Source: Candidatus Woesearchaeota archaeon (lineage in GTDB: Archaea > Nanobdellota > Nanobdellia > Woesearchaeales > GW2011-AR4). From it: DNA of 52,937 nt. Every line of letters starts with the position of its first letter. Position 1 is the first letter of the stretch. Shown here in pieces: positions 1 to 52,937 of this stretch. A model generated the notes under the pieces. It ran no database searches and was not told where the DNA came from. It worked only from the letters and a program-made list of their open reading frames with translations. The position numbers and the translations under genes are program-made. The DNA lies in NCBI GenBank assembly GCA_016181305.1, contig JACOZN010000013.1:79691-132627 (forward strand), written 5' to 3'.

Positions 1-1
1 C

Positions 2-409
2 TTTGAGCTAAAGGAAGAAGTAAAGAAAAACCTGCTTAAATCAGGCTTTCATGTCGAAGACTGCGGGGCTTATTCCTATGACAAAAATGACGACTATCCA
101 GATTTCATTGTTCCGGTAGCAAAAAAGGTTGCAAAAAATAAAAATTCCAGTGGGGTAATATTTGGCGCATCAGGGCAGGGGGAGGCAATAGCGGCAAACA
201 GGGTAAAAGGCATAAGGGCTGCGCTCTATTACGGGGGCAGCATGGAGATTGTAGAATTATCACGCACGCACAACAATGCAAACATCCTCTCGCTTGGAGC
301 AAGATTTCTGACAAAAAAAGAGGCTATGGAAGCTGTAAATATGTGGCTGAAAACAGGTTTCAGCGGCGAGGAAAGGCACGCAAGGAGAATAAAGAAGATT
401 GACCATTAA
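2..409 (+). CDS. rpiB: Ribose-5-phosphate isomerase B, 5'-truncated by window edge
   Basis: This is the C-terminal 135 residues of an RpiB/LacAB-type sugar-phosphate isomerase, which interconverts ribose 5-phosphate and ribulose 5-phosphate in the cytoplasm. The frame is open from base 2. Visible family features are the DYPDF segment, a GVIFGASGQGEAIAANRVKG stretch in place of the usual G-T-G-x-G phosphate loop, an SRTHNNANILSLG segment, and an ETGF-like end followed by ERHARRI. The start lies left of the window. The first bacterial-type catalytic Cys position reads as Ala/Ser here (GASG), so the exact proton-transfer residue may differ. The next gene starts 1 base after the stop (or overlaps, if its upstream TTG is used). 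Confidence 0.85.
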   Translation, partial: FELKEEVKKNLLKSGFHVEDCGAYSYDKNDDYPDFIVPVAKKVAKNKNSSGVIFGASGQGEAIAANRVKGIRAALYYGGSMEIVELSRTHNNANILSLGARFLTKKEAMEAVNMWLKTGFSGEERHARRIKKIDH

Positions 410-410
410 A

Positions 411-878
411 ATGCAGTTCGCAAATTATTTTTCTGCTTCCATAATATCGTTTTCAGGCCTGCTAATCGGAATAATGCTTGCAAGAATAGCTCCCGAAGAG
501 CAGAAGCCGCTGGAAAAATACTTCTTGCAGGGAAGAAAGGCTTTGCTGCTGGCTATTTTCGCCTTTTTGGCGTTTTATTACTTTAACAATTATTTCAACC
601 TTCTTGTGCTGCTGGCTTACCTCCTATTTTTATTGCTTATAGAATATAAATTGAGGGACGCGCTCAAAAAAAACATTGTTGTTTATGCGCTTCTTGGAGT
701 CCTGTTCTACCTGAGCTCAAAAAACACAAACCTTTTTGCCATTGAATCAAGCCTTATGCTGCTTTACGGCATGCCGGCAGCCTCGCTTATGTACAGCAGA
801 AAGGAAAAGAACGAGTACAGGATTGTCTTTTACAATATAGGTTTTGTTATTATGGCAAATTTATTGTATTTTATCTAG
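411..878 (+). CDS. Small polytopic membrane protein, unknown function
   Basis: I do not recognise this family. The 155-residue product (from ATG 411) is very hydrophobic, with about five predicted membrane segments (roughly residues 6-24, 45-60, 62-82, 90-105, 135-153). Short charged loops separate them, including an RKEKNEYR stretch before the last segment. An upstream in-frame TTG at 399 would overlap the rpiB stop. I prefer the ATG because it is the stronger codon and follows the rpiB stop directly, which suggests co-transcription with rpiB. It converges with the CDP-archaeol synthase gene, whose stop abuts it. Confidence 0.6.
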   Translation: MQFANYFSASIISFSGLLIGIMLARIAPEEQKPLEKYFLQGRKALLLAIFAFLAFYYFNNYFNLLVLLAYLLFLLLIEYKLRDALKKNIVVYALLGVLFYLSSKNTNLFAIESSLMLLYGMPAASLMYSRKEKNEYRIVFYNIGFVIMANLLYFI

Positions 879-1424
879 CTACCACTTCTCATTCCTTATT
901 TTCAGGTAAAAAGCCGTGTGATTCACTATAATGTGAAGCACAAAGCTTAAGATTACTGACACAAAAAATATTTTTAGCGTCAAGCCAAAAATAGGCATGA
1001 TAAAAATCAAAGCCCCAACCACAAAGTCAGCCTGGTCGAATGGAATGAATTTCCCGCCTGGCTTTATGCCCAGCCTTCTCTTGAAGAAGCTTTTGGCCGC
1101 ATCGCCTGTTAATGCCCCAAGCCCCATCAAAAATCCCAATAAAAGCCAGCTATTATAGTCGATAAACGAGATATTTCTGAAGAATTCATTGCTGTAAAGA
1201 AAAAACTGGATGTATGCGATGAAAACGGCAAAAATCACGCCAAAAATCAAGCCCCTGAAGGTCTTGTGGCTGCCAAGAACCGGCTCATTGCCTATTTTTT
1301 TGCCGAAATCTATCGGCGCAACAAATAAATTGATTTTTTTGACTATAACGGGAGCCATGTTTGCAAAGTATGCAGGCAGCATCAGGTAGAAGCATTTCAG
1401 CATGAAAAATATGGATTCTTGCAT
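879..1424 (-). CDS. carS: CDP-archaeol synthase (CarS)
   Basis: The gene encodes a membrane enzyme that transfers CMP from CTP to 2,3-bis-O-geranylgeranylglyceryl phosphate, giving the activated CDP-archaeol used for all polar head groups. The 181-residue length is normal for CarS. The diagnostic cytoplasmic motif is present: GDAAKSFFKRRLGIKPGGK followed by PFDQADFV. Four to five hydrophobic helices flank it, and GSHKTFRG near residue 50 also matches the family. A TATA-like CTATTTAAATC lies about 27 bases before the ATG, so the start is well supported. It belongs functionally with the CDP-alcohol transferases and decarboxylase at 2030-4791. Confidence 0.9.
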   Translation of the reverse strand: MQESIFFMLKCFYLMLPAYFANMAPVIVKKINLFVAPIDFGKKIGNEPVLGSHKTFRGLIFGVIFAVFIAYIQFFLYSNEFFRNISFIDYNSWLLLGFLMGLGALTGDAAKSFFKRRLGIKPGGKFIPFDQADFVVGALIFIMPIFGLTLKIFFVSVILSFVLHIIVNHTAFYLKIRNEKW

Positions 1425-1478
1425 TTGGGTGGCTTTTGTATCTGGATTTAAATAGTTTTTTATGAGTAATTATCAAAC

Positions 1479-1985
1479 TTATTTTTTCCTTGGCCACGGA
1501 AACGGCTCTTCACCTTCTTCAAGCGCAAGCGTACCATTGGATTGCATCCTGCTTACCCTTCCGTCAAGGTACTCTTTCCAGACTATGATTTTTCCATCCT
1601 TTACCTTGCCTATGATTGCATCGCTTACAGCAGTCCTGTTGCCTGTTTTTGTGCTGGTGGAAGCAAACTGCCATTCCACGGCCAAATCTTCGCCGTCAAC
1701 AATTATTTTGCTGATGTAGATTTTAGTGTCCTTGAATGTTTTGTTGTATTCAGCCAAATCCTTAAGAGTTTCCTGCTTGTTAAGCCTTCTCCCCGGATAG
1801 GCGAAAATGGCATCTTTATGCAGAACGTCATCAAGAAGCTCTAAATTGCCGGTTTCCCATGCCTTGGCATGCTTATGGACAAGCTCTTTTGCCATTAATT
1901 CATTTTTTGTGTCTATGTCCCCGCCGAATTCAATAATAAAAATAACCAATACAATTACCAAAAAAATTTTAAATAACATTCCCAT
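1479..1985 (-). CDS. SnoaL/NTF2-like fold protein with N-terminal membrane anchor
   Basis: The first ~20 residues form one hydrophobic helix (signal peptide or anchor). A domain of about 125 residues follows that looks like the NTF2/SnoaL fold: an initial helix with AKAWETGNLELLDDVLHKDA, a bulky YPGRRLNKQETLKDL segment, and alternating strands ending DGKIIVWKEYLDGR. Members of this fold bind small molecules or act as accessory subunits, and no catalytic residue can be assigned. It is divergently transcribed from the lipid gene at 2030 with only 44 bases between, so the promoters overlap. The C-terminal EEGEEPFPWPRKK tail is unusually charged. Confidence 0.65.
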   Translation of the reverse strand: MGMLFKIFLVIVLVIFIIEFGGDIDTKNELMAKELVHKHAKAWETGNLELLDDVLHKDAIFAYPGRRLNKQETLKDLAEYNKTFKDTKIYISKIIVDGEDLAVEWQFASTSTKTGNRTAVSDAIIGKVKDGKIIVWKEYLDGRVSRMQSNGTLALEEGEEPFPWPRKK

Positions 1986-2029
1986 ATTTTTCAGAAAACT
2001 ATTTAAGCAATTATAAATCTTACGGCTTT

Positions 2030-3088
2030 ATGAAGTTTAAATTCAACATCCCCAACAAAATAACCATAATAAGGGTCAGCCTGATACCGTTATTTGCAAT
2101 CATACTTTTGGTGAAAATTCCGCACAAGAATATTCTTGCAGCCTTCATCTTCGGCATGCTTTCAGTCTCTGATTTTCTCGACGGCTATTTCGCAAGGAAA
2201 AAGAGGCAGGTTACAGAGTTCGGCAAGCTTATCGACCCGATTGCCGATAAATTGCTGATTTCAACAGCATTGGTTTTTCTGGTTGCGCAGGGCTATGAAG
2301 GCATTGAACTGTGGATGGCTGCTGCAATAATCGCAAGGGAGGCTATACTGACAGGCATAAGGTTTTACCTGCTTCCAAGCAAAATTGTAGTGCCTGCAAG
2401 CAATTTCGGCAAGGCAAAGACCGTGGTGCAGAGCATTGCGATTGTTTTTGTGCTGCTGGAGATTCCTTTTGCATGGTGGGCGATGCTGCTGGCGGTGCTC
2501 CTGACGCTTGTTTCAGGCTTTGAATACCTTTTCAGGATAAGGAGGATGACGGGCAACAGTATAGTAAACCTCCCAAACCTGATAACAATGGCAAGGTTTC
2601 TGCTGATTATGCCGTTCGTTTATTATTTCCTGAAGGCGGAGCTGCAGATATCACTTCTTATCTTCGGTGTGATAGCCCTGAGCGACAAGCTTGACGGCAT
2701 TTCGGCAAGGCTGATGAACCAGAAGACAGAGCTCGGGAGTGTTTTGGACTCTTTTACCGACTGGACTCTGATAATAACCACATTTGTTCTTTTGGTTATG
2801 AAAAATTATGTTGATGTTTTGTGGGTTGCTGCGCTTGTCGCTCCTTCGCTTATAAGCGGCATATTGAAGATGATCTATGCAAAAAAACTCAGGGTGGTGC
2901 CTGTAACCTTCATAGCAAGGCTGAGTGTAGGCCTGACTTATGTGGCAATAATAGCTATATGGATTGATTTCAAGTATAAATCTTATCTGATGGCTGCAAC
3001 TTTAGTTTTTGTGTATATAACGATGACGGGATATGCTGTGAAAGCTCTGGAAATTCCTAAAACTGCAAAAAAGAAGCCAGCCAACTAA
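2030..3088 (+). CDS. Tandem (two-domain) CDP-alcohol phosphatidyltransferase
   Basis: The 352-residue membrane protein is a fusion of two complete CDP-alcohol phosphatidyltransferase domains. Each carries the full D-x2-DG-x2-AR-x8-G-x3-D-x3-D motif: D48/D51/G65/D69/D73 in domain 1, and D219/D222/G236/D240/D244 in domain 2. Each motif is embedded in about six membrane helices. Such enzymes use CDP-archaeol and an alcohol (glycerol phosphate, inositol phosphate or serine). Domain 1 (FGKLIDPIADKLL) is most like phosphatidylglycerophosphate synthase, and the acceptor of domain 2 cannot be told. A TATA-like ATTATAAAT precedes the ATG. The stop overlaps the convergent archaetidylserine synthase gene by 4 bases. 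Normal family length is about 180-200 residues, so this is a genuine doubling. Confidence 0.85.
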   Translation: MKFKFNIPNKITIIRVSLIPLFAIILLVKIPHKNILAAFIFGMLSVSDFLDGYFARKKRQVTEFGKLIDPIADKLLISTALVFLVAQGYEGIELWMAAAIIAREAILTGIRFYLLPSKIVVPASNFGKAKTVVQSIAIVFVLLEIPFAWWAMLLAVLLTLVSGFEYLFRIRRMTGNSIVNLPNLITMARFLLIMPFVYYFLKAELQISLLIFGVIALSDKLDGISARLMNQKTELGSVLDSFTDWTLIITTFVLLVMKNYVDVLWVAALVAPSLISGILKMIYAKKLRVVPVTFIARLSVGLTYVAIIAIWIDFKYKSYLMAATLVFVYITMTGYAVKALEIPKTAKKKPAN

Positions 3089-4176
3089 GGCAATTTTTTT
3101 ATTCTTAATGAAGAAACCATTAAGATCCCCAGCACAAGGTATACATAGGGATAGAATTTTATCGGCGTGCCGAGGAAATAAGCCAATGGTATTATAATGC
3201 CGTTCAATGTTATCGGCATGCCCTGAAAAGCCCCCCTGAAGTCCATTATGTTGTATCTTGCAAGCCTCAGAATGCCGCAGAATATGAATATTGTGAACGC
3301 TATCACCCCAAACGTGACCTGCGGCTGGCTTATTTTTGAGGAAAACTGCATCAGGCTGAAGCCGAATATTGCAGGAGCAACGCCAAAAGAAACCGTGTCA
3401 GCAAGGCTGTCCAGCTCTTTGCCGAATACGCTCTGCTGCTGCATTGTCTTTGCAATTTTTCCGTCAAGATAGTCAAATGCCACAGCTATGACGAGGGTGT
3501 AGGCGGCATAATCAAAATTATTGTTGATAGAGAACACTATGCTTACAATCCCAAGCGCGGCATTCAGCAGCGTAAAGAGGTCTGCGAACTTCAAAAGCTT
3601 TGAAATCCTGAACTCATCAAGCTCTGTTTTTCTCCTTGCAAGCCTGAACTCCGACTTTACAAGGGCGTAAATGCCTGATGCAATTGTAAGCGCCAGCGCG
3701 GCAGACATCAAATACCAGTCTATCTGGGATGTAATCATCGTATAGAGCAGCGCCATCAGCTGGAAGAAGTAGCTTATCTTGCCGAGCACTGTCGGCTTGA
3801 ACTCCTTCCTTAAGCCCCTGTAAAGGAGTACGATGCCGCCGATTATTGTCAGCATGTCCCTTCCAAGTATCACAAGAGCAGCCCAAAAAGGGATGATTCC
3901 CTTGAAAGCCAATGCCATGGCTGTCAGGTTTACAAGAATCTTGTCGGCAAAAACGTCAATTATGGAGCGCATCTGCGACGGGTACCTTCTCGCCGTGAAA
4001 GTTTCAAAGAACCCAACCAGTGCAGTCAGTATGAAGATGAACAGGGCTATGTTCCTCCTGTCAGAGGCAAGAGACACTGCTACAATAAAAGCAAGCACCC
4101 ACCTGAGCCATGTAAATGCAAAGAAAATCCTTTCTTTCCTTATTCTTAATCTCATTTGCCGCTGTAACCCATACAT
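3085..4176 (-). CDS. pssA: Archaetidylserine synthase fused to a degenerate CDP-alcohol transferase domain
   Basis: The 363-residue membrane protein has two halves. The C-terminal half carries the class II phosphatidylserine-synthase signature DYLDGKIAK...FGKELDSLADTVSFGVAPA (D235, D238, D256, D260), so it should make archaetidylserine from CDP-archaeol and serine. The usual AR is AK here. The N-terminal half has the fold pattern but a broken motif: the first two Asp and the Gly of D-x2-DG read as Gly, Glu and Thr (GFFETFTAR), and the spacing before the last two Asp is short. It is therefore probably structural. The gene starts 3 bases after the decarboxylase stop, forming a two-gene operon for archaetidylserine and archaetidylethanolamine. 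Confidence 0.85.
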   Translation of the reverse strand: MYGLQRQMRLRIRKERIFFAFTWLRWVLAFIVAVSLASDRRNIALFIFILTALVGFFETFTARRYPSQMRSIIDVFADKILVNLTAMALAFKGIIPFWAALVILGRDMLTIIGGIVLLYRGLRKEFKPTVLGKISYFFQLMALLYTMITSQIDWYLMSAALALTIASGIYALVKSEFRLARRKTELDEFRISKLLKFADLFTLLNAALGIVSIVFSINNNFDYAAYTLVIAVAFDYLDGKIAKTMQQQSVFGKELDSLADTVSFGVAPAIFGFSLMQFSSKISQPQVTFGVIAFTIFIFCGILRLARYNIMDFRGAFQGMPITLNGIIIPLAYFLGTPIKFYPYVYLVLGILMVSSLRIKKLP

Positions 4177-4179
4177 TTC

Positions 4180-4791
4180 TTAATTTTTTATACCAGCAAT
4201 TATAGTTGAGCCTGCTTTCATATGCTGGCCTGTTTTGGCTTTCAAGCCAACCCATTTCGGAATAACAATTGTCGTCTGGCTTGATAACGCTATCATTCCT
4301 ATTTTACTTCCTTTATTAACTTTTTGATTGGGCTTTACATAGCATTTTATCCTTCTTGCAAGAAACCCCGCAATCTGGATGACTTTTATCCTGAGATTCC
4401 CGTTTTGGATTATGATCTCATTTTTCTCGTTCTGCAGGCTTTTTTCCAGGTCATAAGCCTTAAAGAAGCTGCCTTTTGTGTGTTTGACTGATCTTATAAC
4501 GCCTTCAATCGGAGCCCTGTTTATGTGGACATCAAAAGGCGACATGAAGATTGAGACGACATAGCATTCCTTTGCAATGTCTTTTGTCAATGTTTTTATT
4601 TTTCCAAGCAAGCCTTTTTTTACCTCTATGCTGTTTTTTGAGGTGTCTATAATGCTTATTACCCTCCCGTCTGAAGGCGCTACAATATTATAGCCTTTTG
4701 GTACGGCTCTTTTTGGGTCCCTGTAGAAGTTTAAAAGAAATAATATTAACAGCAAAGCCAGCACAATTATTGCCTTTAATATCCACCCCAT
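4180..4791 (-). CDS. asd: Archaetidylserine decarboxylase (short-class PSD-like)
   Basis: The 203-residue product (ATG; a GTG lies 9 bases upstream) has one N-terminal membrane helix, then the PSD core: NFYRDPKR, VAPSDGRV, FMSPFDVHINRAPIEG and a C-terminal pyruvoyl-site region. The family decarboxylates archaetidylserine to archaetidylethanolamine through a self-cleaved Ser-derived pyruvoyl group. In the short class the cleavage site usually reads FGS; here the aligned segment is IALSSQTT, so the Gly is replaced by Ser. The His and Arg of the HINRAP motif are intact. It lies 3 bases upstream of the serine-transferase gene. Its TATA-like ATTTAAAT lies within the 3' end of the small gene at 4813-5019. 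Confidence 0.85.
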   Translation of the reverse strand: MGWILKAIIVLALLLILFLLNFYRDPKRAVPKGYNIVAPSDGRVISIIDTSKNSIEVKKGLLGKIKTLTKDIAKECYVVSIFMSPFDVHINRAPIEGVIRSVKHTKGSFFKAYDLEKSLQNEKNEIIIQNGNLRIKVIQIAGFLARRIKCYVKPNQKVNKGSKIGMIALSSQTTIVIPKWVGLKAKTGQHMKAGSTIIAGIKN

Positions 4792-4812
4792 AAAAATCAC
4801 AATCTAAGTTGA

Positions 4813-5019
4813 TTATTTAAATGTTTTCAAAGCTTTGTTGTTGTAAATAAGAACGGCTAATGCCGTAACAACAAGAATCATGCCTGTTATGGCATGCTTC
4901 AAATGGGCTTGCCCGCTTAAGCCTATTCTTGCGTGAAATACATGCGGCTAAAAAGCAAGAAAAAACCCGATAAAAAGCAATATAGTGCCTGAAACATCAA
5001 GAAATTCTTTAGCTTTCAT
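4813..5019 (-). pseudogene. Small two-helix membrane protein interrupted by an in-frame TAG
   Basis: From ATG 5019 the frame reads 23 residues of a membrane protein ending IGFFLAF, then a TAG codon (4948-4950). It continues in the same frame with PHVFHARIGLSGQAHLKHA and a second hydrophobic helix (GMILVVTALAVLIY) to a TAA at 4813. The whole would be 68 residues with two helices and a His-rich hairpin, which makes sense as one protein. One base change from a Leu or Gln codon would explain the TAG. Alternatives are readthrough of TAG or a sequencing error. It lies 20 bases after the DUF4383 gene on the same strand. Confidence 0.6.
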
Positions 5020-5039
5020 AAAAAAAAATAAAAAGAGCC

Positions 5040-5420
5040 TTATGCAGACTCTTTTATTCCGTAATGCACGCCAAGAGAAACTGCGCCTATTGCTATGTGC
5101 AGCCCGGATATTGCCGTGTTTATGGCAAAAAGGCTTGCCAACAAGCTGTTTGCACCCGGCACAAAGCCAAGAATGCCCACAACGCCGGAAACATAGCCAA
5201 GCCACATATTTGTCGGCTTGCCGCTTCCCTTATATGCAAACCAGACTATAGCTGCCCCTCCAACAAGGTGCAGAATGTTCTGTGCAGTGTTGACTCCGAA
5301 CAGCGCTGAGTCGGGGCTGCCAACCAGCGGATTCGGGACAAATCCCAAAATCCCAACAAGCACCAAGACTGCCCCTATAACCATCGCATAGGTTTTTTGC
5401 ACGTCTGCTATGTTAACCAC
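5040..5420 (-). CDS. DUF4383-like four-helix membrane protein
   Basis: The 126-residue protein has four membrane segments. The FGVNTAQNILHLVGG segment after the first loop, echoed by FAINTAISGLHIAIG in the second half, is the pattern of DUF4383 proteins. Those are found in bacteria and archaea and have no assigned function. The two halves look like an internal duplication. The start is uncertain: the GTG at 5420 directly abuts a strong AAGGAGG, which is too close for normal spacing. Transcription probably continues into the interrupted small gene at 4813-5019. Confidence 0.7.
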   Translation of the reverse strand: MVNIADVQKTYAMVIGAVLVLVGILGFVPNPLVGSPDSALFGVNTAQNILHLVGGAAIVWFAYKGSGKPTNMWLGYVSGVVGILGFVPGANSLLASLFAINTAISGLHIAIGAVSLGVHYGIKESA

Positions 5421-5529
5421 CTCCTTATGGTTTTCACATTCTTTAATTGGCGTGTATTTAAGCTTTTCGCCGAATTGTATGGTGCAAAATATATATCCAA
5501 AACATTTTTAAGAGTATAAAAATTCCGTA

Positions 5530-7017
5530 ATGGCTATGAAATACGCTATTTTGGACTGCTACACAGACGAGCCTGCCGGATTGGGAGTTCCCCCTTATCT
5601 TGGCACTTATCCAAGGTACATAGCAGGCTACTTGAATGAAGATGTTTATTATTTGACTATTGATGATTTAAGATTGTGGAAAAAACATAATGGGATTATT
5701 AGAGAAACTAAAACATCTCAAAAGACAGACATTACAACTTACAATCTGACAATAAATTACAAAAATATCCGTAGAATACTGGAAGAAACTGATACGCTTA
5801 TTGTCGTGCTTGGAGTTCATGTGCCAGGGAAATACCTTTCTGCTGTGCCAGGCACTTTGCATGAGATAATCCCGATGATTCAGGATTTGAAATGCAGGAA
5901 AATATTGACGGGGCCTGCTGTTTTCGGCACTCAATTGTTTGGAGGAAAATTCTTTGAGAAGGCTGATTTATCGGTTTTTGATAAAGTAAGCTACGAAATG
6001 TTTAATTTTAAGTATTCTGATGTTAAAGATTATTCAATCAAAGGAGCGCAAATAATCAGGCAAATTCCTGACATCAGGATGATAGAAATAGAGACAGGGC
6101 ACGGCTGCGACATCGGAAAATGCTCATTCTGCACAGAGCCCCTGAAAAACAAAGTTGAGTTCAGGGAGAAGGAAGATGTCTTGAATGAGATTGTCGAATT
6201 TTACAGGCTTGGCGCAAGGTATTTCAGGCTGGGGAAACAGACTTGCTTCTATACATTGCCTTATGCTGCTGAATTATTGAAAGAGGTTAACTCCAATTGC
6301 CCTGACATAAAGGTTTTGCACATTGACAATGTAAATCCTGTGAAAGTTGTTCTTGATAAGAAAAATGATTTTGCAATTACAAAGGCAATTGTGAAATACT
6401 GCACTTCTGGCAATATTGCTGCTTTTGGAGTTGAGAGCTTTGATTTGGAGGTTGTGAAGGCAAACACGCTTAATACTCCCCCTTCCATTGCTTATGAAGC
6501 GGTAAAGATATTGAACAAATACGGCGCTGAAAGAGGCTCTGACGGAATGCCGAAGTTTTTGCCTGGCGTGAATATAATTTTTGGCTTGAGAAATGAAAGC
6601 AAGAAAACACATTCGGAAAACATGAAATGGCTTTCAAGGATTTATGAGGAAGGATTGATGCTTCGCAGGATTAACATAAGGCAGGTTGCAATCTTTGAAG
6701 GCACTTCTCTCTTTAATGAAGGCAGGGACAAATTTCTTCGAAAGAACAAGAAAATGTACTGGAAATGGCGCAATGACATAAGGCAGAAGATAGACTGGCC
6801 AATGCTAGTTATTCCAAACGGAACAATCTTGACAAACTGCTATGCAGAGATTTATGACGGCAAAACCACATTCTGCAGGCAGTTTGGTACTTACCCGATA
6901 ATTGTTGGGGTGAAAGGAAGGATTCCATTAAAACAATTTTATGATTTAGAAGTTACAGGGCAGATGCTGAGGAGTGTGACGGGGAAAGTTGTGGTGGAGA
7001 GGGAAGTGGTGGTTTAG
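5530..7017 (+). CDS. Radical SAM protein (COG1031-like)
   Basis: The 495-residue protein has an N-terminal B12-binding-like alpha/beta region (residues 1-170, starting YAILDCYTDEPAGLG) and then a radical SAM barrel. The iron-sulfur motif reads C193-DIGK-C198-SF-C201, a CX4CX2C spacing rather than the canonical CX3CX2C. The GHGC...CSFC context resembles the archaeal COG1031 family of uncharacterised radical SAM enzymes. The C-terminal part is shorter than in members with a helix-hairpin-helix tail. Substrate is unknown. TATA-like sequences (5488-5497, 5513-5521) precede the ATG, and a second ATG at 5536 is possible. It overlaps the convergent gene by 4 bases. Confidence 0.8.
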   Translation: MAMKYAILDCYTDEPAGLGVPPYLGTYPRYIAGYLNEDVYYLTIDDLRLWKKHNGIIRETKTSQKTDITTYNLTINYKNIRRILEETDTLIVVLGVHVPGKYLSAVPGTLHEIIPMIQDLKCRKILTGPAVFGTQLFGGKFFEKADLSVFDKVSYEMFNFKYSDVKDYSIKGAQIIRQIPDIRMIEIETGHGCDIGKCSFCTEPLKNKVEFREKEDVLNEIVEFYRLGARYFRLGKQTCFYTLPYAAELLKEVNSNCPDIKVLHIDNVNPVKVVLDKKNDFAITKAIVKYCTSGNIAAFGVESFDLEVVKANTLNTPPSIAYEAVKILNKYGAERGSDGMPKFLPGVNIIFGLRNESKKTHSENMKWLSRIYEEGLMLRRINIRQVAIFEGTSLFNEGRDKFLRKNKKMYWKWRNDIRQKIDWPMLVIPNGTILTNCYAEIYDGKTTFCRQFGTYPIIVGVKGRIPLKQFYDLEVTGQMLRSVTGKVVVEREVVV

Positions 7018-7769
7018 TTATTTTTAATCAAAATTTTACTTATTTCTTCTTTAACTTCAGGATTTATGTTAGGTACAACACCCTTAAGAACCCTATAAGC
7101 TTGAATAGTATTAGAAAGAGCATCATTCATCTGTGTAAAACTTGGGTTAAAAGCTTCATGTTTGGTCCAATTGTCTATTAAACAAACATTTTTATCCAAT
7201 TGCTGAAGAATATTACTATTGCCTTTAAAAACGTCATGTCTAATACAGATTCCAAGAATCTTTCCAAGTCTAGCACCATCCATGTCTAATGCTATCCCCA
7301 ATTTATCTTTTAATAACAATTCAACTACAGTGTGACAACTACTAAACAAACCTTCTGCATTTCCGTCACGTGCTGATTTATTAGCTCTCTCTAGTTTTTC
7401 TTCAATTCCAAGAAAAATGTTGCCTTCCTGTATTTGCTCATCACCAGTTAAATCTATCTCTAATAAATCTAAGATATGTTCGAAAAGTTGATCAATCTTT
7501 AAAATATAAAAATCTGGGTTTATTTCTTGGTATTCAGATGTGATAGTATTATGATAATTTTTGAGAAGGTTATGCAACAAGTTAAATATAATCTCAAATT
7601 CGGAAAAAGCTCTTGTATTCCCTGTAATATTATAATACTTATTGGTTATACCTTCACCAAGATATTTATAATACAGCTTTACATGTTTTATAATCAATTC
7701 TATCTTTTTCTTTTGTTCAAAATTTTGAACGTTTCTGGAAATATTTTCTAATCTATCTAAAAATGACAT
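7014..7769 (-). CDS. Hypothetical alpha-helical protein, possibly HEPN-like
   Basis: I do not recognise this family with certainty. The 251-residue product is soluble and almost all helical. Its C-terminal half (residues ~140-235) has the look of a HEPN-type domain with SSCHTVVELLLKDKLG and a later DNWTKHEAF segment, but no clean R-x4-6-H motif. It is AT-richer than its neighbours, which suggests a horizontally acquired gene. It sits between the radical SAM gene (4-base convergent overlap) and a toxin-antitoxin pair, with a divergent promoter region of about 115 bases before the antitoxin. Confidence 0.55.
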   Translation of the reverse strand: MSFLDRLENISRNVQNFEQKKKIELIIKHVKLYYKYLGEGITNKYYNITGNTRAFSEFEIIFNLLHNLLKNYHNTITSEYQEINPDFYILKIDQLFEHILDLLEIDLTGDEQIQEGNIFLGIEEKLERANKSARDGNAEGLFSSCHTVVELLLKDKLGIALDMDGARLGKILGICIRHDVFKGNSNILQQLDKNVCLIDNWTKHEAFNPSFTQMNDALSNTIQAYRVLKGVVPNINPEVKEEISKILIKNN

Positions 7770-7861
7770 ATGTGAATAGAATACCCATCCTATTTAAAAT
7801 TATTTTCCTTTTATTAAACAAAATATCTTTTAAAAAAAACTCCAAAACCTTTAAATACTCC

Positions 7862-7883
7862 TGTATTACATATGTATTACATA
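7862..7883 (+). promoter_or_regulatory. Tandem 11-base direct repeats before the antitoxin gene
   Basis: Two perfect head-to-tail copies of TGTATTACATA occupy 7862-7872 and 7873-7883. They lie just downstream of a TATA-like TTTAAATACT (7850-7860) and just upstream of the GGTGA ribosome site of the antitoxin. The position over the expected transcription start suits an operator for autoregulation by the AbrB-type antitoxin. This role is inferred. Confidence 0.6.
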
Positions 7884-7893
7884 GGTGATTGAT

Positions 7894-8157
7894 ATGCCAA
7901 CTACGAGAGTCAGGAAGTCTGGAAACAGCATTGTTTTGACCATTCCGCCGCATTATGTAAAGGAAAGAAATATAAAAGTAGGCCAGGAAGTCACTTTTGA
8001 GATTATCCCGAAAGTTGACTTGAGCAAACTTTGGGGCGCAGGCAAGCATCTAAAAATTGATGCACAAAAAGCAAAAGACGAACTTAGGAAGGAATGGGCA
8101 ATATCAGACTCAAAACTTTCCAGGCACTTTGCAAATGAAAGGAGAAATCCTAAATGA
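7894..8157 (+). CDS. AbrB/SpoVT-type antitoxin (VapB-like)
   Basis: The 87-residue protein starts with a swapped-hairpin AbrB/MazE DNA-binding domain (TRVRKSGNSIVLTIPPHYVKE, of which the KSGNSIVLTIP core is diagnostic; then VGQEVTFEI). A charged C-terminal tail follows that would wrap the toxin. ATG 7894 is chosen over GTG 7885 because GGTGA lies at the proper distance before it. The ATGA junction with the PIN gene indicates translational coupling. Tandem operator repeats sit directly upstream. Confidence 0.85.
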   Translation: MPTTRVRKSGNSIVLTIPPHYVKERNIKVGQEVTFEIIPKVDLSKLWGAGKHLKIDAQKAKDELRKEWAISDSKLSRHFANERRNPK

Positions 8158-8522
8158 AATATTTTTTCGATACTTATGCCCTAATAGAAATATTCCTGCA
8201 AAACCCTAAATATGAGAATTATACTATGAATCCGATAGAAGCCGGCACAACAGTCTTTAACATTATGGAACTTCATTTTTACTGCCTAAAGAATTTTGGA
8301 GATGAGGAAGCAGAAAAAATTTACAATCTAGTAAGTTCTTTAATAATCAGCACAGATGATGATATAATAAAAGACGCGAATAAATTCAAGCTTGCAAATA
8401 TCAAAAAAAGACTTAGTTTTACTGATTGCATAGGCTATATATCCTCAATTAAGCTAAATTTAAAATTTGTTACAGGAGATTACGCATTCAAAGGAATGGA
8501 AAATGTTGAGTTTGTAAGATAA
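8154..8522 (+). CDS. PIN-domain ribonuclease toxin (VapC-like)
   Basis: This 122-residue PIN-domain protein is the likely toxin of the pair. The conserved acidic residues are visible: FDTYALIE at the N-terminus (D6), NIMELHF (E39), SFTDCIGY and TGDYAF near the end. PIN toxins cleave RNA, often tRNA, and are inhibited by the partner antitoxin. The start codon overlaps the antitoxin stop by 4 bases. No second copy is present in the window. Confidence 0.85.
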   Translation: MKYFFDTYALIEIFLQNPKYENYTMNPIEAGTTVFNIMELHFYCLKNFGDEEAEKIYNLVSSLIISTDDDIIKDANKFKLANIKKRLSFTDCIGYISSIKLNLKFVTGDYAFKGMENVEFVR

Positions 8523-8625
8523 TTTCCCATCCCTAAAAAATAATTATAGTGCAATATACCTATTGGAAAAGCACTGGACATATGCGGGCAAACTATTTAA
8601 ACAAGACATTCTTCCTCTTTCTAAA

Positions 8626-9008
8626 ATGACAGAGCATGAAAAAGAATTAGCAGTATTCATGGAATAATGATGAATGGCATTTTTCTGTTATAGACATAGT
8701 TTCAGCCTTGACAGACAGCGTTGATGCAAAGGATTATTGGTACAGGCTAAAGCAAAGGGAGAAAGAGTCCTCGGGAGTTGAGTTATCGACATTTTGTCGA
8801 CAACTGAAATTAGCCTCAGCAGACGGCAAATATTATGAAACTGACTGCTGAAGGCTTTGGACAAAATAAAGCAGCTGCAAAAGAAGGCGGAGAAGTTGCA
8901 GGAAATGCCAGAAAAGACGCTGAGAAAAGGATTGGGAAATCAATAATCTCTGATGAAAACTATTTAACAGAAACGGAAAATAAGAAAAAAAGAATATCAA
9001 ACCATTAA
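8626..9008 (+). pseudogene. Decayed Bro-N/DinD-like protein gene
   Basis: Broken frames together recall the virus-linked Bro-N/DinD family. An ATG frame (TEHEKELAVF) runs into a stop. A second frame then reads NNDEWHFSVIDIVSALTDS, AKDYWYRLKQREKE and ELSTFCRQLKLASADGK, the hallmark N-terminal part. After a missing middle section the C-terminal end follows (AEGFGQNKAAAKEGGEVAG...) to a TAA at 9008. At least one frameshift or small deletion lies near 8662, and an internal deletion of over 100 residues lies near 8845. A TATA-like ATTTAAAC remains upstream. This is the relic of a mobile or viral gene next to the toxin-antitoxin pair. Confidence 0.75.
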
Positions 9009-9082
9009 GGTTATCAATAAGACATTTTTAGATTTATTAAGCCCAAAACCATTATATACTATTTATTATTCTCATCCAAAAA

Positions 9083-9496
9083 ATGAACCAAGGAGCCAAG
9101 GTAAAAGTCCATTACACAGGCACTCTGAATGACGGAAAGATATTTGACTCTTCAGAAGGAAAAGAGCCTCTGGAATTTACTATAGGCAACAACCAGGTCA
9201 TAAAAGGCTTTGAAGATGGAATAAAAGGCATGAAAGTAAACGAGGAAAAAACCATAAAAATCAAGGCAAATGAAGCATATGGCGAAAGAGACGAGAGAAT
9301 GGTTGTTTCTGTGCCGAGGGACAAGTTCCCTCCTGAAGCGCAGGCTGGCGGAATGCTTATCCTGAAGGGGCCAAACGGCGAAAAGCTGCCTGCAGTCATA
9401 AAGGAAGTAAAAGGTGATGCTGTAATCATAGACATGAACCACCCGTTGGCGGGAAAGGAATTGAATTTTAAAGTGAAGGTTATTGGAATTAGTTAG
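9083..9496 (+). CDS. FKBP-type peptidyl-prolyl isomerase (SlyD-like)
   Basis: The 137-residue protein is a short archaeal FKBP with an inserted chaperone flap. It begins VKVHYTGTLNDGKIFDSSEG and has the GNNQVIKGFEDGIKGMKV active-site segment and the NHPLAGKELNFKVKV end. It catalyses cis-trans isomerisation of prolyl bonds and helps folding in the cytoplasm. The flap region (residues ~65-120, GERDERMVVSVPRDKFP) resembles SlyD. A TATA-like TTATATAC lies about 25 bases before the ATG, so the gene has its own promoter. Confidence 0.92.
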   Translation: MNQGAKVKVHYTGTLNDGKIFDSSEGKEPLEFTIGNNQVIKGFEDGIKGMKVNEEKTIKIKANEAYGERDERMVVSVPRDKFPPEAQAGGMLILKGPNGEKLPAVIKEVKGDAVIIDMNHPLAGKELNFKVKVIGIS

Positions 9497-9507
9497 TTCT
9501 CAAAAGG

Positions 9508-9515
9508 TTTATAAA
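9508..9515 (+). promoter_or_regulatory. TATA box of the leuCDB operon
   Basis: TTTATAAA is preceded by an AAAGG stretch that could serve as BRE. It lies 22 bases before the leuC ATG, the spacing expected for a near-leaderless archaeal transcript. No attenuator or T-box-like structure is seen in the short leader. Confidence 0.6.
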
Positions 9516-9537
9516 TTGATTATCACTCCCAAGTAAT

Positions 9538-10947
9538 ATGTCAAGTGACACGCTGTACGAAAAAGTATTTGGTAGGCATGTTGTTGACGTACTGCCTACG
9601 GGACAATACCAGATTTTTATTGGATTTCAACCTCTACATGACGTAACTACTTCTCCTGCATTTGAGATGGTGAAAGAAGCAAACGGAAAAGTTGCTTATC
9701 CTCAACTGAATATTGCTACTGCAGACCATATGGTTCCAACAACAAGCATGGCAAGGCCTTTTAGCGACCCAAAAGCAGAAGCTTTGATGGATGCATTGGA
9801 GAGAAATGCTAGGCAATATGGCATTGAATTCTTAGGTCCTGAGTCAGGAAAGCAAGGCATAGTTCATATTATAGGTCCTGAACGTGGATTAACTCAGCCT
9901 GGCATTACTATTGCATGCGGCGACAGCCATACAAGCACGCACGGAGCATTTGGAGCACTGGCATTTGGCATCGGAACAACGCAAGTGCGCTATGTGCTTG
10001 AAACCCAGACTCTTGCTGTTGACAGGCTTAAAGTAAGACAAATACATTTTAAAGGAGAGTTATCAAAAGGTGTTTACGCAAAAGACGTTATATTGTATAC
10101 AATCAGCCAATTAGGAGTTGGCGGGGGCAAAGGTTTTGCATACGAATACGGCGGCAGTATAGTTGATAAAATGACAATGGAAGAGCGAATGACAATATGC
10201 AATATGAGCATAGAAGGGGGAGCATTGGTTGGATATGTGAATCCTGACAATACAACTTTTGATTATTTAAGAGGACGGGAACGTGCTCCTAGGGGAGAGG
10301 CGTTTGAGCGAGCAGTTAAATACTGGAAATCCATTGCATCAGAGCCAAATGCACAATATGACGACACAGTTGTGTTTCAAGGAAAAGAGATTGAGCCAAC
10401 TGTTACATGGGGAATCAACCCAGGACATGCAATCGGCATTTCACAGCGCATGCCTGAATTGTCAAAAATTTTAGATGAAAGTGAAAGAAAAAGTGCGGAA
10501 AAGGCATATGCACATATGAAATTGACGCAAGGAGAGCTAATTTGCGGCACTCCAATAGATGTTGCTTTTATCGGCTCATGCACAAACGGCAGGCTCTCTG
10601 ATTTGGAAGCGGCATCACAAGTCCTTAAAGGAAGAAAGGTTGCAGATAGTGTGGTACTGCTAGTAGTTCCTGGTTCTTATGAAGTGAAACGCCAGGCAGA
10701 GGAGCTGGGGCTTGACAGAATCTTTACAGAGGCAGGTGCGCAATGGAGAGGTGCAGGATGCTCCATGTGTCTGGGAATGAACCCTGACAAATTAACTGGA
10801 TATCAGATGTCCGCTTCCTCTTCAAACAGAAACTTTATTGGCAGACAGGGAAGCCCAAATGGGCGCACTCTGCTTATGAGCCCTGCGATGGTTGCAGCTG
10901 CTGCTGTTGAAGGAAGAGTAACTGATGTTAGGCAGTATTTGAGGTAA
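9538..10947 (+). CDS. leuC: 3-isopropylmalate dehydratase large subunit, bacterial type
   Basis: This 469-residue subunit with LeuD isomerises 2- to 3-isopropylmalate in leucine synthesis. It has the bacterial LeuC length and features: [21 protein letters not shown], the cluster ligand in GSCTNGR, and the paired Cys in [10 protein letters not shown]. The archaeal LeuC/HacA form is typically about 420 residues, so this gene looks bacterial in origin. It opens a three-gene operon with leuD (5-base gap) and leuB. LeuA is absent from the window, so completeness of the pathway cannot be judged. Confidence 0.92.
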
Positions 10948-10952
10948 TAACT

Positions 10953-11558
10953 ATGGCTATTGATGATTTGGATGTATTAAAAATTTCAGGAACAGCAATA
11001 CCTATACCAGGCAGTGATATGGATACAGACCAGATTGCACCAGCGGATTCGATGACAGAACTGGCTTATAGTAAAGCTAGTATGTTACCATATCTTTTTC
11101 GTGATGCAAGAAAAAAAGACCCAAATCACCCACTTAACAATCCTAACTATGAAGGTGCTTCTATCATGGTAGTTGGCAGAAACTTTGGTGCTGGCTCATC
11201 AAGGGAAACTGCTCCGCAGGCAATTATGAGTTATGGCATCAGTGCTTTAGTTGGCGAGTCCTTTGCCACAATATTTGAGGGAAACTGCAGGGAAATCGGA
11301 ATGCCTGCAGTGACTGCGTCACATGACATCATTGAAGAATTGATGGAATTGACTGTGCGAGAGCCAAAAACAATATACACTTTAGACATATTATCAAAGA
11401 CATTAAGCTGGAGCGAGGGCACTTACAGACCAATAGAATTACCCGAGTCAACAAAAATTACGCTGATGCACGGCAATGTTTTGCAGATGCTTAAGAACAA
11501 TCATCCTAAAATAGCGCCAGTCGCCAATTCATTGCCTTATATTAATGGTTTTGAATAA
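10953..11558 (+). CDS. leuD: 3-isopropylmalate dehydratase small subunit, bacterial type
   Basis: The 201-residue small (swivel) subunit carries the substrate-recognition loop of isopropylmalate isomerase. Visible features are SDMDTDQIAPAD at the N-terminus and the NFGAGSSRETAPQAI motif near residue 75. Length matches bacterial LeuD (about 200) rather than the ~165-residue archaeal form. It follows leuC by 5 bases. The TGSSREHA-like Arg is retained (SSRE). Confidence 0.92.
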   Translation: MAIDDLDVLKISGTAIPIPGSDMDTDQIAPADSMTELAYSKASMLPYLFRDARKKDPNHPLNNPNYEGASIMVVGRNFGAGSSRETAPQAIMSYGISALVGESFATIFEGNCREIGMPAVTASHDIIEELMELTVREPKTIYTLDILSKTLSWSEGTYRPIELPESTKITLMHGNVLQMLKNNHPKIAPVANSLPYINGFE

Positions 11559-11583
11559 CAATTGATTTTTGGGGTTATTTCAA

Positions 11584-12684
11584 ATGAAAAAAAATATAGC
11601 AGTTCTTGAAGGAGACGGCATAGGTCCAGAAATAATGAGGGAAGGGTTAAAGGTTCTTGATGCTATTGCCAGAAAACATGGACATTCTTTTACATACATC
11701 CCTGCCCCTTTTGGCGCAAAAGCTTATTTTGATTATGGACATCCTTTTCCAGAACAAACTAAAGGAATTTGTGACGGAGCCGATGCTGTAATGAAAGGTC
11801 CTGTTGGCTTGGCTTTGAGTGAAATGAATAGAATTCCAACTGAGATGAGTCCAGAACCGGCTGCTCTGCTTCCTTTAAGAAAAAGATATGAAACGTATGC
11901 TAATTACAGGCCCGTTTTCTTGCCAAAATCCTGCGCGGATTTTTCCCCACTTAAACCTGATAGGATAGGGGAAGGCTTAGATATACTTATGATGAGGGAA
12001 TTAGTGGGCGGGATATACTTTGGAGAAAAAATTGAGGGTAAAGAAACAAAGATGCAATATGCTCGAGATGTTTCAGACTATACAGCAGAACAAATCGAAA
12101 GGTTTGCCCATGTTTGCTTTAATGAAGCTAGACAACGAAATGGCCAGCTTACTAGTGTTCATAAAGCCAATGTTTTGGCAACTTCAAGATTTTGGAATCA
12201 ACTATTTGAAAGTATATCAGTGAAGTACCCAGATGTAAATTTAAAATCAATGTTAGTTGATAATGTAGCATATCAATTGAGCGTTAACCCTACGCAATTC
12301 AATGGTGTTATGGCGCTAGATAACATGCAAGGAGATATTTTGACGGACCAAGCTGGCGGTATTTTAGGCTCATTGGGATTAATGCCGTCTGCATGCCTGA
12401 ACTTGCAAACCGGAAAAGGATACTACGAACCTGCACATGGCTCGGCTCCGGATATTGCAGGGCAGAATATCGCAAACCCTTATTCTATGATAGGCAGTGT
12501 TGCATTAATGCTGGAAAAAAGCTTCGGGCTTGGACAAGAGTCAAGGGATGTTTGGGCGGCATTAACCAATGTTTTTGCAGAAGGTTATAGGACAAAAGAG
12601 TTGTCCCGAAATACTCCTTTGGAAAAAGTATTGTCAACATCCCAATTCGGAGACAAGGTTGCAGAAAAAATAATGGCTAGTTAA
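11584..12684 (+). CDS. leuB: 3-isopropylmalate dehydrogenase
   Basis: The 366-residue NAD-dependent enzyme oxidises and decarboxylates 3-isopropylmalate. The N-terminus shows the GDGIGPEI motif. RELVGGIYFG and the cofactor-loop HGSAPDIAGQNIANP motif are those of LeuB rather than isocitrate or tartrate dehydrogenase. The metal ligands lie in VDNVAYQL and DNMQGDILTD. ATG 11584 is preferred to an in-frame TTG at 11569, since the enzyme normally begins right before the KNIAVLEGDG strand. It closes the leuCDB operon, 25 bases after leuD. Confidence 0.92.
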   Translation: MKKNIAVLEGDGIGPEIMREGLKVLDAIARKHGHSFTYIPAPFGAKAYFDYGHPFPEQTKGICDGADAVMKGPVGLALSEMNRIPTEMSPEPAALLPLRKRYETYANYRPVFLPKSCADFSPLKPDRIGEGLDILMMRELVGGIYFGEKIEGKETKMQYARDVSDYTAEQIERFAHVCFNEARQRNGQLTSVHKANVLATSRFWNQLFESISVKYPDVNLKSMLVDNVAYQLSVNPTQFNGVMALDNMQGDILTDQAGGILGSLGLMPSACLNLQTGKGYYEPAHGSAPDIAGQNIANPYSMIGSVALMLEKSFGLGQESRDVWAALTNVFAEGYRTKELSRNTPLEKVLSTSQFGDKVAEKIMAS

Positions 12685-12711
12685 AATATCAAAGACATTA
12701 ACCTAAAGCTT

Positions 12712-12719
12712 TTTAAATA
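12712..12719 (+). promoter_or_regulatory. TATA box of tRNA-Asn
   Basis: TTTAAATA is centred about 27 bases before the mature 5' end of tRNA-Asn. Confidence 0.55.
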
Positions 12720-12742
12720 AACTTTTCTATCCTTTTCTTTAT

Positions 12743-12859
12743 GCCTCCGTAGCTCAGCAGGTAGAGCGTGTGACTGTTATCCTCACTATTGTTCGGGACT
12801 TCCCAAACAAAGTTTGGTAAGTAATCACAAGGTCACCAGTTCGAGTCTGGTCGGGGGCG
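12743..12859 (+). tRNA. tRNA-Asn(GTT) with intron
   Basis: The acceptor stem GCCTCCG pairs with CGGGGGC (12852-12858), with G as discriminator. The D-arm is GCTC/GAGC. The anticodon stem TGTGA pairs with TCACA only after removal of an intron in the loop. The spliced loop CTGTTAA gives anticodon GTT (Asn). The T-arm is ACCAG-TTCGAGT-CTGGT. CCA is not encoded, and a T-run follows directly as a likely terminator. Confidence 0.92.
12780..12823 (+). other. tRNA-Asn intron, 44 bases, canonical position 37/38
   Basis: Removing these 44 bases restores a 7-base anticodon loop. The exact cut is ambiguous by one base because of repeated T/A bases at the ends. The intron folds internally (CCAAAC/GTTTGG hairpin and GGGA/TCCC). 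The central helix of the splice-site structure is weak (about 2 base pairs), so it would be a relaxed bulge-helix-bulge. Confidence 0.8.
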
Positions 12860-12868
12860 TTTTTTAAA

Positions 12869-13165
12869 ATGCAACAAATTCCATATAAGCCATTAAAGCA
12901 CATTCTTGTATGCACAAATGAAAGGGAGCAGGGTAAGGACTGCTGCTCGCACACAGGCAGCTACGAGATTTTCAGGGAATTGAAAGACTGGACAAAGGCA
13001 AATGGACTAAATTCAAAAGTCTGGGTTACAAGGACAGGCTGTTTGGGATTCTGCAACAATGTGGGCGCAACTGTAGTCATTTACCCTGATGAGCTATGGT
13101 TCAAGCAGGTGAAAAAGGAAGAAGTGCAGAAGATAAAGGACTTTATCTTGGATTCCCTGAAATAA
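12869..13165 (+). CDS. Thioredoxin-like [2Fe-2S] ferredoxin
   Basis: The 98-residue protein has the thioredoxin-fold 2Fe-2S ferredoxin pattern: an early Cys in HILVCTNERE, a second Cys pair in GKDCCSH, and the later TGCLGFCNNVG pair that completes the cluster ligands. The C-terminal strand-helix ends VKKEEVQKIKDFIL. It would be a small soluble electron carrier. It starts 9 bases after tRNA-Asn, so it may share that transcript or begin at an unseen promoter inside the tRNA gene. Confidence 0.85.
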   Translation: MQQIPYKPLKHILVCTNEREQGKDCCSHTGSYEIFRELKDWTKANGLNSKVWVTRTGCLGFCNNVGATVVIYPDELWFKQVKKEEVQKIKDFILDSLK

Positions 13166-13171
13166 TAAAAC

Positions 13172-13179
13172 TTTATAAA
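13172..13179 (+). promoter_or_regulatory. TATA box of tRNA-Ile
   Basis: TTTATAAA ends 24 bases before the mature tRNA-Ile and just after the ferredoxin stop codon. Confidence 0.65.
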
Positions 13180-13203
13180 CCAACTTAATTTTCAAACCTT
13201 AAT

Positions 13204-13278
13204 GGGCTCGTAGCTCAGTCTGGTTAGAGCGCTGCTCTGATAAGGCAGAGGTCGTGTGTTCAAATCACATCGAGCCCA
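13204..13278 (+). tRNA. tRNA-Ile(GAT)
   Basis: The full cloverleaf is visible without an intron: acceptor GGGCTCG/CGAGCCC, D-arm GCTC/GAGC, and anticodon stem CTGCT/GGCAG with loop CTGATAA (anticodon GAT). The T-arm is GTGTG-TTCAAAT-CACAT and the discriminator is A. CCA is not encoded. Confidence 0.96.
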
Positions 13279-13440
13279 TTCCACTCTTTTTTTGTCAATA
13301 CTAATTATTATATTAAATAAACTTGCCGGTTATTATTCTGACATTGCTTAAAAATCTTTTAACTACCACAAAGTTTAAATATAAGTTATTATTTTAAAAT
13401 AGCAACACTTTTGTTTTACTAAAAAATAGGAGGGTGTATG

Positions 13441-15126
13441 ATGAATTTTAAAACTAGGCTTTTGGCTTTGATGGTTGTTTCTGTTTTCTTGCTGAGCGGT
13501 TGCGAAGTGTACCAGACGCTTTACGGGAGCGCGCCGCAGGAAGTTTCTGAAGCTGCTCCGGGAAAGGTTGTGAGAATTGAGGGCTCGCTGGCAAAAGAAG
13601 CAGCCCTTTCCAAACAGGCTTATGCTGCTGCATCCGCAACACAGCACGACCCGTTCAAGACCGGAGACAATCCGCTCGGGCCGTTTGACAGGGGAAATTC
13701 TTTAGGGTTTACAATGCAGCAATGGCTGGCTGCAAGCGGCATAGGGATTTACAGCATTGACGGCGAAAATGCAGAAGCAGAGTTCTCATTCAAGAATCTT
13801 GTGCCTGGCGGAGTTTACACAGTATGGTGCTCAAGAATTTCACTGCCTCCTAATTTCAGCGTTGTTGACAAGCCGTGCGGCGCAGAGGACGGCTCTCAAA
13901 ACTCATTCACCGCAGACGAGAAGGGCAATGGCGAATTCTCATTGAAATTTAGCGCGCTCGAGCCAAGCACAAAAGACGCTGCATCTCTTATGGCAGTCGC
14001 TTACCACAGCGACGGCAAGACATACGGCGCAAGCCCCGGCGATTTCGGGCTGAACAGCCACGTGCAGATTTTCTACATGCTTCCAGAGATGGAGGGGGAA
14101 AAGGCAAAGTACCAAGTGCCTGTGAAGTTCGTGAATCATATTGATGCAGGCTTTCCCGAGCAGGATGTATTCATAGAGCTGGAAGAGAAGAAGGAAGAGG
14201 CTATGCCCGAGGTAAAAGAAGAACAGCCTGCCACAGGAGAGGCTGTTGAAGAGGTAAAAGAAGAACAGCCTAAAGAAGAGGCAGCGCCTGAAAAGCCGGT
14301 CGAAGTGGTTGAAATGCCGCAGGAAAAGCCGATTGTTGTGGTAGTGCAGGAAACGGATTTGGTGAGCCTGCAGCCAGAAGCAGAGGATCCTGACAAGGCA
14401 GCAAATCTTGTGTTTACTTACACGTCGCCTCTGGACGAGAAGGGGGAATGGCAGACAACTTATGGGGATGCTGGCGAATACACAATCACTGTAACGGTAT
14501 CAGACGGCGAGTCAGCAACAGCAAGGGAAGTTCTTGTAATTGTAAACAAGAAAGAGGAAGCGCCGGTAATCGACAGATCAAAACCCATTGAAAGCGGCTT
14601 GGCTATAGACGAAACGCAGTCTATCGATTTTAGCGTTGCCGCAAGCGACTTGAACAAGGACATGCTGTCATATGCCTGGAAGTTTGACGGCGCTGATGTT
14701 GGAAATGAAGACCAATATGCCTACCAGTCGACTTATGATGATGCGGGCACGCACACAGTCAAGGTTGAAGTCTCAGACGGGTTGTCAAGCGCAAGCAAGA
14801 TATGGTCCATAGAAGTGGAAAACGTAAACAGGAAGCCGGTTTTGGAAGAGGTAGGGGGCATATCCGTCAAAGAGACGGACAGGATTGTCATAACTGCGCT
14901 CGCAACTGACGACGACAATGATGCCATAGCCTACGCAATAAGCGACAGCAGGTTTGCCCAGGAAGACAATGTTTTCACGTGGCAGACTGATTATGACAGC
15001 GCAGGAACATATGAGGTTACTGCAAGCGCAAGCGACGGCCAGGACACAACTGAGCAGGCATTCACAGTAACGGTTGAGAACGTAAACAGGCCGCCTGTAA
15101 TAACTGACATTGTGCAGAAAGGATAA
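13441..15126 (+). CDS. Secreted lipoprotein with PKD/cadherin-like repeats
   Basis: The product of about 561 residues has a signal peptide ending in a lipobox (LLSGC), so it is probably lipid-anchored at the cell surface. A globular domain follows (residues ~55-225, GIYSIDGENAEAEFSFKNL; PGGVYTVWC), then an E/P/K/V-rich spacer (~245-300). Three Ig-like repeats with GDAGEYTITVTVSDG, DAGTHTVKVEVSDG and SAGTYEVTASASDG ends are PKD/cadherin-like. A strong GGAGGG (13429-13434) is best spaced for ATG 13441 rather than ATG 13438. The following gene encodes more of the same repeats. One repeat shares 51 identical bases with it. Confidence 0.75.
   Translation: MNFKTRLLALMVVSVFLLSGCEVYQTLYGSAPQEVSEAAPGKVVRIEGSLAKEAALSKQAYAAASATQHDPFKTGDNPLGPFDRGNSLGFTMQQWLAASGIGIYSIDGENAEAEFSFKNLVPGGVYTVWCSRISLPPNFSVVDKPCGAEDGSQNSFTADEKGNGEFSLKFSALEPSTKDAASLMAVAYHSDGKTYGASPGDFGLNSHVQIFYMLPEMEGEKAKYQVPVKFVNHIDAGFPEQDVFIELEEKKEEAMPEVKEEQPATGEAVEEVKEEQPKEEAAPEKPVEVVEMPQEKPIVVVVQETDLVSLQPEAEDPDKAANLVFTYTSPLDEKGEWQTTYGDAGEYTITVTVSDGESATAREVLVIVNKKEEAPVIDRSKPIESGLAIDETQSIDFSVAASDLNKDMLSYAWKFDGADVGNEDQYAYQSTYDDAGTHTVKVEVSDGLSSASKIWSIEVENVNRKPVLEEVGGISVKETDRIVITALATDDDNDAIAYAISDSRFAQEDNVFTWQTDYDSAGTYEVTASASDGQDTTEQAFTVTVENVNRPPVITDIVQKG
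14432..14482 (+). repeat. 51-base exact repeat, copy 1
   Basis: These 51 bases, encoding the end of a PKD-like repeat (DEKGEWQTTYGDAGEY), are identical to 15317-15367 in the next gene. Flanking repeat sequence is diverged, so recent duplication or gene conversion is likely. Confidence 0.9.
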
Positions 15127-15153
15127 TTTTTATTCTTTTTTGAGGGGGAATAA

Positions 15154-17046
15154 ATGAATAAAAGGGCTGCATTATTGCTAATTATATTTTTATTGTTCCC
15201 TTCTATTGCCCATTCCACCACAACATTCACTATACGGGAAACAGAGAAAATAAGCCTGCAGCCTAATGCAACAGACCCTGATGCGGACAAGCTTGCCTTT
15301 GCATACACGCAGCCATTGGACGAGAAGGGGGAATGGCAGACAACTTATGGGGATGCTGGCGAATACAAATCAGCCATTGCAGTTTCTGACGGGGTAAACA
15401 CTGTGTCAGAGGACATACTGATTATTGTCAGGAAAAAGGAAGAAAGCCCTGTGATAGAGTCCTTTATACCAAAAGAGGGCGATTTAAGCATTGATGAGGC
15501 AGAGTCAATAGACTTCAGGGTTTTGGCAACTGACTTGAACAGGGATGAGCTTGCCTACAAATGGCAGCTGGACGGAAAAGAGGCAAAAGAAGGGCAGGAA
15601 TTCTCTTACCAGACAACTTACAAAGATGCCGGCAGCCATAATGTCAAGGTTTCTGTATCAGACGGAACAACAAGCGCCAGCAAAGAGTGGAATGTTGATG
15701 TTAAAAACGTGGATGTTGAAAGCATCATGGACCCGATACAAGACGTTGTTGCCGATGAAAATGACATCATAAGCCTGGAACTGCCTGACTTCGAGAAATA
15801 TGGCCTGACGTATTCAATTTCCGAGCCTCTTGGCAACAAAAACAAATGGGAAACAGGCTATAAGGATGCAGGCTCTTATGAAGTTGAAGTCCATGCAGAG
15901 GGTAAGGGATTTAGCGGCGATAAGAATGTTAAAGTTGCTGTAAACGATGTTGATAGAGCGCCTGTTTTTGACAGGATAGGCAACAAAGTTGCAAATGAAA
16001 ATGAGGAGGTGACAATAAGCCTTAACGCCAAAGACCCTGACGAAGACGAAATAGCCTACTCCGCAGGCAACCTGCCCGAAGGCGCCTCTTTTGAGGGAAA
16101 TATATTTGCATGGACGCCGAGCTACGACACTGTCAAAAAAGAGGGGCTTGTAGACTGGGTAATGGACAAGTTCAGGGTTCTGAGCAAGAGCTTTTATGTG
16201 CAATTTACTGCTTCTTCAAAAGACAAGAAAATAGTCCAGAACGTTATCATAACTGTCAAAGATGCCAATAGGGCGCCTGTAATTGAGGATATTGAGCCGA
16301 TAACTGCAAATGAAGGCGAAACAGTAAAGATTTCCCCAAAAGCATATGATTTGGACGGCAACAAGGTAAAGCTGAAATATTCGGGATTTATGGATTCTGA
16401 CTCGTACAAATCCAATTTTGGCGATGCAGGCACGTACTATGTCAAGGTTGCTGCAAGCGACGGCTTGCTTGAAAGCTCAAAGTTTGCTAATGTAACAATA
16501 AGCCATGTGAACAGGGCGCCGGTTTTTGAAAAAATCAGCGATGCAAGGGCAACGGAGACGGACAACATAGCGATTTTGCTGGACGCCAAAGACCCTGACG
16601 GGGACGAGATAACTTACTCAATTGACAACCCTCCGGCAGGCTCCTCATTGAAAGGAAACGTGTTTTTATGGACGCCAGGCTACGATACTGCGGGCAAGAA
16701 AGAGACAAAGAAATTTGACTTGGTGTTTGTTGCTTCTGACGGCAAGGCAGAAACAAGGCAGATTTTAAAGGCTGAAGTAGCCGATAAGAACAGGGCGCCA
16801 AGGATAGTCGATGCGACAAGGAGCGTAAATGCAAAAGCCAGCAGGCCGGTGCTCATGTCAGTCAAGGCAGTTGACGACGACGGAGATGAATTGACATACA
16901 CTTGGGATTTTGGAATATTCCAGAAGTACAAGGCAACTGCAATACACCAGAGGGTATTCGCCAGCAAAGGGGCTAAATCAGTTAAAGTGGTCGTGAGCGA
17001 CGGCACTGATGAAGCAGAGCAAGCGATAAATGTGAATGTAAGTTAA
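15154..17046 (+). CDS. Secreted protein made of PKD/cadherin-like repeats
   Basis: The 630-residue protein has a cleavable signal peptide (MNKRAALLLIIFLLFPSIAHS) and no lipobox. It then has about six to seven repeats of 80-100 residues: PKD-like units ending DAGSHNVKVSVSDG, and dystroglycan/cadherin-like units of the type DPDEDEIAYSAGNLPEGASF with WTPSYDT, repeated as DPDGDEITYSIDNPPAGSSL with WTPGYDT. No membrane anchor is seen at the C-terminus. A GAGGGGG ribosome site precedes the ATG, 27 bases after the lipoprotein gene, so they form an operon. A role in surface adhesion or envelope structure is inferred. Confidence 0.75.
   Translation: MNKRAALLLIIFLLFPSIAHSTTTFTIRETEKISLQPNATDPDADKLAFAYTQPLDEKGEWQTTYGDAGEYKSAIAVSDGVNTVSEDILIIVRKKEESPVIESFIPKEGDLSIDEAESIDFRVLATDLNRDELAYKWQLDGKEAKEGQEFSYQTTYKDAGSHNVKVSVSDGTTSASKEWNVDVKNVDVESIMDPIQDVVADENDIISLELPDFEKYGLTYSISEPLGNKNKWETGYKDAGSYEVEVHAEGKGFSGDKNVKVAVNDVDRAPVFDRIGNKVANENEEVTISLNAKDPDEDEIAYSAGNLPEGASFEGNIFAWTPSYDTVKKEGLVDWVMDKFRVLSKSFYVQFTASSKDKKIVQNVIITVKDANRAPVIEDIEPITANEGETVKISPKAYDLDGNKVKLKYSGFMDSDSYKSNFGDAGTYYVKVAASDGLLESSKFANVTISHVNRAPVFEKISDARATETDNIAILLDAKDPDGDEITYSIDNPPAGSSLKGNVFLWTPGYDTAGKKETKKFDLVFVASDGKAETRQILKAEVADKNRAPRIVDATRSVNAKASRPVLMSVKAVDDDGDELTYTWDFGIFQKYKATAIHQRVFASKGAKSVKVVVSDGTDEAEQAINVNVS
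15317..15367 (+). repeat. 51-base exact repeat, copy 2
   Basis: Identical at every base to 14432-14482. It lies in the first repeat unit of the second secreted protein, in the same reading frame. Confidence 0.9.
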
Positions 17047-17051
17047 CAATC

Positions 17052-17059
17052 TTTATAAA
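17052..17059 (+). promoter_or_regulatory. TATA box of the truncated helicase gene
   Basis: TTTATAAA lies 23 bases before ATG 17082. This normal near-leaderless promoter shows that the short helicase gene is organised as a gene of its own and not a read-through fragment. Confidence 0.65.
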
Positions 17060-17081
17060 CCACCTTTTCTTTTTCTTGCTT

Positions 17082-18638
17082 ATGAAGAAGGTTAAAATCG
17101 ATGAGAAGACCGATAACGCTGTTCTTGACATCGCTTTAGACACATTGAAGATTGGGAAACAGGCGCTTGTTTTTGCCAGTACAAAGAAATCTGCGGAGAA
17201 GACAGCGGAGGAAATATCAAAAAAGATTAAGGATGAGAATGAAACATTGAAAGAGCTGGCTAACGATGCTTTAAGCGCGCTTTCAAGGCCTACAAAGCAA
17301 TGCGAGAGGCTTGCTTTATGCATGAAAAAAGGCATTGCATTCCATCATGCCGGACTGGTGGAAAAGCAAAGAAGCCTGATTGAGGATAATTTCAGGAAAG
17401 GCGCAATAAAAATAATATGCTGCACGCCAACTCTTGCCTATGGAGTGGACCTGCCCGCCTACAGGTCGATAATAAAGGACCTGAAGAGGTACACATTGCA
17501 TGGGCTGGCATGGATCCCTGTTCTGGATTACATGCAGATGTCAGGTAGGGCAGGAAGGCCAAACTACGACAGCGATGGGCAGTCAATCACTATTGCAATG
17601 ACAAGCAATGACAAGGAAAAAATAGGGGAAAGGTATGTTAATGGCGCTCCGGAAGACATCTATTCAAAGCTTGCAGTCGAGCCTGTCCTAAGGACTTATG
17701 TCCTGTCGCTGATAGCGGCGAACTTTACATCGACAAAAAAGCAGCTTTTTGACTTCTTTGACAGGACATTTTATGCATACCAGTTCAAGGACCTGAGAAG
17801 GCTGCACGCAACGATAAACAAGGTCATTGACTTGCTTGAGGAGTGGGAGTTTATAATGGGCTCTCGGGATGATTTTTCAGATGCAAGCGAGCTTAAAGAC
17901 GAAAAGCTCAAGCCGACACTGATCGGAAAGAGGGTGGCTGAGCTTTATATAGACCCTTTGACTGCGAATTTTATAATAGCATGCATGAGAAATGCCTCTG
18001 ACAAAAGGCTTGACGCCTTCTCATTCCTGCAGATGATATCCCATACCCTGGAGATAAGGCCATTGCTTAAGGTTGGCATAAGGGAATATGACAAAGTGCA
18101 GGAGTCACTGCTGGAGTTCAGCGACTTTTTACTTGAGAATGAACCTTCAATGTACGAGCCTGAATACGAGGATTTTCTGAACTCTGTAAAGACATCACTT
18201 ATGTTCAACAAGTGGATAAGCGAGCAGGACGAGGAATTTCTGCTTGAAGAGTACAATATAAGGCCGGGGGAATTAAGGGCAAAGCTCGACATTGCCGACT
18301 GGCTGCTTTATGCGGCAGAGGAGATAAGCAAGCTTTTGCATTACCAGTCTTTAATCAAAGAAATTGTTAAATTAAGGCTCAGGCTGAAGTACGGCGTCAA
18401 GGAAGAATTATTGCCTTTGATAAGACTGGAGAATATAGGAAGAGTAAGGGCAAGGATACTGTTTAGGAACAGGATAAGGGACTTGAAGGACGCTAAAAAT
18501 GCCGATTTGTACACTTTAACACAGCTTCTTGGAGAGAAAGTTGCATTGAGCGTGAAGAAGCAGCTTGGGCAGGAGAAGCTTGAAGTTCCTGAAAACAAGA
18601 GGAAAGGGCAGATATCTTTAAGGGACTGGGGAGAATAA
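17082..18638 (+). CDS. Ski2/Hel308-type helicase lacking the first RecA domain
   Basis: The 518-residue product aligns with the C-terminal two-thirds of Hel308/Ski2 helicases. The second RecA domain has ALVFASTKKSAEKTA, GIAFHHAGLVEKQR, CTPTLAYGVDLPA and the QMSGRAGRP motif VI. The winged-helix and ratchet domains and a final helix-hairpin-helix (LIRLENIGRVRARILF) follow. Walker A (motif I) and the DExH box (motif II), which bind and hydrolyse ATP, are absent. Full-length Hel308 is about 700 residues. Nothing resembling the missing half precedes the gene. It could work with a separately encoded N-terminal half, or be a remnant or a DNA-binding relic. Confidence 0.8.
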   Translation: MKKVKIDEKTDNAVLDIALDTLKIGKQALVFASTKKSAEKTAEEISKKIKDENETLKELANDALSALSRPTKQCERLALCMKKGIAFHHAGLVEKQRSLIEDNFRKGAIKIICCTPTLAYGVDLPAYRSIIKDLKRYTLHGLAWIPVLDYMQMSGRAGRPNYDSDGQSITIAMTSNDKEKIGERYVNGAPEDIYSKLAVEPVLRTYVLSLIAANFTSTKKQLFDFFDRTFYAYQFKDLRRLHATINKVIDLLEEWEFIMGSRDDFSDASELKDEKLKPTLIGKRVAELYIDPLTANFIIACMRNASDKRLDAFSFLQMISHTLEIRPLLKVGIREYDKVQESLLEFSDFLLENEPSMYEPEYEDFLNSVKTSLMFNKWISEQDEEFLLEEYNIRPGELRAKLDIADWLLYAAEEISKLLHYQSLIKEIVKLRLRLKYGVKEELLPLIRLENIGRVRARILFRNRIRDLKDAKNADLYTLTQLLGEKVALSVKKQLGQEKLEVPENKRKGQISLRDWGE

Positions 18639-18668
18639 AAGCAATTAGATTAATCCTTTTAACAAAAC

Positions 18669-18676
18669 TTTATAAA
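18669..18676 (+). promoter_or_regulatory. TATA box of tRNA-Arg
   Basis: TTTATAAA ends 25 bases before the mature 5' end of tRNA-Arg, matching the spacing at tRNA-Ile. Confidence 0.65.
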
Positions 18677-18701
18677 CCATTTTCTTTATCTTTAATTTAT
18701 T

Positions 18702-18795
18702 GCCCCTGTAGTATAACGGACCAGAACGTGAGGTTGCGGACCTTAAGGTCGGGGTTCAATATGGAGAATGTTCCATGAAATTCCCCGCAGGGGCA
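18702..18795 (+). tRNA. tRNA-Arg(GCG) with a T-loop intron; 3' end is the element attachment site
   Basis: The acceptor GCCCCTG pairs with CAGGGGC (18788-18794), discriminator A. Anticodon stem TGAGG/CCTTA holds loop TTGCGGA, anticodon GCG (Arg). The D-stem GTAT/GAAC has one A-A mismatch. The T-stem CGGGG/CCCCG closes a normal 7-base loop TTCAATT only after removal of 21 bases (18761-18781). The last 13 bases of the gene are part of the 16-base direct repeat that bounds the integrated element, so the present 3' end was probably supplied by the element. CCA is not encoded. Confidence 0.88.
18761..18781 (+). other. 21-base tRNA intron at T-loop position 59/60 with a perfect bulge-helix-bulge
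   Basis: The precursor folds as GGGG (18751-18754), TTCA, ATA bulge, TGGA, a 6-base loop, TCCA, TGAA, ATT bulge, CCCC. The outer helix is GGGG/CCCC, the central 4-bp helix is TTCA/TGAA, and the inner helix is TGGA/TCCA. The two 3-base bulges lie on opposite strands. Cutting after the second base of each bulge frees 21 bases and joins the T-loop as TTCAATT. This is the strict motif of the archaeal splicing endonuclease. Confidence 0.88.
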
Positions 18796-18798
18796 TTT
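18783..18798 (+). repeat. attL core (16 bases)
   Basis: CCCCGCAGGGGCATTT covers T-stem 3' strand, acceptor 3' strand, discriminator and three trailing T. Identity with attR stops at both sides of this 16-mer. It begins one base after the 3' splice site of the T-loop intron. Confidence 0.88.
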
Positions 18799-18852
18799 GT
18801 TTTTCGGTTAAATGCCGAAACGGGTTTTGGATATTGGTTTTTAGTTGTTGGT

Positions 18853-19944
18853 ATGCAAGAATCTGTTATTGATATCCAAAACTGGAAAGGGAAATACGAA
18901 AGCGAATTAAGGAAAATAGAAGCGTCAGGCATAAGCCAACGAAACAAGGAGCTTATACTTGATTTCAACAGATACTATGTTCTTGAGGGAATCAGCTATT
19001 CCAGAAGAATAAGGGTTATGACTATACTTTGCTCGGTTGCAAGAAAGATTGACAAGGATTTTGACAAAGCAACCAAAGAAGATATAATGAAGTTTGTGGA
19101 ATATCTGGAAACTTCGCAGTATAAGGACTGGACAAAGCATACCTACAAGCAGATTCTAAAAAGGTTCTATAAATGGCTTAAAGGAAATAATACAGAGCAC
19201 CCTCCCGAAATCAAATGGCTAAAAGCTTCAAAAGCAAAGATGGAACATAAAATTCCAGAAGAGCTTATAACAAAGGAAGACGTTGTTATGCTTATACAGA
19301 AAGCCGAAACAATAAGGGACAAGGCATTGATAAGCAGTTTGTTTGAAAGCGGGTGCAGGATTTCTGAATTGGGAAATTTAAGAATAAAGAACGTTGTTTT
19401 TGATCAATACGGAACGGTTATCGTAGTTAGTGGAAAGACTGGAATGCGTAGGGTAAGGTTGATAGATTCAACGCCTTATTTAGCTAACTGGATAGAAAAT
19501 CATCCTTTTAGGGATGAACCCGACAAACCATTATGGGTAAGCACAACCCGAAAAAGAAGCAGTATATGCTATGGCACTATAAGGAAGATGCTTAATGAAA
19601 TCGCACAAAGAGCTGGAATAAAGAAAAGGGTAAATCCCCATATATTCCGCCACAGCAGAAGCACAATAAATGCCAACTTCCTGACCGAAGCACAAATGAA
19701 CAATTACTTTGGATGGGTTCAGGGAAGCAGAATGCCATCTGTTTATGTTCATTTGTCTGGAAGGGATGTTGATGCTACTATAATTAATATGCACAGCCCT
19801 AATCAGAAAGTTGTTATCAACAAAGCATCAGAAAACAATTTTGAGCCAAAGTGCTGTCCAAGATGCAGAAATTCCAATCCAGCAACGAGCAAGTTTTGCA
19901 ATAGGTGTGGGGCTGTTTTGGATTTAAGCAATTTTTCTAATTAA
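18853..19944 (+). CDS. Tyrosine recombinase (integrase) with C-terminal zinc ribbon
   Basis: The 363-residue integrase (from ATG 18853; earlier in-frame codons lie within the tRNA) catalyses site-specific integration and excision. It has an N-terminal SAM-like core-binding domain. The catalytic domain shows Arg in SGCRISELGNL, Lys in SGKTGMRR, HIFRHSR (H-x2-R), FGWVQGS with Trp at the second His position, and the nucleophile Tyr in SVYVHLSG. A C-terminal zinc ribbon follows: CCPRC and CNRCG. Its position next to attL and its direction away from the tRNA suit the element's own integrase. It is complete, so the element may still be mobile. Confidence 0.93.
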   Translation: MQESVIDIQNWKGKYESELRKIEASGISQRNKELILDFNRYYVLEGISYSRRIRVMTILCSVARKIDKDFDKATKEDIMKFVEYLETSQYKDWTKHTYKQILKRFYKWLKGNNTEHPPEIKWLKASKAKMEHKIPEELITKEDVVMLIQKAETIRDKALISSLFESGCRISELGNLRIKNVVFDQYGTVIVVSGKTGMRRVRLIDSTPYLANWIENHPFRDEPDKPLWVSTTRKRSSICYGTIRKMLNEIAQRAGIKKRVNPHIFRHSRSTINANFLTEAQMNNYFGWVQGSRMPSVYVHLSGRDVDATIINMHSPNQKVVINKASENNFEPKCCPRCRNSNPATSKFCNRCGAVLDLSNFSN

Positions 19945-20007
19945 GTGTGTTTTCAGCCACAAAGCTTTTATAATTATTAACTATATTTTTTAATCTGGTG
20001 ATTTATT

Positions 20008-20547
20008 GTGGTCAAAAAAATAATGATTAGTAGAAAAGGCATTAACATAGGAAATAAAAAAATTGGACATGTTGTTGGACATTTTAATCATATAGAGGGA
20101 TTATTGAAACATTTGCTAACATTTTACATCGAACCTTCTGAAAGAAAAAAGGAATTTGTTGAAGAAATCCTATTGAATAACTCAATACTAAATTTTTCCT
20201 CAAAACTTAAATTATTCTTAAATATTAACCAAGAAGAGAAGTGGTTAAATGGGAGAGAATTAGACGATTTCAAAAAAAATATTTATTTTTTAAGTAATGT
20301 TAGAAATTCTTTTGCCCATGCCGAAACTAGAATTCATATTTATACCGAGCATAGAAAAAATAGAAAACCAAAAATTTACTATGTTGTAGAAAAATTTGAA
20401 AATGACGGCACTTGTGCATGGTATAGTGCTGATGAACTTCTCAAGGAGTTTAACAAGAAGTATATTCCAGTCGAAAATACATTGATTAGAATATTGCATC
20501 AACTTGATAAAAAATTTGGGAATATTATCGAAAGTGCAAGTATTTAG
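20008..20547 (+). CDS. HEPN-like helical protein (MltR-like), possible RNase
   Basis: The 179-residue product starts at a GTG with a GGTGATTT ribosome site. Its pattern (IEGLLKHLLTFYIEP, FSSKLKLFL, then VRNSFAHAE) resembles the helical MltR/HEPN superfamily. RNSFAH provides an R-x4-H motif, the catalytic signature of HEPN RNases. HEPN proteins are common toxins and defence effectors; whether this one is active is unknown. No obvious minimal nucleotidyltransferase or antitoxin partner is adjacent. It has its own TATA-like region (TATATTTTTT) upstream. Confidence 0.6.
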   Translation: MVKKIMISRKGINIGNKKIGHVVGHFNHIEGLLKHLLTFYIEPSERKKEFVEEILLNNSILNFSSKLKLFLNINQEEKWLNGRELDDFKKNIYFLSNVRNSFAHAETRIHIYTEHRKNRKPKIYYVVEKFENDGTCAWYSADELLKEFNKKYIPVENTLIRILHQLDKKFGNIIESASI

Positions 20548-20661
20548 AAGAAGTTCTTTCTTTTTCCTTTTCAAATTTCATTTCAGAAATAGAAACCTTA
20601 TACCAATTTCTTCAATACCTTTAAATACTAGTTTTGTAAGAATAATACATTGGTGGGTGGT

Positions 20662-21033
20662 ATGTCAGATAACAAAGAAATCCATGAATTTGTTAATGGT
20701 GCTTTAAAGCAAATTAAAGATGCTATTCCAGAAGGTTACAAGCTAAACAATCAAATCAACTTTGATATTTCTGTAACCACTTTAACTAGGGCAGATGGTA
20801 AATTTGATATAAAATTAGCTGGATTTGGTATGACTTCAAATAAACAGCAAGTGCATAGAATCAATTTTTCTGTAATAGATGAAAAATCACAAAAGGAGTC
20901 TATTCAAGAAGGAATTAACGCATTTGAACTTTTCATTAAGCAAATAGCTACGGTAGACGCTCAAATGAAAGCACAAAAAGCTAAATCTGCTAAAAAAATA
21001 GCTGTAAAGACAAATGGCAAAAAAGGAAATTAA
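20662..21033 (+). CDS. Trypco2-like domain protein
   Basis: The 123-residue protein begins with a helix (EIHEFVNGALKQIKDAIP). A strand-rich core follows (INFDISVTTL, KFDIKLAGFGM, VHRINFSVID) that matches the layout of the trypsin-co-occurring domain 2 family, known from bacterial conflict operons. A Lys/Ala-rich tail ends the protein. The assignment rests on pattern memory and is tentative. ATG 20662 with GGTGGT upstream is chosen over TTG 20650. The next two genes overlap it and each other, forming a tight three-gene operon. Confidence 0.5.
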   Translation: MSDNKEIHEFVNGALKQIKDAIPEGYKLNNQINFDISVTTLTRADGKFDIKLAGFGMTSNKQQVHRINFSVIDEKSQKESIQEGINAFELFIKQIATVDAQMKAQKAKSAKKIAVKTNGKKGN

Positions 21034-21256
21034 AGTATTTTCGTATGAGCAAGTGTATAAAGAATACTATGTCAGTTTTATAGCGGGTCTTATTGGAGGA
21101 TTATCAGCATTGACATTTAGCTATGTTATTCCATTAGCAATTAAGGGTGATTGGAAAGGGACATTTATAGGTTTTTTAGTATATGTTATAGGTGCTTTAC
21201 TTACTTTTATTGTCGGATTTTCTGTAATAAAGAAAGTTTTTGTTAAAGATGAGTGA
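21014..21256 (+). CDS. Small membrane protein, two helices
   Basis: I do not recognise the family. The 80-residue protein has a short charged N-terminus, two membrane segments (residues ~20-40 and ~50-72) with Gly-rich faces, and a basic end. It overlaps the trypco2-like gene by 20 bases and the next membrane gene by 8, so the three are translationally coupled. A pore or membrane-effector role is only a guess from the context. Confidence 0.6.
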   Translation: MAKKEIKVFSYEQVYKEYYVSFIAGLIGGLSALTFSYVIPLAIKGDWKGTFIGFLVYVIGALLTFIVGFSVIKKVFVKDE

Positions 21257-21527
21257 TGGAGATAAAAGAATAAAAACTGCATTACAAATTTTCATAGCTG
21301 GTGCAGTTATACTTGCATTACTTGGTGCAGGAACAAAGATAATGAATTTTTATACAGAATTTGGGACATCAATACTAATAAGCATAATCTTAACAATCAT
21401 TGCAGAACTTATTGTCATTAGATTTGGTGGAGAATTTCTTAAACAACATCATATTACAATTTGGGGATTTAGAGTTTCAGTATTCTTTATATTGGTGATA
21501 TTAGTTAAATACTTGGTATTAAGTTAA
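21249..21527 (+). CDS. Small membrane protein, three helices
   Basis: This 92-residue protein of unknown family has three membrane segments (residues ~12-28, ~36-55, ~70-90). ATG 21249, overlapping the stop of the previous gene, is chosen over TTG 21240. It is the last gene of the trypco2-like operon and converges, with a 4-base overlap, on the membrane protein gene at 21524-22399. Confidence 0.6.
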   Translation: MSDGDKRIKTALQIFIAGAVILALLGAGTKIMNFYTEFGTSILISIILTIIAELIVIRFGGEFLKQHHITIWGFRVSVFFILVILVKYLVLS

Positions 21528-22399
21528 ATTTTATTTTTATTGTCCAGCCATTTCATAAATAATTCTATTATGATGGCATCATAAACCGCTACAGCAGAAA
21601 TTGCCAAAATAAAAATATCCAAAATTTTTAACCAAAACAACCACCAGTTACTTTGCGGACTAAATCTGATAAAAACTTTCGGACTATTAAATTCCCAACT
21701 TTTACTAAATCCTTTAAATATTTGAAAATCTTTTTTGATATCCCCATCAATAATAGTAAAGCAATTTTCATCGCATGTATAGCCATTCAAAAAATCTGAA
21801 TTATAATTAAAATTAAGTTTGTCTAATTTACTTGCACCTTCAATATTTAGCATGTAATAGGAATAGAATGTAGATTTAATATCTGCAATTATCCCAAAAC
21901 TGTAAGGATCGTTGTCTATCATTTTGCTTAAATTTATTGTTAAATATACCATTCCTTCAGATAAATTTACCACATAAGTGTAGTTTAATTTTTCTGGATT
22001 GTAAACACTCCACCTCTTTAATTCAGATATTTTAAAAACAGGGTATCCATAGCTGGCAAGCTCTTTTTCGTTACAATACTCTTTACGTTTTTGGAAAAAA
22101 GTATATATTGATGCAGTGTTGGTTTTATAATCAATACTAACAGATGGTTCACCTATATAAAAACAACTGCTTTTAACGTTAGCTTGATAGGTTGATATTA
22201 AAAACCAATCATAATTCGTGGGATACAGTTTTTCATTATAAATCCAATTTGATGTTATAATATACAGAATAAAAAAACCAAACGCTATACCAAGTAAAAA
22301 TGATATTTTAACCCAATTTATGTCATAATTAGGTTTTTGATTATCTTGGTTCTTCTTGTTAACTTTCTTAATCTGTTTTGTTCTCTTATTAGAAGCCAT
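21524..22399 (-). CDS. Membrane protein with large extracellular domain, unknown
   Basis: I recognise no family. The 291-residue product has a Lys/Asn-rich cytoplasmic start, a membrane helix at ~31-50, an extracytoplasmic region of about 190 residues rich in Tyr, Asn and strands with four Cys (two in TCDENCF), and a second membrane helix near ~252-275 before a basic end. The two-helix plus ectodomain layout suggests a sensor or surface protein. The gene is very AT-rich and typical of the element. Confidence 0.55.
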   Translation of the reverse strand: MASNKRTKQIKKVNKKNQDNQKPNYDINWVKISFLLGIAFGFFILYIITSNWIYNEKLYPTNYDWFLISTYQANVKSSCFYIGEPSVSIDYKTNTASIYTFFQKRKEYCNEKELASYGYPVFKISELKRWSVYNPEKLNYTYVVNLSEGMVYLTINLSKMIDNDPYSFGIIADIKSTFYSYYMLNIEGASKLDKLNFNYNSDFLNGYTCDENCFTIIDGDIKKDFQIFKGFSKSWEFNSPKVFIRFSPQSNWWLFWLKILDIFILAISAVAVYDAIIIELFMKWLDNKNKI

Positions 22400-22558
22400 A
22401 ATGTAGGAAATTGTGGATAAGTTTAAATTACTTATTCTTTTATTTTCGTCCTTCCCATAAGCTGATAATCAAATCTTTTCCAGCAATTCCTTCTTTTTTT
22501 CAAATTTTAGAAGAAACTTTAATAAACTAACTATATACTAAATAGACTGGTGTAAACT

Positions 22559-23476
22559 ATGTATTATAGATTATTGATATTTTTAACAAATGCTGGAGAG
22601 AACGTAGATAAAATTAAACTCAAATTTGGGTTAAAAATAAAAGAAGTTTCAGAAGAGGAAGCAACAGACCTCTACGCCACTTTAGAAAAAACAGATTTGT
22701 ATAGGGCTGGAAAAGAATTATTTATGGATTATCATATAATTAATAGTAAACACAAAGCTTATTACATTACTAAAAGGATTAAAATTTCTGATGAAATTAG
22801 AGACGAAATGTCAAAATTTAATGAATTTGGCAAAATACAAAGACAACTGATAATGGGTTATTTAGATCCATTGATTATTAAATTAAGATTATTTAAAGAA
22901 GGTTATATTGGTTATCATAAATACTATTTTTTTGGAGAAAAAACTAAAAGTTCATTTACAGGGATGACTTCCCCTAATCATATAACAAGAGGCAGTAAAA
23001 TTTATGAATTAAATGATTTGAATGAAATTAAAAGACTTAATAAATTTATTAAAAAAGTTAAGGATTTGCCAAAAGATGGTCAGCTTAAAATAGCTTTAGA
23101 TAATTTTCAACAATCTTATGATTCAGTCAGTATAGAATCTGCATTCTTGAATCTAATGATTGGAATAGAATCATTATTCTCTAAAAGCACCATAGAATTA
23201 TCTTTTAGATTAAAGAGAAATTGTGCAATTTTTTTGGGTAGAACCAAAACAGAATGTTTGGAAATTTACAATAAAATGAAGGAATTATATGATATAAGAA
23301 GTGTTTTAATTCATGGTAAAAAATTTAAGTTAGAGCCAGAACAAGTTTTTATATTAAGAAACTATGTAAGAAAGTCTATATTAGGGTTTATAGAGATTGA
23401 TAGGAATCATGACCAAGTTCTTGATGAACTGGATAAATTAGGATTTGGGGATTATACAAAAATAACAGATAATTAA
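22559..23476 (+). CDS. Apea-like HEPN-domain protein
   Basis: The 305-residue protein has an N-terminal region of ~170 residues without recognisable motif. The C-terminal HEPN domain of Apea type shows AFLNLMIGIESLFSK, LSFRLKRNCAIFLGR and the YDIRSVLIHGKK motif, where R-x4-H is the HEPN catalytic pair. Such proteins are typical of anti-phage or abortive-infection loci, probably cutting RNA. It stands alone with its own promoter, and its stop overlaps the convergent SHOCT gene by 4 bases. Confidence 0.7.
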   Translation: MYYRLLIFLTNAGENVDKIKLKFGLKIKEVSEEEATDLYATLEKTDLYRAGKELFMDYHIINSKHKAYYITKRIKISDEIRDEMSKFNEFGKIQRQLIMGYLDPLIIKLRLFKEGYIGYHKYYFFGEKTKSSFTGMTSPNHITRGSKIYELNDLNEIKRLNKFIKKVKDLPKDGQLKIALDNFQQSYDSVSIESAFLNLMIGIESLFSKSTIELSFRLKRNCAIFLGRTKTECLEIYNKMKELYDIRSVLIHGKKFKLEPEQVFILRNYVRKSILGFIEIDRNHDQVLDELDKLGFGDYTKITDN

Positions 23477-23853
23477 ATACTTTTAAGTAATTCCTTCTTT
23501 TTCTTTTCAAACTCTGCTTTAGAAATAGCTCCTTTGTCCTTTAATTCTTTCAATTTTGCTATTTTGGAAGTAGCATCTTCTTGTGGCTTAACTCCATGCT
23601 TATGGGTATCATAAAACATTGCTTTATTGTATGCTTGATACATAGTTCCCCAACCCACAATAAATACAAATACAGCAATGCCAATCCTCCATCCAGTGCC
23701 TAAATTTACTCCAAAAATTCTGGCAAGTGGTCTAAGTAAATCAACCACAAGCCATTTATCAAAAAAGTAAGTTACAACTGCTGAAACTACTAAGAAAATA
23801 CCCACCATCATAGTTTCTTTTTTCTCTTCTGGTGTTGATTCTTTGGTTTTCAT
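23473..23853 (-). CDS. SHOCT-domain membrane protein
   Basis: The 126-residue protein has two membrane segments (roughly residues 15-34 and 55-75) and a C-terminal SHOCT motif (IAKLKELKDKGAISKAEFE). SHOCT is a short oligomerisation element found next to many membrane and enzyme domains. ATG 23853 is chosen because AGGGGAG stands before it and it shares its A with the stop of the upstream lipoprotein gene (TGATG). The two genes form an operon. Confidence 0.75.
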   Translation of the reverse strand: MKTKESTPEEKKETMMVGIFLVVSAVVTYFFDKWLVVDLLRPLARIFGVNLGTGWRIGIAVFVFIVGWGTMYQAYNKAMFYDTHKHGVKPQEDATSKIAKLKELKDKGAISKAEFEKKKKELLKSI

Positions 23854-24482
23854 CAAATCTCCCCTCTTGCTTGCATATCTGCATAATCTGGAAATGCACT
23901 GTAACAATAATATCTGAATGTGCTATCTTCTTTTACATACTCTTCAGGAATATTTTTGCAGACTGTTTTATCATTAGTTTTTTGTGCAAAATTATAATAA
24001 CACTCTTTACGGATATATTTGTTATTACCATATTTAGTTTGACATATTGAAGAAACTGAAGAATCTTTTTTTACTACTGAATATTCTATGTAACATTTTA
24101 TCACATAATCTAAAATAGCAAAATTAACCCATTCATCTCTAATTTTGTAAGTAGTAATGAAAGCGGGGTCATTACTGCTTGTCATTTGATACGACTTTGT
24201 CATTGCATCACAAAACTCTGGATTATTATATTTAATTGCTAAATCAGAATAACAAGCAACAAGTTGATTAGTTTCTGAGTCATAGCAGTCTTCCGCAATA
24301 TCTATTATTTTTTCTTCGCTTAAAGTTTTAGTTTGTTGTTGGATAGAAGTAGAAGCTGTTTTTGTTGATGTAGCTACTTCACTTTTTGATTTTGGCGTAG
24401 TTGTAGTTTTCTCTATTGTTTGTGTTTGAGCACAGCTACTAATCAAAAATAGTGCCAATACAATAAAAATGGTAAGTTTCAT
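23853..24482 (-). CDS. Cys-rich secreted lipoprotein
   Basis: The 209-residue product has a signal peptide with lipobox (FLISSC), a Thr/Ser/Lys-rich spacer (residues ~20-55), and a helical domain with about nine Cys spaced as in small repeats (AEDCYD, VACYSDLAIK, PEFCDAM, IKCYIEY, SICQTKYG, KECYYNFA, TVCKNI, YYCYSAF). The repeated Cys-Tyr context suggests disulfide-bonded helical repeats outside the cell. Function is unknown. It is the first gene of a two-gene operon with the SHOCT protein. Confidence 0.65.
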   Translation of the reverse strand: MKLTIFIVLALFLISSCAQTQTIEKTTTTPKSKSEVATSTKTASTSIQQQTKTLSEEKIIDIAEDCYDSETNQLVACYSDLAIKYNNPEFCDAMTKSYQMTSSNDPAFITTYKIRDEWVNFAILDYVIKCYIEYSVVKKDSSVSSICQTKYGNNKYIRKECYYNFAQKTNDKTVCKNIPEEYVKEDSTFRYYCYSAFPDYADMQARGEI

Positions 24483-24568
24483 TGTTGATATGCCCTTATT
24501 AAATTTAATAGTTAACCGATAGGTAATGGATAGGTTTCTATATAAAAAGTTTACTATGAACAGAAGTT

Positions 24569-24829
24569 ATGAGTTGGGAGAAGTATAGTTTTGTGAAATA
24601 TGCACCATTACGCTCTGAAGTTCTAAAAATATTGGATACAGAGAAAACACCAAAAGAGATTAAGGATGAGTTACATAAATCCGATTCCAATGTAGCAAGG
24701 GCATTAAGGGAATTAACTAAAAAAGGGCTTGTCAAGTGTTTAACACCAAAAAGCAAGAAAGGTAAGATTTATGTTTTGACTAAAGAAGGTAGAGAAATAA
24801 GAACTAAACTATTGAAACAAAGTTTATAA
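24569..24829 (+). CDS. Winged-helix DNA-binding regulator
   Basis: The 86-residue protein is a single winged helix-turn-helix domain. The recognition region is TPKEIKDELHKSDSNVARAL, followed by LTKKGLVKCLTPKSKKGKIY as the wing and a final helix. It resembles the small archaeal HTH regulators common on plasmids and integrated elements. It likely controls the genes on either side: the lipoprotein operon starts 86 bases away in the opposite direction and the 58-residue gene follows. Confidence 0.8.
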   Translation: MSWEKYSFVKYAPLRSEVLKILDTEKTPKEIKDELHKSDSNVARALRELTKKGLVKCLTPKSKKGKIYVLTKEGREIRTKLLKQSL

Positions 24830-24853
24830 ACTTCATAATTTATTCTGTAAAAT

Positions 24854-25030
24854 ATGGACACTCGATTACTTAAAATTCTGGAAGAAGAAACAGCTAAAGA
24901 GAAAGCCAAGAAGAAAAAGAAACCTATATTTGAAGTCAGAAAGGAAAAAAGACTGAATTATTATTTTGGATGGCATAAAGGAAAACCGCTAGAAGAAGGA
25001 AAGACGGAAAAACAAACAAAGCTTGATTAA
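24854..25030 (+). CDS. Small charged protein (58 aa), unknown
   Basis: This short gene encodes a 58-residue, highly basic protein with a K-rich core (KEKAKKKKKPIFEVRKEK), an aromatic NYYFGWHKGKPL patch and an acidic/basic tail. The ATG lies 24 bases after the HTH gene. Possible nucleic-acid binding is inferred from charge only. Confidence 0.5.
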   Translation: MDTRLLKILEEETAKEKAKKKKKPIFEVRKEKRLNYYFGWHKGKPLEEGKTEKQTKLD

Positions 25031-25094
25031 TTTTTTCTAGATTACTTTTTCTCGTTAAATTTATATAAGCGAGCATTAACTAGGTATTGGTAAA

Positions 25095-27224
25095 ATGGTT
25101 GACGAAGAAAGTGGCACAATTCTTAATAAACTAGGAATATTGCCAAAATATGAACTAGTCCACCTAGTTAAAAAAATATACAAAAATGACAAGCAAGGTC
25201 TAATAAATATCATTTATTTAGTAACTTCAAAGAAGATAAGAGAGCCTTTTAATAAAATAAATAATTTTAATGCAGAAACTTTACTAGGACTTCTATCAGA
25301 AACTAAGGATTTGCCTATTGATTTGATTGATGAACTATATTATGAATATAACCAAACAAAGAACCCTTCACTATACTTCTTTGAAATTCTTGATTTTAAA
25401 GAATCTAATTTTTTAAAGTCAGGAGACAAAGATAAAGAAAAGTATTTTATTGACAAAATTAATTACATTAATCCAACTTTGGTTCTTAAAAGCAGACCTC
25501 AATTTAAAAATTTTAGCTTAGGAAGCATACATACAAAATCTAACATTATAGAAATAGAGTTGGATTTTCAGAGTAGAATTGATTATGTTGACCCTAAAAC
25601 TAAATTACCTAAACATATTTACTCTCTACATGAAGGGATAATATGGATTTCCAAAGACCATAAATCAATAGTAATAAAGGTTGATTCTTCGGATGTTAAT
25701 AAGATTTTAGTTAAGATTCTACAAAACTTATTAGAAAGTAAAGTTGTTAAGTTTAATTTAACAAAGGAAATAGTTAATGAAATTTTTCCTTTTGAAACAC
25801 TAAGAAGAGCAGGTTACATTGAGCCAGAATTAGGTGGTAAAAAATTTACTGAAAGAAAAACATTAGCAGATAGGCATTATTCAGACAAAGATGAAAGCAA
25901 AGAAACAGACGAAAGATGTGATAGACTTTATTCGTATCATAAAATTTCTTTAAATGAATTAGAAGTGGGAACAGCTGTAAGTGAAAAAGGAAAAATAACA
26001 CTCAATAGGCACATAAAGAGATCTGAGCTCAAATTATGGTCTCTTACCCTAATAAAAGATATTATTAGACATATGAGCCACTTAAAAAAAGAACAAATGT
26101 CTAAGTATCTTAACGGAATAGACAAAGATTCCATAATAGAACTAGATGAATTAACTACAAGCACCGCAAAGGAAAATTTATGTCATATTGCAGTTGCTGT
26201 AAGTAGCTTGAAAGAAAGCAATGAGGCTCAGATACAGACAAATCTTACTAGTCTTGAATTGTTTAATACTTTGAGTGAATATTTAATTCCAATATTTGAA
26301 CCAAGTTGTGTTGATTGTGGTGAGAATAGTTATACCTGCAATAATTGTGGAGAACTTAATTCTGCAGTCATAAGGAAAGGCTCAATAAAAATAAAATGTG
26401 ATGGATGTCAAAAGGAAATAAATAATTTAGCTGAAGATATAAAATGTCCAAATGATTCGAATCATAAAATTGATGGAACTATAGAAGAGAACGTATCTTT
26501 TTTCTCTACGAAAAAACTTTTTGAACTATTAAATAAACTTTCACGAGTATTAGAAATGGGTTTAAATTTGACTGAAATGGAAATTTTAAAAATTAAAAAT
26601 AGGATTATTTATTACAAACTCTCTAACAATAAAACCCTTTATCTAATGGATATGTTACCTTCATTTGCATCAATAACAAAAATAGATAAGATACCAACAA
26701 ACGTATTAACAACCCAGTTAATAAATTTGAAATATGCAAAAGAGAAATGCAACGTATACAGTGATGTAAACTGTCGGGATTGTATTATTTCTCAAAAAGG
26801 ACTTTGTATTCAAAGATTAGTAGGTAGCTTTACAAAAAATACTAGACTACATAGTCATTGTGGAACTGAGTTTGGCGACATATCTTTTGTAGAGAATGTA
26901 GATGGAAATAATATTACATTGGTAGGCTTAGCAAAATCTGACTTAAAAGTCTATGATAAAATGCTTACGCTTCGAAATGGCAAAGGTTCTAATTTATTTG
27001 CTCAAGCTTATGACGCATTGGCAGATAGCAGAATCAATTTTATAGCAATAATTGCAACAGCGATATTGCATGAAAAACTCAGAGAATCCTTAATACAGAT
27101 TACAAAATGGAACAATAAAAGGATTACTTTTATTGAAAAACCTGAATTAGTTAGGATGGTTTATGATTACATAGAAAAAATAAATCAAGGAAACTCAAAT
27201 TATCATTTTTGGGAAATTGTATAA
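25095..27224 (+). CDS. Large zinc-binding protein of unknown function, possible nuclease
   Basis: I recognise no family for this 709-residue protein, the largest on the element. Residues ~1-330 are helical and then strand-rich. Residues ~405-460 hold zinc-ribbon-like Cys groups (CVDCGENSYTCNNCG; IKCDGCQKEI; IKCPND). A further Cys set (CNVYSDVNCRDC...GLC) lies at ~560-580. After it comes LHSHCGTEFGDISF with LVGLAKSD some 12 residues on, and a helix-strand end. E...GD followed by a Lys in a strand recalls PD-(D/E)XK nucleases, but the acidic residue before the Lys is missing. It has its own promoter (TTTATATAAG) and stands beside regulators and HEPN-type genes. Confidence 0.55.
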   Translation: MVDEESGTILNKLGILPKYELVHLVKKIYKNDKQGLINIIYLVTSKKIREPFNKINNFNAETLLGLLSETKDLPIDLIDELYYEYNQTKNPSLYFFEILDFKESNFLKSGDKDKEKYFIDKINYINPTLVLKSRPQFKNFSLGSIHTKSNIIEIELDFQSRIDYVDPKTKLPKHIYSLHEGIIWISKDHKSIVIKVDSSDVNKILVKILQNLLESKVVKFNLTKEIVNEIFPFETLRRAGYIEPELGGKKFTERKTLADRHYSDKDESKETDERCDRLYSYHKISLNELEVGTAVSEKGKITLNRHIKRSELKLWSLTLIKDIIRHMSHLKKEQMSKYLNGIDKDSIIELDELTTSTAKENLCHIAVAVSSLKESNEAQIQTNLTSLELFNTLSEYLIPIFEPSCVDCGENSYTCNNCGELNSAVIRKGSIKIKCDGCQKEINNLAEDIKCPNDSNHKIDGTIEENVSFFSTKKLFELLNKLSRVLEMGLNLTEMEILKIKNRIIYYKLSNNKTLYLMDMLPSFASITKIDKIPTNVLTTQLINLKYAKEKCNVYSDVNCRDCIISQKGLCIQRLVGSFTKNTRLHSHCGTEFGDISFVENVDGNNITLVGLAKSDLKVYDKMLTLRNGKGSNLFAQAYDALADSRINFIAIIATAILHEKLRESLIQITKWNNKRITFIEKPELVRMVYDYIEKINQGNSNYHFWEIV

Positions 27225-27412
27225 ATATTTTATGGGTTACTTGTTGAAAAAATTTCTATAAAAACATGGTGCACACGTTTGGCAGACATAGGTAGATAAA
27301 AAATACCCCACCCCCATGAGCAAACTTTTCTCATCGATATACTACAATCCATAGATTATAATCCATTTTATCGACTACGAGTGTGTTTATATACTTCAAT
27401 ACCACTGATTTC

Positions 27413-27470
27413 TTGGGTTAAAAAAAGTTGGCAAAAGTTCCGCTAAAGACCAATTGCCAACTTTACCCAA
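27413..27470 (+). promoter_or_regulatory. Long hairpin in the 5' leader of the small-protein operon
   Basis: AAAGTTGGCAA (27424-27434) pairs perfectly with TTGCCAACTTT (27454-27464). TTGGGT (27413-27418) pairs with ACCCAA (27465-27470), giving a 17-bp stem with one 5-base bulge and a 19-base loop. A TATA-like TTTATATAC (27387-27394) lies about 20 bases before it, so transcripts should begin at the hairpin. It could protect the mRNA, control expression, or be an element origin structure. Confidence 0.6.
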
Positions 27471-27500
27471 TAACAACCACGAATGGAGGTATTAGGTAAA

Positions 27501-27884
27501 ATGGGAACAAAGAAACAGAATATAAAAACTTTGGCATCGAAAGATGCTCAACCAGAAAGAGGTGAGATTGAAAACAGAGTCGTTTTTACCCTATATTGTA
27601 AAGACGTTATTGATGGGATCAAGAAACAACTTGCCAAAAAGCCAATGGCAATGAAACAGGCAGTGGTAGTTTCTTTATTGTTGGTAGATGAACCAACCAG
27701 AAAAGAAATTCTTGAATTGGTCCGGGAAAACAAGAAGTTTGATAAAACATTGGAAGGTTTTATCACAACCAATAAGAAGAAGATAATGGATTTCTTCCAG
27801 AACCAAAAGGACAAGACAAGCACAACAGCTGTTCTAAAACAAAGAATAGCCGAACTCGAGGCACAGGTTGGTGATAAAAAATGA
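27501..27884 (+). CDS. Small helical protein with C-terminal coiled coil, unknown
   Basis: The 127-residue protein has a basic N-terminus, a helical middle (DVIDGIKKQLAKKPMAMKQA; EPTRKEILELVRENKKF) and a C-terminal coiled coil (AVLKQRIAELEAQV). ATG 27501 is chosen because GGAGGT stands 10 bases before it; an ATG at 27483 overlaps that site. It starts a three-gene operon (ATGA overlap with the next gene). A role in plasmid maintenance or replication control is possible from size and context only. Confidence 0.55.
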   Translation: MGTKKQNIKTLASKDAQPERGEIENRVVFTLYCKDVIDGIKKQLAKKPMAMKQAVVVSLLLVDEPTRKEILELVRENKKFDKTLEGFITTNKKKIMDFFQNQKDKTSTTAVLKQRIAELEAQVGDKK

Positions 27885-28015
27885 AAGAAACCACCAATTA
27901 CCCCAATTCTTTGGAGCAAGTCCAAGAATTGATGAAGCAACACACCAAAGAAGCTTACCTGAAAAGATTAGCCAAAATTGGTGTAATTGTGAGGGATAAA
28001 AATGACAACCGATAA
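27881..28015 (+). CDS. Very small protein (44 aa) in overlapping operon
   Basis: The ATG overlaps the previous stop (ATGA), and the stop overlaps the next gene's start by 14 bases. The 44-residue product is helical and basic (LEQVQELMKQHTKEAYLKRL). The tight overlaps on both sides are the main support. Confidence 0.5.
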   Translation: MKETTNYPNSLEQVQELMKQHTKEAYLKRLAKIGVIVRDKNDNR

Positions 28016-28232
28016 GTGTGCTTGCGGAAACGACAAAGAAGATTGGATGGAAGTCTGTAAGCAATGCTATGCAAAGAATAAAGGCAACAAACCAACATCA
28101 AAGAACAAAGATAAGGAAATAAAAAGACAAGTTTTCTTAAAAATTGCCAGCGAACAACTGAAATCCCAACAACCAAAGGACTTGGTAAGCTATGCACAAA
28201 GCTTGGAAATTGAATTTAACAAATGGGCTTAA
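28002..28232 (+). CDS. Small zinc-finger protein
   Basis: The 76-residue protein opens with a four-Cys zinc knuckle (KCACGND then VCKQCYAK), a Lys/Asn linker and a C-terminal helix pair (LVSYAQSLEIEFNKW). Such small zinc fingers are common on archaeal plasmids and probably bind nucleic acid. It is the last gene of the operon, followed by T-rich sequence (28245-28257) that could terminate transcription. Confidence 0.65.
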   Translation: MTTDKCACGNDKEDWMEVCKQCYAKNKGNKPTSKNKDKEIKRQVFLKIASEQLKSQQPKDLVSYAQSLEIEFNKWA

Positions 28233-28307
28233 TTGCCCATTGTTTTTTCTTTTTTGATTTTGATAAGAACAAAAACTATTAAATACCTATGATTAACCCC
28301 ATAATTT

Positions 28308-29021
28308 ATGTTAAAGAAAACCCTAACAGCAATTGCAATAGTAGTATCTATAGTCGCATTTATATTTCTGATAGGTTGGGTAATATCAAGTCTAACTGCT
28401 AATGAATATAAAGATAAAGCAAAGTCTTATGATGACTTACAAAATGAACTTACCCTTTGTCATGGAAATTTGACTCAAAAACAATTACAGTATAATAACT
28501 TACAGAAAGTAAAAGACACGGCTATTGATGCCTTGACTAAAGACAAAACCGAACTAAATAACAATTTACAAAATTTAGGTCAGGAACTTGATTCTTGCAA
28601 CAAAACCCAACAAGGGAAAAATCTGGAGATAGGAAACCTAAAAAATAAATTAACTAACTGTACTTCAAATCAGCCAAATGTGTCCAATAATTGCCCAGTA
28701 GCATTAAGCCCTGCTCCAAGTGATAAAACCATGTTTTTTGGTAGCGTCATGGATGTTTCAACTATAAAAATTATTGGTACAATATCAGTCATAACCCTTA
28801 TAACTTTATTAACAATCCCATTTTCACTTGCATTTACTATTAATTTAAAGATAGGTGTAGTAGTGAGTTGGTTTATTGCAAATGCCCTTACTGTTGCTGT
28901 TCAAATTATTTTAGAAGTAATAGAAGCAGATTTGGATTTTAAAATCAGGTCGTTAATCACAGTTGTAGTGTTCACAGTTATCTTTGCTTTATTTGCTTAT
29001 GCAACAAGAGACTGGGATTAA
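28308..29021 (+). CDS. Membrane protein with extracellular coiled coil
   Basis: The 237-residue protein has an N-terminal membrane helix (residues ~7-30). A coiled coil of ~85 residues rich in Asn, Gln and Lys follows (DLQNELTLCHGNLTQKQLQ; LQNLGQELDSC), with four or five Cys. Three membrane segments occupy ~150-232. Family and function are unknown. The TATA-like TTAAATACC at 28278 gives it its own promoter. It meets the next gene tail to tail with no gap. Confidence 0.55.
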   Translation: MLKKTLTAIAIVVSIVAFIFLIGWVISSLTANEYKDKAKSYDDLQNELTLCHGNLTQKQLQYNNLQKVKDTAIDALTKDKTELNNNLQNLGQELDSCNKTQQGKNLEIGNLKNKLTNCTSNQPNVSNNCPVALSPAPSDKTMFFGSVMDVSTIKIIGTISVITLITLLTIPFSLAFTINLKIGVVVSWFIANALTVAVQIILEVIEADLDFKIRSLITVVVFTVIFALFAYATRDWD

Positions 29022-29786
29022 TTATTGTTTAAGTACTTCTTTTTCGTTTTCTTTATTTTTTTGAGCTTCGTAGTGTTTCATCAAAGCTTTATTCTCATCA
29101 TCAATATCTTTTTTAGTATAAACAATAGCTTTAATTCTATGAATTCCTGAAGTTAGCAAACTAATATCATGCTTTATACTATCAATACCTTTAGCAATAG
29201 TATGTAGAGGTGGATCTCCCAATTGTTGCAACCCAATCAATTCTGAAAAATCAATCGTGAATTTTTCCTTATAATCATTATCATCTTTATCTTTATAATC
29301 AACCTTAATATCAAAGCTAGATTTGAACTTTTCTTGAGGATTTTCAGCAAGACTGGTAAGAAAGAACTGTAGTTTTTGATTGGGTGCTAAATATTTTATT
29401 CCATTTTTAATAAAGTTCTTATCGGATAACAAATGTCCCTTTTTTAATTCCAAATTTTTACTAATTTCAAACTTAATATCATAAGCTGGTCCAGTTCCTA
29501 TATTCCTTATGACCATATCAATAAAATTAATCCATTCTTCTCTTGGTTGAATTATTATCGATATATTAGGCACCCTTTGTGATTCTCTCATCTGTCTTGT
29601 TTCATCGACAAGTCTCCATGTCAGGATGGAATATGTCAAGCTGGACAGTGCCACAACAGATGTAAATATTAACATCAAAGTTCCACTGTTTTTGTTTAGA
29701 AACTCTGAATATTGCCAACTACTTATAATCAGCACAGCTAACAAAAACAGAATAGTTATGAATATTGATTTATCTTTCATATACAA
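29022..29786 (-). CDS. Membrane-anchored protein with Ig-like strand region, unknown
   Basis: Two membrane helices (residues ~7-24 and ~36-58) are followed by a cytoplasmic strand-rich domain with the segment VIRNIGTGPAYDIKFEI. That segment is a motif I associate with a widespread set of uncharacterised bacterial and archaeal membrane proteins. A basic-acidic helical tail of 60 residues follows. No enzymatic motif is seen. A TATA-like TTTATAAAC lies 25-30 bases upstream on the reverse strand. Confidence 0.55.
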   Translation of the reverse strand: MYMKDKSIFITILFLLAVLIISSWQYSEFLNKNSGTLMLIFTSVVALSSLTYSILTWRLVDETRQMRESQRVPNISIIIQPREEWINFIDMVIRNIGTGPAYDIKFEISKNLELKKGHLLSDKNFIKNGIKYLAPNQKLQFFLTSLAENPQEKFKSSFDIKVDYKDKDDNDYKEKFTIDFSELIGLQQLGDPPLHTIAKGIDSIKHDISLLTSGIHRIKAIVYTKKDIDDENKALMKHYEAQKNKENEKEVLKQ

Positions 29787-30263
29787 ATATCAATATTTTG
29801 TCCTTTATAAACGTTATTGGAAAATTTAGCCCATTTTTAGCCAGTCACTAACCCTAATGAAAATGCCTAATTTTGTCTCTTTGGTCTTATAACAAACCCA
29901 AAAAATTGTTCTGTTTTGTAGTCGGTAGTGTTTAAGGCATTTGCTAATCTTTTAAGATAGGTATCATGCCTTAATGTTGTAGAAGCACGGATATTAACCA
30001 CTTTTTATTATTTTAAGCTATTTTTGCCCTCTTTTTCGCTAAATGGTTGAATCATACCACCCTATCGGATATCGTTGAAATTTGGGCGAGATGGCTATAT
30101 TTTCATAGGTAAAATTATCGTTAAAATTTAAGATTTTAGGGAAATCAATTCCTTCACAATTTCAATTTTAAGCTTTTTATGGCATTATTGTCCTATACCA
30201 ATTTTTGACATTAAAATAAATCATACAGGCAAGAATGTCCAATGGTTAAATTATATTGGAAGT
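29787..30263. other. Gene-free 477-base stretch in the element with dyads
   Basis: No supported open frame is found on either strand. It holds a perfect 9-base inverted repeat, TTAAGGCAT (29932-29940) and ATGCCTTAA (29966-29974), around an inner ATCTT/AAGAT pair. The rest is AT-rich, with the promoter of the 29022-29786 gene at its left end. It could hold a replication origin or a non-coding RNA; nothing more can be supported. Confidence 0.4.
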
Positions 30264-31451
30264 CTAAAGATATTTGCGAGTTAAGGAAACTAAGAATGCA
30301 CTAGACACTATAATTCCTAAAAATCCTTCAAAAACTGATAGTAACTTAGTTATTCCAACTGGGACTATTTCACCATAACCTATAGTTGTGAATGTAGTAC
30401 CTGAAAAATATAGTGAATCCATAACATCCAAGCCATTAACCAACTCTTCATTAATACTGAAATGTGATATTGGCAGTAAATAAATCAAAGTAAACAAAGA
30501 ATATAATATAATCGCCATAAAAAGAATTCTAATTGGTTTAAGTAAAGCACCAGTAATTCGCAAAATATACTTCAAAAATTTTCTTTTATTCGCTAAAATA
30601 GTTTTATAATATTTTAATTTGTTAAAAATATCTTTGTTATCCCTAATTGTTGTGTTTTTCTCAATGAAATTTATTGTATCAAAAATATAAGAATGAGACA
30701 TATTATCAAGATTTTGTTCTAGGTTTGTTGAATCTCTAAACAAGAATAAATTAAAACCATCTCTTAATTTTAGATATTTCTTGTTTCTTTTATAATCATC
30801 TATCGTGTAATACCCTAAATTTTCATAGTTAATTTGGTTATAATCAAAATAAACCTTTTCAGTTTTTAATTTCACAAATTTTACAAATGAGAAATCGTTA
30901 TCATAAGTCATAAATTGTTGAATAATATTTTCTTCTAATTCGAATTTGAATATACGACTACTGTGGATACCCATGCGTAAAATGCTCGATAATCTTATAT
31001 TCACATCGCTTGCATTTAAACTAATTATTGATAAATCATCAGTTTCAACTAAACGGACTATATTTAGCCTACCCTTGATTATACAGTTATCTAGTGTTAC
31101 ATTTTTAAGATTATTTGTTTTATCCCCTATTGTTAAGTTTCCAAGTATAATACAATTTTTAAATTTTATTTGGATTGAATTTTGTAAAGATATACTACAC
31201 ATTATTACTGAATTTTGAATTTCTACAATTGGTTCGTGATATCTATCCTCACCATCCAATCCCAAATCAGATTTATTGAGTGTTTTAAAATCTGGTCTTG
31301 TTTGAAGTAATTTCTTTAATTGTCCATCAAAATTTTTCTCATAGTCAATTCTATGTTCGGATACTATTTTACTAAGGTATATGGGTAGTTCTTCTTCCAT
31401 TAATTTAGGAAGTAAAGGATTCTTTAAAATTATTTCCTTTTTCTCCTTCAT
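30264..31451 (-). CDS. Two-helix potassium channel with repeat-like N-terminal region
   Basis: The last ~95 residues of this 395-residue protein form a two-helix ion channel: helix 1 (FMAIILYSLFTLIYLLP), a pore helix (MDSLYFSGTTF), the potassium selectivity filter TTIGYGE, and helix 2. The N-terminal 170 residues show repeated hydrophobic-x-x-C/N strands (SISLQNSIQIKFKNCIILGN, VTLDNCIIKGRLNI) like a beta-helix or pentapeptide-type repeat. A helical linker lies between. Known relatives on mobile elements are channels with repeat domains; regulation by the repeat domain and a role in membrane depolarisation are inferred. Confidence 0.8.
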   Translation of the reverse strand: MKEKKEIILKNPLLPKLMEEELPIYLSKIVSEHRIDYEKNFDGQLKKLLQTRPDFKTLNKSDLGLDGEDRYHEPIVEIQNSVIMCSISLQNSIQIKFKNCIILGNLTIGDKTNNLKNVTLDNCIIKGRLNIVRLVETDDLSIISLNASDVNIRLSSILRMGIHSSRIFKFELEENIIQQFMTYDNDFSFVKFVKLKTEKVYFDYNQINYENLGYYTIDDYKRNKKYLKLRDGFNLFLFRDSTNLEQNLDNMSHSYIFDTINFIEKNTTIRDNKDIFNKLKYYKTILANKRKFLKYILRITGALLKPIRILFMAIILYSLFTLIYLLPISHFSINEELVNGLDVMDSLYFSGTTFTTIGYGEIVPVGITKLLSVFEGFLGIIVSSAFLVSLTRKYL

Positions 31452-31895
31452 TTTTTACTTTCATAATCTTATGTTTTACCATCATCGGAAAACAATCCAA
31501 AGTCAAATTATCTATCCCAACATCTTTTAATTCTCCTTAAAGAAATTCATTTATACAAACGAGGCAGAAGATAGCTACTATTTGGTTTCTGAAAAATTTT
31601 CTGTAGATAAAAGATGAACAAGTCCCTTTTTGTGCGTTATGGTACGAAAAGGCAAAATTAAACGTAAATTGGAGGATTGACACCTTTATAGCGACGAATC
31701 AACAATTTAAGCCAAAAAGTATCACTGCGTGTGGTATCTATAAGGTAGGTATTTGTCTAAACATATACACAAAAATCCCCCTAATTTTCAAGATAAAGTA
31801 TTTATATAACCTCAACCACATATACATGTATATAAAAAAAGAAGCAAAAACCTCCAGTTTATTGCTGTTGGTTGCTTTCTTTAGGTATACAAAAT
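31452..31895. other. Gene-free 444-base stretch with an RNA-type hairpin
   Basis: No supported gene is found. At 31625-31652, CCTTTTTGTGC and GTACGAAAAGG can pair over 11 positions as RNA (two G-U pairs) around a 6-base loop. A GGAGG motif (31671-31675) has only a tiny frame nearby. TATA-like TATTTATATAAC (31799-31810) probably serves the Sm-like gene. A small RNA is possible but unproven. Confidence 0.35.
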
Positions 31896-32117
31896 ATGTT
31901 TGATAAGCTATTAGGAAAGTCAATAAAGTGCGTTTATGTTGATGGAAACCAGCATAAAGCTATTTCTGGATTACTGAAAGACCAAAGCCCTAGTTTTGTA
32001 ACCATTTTTACGAATCAAGGTCAATATTTCTATGTCAAAGTTCAAGCTATAACAAGCTTGTATGAAAAAATAAGTGTGTTTGGAGGAAAACAAAATGGCG
32101 GAGTTATTCGAAAGTAA
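31896..32117 (+). CDS. Small Sm-like protein
   Basis: The 73-residue product (ATG 31896) has the helix plus five-strand look of an Sm/Hfq-type domain: FDKLLGKSIKCVYVDGNQHK, AISGLLKDQSPSFVTIFTN, GQYFYVKVQAITSLYEK. If right, it could bind RNA or regulate element genes. The sequence match is weak and short. Its end overlaps the candidate replicase gene by 23 bases, so the two are co-translated. Confidence 0.45.
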   Translation: MFDKLLGKSIKCVYVDGNQHKAISGLLKDQSPSFVTIFTNQGQYFYVKVQAITSLYEKISVFGGKQNGGVIRK

Positions 32118-33417
32118 AGAAGAAAATTATCAACCTTATACCCAAAATTTCTACAATCCTTTCATTTGGACAAAAAACTATTCAAAGGTTAATGGTATAG
32201 TAGAAGTTCTGTTAAAATTGGAGAAAAGCAGGGTAAGGAGAAATGTCTCAATGTACGTGGTTAATCTTATCCTGAACAATGGCAAAGTAGCAGTCTCGAG
32301 AAGTAAAGGATGGTTTAACAATCACCCAAATTCTAGATGGCATACTTACAGAAGTGCAATAAAATCTCAGGATTTATTGCAAGAATTAGGATTTGTAAAG
32401 ATTAGTAGGGGTTATAGAACTGCGGGATTTAGTAAAGGGTTCAGCTCTACCCTTGAAGTGACTGATAAGTTTAAAGTGGTATTCTTAAAGGAAGACATAA
32501 AGAAAGAGATAATTAGTAGTAGATTAGAAGTTGATGTTAGTAACCTATATGACATATTAGTGGATAGTAATGGTTACAAAGGGGTAGGAAGTGATAGGGA
32601 GAAAGCCATATCTATGGATAATATAGGCAAAGAGATTACTACTGCATTACAGTCCCATTTTCTTAAAAAAGGTTTAGAAGACGCTTTAAGGAACATGTCA
32701 AAACTAAATACAGAGCTTTTCAGTAAAATTACGCTTGGTTTTGATGATGGAAGGGTAACCAACACTATTTCTAATGTTTATCTTACAAGGATATTCAAAG
32801 AAGATGGTTGTGGAAGAATTTACCAGCAATACGCTTCAAGCTACCAACAATTACCAAAAGAAGATCGAAAGCACCTAACTATCAATGGTCTAAAAACTGT
32901 TGAAGTTGATTATTCTAACCTTCATATTAATTTGTTATACCACAAAGTAGACAAGGATAATCCAGTTGAGGATTCTTATATGGCTATTGTTAAGGTATTA
33001 TTAGGAAAACCTGACCCAGAAATTAGAGAAATAATAAAATTATACATTATCATTGCAATCAACGCAAAAAATTTTCGTTCTTCTGTTAGTGCCATGAATT
33101 TAAAACATTCCAAAATGGTTAGGAAATTAAAGGAAAAAAACATTAAATTTAAAGATATTATTAATGCATTTGGTAAGGTTCATCCAGACATACAAAAGTT
33201 TCTTAATAGTAATATTAGCTTTGAATTGATGCTAAAAGACAGCACTATTCTTGAAAATGTTTTATTAAGACTCAATAAAGAGGGCATATTGGGACTCCCC
33301 TTGCATGATAGTATTATTTGCCAAAAAGGGTTTGAAAGAAGAGTTAAGGAAATTATGATAGAAGAGTATAAGAACTACACTAGACTCTCTATAACTGTTA
33401 AAATATCAGCAGAATAA
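32095..33417 (+). CDS. Candidate element replicase with family-A-polymerase-like palm motifs
   Basis: The 440-residue protein (ATG 32095 with GGAGG 9 bases before) begins with a helical, winged-helix-like region (residues ~25-125). Its second half contains KHLTINGLKTVEVDYSNLH, similar to polymerase A motif A (DYS-x-x-E/H), a Lys/Arg/Asn helix (IKLYIIIAINAKNFRSS) where motif B would be, and GLPLHDSII, similar to motif C (VHD). The same LPKE...ING...VE-DYS-LH...LPxHDS pattern occurs, as I recall, in unnamed proteins of bacterial plasmids and phages. DNA synthesis for element replication is inferred. Archaea normally lack family A polymerases. Confidence 0.5.
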   Translation: MAELFESKEENYQPYTQNFYNPFIWTKNYSKVNGIVEVLLKLEKSRVRRNVSMYVVNLILNNGKVAVSRSKGWFNNHPNSRWHTYRSAIKSQDLLQELGFVKISRGYRTAGFSKGFSSTLEVTDKFKVVFLKEDIKKEIISSRLEVDVSNLYDILVDSNGYKGVGSDREKAISMDNIGKEITTALQSHFLKKGLEDALRNMSKLNTELFSKITLGFDDGRVTNTISNVYLTRIFKEDGCGRIYQQYASSYQQLPKEDRKHLTINGLKTVEVDYSNLHINLLYHKVDKDNPVEDSYMAIVKVLLGKPDPEIREIIKLYIIIAINAKNFRSSVSAMNLKHSKMVRKLKEKNIKFKDIINAFGKVHPDIQKFLNSNISFELMLKDSTILENVLLRLNKEGILGLPLHDSIICQKGFERRVKEIMIEEYKNYTRLSITVKISAE

Positions 33418-33430
33418 AAGGTGATAAAAC

Positions 33431-33784
33431 ATGCAAGACGAACATAAATTAAACATTTACAACGAGGCTTATGCTTTAAGCTTGGATATTTACAGAAAAA
33501 TAAAGTTTCCTGACAAAGAAAAATTTGGAATGGAACAGCAAATAAGAAGGTCTTCTATGTCCGTTTCTTTAAATATTGCAGAAGCGTGTGGCAAAGATTC
33601 TCAAGCTGACTTTAAAAGATGTTTGTATATCTCTATGGGTAGTTTGAAAGAAACAGAAACACTGATAGATTTTGCCAAAGATTTAAGTTACATTTCTTCT
33701 GGACAGCACAAAGAATTTAAAGACAGAATAACTACATTAGGAAAGCAAATAAACAGCTTAATTCAAAAAATAAAGGAGGGCTAA
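33431..33784 (+). CDS. Four-helix bundle protein, 23S rRNA IVS (S23) family
   Basis: The 117-residue protein matches the S23/IVP four-helix family: LNIYNEAYALSLDIYRK, FGMEQQIRRSSMSVSLNIAE, then GSLKETETLIDFAKDL. Members are encoded in rRNA intervening sequences and on mobile elements and form pentamers; their biochemical role is unknown. It is the last gene of the element, 13 bases after the candidate replicase and about 50 bases before attR. Confidence 0.88.
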   Translation: MQDEHKLNIYNEAYALSLDIYRKIKFPDKEKFGMEQQIRRSSMSVSLNIAEACGKDSQADFKRCLYISMGSLKETETLIDFAKDLSYISSGQHKEFKDRITTLGKQINSLIQKIKEG

Positions 33785-33809
33785 CAACCAATAGCCACTA
33801 ACCAACAGC

Positions 33810-33834
33810 TTGGGTTGATTACCAATCAAACCCA
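33810..33834 (+). terminator. Inverted repeat beside attR
   Basis: TGGGTTGATT and AATCAAACCCA form an imperfect dyad (one extra A) around ACC. It ends right at the attR core. It could end transcription of the S23-family gene or be an integrase arm site. Confidence 0.4.
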
Positions 33835-33835
33835 A

Positions 33836-33851
33836 CCCCGCAGGGGCATTT
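33836..33851 (+). repeat. attR core (16 bases)
   Basis: CCCCGCAGGGGCATTT is identical to 18783-18798 and is an orphan copy of the tRNA-Arg 3' end. Its last two bases lie in the stop codon of the pirin gene on the opposite strand. Confidence 0.88.
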
Positions 33852-34557
33852 AACTCATCGGTACTTCAATTAGAAGAATTTTTGAGTCTTTTAACGTTTT
33901 TAAATTGATTTTATTTGTGATGATAATCTCAGCAGAATCACCCTTCTGTAGCTGGTATTTATCAATAGTAATCTCTCCATCAATCACAAAAACACAAATA
34001 CCATGCTTTTGGTTATGAATCTTATACACTACTCTTTTATTTTTGTCAAAATTTCCCATTAAAAAATAAGCATCTTGATGAATGTAAATCATGTCATTAT
34101 TCTTTTTTCCTGAAACAACCTCAACAAGTTCATTTTTCTTCAAATCCAGCCTTTTCTGCTCGTAGCTAGGATTTATGTTTCTTTCTTTTGTCAGAATCCA
34201 AATCTGCAGAAAATGCACTCTTTCCTTGGCTGAGTGATTGAACTCGGAATGCCTTACTCCTGTGCCAGCAGACATTCTTTGTATTTCACCAGCTTTTATT
34301 ATGTCATGATTGCCCATGCTATCACGATGCTCCAGACTTCCTTCATGAACTATAGAAACAATCTCCATGTTGTCATGGAAATGCATGCCAAACCCTTTTC
34401 CCGGCTCGACAATGTCGTCGTTAAGAACTTTTAATAAGCCAAATCCAATTCTTTTTGGATTGTAATAATCGCCAAAGCTGAACGAGTGTTTGCTGTGTAG
34501 CCAGCCAAGCTCTGTTGCACCTCTTTCCTCAGCTTTGTGGATAGTTATCCTAATCAT
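33850..34557 (-). CDS. Pirin family protein
   Basis: The 235-residue bicupin begins IRITIHKAEERGATELGWL. Metal-binding residues typical of pirins are present: GMHFHDNMEI (H-x-H), HEGSLEHRDSMG and AGTGVRHSE. Pirins bind Fe and some act as quercetin dioxygenases; the substrate here is unknown. ATG 34557 is chosen over an upstream Met because homologues start at this strand and it then follows the UBP gene by 4 bases. Its stop codon overlaps attR, so element insertion left the gene just intact. Confidence 0.9.
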   Translation of the reverse strand: MIRITIHKAEERGATELGWLHSKHSFSFGDYYNPKRIGFGLLKVLNDDIVEPGKGFGMHFHDNMEIVSIVHEGSLEHRDSMGNHDIIKAGEIQRMSAGTGVRHSEFNHSAKERVHFLQIWILTKERNINPSYEQKRLDLKKNELVEVVSGKKNNDMIYIHQDAYFLMGNFDKNKRVVYKIHNQKHGICVFVIDGEITIDKYQLQKGDSAEIIITNKINLKTLKDSKILLIEVPMS

Positions 34558-34561
34558 AGAA

Positions 34562-34810
34562 TTAGACATAAGCTTTGTCAACATAGCACCATTTCCAGTC
34601 CTGCCCGCTGATTGATTTTATTATGGGGTGCTTTGTTTTCTGGAAATGCTTTGTTGCATGCCTGTTTTTTGAGGAATCGCAGCAGCCAACATGCCCGCAT
34701 GACAAGCACAATCTTAACTCCACCCATTTGTCGCCTCTCTTTAAGCACTCTTCGCATCCGCTAGTTTTCGGCTTGACATCTTTTATTTGAGCTAAATGGC
34801 TGCATTCCAT
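34562..34810 (-). CDS. UBP-type zinc finger protein
   Basis: The 82-residue protein is a single UBP-type zinc finger: SGCEECLKRGDKWVELRLCLSCG is its core (CxxC...CxxC), followed by GCCDSS, the H-x-x-KH-x-x-x-x-KH pattern and a terminal WCYVD. In eukaryotes this domain binds the ubiquitin C-terminus. In prokaryotes it occurs as a stand-alone redox- or pirin-linked protein of unknown role. It lies between the flavin reductase and pirin genes in one operon. Confidence 0.9.
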   Translation of the reverse strand: MECSHLAQIKDVKPKTSGCEECLKRGDKWVELRLCLSCGHVGCCDSSKNRHATKHFQKTKHPIIKSISGQDWKWCYVDKAYV

Positions 34811-34816
34811 AAAAAA

Positions 34817-35380
34817 TCACTTTGCATGCTTTTCAATGATTATTTTTATCCTTTCCAATTCTTCCTGCGGTGGCTTTGGTATGTTTTCCCCAATCTTCCA
34901 GTATTTAACTTCGTGGTAAGCAAGCGGCTCTTTGCTTTTGTTTAAAGATGCTTCAATCACTTCTCCGACAAGCATCACATGGTCGCCAAGCTTAATTTCC
35001 TTGAACAACTTACACTCTAAGTTAAGTACAGCGCCTTCAACCATTAGAATATTAATTTTTTTGGCTTTATAAAACTTAAAGCTGAGCTCTTTTAAAGCAC
35101 TAACCTTGTCAACATTCTTTCCAGAACTGCCGCCTGCAACGCTTGCCAAGACATTTTGGTCGGTTGCTGCTATGCTGACTCCAAACTCTTTGGTATTTTT
35201 TATGTTTTCCAGAGTGGCTTTATTGTGGCCTATGCATACAGCCACCAAGCCAGGGCTATAGGAAACATGGTGAGTCCACTCGGCAGACATTATATTGTCG
35301 CCGTAAGGACCATTGCTTGTGACTAACCCAACATTTGTTATAAATTGTACAGTTTTTTCATCTCCCCATGGCAAATCCAT
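34817..35380 (-). CDS. Flavin reductase-like FMN-binding protein
   Basis: The 187-residue protein belongs to the flavin reductase-like split-barrel family. Features are VGLVTSNGPYGDNIMSAEW, SPGLVAVCIGHNKATLENI and FGVSIAATDQNVLASVAGG. It likely binds FMN and passes electrons from NAD(P)H to flavin or a partner. ATG 35380, one base after the nitroreductase stop, is chosen over an earlier codon inside that gene. Together with nitroreductase, UBP finger and pirin it makes a redox-stress type operon. Confidence 0.87.
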   Translation of the reverse strand: MDLPWGDEKTVQFITNVGLVTSNGPYGDNIMSAEWTHHVSYSPGLVAVCIGHNKATLENIKNTKEFGVSIAATDQNVLASVAGGSSGKNVDKVSALKELSFKFYKAKKINILMVEGAVLNLECKLFKEIKLGDHVMLVGEVIEASLNKSKEPLAYHEVKYWKIGENIPKPPQEELERIKIIIEKHAK

Positions 35381-35381
35381 T

Positions 35382-35978
35382 TTATTGCAGTACTTCAAAC
35401 ACGTCTTTATAGTCAAACCTCAGCTTTTGCTTTTGCTTGTCTGCAGCATATCCTATCGGGCACAAGGCTGTCGGGACCAAATTCTTCGGAAGCTTAAGAA
35501 TTCTTGCATATTCTTTTGGATCAAAGCCTTCCATCGGGCACGAGTCAAATCCAAGCGCCTTTGCGCCATTAAGGGCGTTTCCCAAAGCAAGGTAAACCTG
35601 CCTTTGCGCCCATGAAAGCTTTTGCTCTTCACTCAGGCTTTTATCAAAGCCCCGCATAATGTCTATGTATGCAGTGCTTGCTCCAGCTTTATTCATCAGC
35701 TTCTCAAGCTTATCTATATTGCCGGCAATGTCCTTGTTTGCGCAGAAAACCAGCAGATGTGAGCAGGATTCTATCTGCTTTTGATTCATTGACACAGGAG
35801 TCAGTTTTTCTTTAAGCTTCGCATCTGTTATTACTTTTATCGCCCAAGGCTGTATGTTGAAAGAGGAAGGTGAATACCTTATAATCTCCAGCAGCTCATT
35901 GACTTTGGATTCCGGCAGTTTTCTTCCGTCAAACAGCTTTGTTGCGTACCTTTCCATTACTATGTCCATGAAATTCAT
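35382..35978 (-). CDS. Nitroreductase family FMN enzyme
   Basis: The 198-residue oxidoreductase has the nitroreductase fold: ERYATKLFDGRKL at the start, the SPSSFNIQPWAIKVI FMN-binding loop, and the GFDSCPMEGFDP and PIGYAADKQ segments. It resembles NfsB/YfkO-type NAD(P)H reductases, so quinones or nitro compounds are possible substrates. ATG 35978 has AAGGTGG before it. It opens the four-gene operon down to pirin. Confidence 0.9.
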   Translation of the reverse strand: MNFMDIVMERYATKLFDGRKLPESKVNELLEIIRYSPSSFNIQPWAIKVITDAKLKEKLTPVSMNQKQIESCSHLLVFCANKDIAGNIDKLEKLMNKAGASTAYIDIMRGFDKSLSEEQKLSWAQRQVYLALGNALNGAKALGFDSCPMEGFDPKEYARILKLPKNLVPTALCPIGYAADKQKQKLRFDYKDVFEVLQ

Positions 35979-36019
35979 CAAACCACCTTTTTAATAATAA
36001 AACACAATAAAATAAAAAT

Positions 36020-36157
36020 TTATTCTTTTTGCAGCTCTTTAAGCCTTTCCCCTACGCCTTTTGCCTCTTTTTCAAGGGAGTCCTTGTATTCTTTCAGCAT
36101 CTCTATCTTCTCTTCCCTTGTAAAGAAGCTTCTTGCGCTTCCACATCCGCATTCCAT
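36020..36157 (-). CDS. Small protein (45 aa) with N-terminal CGC motif
   Basis: The 45-residue product starts MECGCGSAR, followed by a charged coiled-coil helix (FFTREEKIEMLKEYKDSLEK). GAGGTGA stands before the ATG. It lies immediately upstream of the nitroreductase operon and is divergent from the PadR-type regulator, with which it shares the operator region. The Cys-Gly-Cys start suggests metal or redox sensing; this is a guess. Confidence 0.7.
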   Translation of the reverse strand: MECGCGSARSFFTREEKIEMLKEYKDSLEKEAKGVGERLKELQKE

Positions 36158-36172
36158 TTTTTCACCTCAGAT

Positions 36173-36190
36173 ATATCGGTTATACGATAT
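36173..36190. promoter_or_regulatory. Palindromic operator 1 (PadR-type regulator)
   Basis: ATATCG-N6-CGATAT is a perfect dyad. It lies between the divergent small gene and the PadR gene, near the promoter of the former. Its centre is 42 bases from operator 2, about four DNA turns. Confidence 0.7.
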
Positions 36191-36215
36191 GAGAAGCGCA
36201 GCTTGTATTTAAATG

Positions 36216-36231
36216 TATCGGTTTTGCGATA
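36216..36231. promoter_or_regulatory. Palindromic operator 2 (PadR-type regulator)
   Basis: TATCG-N6-CGATA repeats the dyad of operator 1 (shared TATCGGTT...CGATA). It sits just before the AAATATAAATACC TATA region of the padR gene, so binding would block its own transcription. Confidence 0.7.
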
Positions 36232-36271
36232 TTTAGAAAAATATAAATACCAGCCAGTTAATCCTTACAAT

Positions 36272-36580
36272 ATGAAGGAATGCTGCGAGATGAAGGGTTT
36301 TCTGAGCTTTATAGTGCTGAAGCTGATAAGCAAAAAGCAAATGTCAGGAGATGATATAAGGAAAGAGCTTGCCAAAAGGAGAGGCTCAAAACCCAGCCCC
36401 GGGACAGTTTACCCCGTTCTCAAGTCACTCAGCAAAAGCGGCTTTATAAAGGAAGTCAAAGACGGCGGAAAAACAAAAATGTACAAGCTCACAAAGAAAG
36501 GCAGGGAAGAAGTGAAACTGGCAACAAGAAAATTTTGCACCATATTTTACGACATGAAAGAGGAATTTAGAAGAAGTTAA
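36272..36580 (+). CDS. PadR-family transcriptional regulator
   Basis: The 102-residue winged-helix protein has the PadR pattern: LSFIVLKLISKKQMSGDDI, KPSPGTVYPVLKSLSKSGFI, the KMYKLTKKGREEV wing and a dimerisation helix. It begins KECCEMKG, with two adjacent Cys that could sense metals or oxidants. ATG 36272 follows a TATA box at proper distance. Two matching dyads upstream suggest control of itself and of the divergent 45-aa gene and nitroreductase operon. Confidence 0.88.
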   Translation: MKECCEMKGFLSFIVLKLISKKQMSGDDIRKELAKRRGSKPSPGTVYPVLKSLSKSGFIKEVKDGGKTKMYKLTKKGREEVKLATRKFCTIFYDMKEEFRRS

Positions 36581-36620
36581 ATAATAACTTTTAAATGGGC
36601 TCTTAACTTTCTTTCTTAAA

Positions 36621-37280
36621 ATGCAAAAATACAGGCTAGTGTGCTTTGACGTTGACGGGACTTTGATAGACAATCTTACATTCTCATGGCAGATTTTCCA
36701 TGACTACTTCCAGACAGACAGGCACAAAAGGGAAGACGCAAAAAAGAAGTTCTTTAACGGGGAAATAACCTATAGGCAGTGGGCGGAGCATGACATCGGG
36801 CTTTGGCGCGAGAGAAACGCAAAAAGAGGGGATTTTTTCAAGGCGATGAGCCACCTGAAGCTCATGGAAGGCGCCATTGAAACGCTAAATGCACTGAAAA
36901 AAAGCAAAATGAAGCTTGCAGTAATTTCGGGCTCATTTAACATCTTGCTGGAAAAATTCATCCCAAACTATGAAGAGATTTTTGACGACGTTTTTTTAAG
37001 CAGGATTTATTTTGATGAGAAAGGCAGTATAAGCAGGGTTGATGCAACGGAATTTGACATGGACGGAAAAGCCATTGCATTAAGAAAAATTGCAGAAAGG
37101 GAGAATATAAGCCTGAAGCAATGCGTTTTTGTGGGAGACTACCTGAATGACCTGAAGATAATGAGAGAGGCAGGGCTGGCAATAGCGTTCAACTGCAATT
37201 ATGACGAAGTCAGGAAAGCCGCTGACGTTGTCATCGGGAAAAAGGACTTGAGGGAGATTTTGAGTCATATTTTTGTTTAA
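36621..37280 (+). CDS. HAD-superfamily phosphatase (SerB-like)
   Basis: The 219-residue protein has HAD motif I FDVDGTLID (D10, D12), motif II in LAVISGSF, a Lys in the GKAIALRKIA region, and motif IV VGDYLNDLKIM. The cap is alpha-helical and inserted after motif I, as in phosphoserine phosphatase. The substrate is a small phosphate ester, perhaps phosphoserine. TATA-like TTTTAAAT lies 25-30 bases before the ATG. Its 3' end overlaps the deoxyhypusine synthase gene by 50 bases tail to tail. Confidence 0.85.
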   Translation: MQKYRLVCFDVDGTLIDNLTFSWQIFHDYFQTDRHKREDAKKKFFNGEITYRQWAEHDIGLWRERNAKRGDFFKAMSHLKLMEGAIETLNALKKSKMKLAVISGSFNILLEKFIPNYEEIFDDVFLSRIYFDEKGSISRVDATEFDMDGKAIALRKIAERENISLKQCVFVGDYLNDLKIMREAGLAIAFNCNYDEVRKAADVVIGKKDLREILSHIFV

Positions 37281-38190
37281 TTCTTTCCCTCAAAGCAGCA
37301 TAAATTATCGGCATTGCAATCGTCGCATCGCAGATTAAGTCAACAAAATTTGCCTTTGGATTCATTTTGCCCCATGAAATGCCTTCCCTTAATTCAGCCC
37401 CTGAAGAGCCGCCGGGCTCGGGCCTGTCCATCGTGACCTGCACGCCGTAAGAAGCTGACTTTGGAGCAAGCTGCATTGCCTGCTGTATGTAGTTTTTAGG
37501 CACACCCCCTCCAAAATAAATCACTCCGCATTTTTTTGCAGTCCATGCAATGTCCATGATTTCCTTCAAGTCTTCAAAAGCCCTCACATCGACATTTTTG
37601 CCTTTTGCAAGCTGCCCCCACATCATCAACCCAATTCCCGAATCAGAAATGGCAGGGCAGAAAATGGGTATTTTGTTTTCATAGCACGCTTTCAGTATGG
37701 ATTTTTTTGGAGTCAATCTGCCAATTTCCCACAAAAAGTCCTTGATTGACTTTTTGCCCTTCAAACTGTCAAAATTATGCGCAATAAAGTCTTCCATGCC
37801 CTCGTAAATCTTGTTTGGCATGTAAGACTCGTAAACCCTGTCAAAGCCTTTTTTGTAAAGCTCTGCATCATCTATATTTGCTGTGCCCTGATAGTGCCTG
37901 TAGCCAAGAGCCTCTCCCAAATCATGTGTCAAAGTAGCGCCTGTTGCCACAACAGCATCAACCCATTTGCTTTCTATCATATCAATAATTATTTCCCTCA
38001 TGCCTCCGGGAACAAGAGGGCCCGCTAATCCAATAAAAACCCTGCAGTACCTGTCCTTAATCATCGCTTCGCAAATTGAAACAGCTTTTCCAAGCCTTCC
38101 TGAGCCTAAAACACCGGCTAAATCCATCTGCCTGACTAGTTCATTCACTCTCATTCCATTTTTTATTTTTATATGGCTGACTGGCTTCAT
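37231..38190 (-). CDS. dys: Deoxyhypusine synthase
   Basis: The 319-residue enzyme uses NAD and spermidine to attach an aminobutyl group to a lysine of aIF5A, the first step of hypusine formation in archaea and eukaryotes. Conserved pieces are LAGVLGSGRLGKAV, VATGATLTHDLGEALG, CPAISDSGIGL, YFGGGVPKNYIQQA, and SGAELREGISWGKM, which holds the catalytic Lys. Length is close to the family norm of about 310-330. The 50-base convergent overlap with the HAD gene means the last ~16 residues are encoded antisense to it. Confidence 0.93.
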   Translation of the reverse strand: MKPVSHIKIKNGMRVNELVRQMDLAGVLGSGRLGKAVSICEAMIKDRYCRVFIGLAGPLVPGGMREIIIDMIESKWVDAVVATGATLTHDLGEALGYRHYQGTANIDDAELYKKGFDRVYESYMPNKIYEGMEDFIAHNFDSLKGKKSIKDFLWEIGRLTPKKSILKACYENKIPIFCPAISDSGIGLMMWGQLAKGKNVDVRAFEDLKEIMDIAWTAKKCGVIYFGGGVPKNYIQQAMQLAPKSASYGVQVTMDRPEPGGSSGAELREGISWGKMNPKANFVDLICDATIAMPIIYAALRERIKQKYDSKSPSSPFSR

Positions 38191-38329
38191 TTTTATTGGT
38201 TTAGCCCTGGTAAATAAAATAACTTAAATTAAGAATAATCCGGCTTTATACTCCCCTGCCCCTGACAGTATCCATATTGCCCGGTAAACACAATAATTAT
38301 TTAAATCTATTGAAAATTAATTGTTAAAA

Positions 38330-39112
38330 ATGAGCCTGTTAGTTGATGTGCATTCCCATCTGGACCACCCTTTATTAGCCGATAAAATAGACGAAATTAT
38401 TCAAAGAGCAAAAAATGCGGGCTTAAGGCACATAATAACCAATGGCATCAATCCTGAGACGAACAGGAAATGCCTTGAATTGTCAAAAAAATATGAAATT
38501 GTCAAATGCGCAATGGGGCTTTATCCAAGGGACGCCTTGAAGAAAGAGATAGAAAGCGGGGATTACCCATTAAAAAATGCCGATTTTGATGTTGACGAGG
38601 AAATAAGCTTCATAAGAAAAAACAAAAATAATATCATAGCAATAAGCGAGGTTGGCCTGGACTTTGTCAATGGCGAAAGCAAGGGGCAGATTGAGGATTT
38701 CTGGAAGATGGTTAATCTTGCAGAGGAATTAAGAAAGCCGATAGTGGTGCATTCAAGAAATGCAGAGCATAAATGCATAGAAATTCTTGAAAGCTCAAAA
38801 CTGAAAAAAATAGTCATGCACTGCTTTTCCGGCAGAAAATCGCTTGTCAACAGGATAATCGACAACAACTGGGCTTTGACGGTGCCTACAATTGTAGTCA
38901 GAAGCCAGCAGTTCCAGGACATTGCACGAAACGCTCCCATAACCCAGCTTTTTTGCGAGACTGACAGCCCATATTTGGGCCCTTACAAGGGGCAGTGGAA
39001 TGAGCCTGCCTATGTTACCGAGAGCTACAGCAAGATAGCCGGGATAAAGCAGATGGAAATAAATGAAGTCATAAACAGCATTTATATGAACTGGCAGAAT
39101 GTTTTTGAATAA
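38330..39112 (+). CDS. TatD-family metal-dependent hydrolase
   Basis: The 260-residue TIM-barrel enzyme has the TatD metal ligands: DVHSHLDH at the start, ISEVGLDF, VVHSRNAEHK, MHCFSG and CETDSPYLGP. TatD proteins are 3'-exonucleases or DNases with two metal ions. ATG 38330 is preferred to TTG 38321. A TATA-like TTATTTAAATC precedes it by about 25 bases. Confidence 0.9.
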   Translation: MSLLVDVHSHLDHPLLADKIDEIIQRAKNAGLRHIITNGINPETNRKCLELSKKYEIVKCAMGLYPRDALKKEIESGDYPLKNADFDVDEEISFIRKNKNNIIAISEVGLDFVNGESKGQIEDFWKMVNLAEELRKPIVVHSRNAEHKCIEILESSKLKKIVMHCFSGRKSLVNRIIDNNWALTVPTIVVRSQQFQDIARNAPITQLFCETDSPYLGPYKGQWNEPAYVTESYSKIAGIKQMEINEVINSIYMNWQNVFE

Positions 39113-39157
39113 GACAAATCGCTATGTTTAAATATTCTTATTAAAACGTTTTAAATC

Positions 39158-40531
39158 ATGAAATTGGCAATATCCTTATCCATTTTAATTCTTTTTTTAC
39201 CTGCTGCTTTGGCAGAAACCGAAATCTTTTCAGGCAAGGTCATAACGAACAGCGACAAATCAATAGACGGAGGAATTTTCAGGTTTCAGTATGATGATGT
39301 AGCCGACAAGGTGTTTGTGCAGACTCCGACGACAAACCTAATTTCTGCGAACGGAGAATGCAAGTCAAACGATGTGTTCAGGGTGTGCATAAACAGCGCC
39401 AATTTCTCGCATAAGAATATCACAACCTATGTGTATTACTACGAGATTGACGCAACCATATACAAGCTTACCGGAAGCCTTTCAGCAAGCAGCAAGGCAA
39501 CCCTGAGCAGCCTGCTGCAGGGCGAACCTACGGATTTGGAAGTGACTGTCACAAACCCGACTGATTTTGAAATAACAGGCATACTCTTCAGCTACGACTT
39601 GGCGCCTTTCTACATACTTGAAGCCAAGGGCTGCGAGCTTAACGGCAAGCGCCTTATTTGGGAAGGCACCCTGAAGCCAAAGTATGACAAGACATGCACT
39701 GCAAAAATCAGTACAGACAAGGAGGGGAAGTACAATCTGGCTGGAAATTTAAGCTATTTCAACGGGTACGATACGGAGAGAATAATGACAAATGCCTCTG
39801 TGGTAACAGTTCTGCCGAAGCAGCTAAAAGTCAGTTATTTCATGGACAAGGATATACTAGTGGGAGAGCCGTTTTATACCAACCTTTCGCTGCAGAACCT
39901 GCATTCAAGCGAGGAGATTAACGCTAAATTTACAATCAAGCTTCCAAGCCATGTTTCTCTCATCAAGGACAAGCCTGCCTTAGAAAAGGACGGAAGAACA
40001 CTAAGGCACAGCAGCCTTCTGCTAAAGCCAGCAGGGTCAATGAACTATTCACTCTATCTGGAAAAGAATTCACAAGGAACAGAGCCGATTAACTATAAGT
40101 TTGAATATGCAATCAAGGGCATAAGCGATGTGATAGAAAACAGCACTTTTGTCGATGAAATAATCACTCAGCAGAAAACCGAGCCAGCCGAGAAAAAGCA
40201 GGAAAAATCAAACGATACAATTGCCTCTGCGGCGCAAGAGCCTGTTCAAAGCCAGCAGATGCCGGATAAAAATGCAACAGCAGATGCAGCAGCTGAAAAT
40301 AAGACTGCAGCAGAGCCTGTTGCCATTGAGGCTAAGCCGAAATCCGATAAAAAAATATTAATCACTGCCTCAGCTTCAACAGCTTTTTTGGTTATTCTCC
40401 TGGTGATCTTCAGGCTCCGGAAGGGAAAAAGGGAAAGCAAAGAGCTGGCTGAAAGAATAAGGCAGAAGCTTGAAACTGACAAAAAGGAAGCCCTGAACGA
40501 GATACAGGAAAAGGTTTTAAAGAAGGAATAA
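39158..40531 (+). CDS. Surface-anchored protein with C-terminal membrane helix
   Basis: The 457-residue protein has a signal peptide (LSILILFLPAALA), an ectodomain of about 320 residues with Ig-like strand segments (LEVTVTNPTDFEITGILFSY; FYTNLSLQNLHSSEEI), a low-complexity Ala/Glu/Gln/Pro/Lys linker (~330-390), one membrane helix (~398-415) and a basic cytoplasmic coiled coil of ~40 residues. NPTDFEI and similar segments recall CARDB/NEW3-type adhesive domains. Several N-x-S/T sequons suggest glycosylation. Function is unknown. Confidence 0.7.
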   Translation: MKLAISLSILILFLPAALAETEIFSGKVITNSDKSIDGGIFRFQYDDVADKVFVQTPTTNLISANGECKSNDVFRVCINSANFSHKNITTYVYYYEIDATIYKLTGSLSASSKATLSSLLQGEPTDLEVTVTNPTDFEITGILFSYDLAPFYILEAKGCELNGKRLIWEGTLKPKYDKTCTAKISTDKEGKYNLAGNLSYFNGYDTERIMTNASVVTVLPKQLKVSYFMDKDILVGEPFYTNLSLQNLHSSEEINAKFTIKLPSHVSLIKDKPALEKDGRTLRHSSLLLKPAGSMNYSLYLEKNSQGTEPINYKFEYAIKGISDVIENSTFVDEIITQQKTEPAEKKQEKSNDTIASAAQEPVQSQQMPDKNATADAAAENKTAAEPVAIEAKPKSDKKILITASASTAFLVILLVIFRLRKGKRESKELAERIRQKLETDKKEALNEIQEKVLKKE

Positions 40532-40577
40532 AATAAAAACCAAAAACTTTTTAAGCTTGATAGGGGATGTAACTACT

Positions 40578-40949
40578 ATGAAAATAAGCATTGACACAAA
40601 AGAAGATTCTCACGAGGAGATCAAAAAAGTAATAAAAATGCTTCAGAATCTTGTTGGGGATTCAGGCGAAATTTTCACCAATGAGCCTTCGGAAGCGCAG
40701 GCAAGCCCGATTGCAAATATTTTTGGCGATGCCACTAATTTAACGCAAGAACCTACAACTTCATCAGAAACAATCGAAAATACACAGGCAGAAGCAACAG
40801 AGCCATCAACAGATGACTTATTTGCAGAGCTTTTCAGCGAAGAAGAAATCAAGAAGATGGATGTCAAGAAAGAAAGCGAAGAAGAGGAAGAATCTGAAGA
40901 AGAGGTAAAATCAAAAAAGGATAAGAAGTATGGGATTGAGCTTTATTAA
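40578..40949 (+). CDS. Small acidic cytoplasmic protein, unknown
   Basis: The 123-residue protein has a short folded N-terminus (MKISIDTKEDSHEEIKKVIK; MLQNLVG). A disordered Ser/Thr/Glu/Ala-rich middle follows, then a strongly acidic C-terminal stretch of Glu/Lys (ESEEEEESEEEVKSKKDKK). I do not know a family function. TATA-like TTTTTAAGC lies about 25 bases before ATG 40578. The stop overlaps the phosphoesterase gene by 4 bases. Confidence 0.65.
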   Translation: MKISIDTKEDSHEEIKKVIKMLQNLVGDSGEIFTNEPSEAQASPIANIFGDATNLTQEPTTSSETIENTQAEATEPSTDDLFAELFSEEEIKKMDVKKESEEEEESEEEVKSKKDKKYGIELY

Positions 40950-41569
40950 ACCTCAATAATTTTCCCTTTCTTTCCGACATTTATGACTTTTGTCCTGCCA
41001 ACCATTTCCTCTATGCCTTCTGCCTCGTGGACATGGCTGCAAATCAGTATGTCCGGCTTGAAAGTTTCGATTGCTTTTCTGACGCCTTCGCTGCCGGGGA
41101 ATATATTTGAGAATTTCTCCATCAATGAGCCAGATGGATGGACATGCGTAACCAAAATCTTTTTCTTCATGCCCTTTATCCTTTCGTATCCCTTTTTTAT
41201 CAATTCAAAAATCTCATCTTCGCCGAGCTGGAACATGCCGATATTTGCCCCGCCGCATCCAAACAATCCCACATCCTTGTATTTTATGGAGTAGCCGTGC
41301 AAATTAGTTGCGCCGTAAAGCTCTGCAAGAAAATCAGCGGTTGCAACAGTCTCGTGGTTGCCCGGAATTAAAATCACCTTTTTGCCTTTCTTCACAAAAG
41401 GGCCTATGATGCCTTCTGTCGATGTTTCTGCATATGTCAAATCACCCGACAAAACCACTAAGTCAATGTTTTCCTTCTCCGCCTGCTCGGCAAGCTTCTT
41501 TGCCTGCGAAGTGTCCCCATGTATGTCGCCGGCTGCAAGGATTTTCAGCTTTTTGTGCTCCTTTTCCAT
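40946..41569 (-). CDS. Calcineurin-like metallophosphoesterase
   Basis: The 207-residue enzyme shows all metallophosphoesterase motifs in order: AAGDIHGD, LSGDLTYAE, IPGNHET, VTHVHPSG and CSHVHEAEG. It should bind two metal ions and hydrolyse a phosphomonoester or diester; the substrate is unknown. It is of the short archaeal YfcE-like kind. ATG 41569 is used in place of an upstream TTG. Confidence 0.9.
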   Translation of the reverse strand: MEKEHKKLKILAAGDIHGDTSQAKKLAEQAEKENIDLVVLSGDLTYAETSTEGIIGPFVKKGKKVILIPGNHETVATADFLAELYGATNLHGYSIKYKDVGLFGCGGANIGMFQLGEDEIFELIKKGYERIKGMKKKILVTHVHPSGSLMEKFSNIFPGSEGVRKAIETFKPDILICSHVHEAEGIEEMVGRTKVINVGKKGKIIEV

Positions 41570-41601
41570 GATATTATACAAAACAGAATTCTTTTAAAAA
41601 C

Positions 41602-42168
41602 TTATCTCTCTATAACCTTGACAGCGCCTGTCAAGTCAACAAGCTTGCTTGGCTTGCCTTCTTTTTTGCCCTCGTATATGGCAAAATCCACTCCGCTTTT
41701 TATTGCAGGGTCCAAATCCTCCAGGGAAGTCATATAATCCTCATTGCTCCTGTTTACGGATGTTGTGACTACAGGCACTTCTGCGTCTGCAATAAGCTTC
41801 CTTATCCAGTGGTTAGGAATCCTTATTCCCAACGTCCTTAATCCCGGGTTAACTTCCTTTGCAACGCATTCTTTCTTCAATCTAAGGATCAGGGTGTAAG
41901 GGCCCGGCAGCCTGCTCAGCCACTCTCCAGACTCTTTTGTTATGATGCAATTTTCATTAATCCAGTCGATTGATGGAGCAATTACGGAAAAAGGGCTTGC
42001 AGCCCTTCCCTTAAGCTGCCTTACTTTTTTGACTGCATCTGAATTTTGGGCATTGCATCCAATGCCGTAGATTGTATCAGTCGGGTGTATGAAAACAGAG
42101 CCGTTTATAATGGAGTCAATGATTGACTGCCTTTCGAGATTAGTTTCTTCAAAATTCAGGATTCGCAT
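41602..42168 (-). CDS. L-threonylcarbamoyladenylate synthase (Sua5/YrdC)
   Basis: The 188-residue YrdC-domain enzyme makes threonylcarbamoyl-AMP from Thr, bicarbonate and ATP for t6A modification of tRNA. Motifs are HPTDTIYGIGCNA, KKVRQLKGRAASPFSVIAPS, GPYTLILRLK, TLGIRIPNHW and VVTTSVNRSNED. The Sua5 C-terminal domain is absent, so it is the single-domain form. TATA-like TTTTTATAG lies about 25 bases before the ATG. Confidence 0.92.
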   Translation of the reverse strand: MRILNFEETNLERQSIIDSIINGSVFIHPTDTIYGIGCNAQNSDAVKKVRQLKGRAASPFSVIAPSIDWINENCIITKESGEWLSRLPGPYTLILRLKKECVAKEVNPGLRTLGIRIPNHWIRKLIADAEVPVVTTSVNRSNEDYMTSLEDLDPAIKSGVDFAIYEGKKEGKPSKLVDLTGAVKVIER

Positions 42169-42216
42169 AATGCGGGGAAACAGAAAACACTATAAAAAGG
42201 TTATGCTTAAAAAATT

Positions 42217-42345
42217 TTATCCCAGATATCCAATCATAAATCCTTCTTCCATGCCGTTTATCTCATCATCCTCAATGTATTCTTCCAAGTATTCTGCATT
42301 GTAGAAGTCTTCTTCCGATTCTCCATTTTCTTTCATCTGAATCAT
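42217..42345 (-). CDS. Very small acidic protein (42 aa)
   Basis: The ATG overlaps the stop of the preceding 41-residue gene (ATGA). The 42-residue product is strongly acidic (EDFYNAEYLEEYIEDDEIN) and ends in a hydrophobic GFMIGYLG. Coupling to the upstream gene with a good ribosome site is the main evidence. Function is unknown; the acid/base pairing of the two products recalls small antitoxin-like pairs. Confidence 0.55.
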   Translation of the reverse strand: MIQMKENGESEEDFYNAEYLEEYIEDDEINGMEEGFMIGYLG

Positions 42346-42467
42346 CTCCTTGTTCCGCTGAATTGCTCATCAAAGCTTCTCAATTGCCTGTTTGTCTTTG
42401 CTGTCAGCTCCTTGATTTGCTGCAAAAACAAATCTTCAATGAATTCGTTGCTTAAGTTCATTTTCAT
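42342..42467 (-). CDS. Very small helical protein (41 aa)
   Basis: From ATG 42467, with GGAGGCG 4-5 bases before, a 41-residue helical and slightly basic protein is encoded (FIEDLFLQQIKELTAKTNRQ). A TATA-like TTATATAAAA (about 42506-42515, reverse strand) is separated from the ATG by a GC-rich CGCGGCGCG patch. It leads a two-gene unit with the acidic 42-residue gene. Confidence 0.55.
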   Translation of the reverse strand: MKMNLSNEFIEDLFLQQIKELTAKTNRQLRSFDEQFSGTRR

Positions 42468-42583
42468 CGCCTCCGTTTTTTTAAATACGCGCCGCGGAAA
42501 GTTTTTATATAAGCTGATAATAGTCTTTCTTGAGGTTCTCAGCTCCTGTTCTGCCGTGATTGTGCGGCTTTTTCTTTTTTATT

Positions 42584-42739
42584 TTATTTCCAGCCATCAA
42601 TTCCCATCTTTTGCATGAAATCCTTAGCAGCAATGGATTCTGGGGCTGTTCCATCAGTTTTTGATACTGGGTTGTAGCATCCATAGCACACTTCAAACCA
42701 TGGCTTTATTGCCGCTCCGCATATCACACATCTTATCAT
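42584..42739 (-). CDS. Small zinc-ribbon protein (51 aa)
   Basis: The 51-residue product begins MIRCVICGAAIKPWFEVCYGC, with only its CVIC and CYGC knuckles being diagnostic for a zinc ribbon. A helical tail follows (APESIAAKDFMQKMG). GTGAG stands before the ATG. A longer frame on the same strand in another register is its shadow. Function is unknown; such ribbons often bind RNA or partner proteins. Confidence 0.65.
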   Translation of the reverse strand: MIRCVICGAAIKPWFEVCYGCYNPVSKTDGTAPESIAAKDFMQKMGIDGWK

Positions 42740-42933
42740 TTTCTCACTTTTGAATTTTAAAAGCAGGAAAAGGGGTGGAATAAAGAGGAATTGAAACCTC
42801 CTTTTTTCCTGCCAGAGTTTTAGTTGTTGTCAGGGTTTAAATATTTCAGCCAAGAATGTCCAGTGTCCAGTGGTTATTTACAATATTGAAAAGAAATGAA
42901 AACATATATAAAACCCAAAAATATCCGTCTTTT

Positions 42934-43203
42934 ATGAAATGCACACATCTCATAGTCTCGGGCAGGGTGCAAGGAGTCTATTTCAGGGCAAATGTGAGGG
43001 ACAAAGCTCTTCAACTCGGCTTGAAAGGCTATGCAAAAAATCTTCCTGACGGAAATGTTGAGGTTGTTGCTGAAGGCAATGGGGAAAAGATAAAAGAATT
43101 AGTTGATTTCATAAAAAAAGGGCCTGGCGTTGCGAGCGTTACTGGAATTCAAATGAAGCACAAAGAGCCAGAAAACTTTAAAAACTTTGAAGTAAGACAC
43201 TAG
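42934..43203 (+). CDS. acyP: Acylphosphatase
   Basis: The 89-residue enzyme hydrolyses acyl phosphates. The VSGRVQGVYFRANVRD segment contains the phosphate-binding loop and catalytic Arg, and GYAKNLPDGNVEVVAEG contains the catalytic Asn. ATG 42934 is chosen over an earlier in-frame codon because a TATA box (ATATATAAA, 42903-42911) lies 23 bases before it. The lipoprotein gene follows after 5 bases. Confidence 0.93.
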   Translation: MKCTHLIVSGRVQGVYFRANVRDKALQLGLKGYAKNLPDGNVEVVAEGNGEKIKELVDFIKKGPGVASVTGIQMKHKEPENFKNFEVRH

Positions 43204-43208
43204 GAAAA

Positions 43209-44018
43209 ATGGGGTGGAAAAATTTAATCTTGGTGACGGCATTGTCGCTTTTAATAGCTGCATGCGCGCAGCAGGCTCAAACAGGGCAGCAGCAGCCAAC
43301 AGAAAAAAATGTTGATGCGCTGAAGAATGGAGACACTTCTGGAATCATAACAGAAGATGTAGCTTATTTTGGAAATTTAAAAGGATTTCTCGCAAAGCCG
43401 AAAAATGAAGGAATTTACCCAGCAGTTGTCATGATACACGAATGGTGGGGCTTGAATGACAACATCAAGGAAATGGCAAGAAGCCTGGCAGCAGAAGGAT
43501 ATGTTGTTCTGGCAGTTGACCTGTACAATGGAAAAGTTGGAAAGAATTCCACAGAAGCTGGGCAGTTGGCTGGCGCAGTCAGGAGCAATCCTGCTGCAGC
43601 AATACAGAACATGAAGGCTGCTGTGCAGTATCTGAAAAATCTGGATAATGTAAATGATGATAAAATTGCTTCAATGGGATGGTGTTTTGGTGGAGCAATG
43701 TCATTGCAGTTGGCTCTGAACGAGAAGCTTGCAGCGACTGTCATTTATTACGGCAATCTGGAGACAAATTCAACAAAGCTTTCTGCCATAAAATGGCCAA
43801 TTCTGGGGATTTTCGGAAGCAAGGACACTTCAATACCTTTTGAGACTGTTAAGAAATTTGAGGCTGCCTTGAACGAAGTCGGCATTGAAAACGAAATCCA
43901 CATTTATGAAGGCGTAGGGCATGCTTTTGCAAACCCTTCAGGAATGAACTATGCTCCTGAGCAGACAAAGGACGCTTGGGAGAAGACTTTGAAGTTTCTT
44001 GATAGTAATTTAAAATAA
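43209..44018 (+). CDS. Dienelactone hydrolase-family lipoprotein
   Basis: The 269-residue protein has a signal peptide with lipobox (LLIAAC) and then an alpha/beta hydrolase of the dienelactone hydrolase type. MIHEWWGLNDNIKEMARSLA forms the oxyanion region. The nucleophile Cys lies in MGWCFGGAMS, the acid in FGSKDTSIP, and the base in GVGHAFANPSG. Length and order are complete. An extracellular, membrane-tethered DLH is unusual; the substrate is unknown. It is in an operon with acylphosphatase. Confidence 0.9.
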   Translation: MGWKNLILVTALSLLIAACAQQAQTGQQQPTEKNVDALKNGDTSGIITEDVAYFGNLKGFLAKPKNEGIYPAVVMIHEWWGLNDNIKEMARSLAAEGYVVLAVDLYNGKVGKNSTEAGQLAGAVRSNPAAAIQNMKAAVQYLKNLDNVNDDKIASMGWCFGGAMSLQLALNEKLAATVIYYGNLETNSTKLSAIKWPILGIFGSKDTSIPFETVKKFEAALNEVGIENEIHIYEGVGHAFANPSGMNYAPEQTKDAWEKTLKFLDSNLK

Positions 44019-44057
44019 TAGCAATATTTAAATAAGACACTTTTATTCTTTTTAATT

Positions 44058-44315
44058 ATGCATGTGAAAGATATAGTAACTGCAGTAAAAGAATATAGAG
44101 AAGGTATCAATATTGCTAAGATTGTAGAGCGTGTGTTAGATTATCGTTATGGATTCTCTACGATAAAACCATCCAAAGATGATGAAATTATTTATTATTC
44201 TAAGCATGAAATTCTAAATACCAAACCTAAAAAAATAGGATATATGGATTATGCTTTGATAAGCCCTGCATTTATCCATGATGGATTAAAAACAATAGAA
44301 GGTTTAGTATCCTAA
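44058..44315 (+). CDS. Small hypothetical protein (85 aa)
   Basis: I do not recognise the family. The product has an N-terminal helix pair (KDIVTAVKEYREGINIAKIV) and a Tyr/Ile/Lys-rich rest (DDEIIYYSKHEIL; KKIGYMDYALISPAF). It is AT-richer than its neighbours and converges on orc1/cdc6 with a 4-base overlap. TATA-like ATTTAAATAAG lies about 27 bases before the ATG. Confidence 0.55.
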   Translation: MHVKDIVTAVKEYREGINIAKIVERVLDYRYGFSTIKPSKDDEIIYYSKHEILNTKPKKIGYMDYALISPAFIHDGLKTIEGLVS

Positions 44316-45358
44316 AACTCCGTCAACTTTCTCTCTGCATTAGCCTTTACAATGGTTGTGTTGCCCTCGCCCCCCCCAGCAGTTTTTTCAACAATAATAA
44401 ACTTATTTTTTTGTAATTTATCAATCTTCCTCTGGAATGACTTGTAAACTAAGTTGCCTCCATTAGCTTGGTACAATTTGAAAAGCTCGCCTATCATTTT
44501 GCCTGAGTTGTTTTTTACCAAGTCCAGGATCATCTGCTCGTCAGACGCCAGCTCTTCTGGGTTTTTAATGCTGAAATCCTTTATCTTTTCCAATGCAAGC
44601 TGCGCATGCTCTAATGTTATTTTTCTTGATGACTTGTCCTCTGCAATCAAGCCCGCCTGCTTCATCAGGTACAAGCCTGTCCTTATGTCCTGCATCTCGG
44701 CTGTTTTTTTGGCTATCAGCTCAAATGCATCGCTATCCCACACATTGTCATGGAAAGCATATTCCATCCTTTGCTTCAGAATGCCTTTTGTTTCATCGTA
44801 GTTGTAAGGCCTGAACTCCAGAATCTCGGGCATCAGCCTTGACTTGATTCTTTCATCAAGCCCTGCAATCCAGTCCTTGTAGTTTGTTATTATGACTATT
44901 GCCTTTCTTGCTATCTCCTCCAGCACCATGTAAAGAAAATCCAGGTCTTCCAGCTTGTCAGCCTCGTCAAATACAAAAACAACGGATTTCTTGTTTAAAT
45001 TCTGCCTTATCCACCTGAAAAGCTCCTCTGTTTTCTTGTTCTGGACAAACTTGAAGTCCATGAGGCTGCATATCTCAAGAATTATCTTGTAGGTAGTGTT
45101 GCTCTTCCAGCAGTTTATGTAGATTGGAACTATCTCATCTGTCTCGTCCTCAATTTCCGCCAAGAGATGCCTGCATGCAATTGTCTTTCCTACTCCAGGC
45201 TGCCCGTGCACAAATATGTGCCTGCCTGTTTTCTCCTGAAACAAAGGCTTTATGCATGCTGCAATCAATCCCTGCTCTTTTTCCCTGTAGCGAATGGGCT
45301 TTGGAATAAAGGAAAAGTCCAGTGGAACATCGCTTTGATTCCTGATGGCGGCAAACAC
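44312..45358 (-). CDS. Orc1/Cdc6-type replication initiator
   Basis: The 348-residue AAA+ ATPase has Walker A GQPGVGKT, Walker B VFVFDEADKL, sensor 1 in IITNYKDW, and sensor 2 with IRTGLYLMKQAG. A C-terminal winged-helix domain of ~85 residues follows (LASDEQMILDLVKNN to the end). The N-terminus (PLDFSFIPKPIRYREKEQ) is the usual Orc1/Cdc6 start. It binds origin DNA and loads MCM. It is somewhat shorter than typical (~390). A GTG start at 45358 is implied. It lies directly beside the hairpin cluster at 45359-45570, a likely origin. Confidence 0.87.
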   Translation of the reverse strand: MFAAIRNQSDVPLDFSFIPKPIRYREKEQGLIAACIKPLFQEKTGRHIFVHGQPGVGKTIACRHLLAEIEDETDEIVPIYINCWKSNTTYKIILEICSLMDFKFVQNKKTEELFRWIRQNLNKKSVVFVFDEADKLEDLDFLYMVLEEIARKAIVIITNYKDWIAGLDERIKSRLMPEILEFRPYNYDETKGILKQRMEYAFHDNVWDSDAFELIAKKTAEMQDIRTGLYLMKQAGLIAEDKSSRKITLEHAQLALEKIKDFSIKNPEELASDEQMILDLVKNNSGKMIGELFKLYQANGGNLVYKSFQRKIDKLQKNKFIIVEKTAGGGEGNTTIVKANAERKLTEF

Positions 45359-45570
45359 GCATTTTCTTGGCGAAAATGCTACTCACAAAGGATTTTTCGG
45401 AACTTCGTAACCGAAAAATCCTCTGCATTCGATTTGCCAGCCATTGTTGTCGGGCGAAAACTGAGTGGAAAGGAAAAATCCGCTACGAAGTTCGGATTTT
45501 TCCTTTCCGAATAGGTTTTCAGTGGAATGGCGAGCGAGTCTTCGCGAAGCCTCGCAAGTCACTGAAAACC
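45359..45570. repeat. Cluster of four hairpins and CAGTGGAA-like elements beside orc1/cdc6 (possible oriC)
   Basis: Four perfect dyads follow each other: GCATTTTC/GAAAATGC (45359-45379); AGGATTTTTCGG/CCGAAAAATCCT (45389-45422, 10-base loop); a 16-bp stem at 45467-45482/45493-45508 with a 10-base loop; and GGTTTTCAGTG/CACTGAAAACC (45514-45524/45560-45570). The loops of the second and third dyads contain AACTTCGTA and its exact complement TACGAAGTT. ORB-like cores occur at 45318 (TCCAGTGGAA), 45461 (CTGAGTGGAA), 45519 (TCAGTGGAA) and inverted at 45557-45566. No supported gene lies here. Confidence 0.6.
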
Positions 45571-45605
45571 GTGTTTGAGCCCTTTAAAATTATCAAAATA
45601 GAAAT

Positions 45606-45899
45606 CTAAACCCTTGCGCCGCATTTCGGGCAGAACTTGTGGTGCAAATCTAATCTTGCCCCACATTGATGGCAGTATTTGATGTTTGATTGCTGATGAT
45701 GCAATGCTTTGTGATGTACATTTTCTTTTTTTGATGTTTTGCCTTTTATGATACTGAATATCAGTTTAAGAATTCCAATAAAAACAAAAACAAATCCAGC
45801 ATAGAAGAAAAAGACCAGTTTTTCATAGTCCAGCTCATAAGAAGCAATTGAAACAAACAATCCGACTATTACATAGACAATCCAGTGTATTTTTGCCAT
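45606..45899 (-). CDS. Small membrane protein with C-terminal zinc ribbon
   Basis: The 97-residue protein has two membrane helices (residues ~5-20 and ~27-50), a Lys/His-rich linker, and a zinc ribbon (KYCHQCGARLDLHHKFCPKCG). Membrane plus ribbon proteins of this kind are common in archaea with unknown role. ATG 45899, one base after the serS stop, is chosen over a Met inside serS. It is the second gene of the serS operon. Confidence 0.75.
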   Translation of the reverse strand: MAKIHWIVYVIVGLFVSIASYELDYEKLVFFFYAGFVFVFIGILKLIFSIIKGKTSKKENVHHKALHHQQSNIKYCHQCGARLDLHHKFCPKCGARV

Positions 45900-45900
45900 T

Positions 45901-47178
45901 TTAGTCTGATTTTCCAATCACTTTCTTCCCCATATACTTCTGCAAAACCTGAGGAATTTTGATTGTGCCGTCTTTCTGCTGGCAGTTCTCAACAATCGCC
46001 CTTATTGCCCTTCCTGTTGCGATGGCTGTGCTGTTTAATGTATGCACAAATTCTTTTTCCTCGCCTTTCCTGTACTTTATATTGAGCCTTGTTGCCTGGT
46101 ATGAAGTGCAGTTTGAGCAGCTTATCACTTCCCTGTACAAATTCTCTCGTGGAAACCATGCCTCTATGTCGTATTTTTTTGCTGCAACTATTCCAATGTC
46201 GCCAGTGCATATGTTTACAACCCGATAAGGAATTTTTAATTGCTGGAACAATTCCTCGCCGTTCTGCAATAATTCCTCATGGAATTTCCATGAATCCTCT
46301 GGCTTGCAGAAGATGAACTGCTCAACCTTGTTGAAGTGATGCACCCTGAACAAGCCTTTTGTGTCAATGCTGTGGCTTCCAAGCTCCTTCCTGAAGCAGG
46401 GGGAATACCCGGCAAATTTAATCGGCAATTTTTTTTCATCAAGAGTTTCATTCATCATCATTGCAGCAATTGGATGCTCTGAAGTTGCAATGAGCAGCAA
46501 ATCCTCGCCATCCACCTTGTACATCATCGTTTCAAAATCCTTCAAGTCTGTAACTCCTTCGTACGGCTTGCGCCTGAGCATCAATGGGGGCTCTACAAGA
46601 GTGTAGCCCTTCTTGGCTAGAGAATCAACGGCAAAATTCACAAGAGCCATTTCAAGCCTTGCAATGTCACCAATAAGATAGTAAAATCCATGCCCTGAAA
46701 CCTCAGCAGCCTTTTCAAAATCAGCCAAGCCAAGCTCCTGCAAAAGCTCGCCATGCGGTTTTAACTCAAAATTAAACTTCGGCTTTTCGCCCCATGCTTT
46801 TACAACAGCATTGTCGTTTGCATCTTTTCCTATAGGCACAGACTCGTGCAGAATGTTTGGAATCCTCATTAAATAGTATTCAATCTTGTTTTTCAATTCT
46901 TCAGTCCTTTCATCGCTTTGCTTTATCTTTTCAGGCAGCTCCTTAGCTTCCTTTATTTTTTCTTTTATATCCTCGCCTTGTTTTTTCAGCTTGTTTATCT
47001 CGTCTGTTATCTCGTTTCTTCTCTGCCTTAATCTTTGGTTTTCCTGCAGCGACTTCCTGTAGCCAACGTCGCATTTCAGCAAGTCACCAAGCCATTCAAG
47101 CTTTTCCTTCTCATTCCTTTTCTGCAAGTCTTTCCTTACAATGTCAGGATGCTCCCTGATGAATTTTATGTCAAGCAT
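45901..47178 (-). CDS. serS: Seryl-tRNA synthetase
   Basis: The 425-residue class IIa synthetase charges tRNA-Ser. It has the N-terminal long antiparallel coiled coil (residues ~25-100, RNEITDEINKLKKQGEDIKE), the catalytic core with motif 2 (AGYSPCFRKELGSHS... FRVHHFNKVEQF) and motif 3 (TLNSTAIATGRAIRAIVE). It is of the common bacterial/eukaryal-like type, not the rare methanogen type. ATG 47178 is chosen because MLDIKFIREHPDIV is the family start and a TATA box (CTTTTTATAC) lies about 28 bases before it. Confidence 0.94.
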   Translation of the reverse strand: MLDIKFIREHPDIVRKDLQKRNEKEKLEWLGDLLKCDVGYRKSLQENQRLRQRRNEITDEINKLKKQGEDIKEKIKEAKELPEKIKQSDERTEELKNKIEYYLMRIPNILHESVPIGKDANDNAVVKAWGEKPKFNFELKPHGELLQELGLADFEKAAEVSGHGFYYLIGDIARLEMALVNFAVDSLAKKGYTLVEPPLMLRRKPYEGVTDLKDFETMMYKVDGEDLLLIATSEHPIAAMMMNETLDEKKLPIKFAGYSPCFRKELGSHSIDTKGLFRVHHFNKVEQFIFCKPEDSWKFHEELLQNGEELFQQLKIPYRVVNICTGDIGIVAAKKYDIEAWFPRENLYREVISCSNCTSYQATRLNIKYRKGEEKEFVHTLNSTAIATGRAIRAIVENCQQKDGTIKIPQVLQKYMGKKVIGKSD

Positions 47179-47414
47179 AACAAAAGAGTTCGCTGGAATG
47201 TATAAAAAGGTTGCGGAATGGAAAGGTATATATATTAGTATACAGAGATTATAAAGAGGCGATTTAAAGAGGGGCAAGAGTTTGAGAAGAGTAGGTGCGT
47301 CAGTGCAAATTAAGCGGAACGACCATCTAAAAAGAGGAAATTCTGTCGTTTTAAATAAACCAATAAAAATTAGTGATTCTAGGAGCTAAAGGTGAGACTA
47401 GTATTTGAAGCAAA

Positions 47415-48770
47415 ATGGCAGAAGCAAAAATAAAGGTGTTGGAATCTCCTTACACAACAAGGACAGCTATATTGTCACTTAAGCGCGCTCATAGGGGCGG
47501 TCTAGTGGAAGCTATTGACCGTACAATTGAGGAGTCTAGATATTTTGATATTAAACCATATATGTGTGATATTAAAGAATCTATGGTTTTACCTAATGAA
47601 TTTATGGGTTTACCATACGAAGAAAAGCCATGCGTACTAAGACCAGGAAATGAGGCAGCAACAACAAGAGAATTCGCAAGAGTTGATAGCCATGGAAATT
47701 TAATTGTTCACCCCAATTACATATTTCCTGGAGAGAGAGGATGGCTACAGGATCCTTGGGTTATGAGGGTTATCGAGAATAAAAATCCTTTAGTAGACAG
47801 AGAGGACTTCTTCACTGGGGAAATTTATGAAAATCATAGAGAGAGCGGCGTAGTGGACAGAATGGATGCAAAGGGTAAAGACTGGATGATAATACCTAGC
47901 CCATACCATATCGTTCCTGTTTATAAGCTTGACTTCGAGACTTTAACTATAATTGAACAAATCTTTACGGCAAGAGAGCTTAAAGATCCGGACATTATGT
48001 ATGTTGTAGTGGGAAGCAACAATGCTGGACTGCCAAAAAAAGTAATGCCTCCGTTTTTGCTAAGACATAATTATAATAATCTTGCAGACAGAGTAAGGTC
48101 TATGATGAATGGTCATGCAAATGAAGCTGAAAAGGATATAAAAGCTCTTGAGGAATTAAAAATTTATTCGGAAGGGTATTATGAGCCTGCCGGAGATAGG
48201 TCAGGAAATTCTCAAACACATCCTCACGATAGGGTGATTTCACTTCCATTGTTATCAAAGTGGGTTGAAGAAGGCTACAAAAGGACAGAGGAAAAGGCTA
48301 GAAGCAACGGCAGAACATCTTTTTACGATTACCTTAAAAAAGCGAACTTAGTCATAGAAGAGGGCAAGTATTTCGCCTTGGTCGCCGACCCTGTGCCAGA
48401 ATTCAATGGAGGCTTATTGGTAATTTCAAGATATAGGCAAAATATCACTGAGATGGATGAATCAGAATTAAAGGAATTGGGACAATTAAGAAGGTTGGGA
48501 AGGGTAATACTAGAAATATTGTATAATGGTGTAGCCTCCAATGATTATACAATACAAACTTTCAATGACGAACGCATAAAATACAGTAATACTAGGTTTA
48601 GCCTTTCTCTTGTACCGAGGAAAAGTGTTCAGGCAGTTTTAGAGCTAAGCACAAAAATTGTTGGGCTAGATACGGATCCTAAAGAGCTAGCTGGGACCAT
48701 GAAATACTTGAAGGAACGCATAATAAGGCAGCCTCAAATGTATCAAACCCAATTAGCAAATAGATTTTAA
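47415..48770 (+). CDS. GalT-like (HIT superfamily) nucleotidyltransferase
   Basis: The 451-residue protein resembles galactose-1-phosphate uridylyltransferase-type HIT proteins. The central NSQTHPHDRVISLP has the His-Pro-His of the GalT active site. A second HIT-like half has GGLLVISRYRQNITEMDES and NDYTIQTFND. The N-terminal half contains an unusual PNYIFPGERGWLQDPW region. The exact sugar nucleotide or nucleoside substrate is unknown. Codon use is more AT-rich than in the neighbouring genes, suggesting later acquisition. It overlaps the PIN-KH ATPase gene by 4 bases at the stops. Confidence 0.65.
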   Translation: MAEAKIKVLESPYTTRTAILSLKRAHRGGLVEAIDRTIEESRYFDIKPYMCDIKESMVLPNEFMGLPYEEKPCVLRPGNEAATTREFARVDSHGNLIVHPNYIFPGERGWLQDPWVMRVIENKNPLVDREDFFTGEIYENHRESGVVDRMDAKGKDWMIIPSPYHIVPVYKLDFETLTIIEQIFTARELKDPDIMYVVVGSNNAGLPKKVMPPFLLRHNYNNLADRVRSMMNGHANEAEKDIKALEELKIYSEGYYEPAGDRSGNSQTHPHDRVISLPLLSKWVEEGYKRTEEKARSNGRTSFYDYLKKANLVIEEGKYFALVADPVPEFNGGLLVISRYRQNITEMDESELKELGQLRRLGRVILEILYNGVASNDYTIQTFNDERIKYSNTRFSLSLVPRKSVQAVLELSTKIVGLDTDPKELAGTMKYLKERIIRQPQMYQTQLANRF

Positions 48771-50638
48771 ACCACCAGCCTAATCTTCTCCTTCCTGTTT
48801 AAGGCTTCCATCAGCCTTCTGCCGATGCTGTTGTTTTTCTTTATCTTTATTAAGCCGGTTTTGCCAGCCTTTGCGCTGAGAACAAACTCCTCATTTACAT
48901 AAATATCAATATCACGGTTCTGCATGTCAATTCCAAGCTCTATCATCAGATTGTTCTTCTTGTGGCTTATCTCGAAAGGCACTTCCCTGCCTTCTTTTGC
49001 AGCGCCCTTTGCAGCAGAGCCGTATTTTTCGTCTATGCTTTTTATATCGATCCCGATGCCAAGCTTTTTCTCCAGCCCCATTATGTTGGAGCCCTGCTTT
49101 CCTATGATTCTTGCGATATCCGCTTCCGGCACATAGACAATGCACTTGTTGTCGGAAAGCATTTCAACCTCAACATTCCTTGAGTAGTTTTGAAACTCCG
49201 CAAGAATTGTCGTTTCTGCCAGCTTGTGAGCTCCGCTTTTTCTCTCTTTGGTTTCCTGAACAGGTATAACAACTGTCTGCTCGCCGTAGCTGTAGATTTC
49301 ATACTCTAATTTGCCTGTTTCAAAATCATTGACGACAACAACCGGGCGCGCCAAGTCCGCCTCTGTCATCCCGGAAGGGACTTTTACTGTCATCTTTAAA
49401 GCCAAAACCTTGTTGATAAAGCCGTTTTTTATGAAGATAACTGTGTCAATAACCTGCGGAATGACTCCCATTTCAACCCTGCCTATGAATCTCTGGATTG
49501 CATCAACTGGAGAGGTTGCATGCACAACTCCGACCATGCCGACTCCTGCCAATCTTAAGTCTGCAAAAAGCTTGAAGTCATCTGTGTTCCTCATTTCGTC
49601 GAAGATTGTGTAGTCAGGTCTTGAAAGAAGCAAGATGTCATGAATTTCCTGTGCATCCCCATAGCTAATTGCGTATTGGGTTATGCTCTCGGGCAGTATC
49701 AAGTCTCTGGGGGCCTCTACAGTCTTTACAATCTTGTTTTGTGCTGCATAGTACTCTGCCAATGCCTGCGCAAAGGTTGTCTTGCCCATTCCTGGGGCGC
49801 CTGCAACCAAAACACCTTCTGCCTGCTCTGCAACCCTTTTCATCAGCTTTTCGCTTAATTTGTAATCATTCAAGCTTAGTTTTTTTACAGGGCGGACAGC
49901 GGTTATCTCCCATCCGTCTGAAAATGGGGGCCTTGTTATAACAATCCTGAACAAGCCAAGCTGCACAATGGTTGAGCCTGCCCTTTCGATTTCAATAAAG
50001 CCGTCTCTCCTTAATTTTGCATCCTCGATTATTTCCCGAGACATGTCCTGTATTTCTTCCTGCCTCAGCAATGCCTTTCTCAATTCCTTGAACTCCCACT
50101 TTCCGGGCATTCCTTTCTTTGCATAAGGAGGCACATTTTCCCTCAAATGAACACTCATTGTTGTCTCGTCAAAAAATCTCTCAAGCTTTAATTTTCTCAG
50201 CCCTTTTTCAGGGCGCTTGTAGTATATAGCTTTCATGCCCTTTGCCAAAGCAACCTCGCTCTGCACTTTATCTGATGTTATTAAAGTTGCATCCTCATCA
50301 AAAGCCAGCTGCCTGATCAATGAGTCAATTTCCCCCAAAGAAGCATGCCTTATTTCTGCTGCTTTTGGGCGCGAGCCTTTGAACGAAAGCTCAAACTGCT
50401 TTTCTGTCGAAAGCCTCTTTATCCTTTTGATTTCGTCCAAGCCGAGAAATCCAATGGCTTTGCCCATATTGGCCTGATGCTCAAGCTCTGCAATTACTGC
50501 TTCATGGATAATTATTTCGCTTGCCTTGATATGATTCTGCCTTATCCTTTCTGACAGCAATCCTTCAATAATGACAGAAGTGTCTGGCACGATTTTGTCT
50601 ATAATCTGTGTGCTTGTTTGTATATTTGTTTGTTCCAT
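48767..50638 (-). CDS. PIN-KH domain secretion-type ATPase
   Basis: The 623-residue protein is the archaeal PIN/TadA-like-ATPase/KH fusion (COG1855 type). The PIN domain spans residues ~15-145 (VPDTSVIIEG, AVIAELEH, TSDKVQSEVA). The secretion-type ATPase has Walker A GAPGMGKTT (280-288), Walker B DYTIFDEMR (~342-350) and the GVVHATSPVDAI His box. A KH domain lies at ~505-545 (ADIARIIGKQGSNIMGLEK). It probably processes or remodels RNA in the cytoplasm, perhaps in ribosome work; the exact role is unknown. AAGGTGA precedes the ATG, and two large dyads lie in the upstream region. Confidence 0.92.
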   Translation of the reverse strand: MEQTNIQTSTQIIDKIVPDTSVIIEGLLSERIRQNHIKASEIIIHEAVIAELEHQANMGKAIGFLGLDEIKRIKRLSTEKQFELSFKGSRPKAAEIRHASLGEIDSLIRQLAFDEDATLITSDKVQSEVALAKGMKAIYYKRPEKGLRKLKLERFFDETTMSVHLRENVPPYAKKGMPGKWEFKELRKALLRQEEIQDMSREIIEDAKLRRDGFIEIERAGSTIVQLGLFRIVITRPPFSDGWEITAVRPVKKLSLNDYKLSEKLMKRVAEQAEGVLVAGAPGMGKTTFAQALAEYYAAQNKIVKTVEAPRDLILPESITQYAISYGDAQEIHDILLLSRPDYTIFDEMRNTDDFKLFADLRLAGVGMVGVVHATSPVDAIQRFIGRVEMGVIPQVIDTVIFIKNGFINKVLALKMTVKVPSGMTEADLARPVVVVNDFETGKLEYEIYSYGEQTVVIPVQETKERKSGAHKLAETTILAEFQNYSRNVEVEMLSDNKCIVYVPEADIARIIGKQGSNIMGLEKKLGIGIDIKSIDEKYGSAAKGAAKEGREVPFEISHKKNNLMIELGIDMQNRDIDIYVNEEFVLSAKAGKTGLIKIKKNNSIGRRLMEALNRKEKIRLVV

Positions 50639-50669
50639 AGTCGTTAATCACCTTAAAATTTTAATCAAT

Positions 50670-50720
50670 AGAGAACTTTGAATAACCAACCATTTTGATG
50701 ATTTACATTCAAAGTTCTCT
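50670..50720. repeat. Inverted repeat 1 upstream of the PIN-KH gene
   Basis: AGAGAACTTTGAAT (50670-50683) and ATTCAAAGTTCTCT (50707-50720) are perfect 14-base arms around 23 bases. It lies 32 bases before the PIN-KH start and is related in sequence to repeat 2. Confidence 0.75.
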
Positions 50721-50722
50721 AA

Positions 50723-50759
50723 GAGAATTTTGACAGTTATATGTATTTTCAAAATTCTC
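50723..50759. repeat. Inverted repeat 2 upstream of the PIN-KH gene
   Basis: GAGAATTTTGA (50723-50733) and TCAAAATTCTC (50749-50759) form perfect 11-base arms. AGAGAA(C/T)TTTGA is shared with repeat 1. The pair may be a duplicated operator or an RNA leader structure. Confidence 0.7.
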
Positions 50760-50869
50760 AATAAGAAAGTCAAGTTAACTTTACCTCCTTAATAATGAAA
50801 GAATGGCTATTACTTTATAAAACTTTGGATTTTTATTTAATTACTATATAGAAAGATATTTTTAAATGG

Positions 50870-52893
50870 TTAAGTTTTATTGTTTGCTATATTGAAAATC
50901 AAAATAATTGTTTCAACACTTATACTTTCAAAATTATTAAAAACTAAAAGCAGCCTTTGCAACGGCGTTGCATCTGCCAATTCTATCGAGAATTCCCTGT
51001 TGGCATTGTATTTTTTTCCCAAGCCGTCAGAATAATCAACGTTTATTCTGTAATTATTTTTCCCGAATTTCAATTGCCTGCCCTCAAAAACCACGACAAA
51101 CTTCCTGCCCTCGCTTAATTCCCGCATGCTCCATTTCTTGCTAAGGCCATTTTGGGCAAGGATTACTTCAACATCTTTCGGGTTTGACTGCGATTTTTTT
51201 GTTAGTGCAAAAGAAACGCTGAAATTTTTATTGTAAGAGGCATTTGCCGGGAACTCCAGGTTTTCAATCTCAATGTTTGGAATGTCATTTACCTTAAAAT
51301 TCACGTAATCGGCTTTTGAGACAAGCTCGTTTCTTAATGTGACAGGAACTTCCCTTGAGCCGATTTTTAACTCGTCGATGTCAAATGTGACATTTTTTAA
51401 CTGCGAGATTCCAAGGCTTATTTTTTTGCATTCATCCTCAAAGCAGACATCAGCATCTTCGATAAAGACATTGCCTGTGTTCTTTGCATCGCAAGAAATG
51501 ATTGCATCTTCATACTCGTAAAACTCCTCTTTTGAGGATTTGCACTCCAAAACAACATTTCCGGAGTATTTTTTCTCTTTTTCCTCCTCCAATAACTTTG
51601 CTGCCTGCCCGACTTCCTCAAATGAGGCATAATCTTCCCTTGCGCTTGCTGCAAAGCTTGTTTCTGACGAGATGTTGTTTACAGTCCTTACCACCAGGGG
51701 AAACGTGTAAGAATATTTTTTATCCAAATCACCAAATCACCATCCAGCTTTAATATCCAGAATACCTTCTTTTTTTCATTTGGCAGCAGCAGAATGCTTT
51801 TCAGCTCCATTCCTATAATTTTGACCTCTTTTGGCTTGCTCAACTGAAGCTCGGTTGCATAGTAAAAATCATTGGGGTTTTCTATCGCTGCCTCAACCAG
51901 GTTGTAGGAGCCAAAGCTGATTGCATCTTTGAAAGCGGATGCCTCTAATTTTAACGAAGTCCTGTAGTAGCCTGCCTTTTCAATTGTATCGCCTTTTATG
52001 TCGAGCTTTCCTGTCTTTAAGTCAGCGTTCCTGCCTATCCAATTGTAATAAGTGGACGGCTCGTCAGAATCAACAGATTCCTTAAATTTTATATGGGTTG
52101 GGTCAACCCACCCGAATTCGCCGTAAGTTACGTCAAAAGGCACCCATCCGTAGCCCGGGAAATAAACCTCTGCCCAGCCATGCGAGCCCCAGTTTTCCGG
52201 GAAAAGCTCAGATTCAGTGTAAGAAAGCCCGGAAACAAACCTTGCAGGTATGCCGACTGCCCTTAAGAGTGCTATAAACAGCGAAGTCAGTTCATCGCAT
52301 ACACCCTGCCTGTTTTCCAGGACCCATGACGCTTTCTGGCTTACATCTGCCGTCAATGTGCTCAGGTTGTAGTTTATATTGTTTTTTGTCCAGTCGGCTA
52401 TTTTGAACACTGCTGAATACAAATCGTCTTCGCCCCTGGCAAGCTCGTTGGCAATTGATATTATGCCGTTGTTGCCTGAGTCAATTGTTTCGCTTGGCTT
52501 TGTGTACTGTATTATGTCTTCCGGCAGTTCCCCCACCGGAAACCTTATCTTTTCCCTTATTTCTGCTATTGTGTTCGTTGTTTTTACGTCTGCATCAAGG
52601 CTGAAGCCAATCCTGCCTTCCGGGTTTTTCCATGTGAACTTTAGCGAGTCCCCTGCAAGCTCTGCCTTTGGCTTTGTTTCAAACTTCAGCAATTTCTGGG
52701 CATATGACTGCTTTGGGAAGAATGTCATGTTGACAGCTGCGCTTTCGACGTAGCCGCTTGGCGTTAATGGAACAATTTCGGCATCCCCGTAAATTTTTAT
52801 GTTTGTGACTACGCTCTCGCTGTTATAGAACCAGTCTGCAAGAACAGAAGGGATTAATATGAATAGTGCAGCCAATAACACCAGTTTTTTCAT
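50870..52893 (-). pseudogene. Secreted transglutaminase-like protein gene split by an 8-base duplication
   Basis: The first frame (51688-52893, 401 aa) has a signal peptide and a transglutaminase core with the Cys-His-Asp triad (C199 in RQGVCDEL, H238 in WGSHGW, D254 in VPFDVT). It then leaves frame after LKLDGDL. The second frame (50870-51727) continues naturally with DKKYSYTFPLVVRTV, Ig-like strand domains and a weakly hydrophobic end. Removing one copy of the 8-base tandem repeat at 51726-51741 joins both into one frame of 671 codons. As read, the triad is still made but the C-terminal region and anchor are lost. A TATA box precedes the start. Phase variation, decay or sequencing error are the alternatives. 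Confidence 0.85.
51726..51741 (-). repeat. 8-base tandem duplication causing the frameshift
   Basis: AAATCACC is present twice in direct succession (51726-51733 and 51734-51741). On the coding strand it reads GGTGATTT twice. One copy restores the frame LDGDLDKKYSYT. Confidence 0.9.
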
Positions 52894-52915
52894 ATTAAAC
52901 AGAGCTAATATCTTG

Positions 52916-52923
52916 GTTTATAA
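52916..52923 (-). promoter_or_regulatory. TATA box of the transglutaminase gene
   Basis: TTATAAAC on the reverse strand lies 22 bases before ATG 52893, the same spacing as other promoters in the window. Confidence 0.6.
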
Positions 52924-52937
52924 GTTTTGTTGTTGGA

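Follow-up and report, generated by a model that had tools for sequence, protein, structure and literature searches.

The gene at positions 32095-33417 (forward strand) of the stretch of archaeal DNA analyzed here (52,937 nucleotides, the window) encodes a 440-residue protein of archaeal origin that, judged by its sequence, belongs to the recently named divPolA2 family. We think it probable that this protein is a minimal family-A polymerase of an integrative element, used for accessory DNA synthesis and not as the main replicase. The family itself was already known; what is added here is the occurrence of a divPolA2 member in an archaeal mobile element.

The gene and its family

The reading frame starts at ATG 32095, with GGAGG 8 bases 5' of it, and its stop codon ends at 33417; the longest ORF for the gene starts at GTG 32074. 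The gene is present in a single copy in its own genome (1.07 Mb, 78% complete). The window also encodes CarS (CDP-archaeol synthase) and an ATPase of the Cdc6 type, both of which support an archaeal origin. Two domains were recognized, a putative winged-helix front at about residues 45-122 and a family-A palm with fingers at about residues 230-440. An earlier note, made from the DNA alone, had placed PolA motifs in this frame, and they were found there in order: motif A, DYSNLH, at residues 272-277 (32908-32925); the motif B helix, from R311xxxK315 to N323-A324 (33025-33066); and motif C, LPLHDS, at residues 401-406 (33295-33312), all on the forward strand. In the light of the alignments described below, this motif reading is more than chance.

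The divPolA2 family was first described in 2024 in tailed phages (Yutin et al. 2024, Virol J 21:200, PMC11348598), and the name is used in both the preprint and its journal version. The whole archaeal protein matched phrog_4756 (function not assigned) end to end with an E-value of 1.7e-44, and the published divPolA2 representative, AUR84708, matched the same group over its full length (1.8e-91). Our family HMM (A6) matched AUR84708 at 1.2e-39, and a BLASTP comparison of the archaeal protein to AUR84708 gave 7e-8 over 193 positions, as a single-pair E-value. An HMM built from 41 relatives, with the archaeal protein left out, recovered the archaeal protein at 6.7e-56. The protein shares with AUR84708 (Vibrio phage 1.063.O) its PHROG, its length, a family-A palm, an N-terminal globular domain, and the lack of an exonuclease and a Pol I thumb.

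For the 440-residue protein, none of the Pfam, NCBIfam, and PADLOC families reached its cut-off. In particular, PF00476 was not matched by the archaeal protein at E<=1, by the 42 family members at E<=0.1, or by anything in the protein's own genome. Because PF00476 itself is unmatched, the case for kinship with Pol I is built on the fold, the motifs, and a single profile-profile comparison of moderate strength (probability 57). Other candidates were tried and set aside. The earlier note had named a clear match to a recombination or transposition family as evidence against a polymerase; none was seen in the family searches, and the fold is that of a polymerase palm. NBD94 gave a weak match (0.0011, below cut-off) in one of the 42 members, and the PDB sequence hits to a capsid and a catalase had E-values of 1.1 and 3.1. 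An anti-phage defense system was rejected, as there was no PADLOC match and integrases are commoner than restriction-type genes as neighbors in the bacterial loci. On reading the loci, some bacterial members do lie near restriction-type genes.

Relatives are scattered. A search with the single protein matched one of 59 genomes, its own; a 12-row profile matched 3 of the 371 genomes of the archaeal phylum, the own genome included. Among Pseudomonadota, 24 of 398 genomes had a match, and a tblastn search returned 25 phage records and one plasmid. Scans yielded five loci in genome contigs and 4, 1, and 49 in viral contigs; single-protein scans of the viral contigs found no relatives. The resemblance to phage and plasmid proteins that the earlier note had pointed out is therefore borne out by the relatives seen in phages and in mobile elements of bacteria. 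Its suggestion that the protein would be new for this group holds in part: the family had already been published as divPolA2, but in the literature searched, including the accessible part of PMC11348598, we found no divPolA2 in archaea or bacteria.

The scan patterns included RFYGG[WF]W and LP[IV]HD[SA]F[IL]; viral frames were accepted by HD[SAE], and bacterial frames by HD[SA] plus the GR motif. Conservation at these positions is partly built in because the patterns contained them, whereas D272, H277, R311, K315, and N323 lie outside the selection patterns. Two fragments (L085, L086), repeats of one contig or of near-identical contigs, and L065 from A8 were left out, and the N-terminal piece from genome G184 was excluded from column counts.

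In a tree from a quick search only, which does not show the archaeal members nested inside a phage group, the archaeal protein (P0001) grouped with the archaeal G184 sequence (support 84) and with the long-branched G164 sequence (67). The G184 relative (L031:8431-9821) is split over two frames of 322 and 146 residues in a stand-alone chromosomal setting; a sequencing error, decay, or a programmed shift might each account for the split. The G164 relative (L032:1961-3136; 391 residues) is very divergent and lies among housekeeping-type genes. Isolates of Vibrio phage ICP1 (L274, L280) carry one or the other of two very different divPolA2 proteins, with 41.7% identity to AUR84708 over the full length in some isolates and 26.4% over half of it in others.

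Palm, sugar pocket, and front domain

An AlphaFold2 model from 42 sequences had a mean pLDDT of 80.6, with values of 89-98 for the 10-residue blocks from residue 261 on. In a Foldseek search against the PDB, Pol I enzymes were the top matches (best E 6.4e-7), so that the fold comparison with Klenow-type palms called for in the earlier note returned a family-A palm. VIA-align gave Z-scores of 15.1 (8.8 A, 353 residues) and 14.9 (3.8 A, 260 residues) for yeast mitochondrial RNA polymerase, 14.7 (5.0 A, 273 residues) for apPol, 13.9 (4.2 A, 269 residues) for Bst, 13.9 for Taq, and 13.3 for T7 RNA polymerase; Z differences under 1 are ties, and the absence of other families from this list carries no evidential weight. 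The A6 profile searched against PDB sequences found only three weak chains, with E-values of 0.12 and up.

The profile comparison with PolA suggested in the earlier note had a mixed outcome: PF00476 was not matched, but 66 family rows compared to 26 Pol I rows aligned over 198 columns with an E-value of 1.1e-4, and the reversed controls gave 0.63 and 0.52. In this alignment R241, Q251, R258, D272, R311, K315, and H404-D405 fall on motif residues of Pol I; R241 (of the GR motif), Q251, and R258 are Pol I-like features beyond those the earlier note had listed. The reduced PolA-type palm that it proposed thus agrees with the confident model of the C-terminal half, which matches both Pol I and mitochondrial RNA polymerase, and with the motif-by-motif alignment. 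The palm, the GR motif, and motifs A, B, and C are in the same order and register as in Pol I (Klenow; Bst, Taq, apPol). In contrast to Pol I, the archaeal protein has no PF00476 match and shorter fingers, and in the model it is without a 3'-5' exonuclease and a Pol I thumb, the latter as read from length and secondary structure.

Residue numbers and roles of Pol I (D705, D882, E710 as the steric-gate Glu, and Y766 as the O-helix Tyr) and of T7 RNA polymerase follow common usage. The profile alignment places D272 at D705 and H277 at the E710 position, and together with the column counts it places N323 at the Y766 position and D405 at D882. D272, R258, K315, and D405 are present in 73 of 73 aligned members, and R241 and R311 in 72; the exceptions are a Pro at R311 in one row of the alignment and a Lys at R241 in ICP1_a. 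In the 42-row alignment D272, R311, K315, and D405 are invariant. The mean column identity of the family is about 20%.

The steric-gate Glu and the O-helix Tyr of Pol I are replaced by H277 and N323 in the archaeal protein. Across the 73 rows, the E710-aligned position is His in 56, Glu in 5, Gln in 4, Gly in 2, and Asn, Ile (the G164 relative), Met, Phe, Tyr, and Trp in one each, while the Y766-aligned position is Asn in 64, Phe in 4, Tyr in 3, and Ala and Cys in one each. Phe and HDA accompany the gate residue in every row where it is Gly, Met, or Tyr; two rows with the Glu/Tyr pair carry FDE or YDE, and three further rows combine Glu with Asn. AUR84708 is of the Glu/Tyr type with FDE, whereas the archaeal protein has His/Asn with HDS. 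This covariation may reflect a coupled change at the sugar pocket, though the rows are related to one another. His and Asn at the sugar-selecting positions argue against an ordinary dNTP-only pocket.

These residues bear on whether the protein could be an RNA polymerase or primer maker, a small relative of the T7 and mitochondrial RNA polymerases that would transcribe element or phage DNA into short RNAs. Mitochondrial RNA polymerase had the highest Z, in a tie with Pol I within 1 Z; motif C reads HDS in 40 of the 42 rows, which is the form of T7 RNA polymerase when aligned; and the gate position holds His and not Glu in 37 of the 42. However, the family profile matched T7 RNA polymerase at only 0.0089 and over motif C only, a poorer match than that to Pol I; this test has little reach for T7 RNA polymerase, because the control pair of Pol I and T7 RNA polymerase scored 0.83. 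The archaeal protein is half the size of the T7-type enzymes, and no matching N-terminal domain was seen. The distance from motif B to motif C is 90 residues, against 181 in T7 RNA polymerase by residue numbers; this leaves little room for a promoter-specificity loop. The accessible part of PMC11348598 leaves the same possibility for the phage proteins and mentions no polymerase activity for them. We consider an RNA polymerase unlikely, but give it a real minority chance.

A single-subunit enzyme capable of both priming and extension is distinctly improbable in our judgment. Here the His/Asn pocket would take rNTPs as well as dNTPs, the winged helix would read a site on the element, and no separate primase would be needed.

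Modeled alone from 41 sequences, the front domain had a pLDDT of 90.2 and consists of a long helix followed by a strand, two helices, and two strands. Its Foldseek matches in the PDB were mostly winged-helix proteins, with a best E-value of 6.5e-3 and none under 0.001. A winged helix is the most likely fold of the front half, in keeping with the earlier note, which had described it as winged-helix-like. In PMC11348598, the N-terminal domain is described as without detectable similarity, and the word "winged" does not occur; the predicted archaeal domain differs from that account in its winged-helix-like form.

The winged-helix front, and the variable residues at the gate and the O-helix, would also fit a relative that is inactive or regulatory, in which a dead palm serves as the frame of a DNA-binding repressor. 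We hold this to be very improbable: 72-73 of 73 members retain the metal-binding Asp residues as well as the Lys and Arg that bind the nucleotide, in spite of the low mean identity of the family.

An element integrated at a tRNA-Arg gene

The polymerase gene lies near the right end of an integrated low-GC element of 15,053 bases (18783-33835), which is without counterpart at the tRNA-Arg site of the sibling genome G005. The element is flanked by two copies of a 16-bp direct repeat, CCCCGCAGGGGCATTT, attL at 18783-18798 and attR at 33836-33851. attL forms the 3' end of a gene for tRNA-Arg(GCG) (18701-18796, forward strand), the attachment site; this gene carries a 21-nt insert in its T-loop, and ARAGORN calls it only after the insert is removed. 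An Rfam search at the site found nothing. A tyrosine recombinase (Phage_integrase, PF00589, 3.3e-19) adjoins the tRNA gene at 18775-19944 on the forward strand; its true start is probably later, because the first codons of the ORF overlap the att site. Between about 20 and 34 kb, most 2-kb windows have a G+C content of 27-33%, against about 41% in the surroundings.

In G005, whose neighboring helicase is 95% identical, an intact tRNA-Arg gene directly joins the flank that starts near 35415 in the window; the element and two genes beyond attR are therefore absent there. The left and right flanks were close together in 7 of the 18 sibling genomes with loci examined; for the others, this arrangement was not seen in the stretches retrieved, most of which included 1.5 kb of flank. 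The DNA of the element had no match in any of the 18 loci. With an integrase, repeats that overlap the 3' end of a tRNA gene, and an empty site in a relative, this is a tRNA-integrated archaeal element.

The two genes beyond attR (33850-35416) are pirin-like and flavin-reductase-like by reading; because they are also missing in G005, the site appears to have taken up more than one insertion. Related integrases of two other genomes (G016:C1:154-1242, 45% identity; G009:C65:21342-22349, 28%, with a stop) are located beside the same helicase. The tRNA-Arg/helicase site may be an integration hotspot. The insert in the tRNA-Arg gene is in the T-loop in the window and in G001; in G005 and G002 it lies, by reading, close to the anticodon loop (L139, L140, L146); since its position differs among these genomes, tRNA introns appear to move within the genus. 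The helicase itself (17076-18638) is a C-terminal half (Helicase_C, Helicase_dom4_arc) without the ATPase N-terminal half (loci L119-L138). This half was matched in 19 of 20 genomes of the genus, mostly as a frame of 519-544 residues; in G016 it is in two pieces 1.5 kb apart within one frame of 1056 residues, as an intein-like insert would give.

Within the element, a 73-residue ORF (31896-32117, forward strand) overlaps the polymerase start and has a weak resemblance to DUF2642, below cut-off. A four-helix-bundle protein is encoded 13 nt 3' of the polymerase (33431-33784, forward strand) and matched 23S_rRNA_IVP and, more weakly, a bAvd-like family. Avd proteins are partners of reverse transcriptases in diversity-generating retroelements. 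We found no phage relatives of this four-helix protein. A 709-residue protein (25095-27224) has Cys-rich, zinc-ribbon-like stretches; it had no Pfam match and no relative in the other genomes of the 371 searched.

Accessory synthesis or replication

The earlier note had proposed that the protein is the replicase of the archaeal element. The element encodes an integrase, and the scan of its ORFs recognized no replication protein besides this one; the host genome has no PF00476 protein, and PF00476 was found in none of the five IMG/VR records with the family, which may be fragments. The phages point the other way. All 10 phages with the small protein have a separate PF00476 match in frames of 768-1108 residues, 6 of them over the curated cut-off. 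The bacterial copies are scattered, the protein lacks an exonuclease and a thumb, and the 709-residue zinc-ribbon-like protein could be the initiator of the element. For the barbaviruses, the accessible part of PMC11348598 likewise regards divPolA2 as additional to the regular polymerase. A tyrosine or serine recombinase was present in the stretch read in 15 of 23 bacterial loci, compared to 7 of 55 viral and phage loci. Taken with the phage counts, this is more in keeping with a mobile accessory polymerase than with a replicase, and we regard the replicase proposal as improbable.

For the accessory polymerase that we favor, the C-terminal 210 residues would form the palm and shortened fingers. 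The two metals would be bound at D272 and D405 and the triphosphate at R311 and K315, and R241 would lie on the primer/template side. The winged-helix front would probably either hold DNA in the place of the thumb or bring the enzyme to a DNA site. We infer that the protein is active and that its product is DNA, in which case it would make short, template-directed stretches in gap filling, end repair, or repair after integration. In phages, divPolA2 proteins are extra to a regular polymerase; the archaeal protein differs from them in being carried by a tRNA-integrated element.

The DNA polymerase families described for archaea are B, D, X, and Y, according to the part of PMC4104785 consulted. 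Against these, the element carries a family-A-type polymerase, of a type otherwise described from bacterial viruses as an extra polymerase and with only scattered relatives in related archaea. The family is thus wider than the published phage set, extending to Pseudomonadota and to the archaeal phylum in the numbers given above. Were the enzyme both to prime and to extend, a minimal priming polymerase would be common to archaeal elements, phages, and bacterial islands. The unusual pair of residues at the sugar site makes the question of a DNA or an RNA product one that could be answered with a single small protein.
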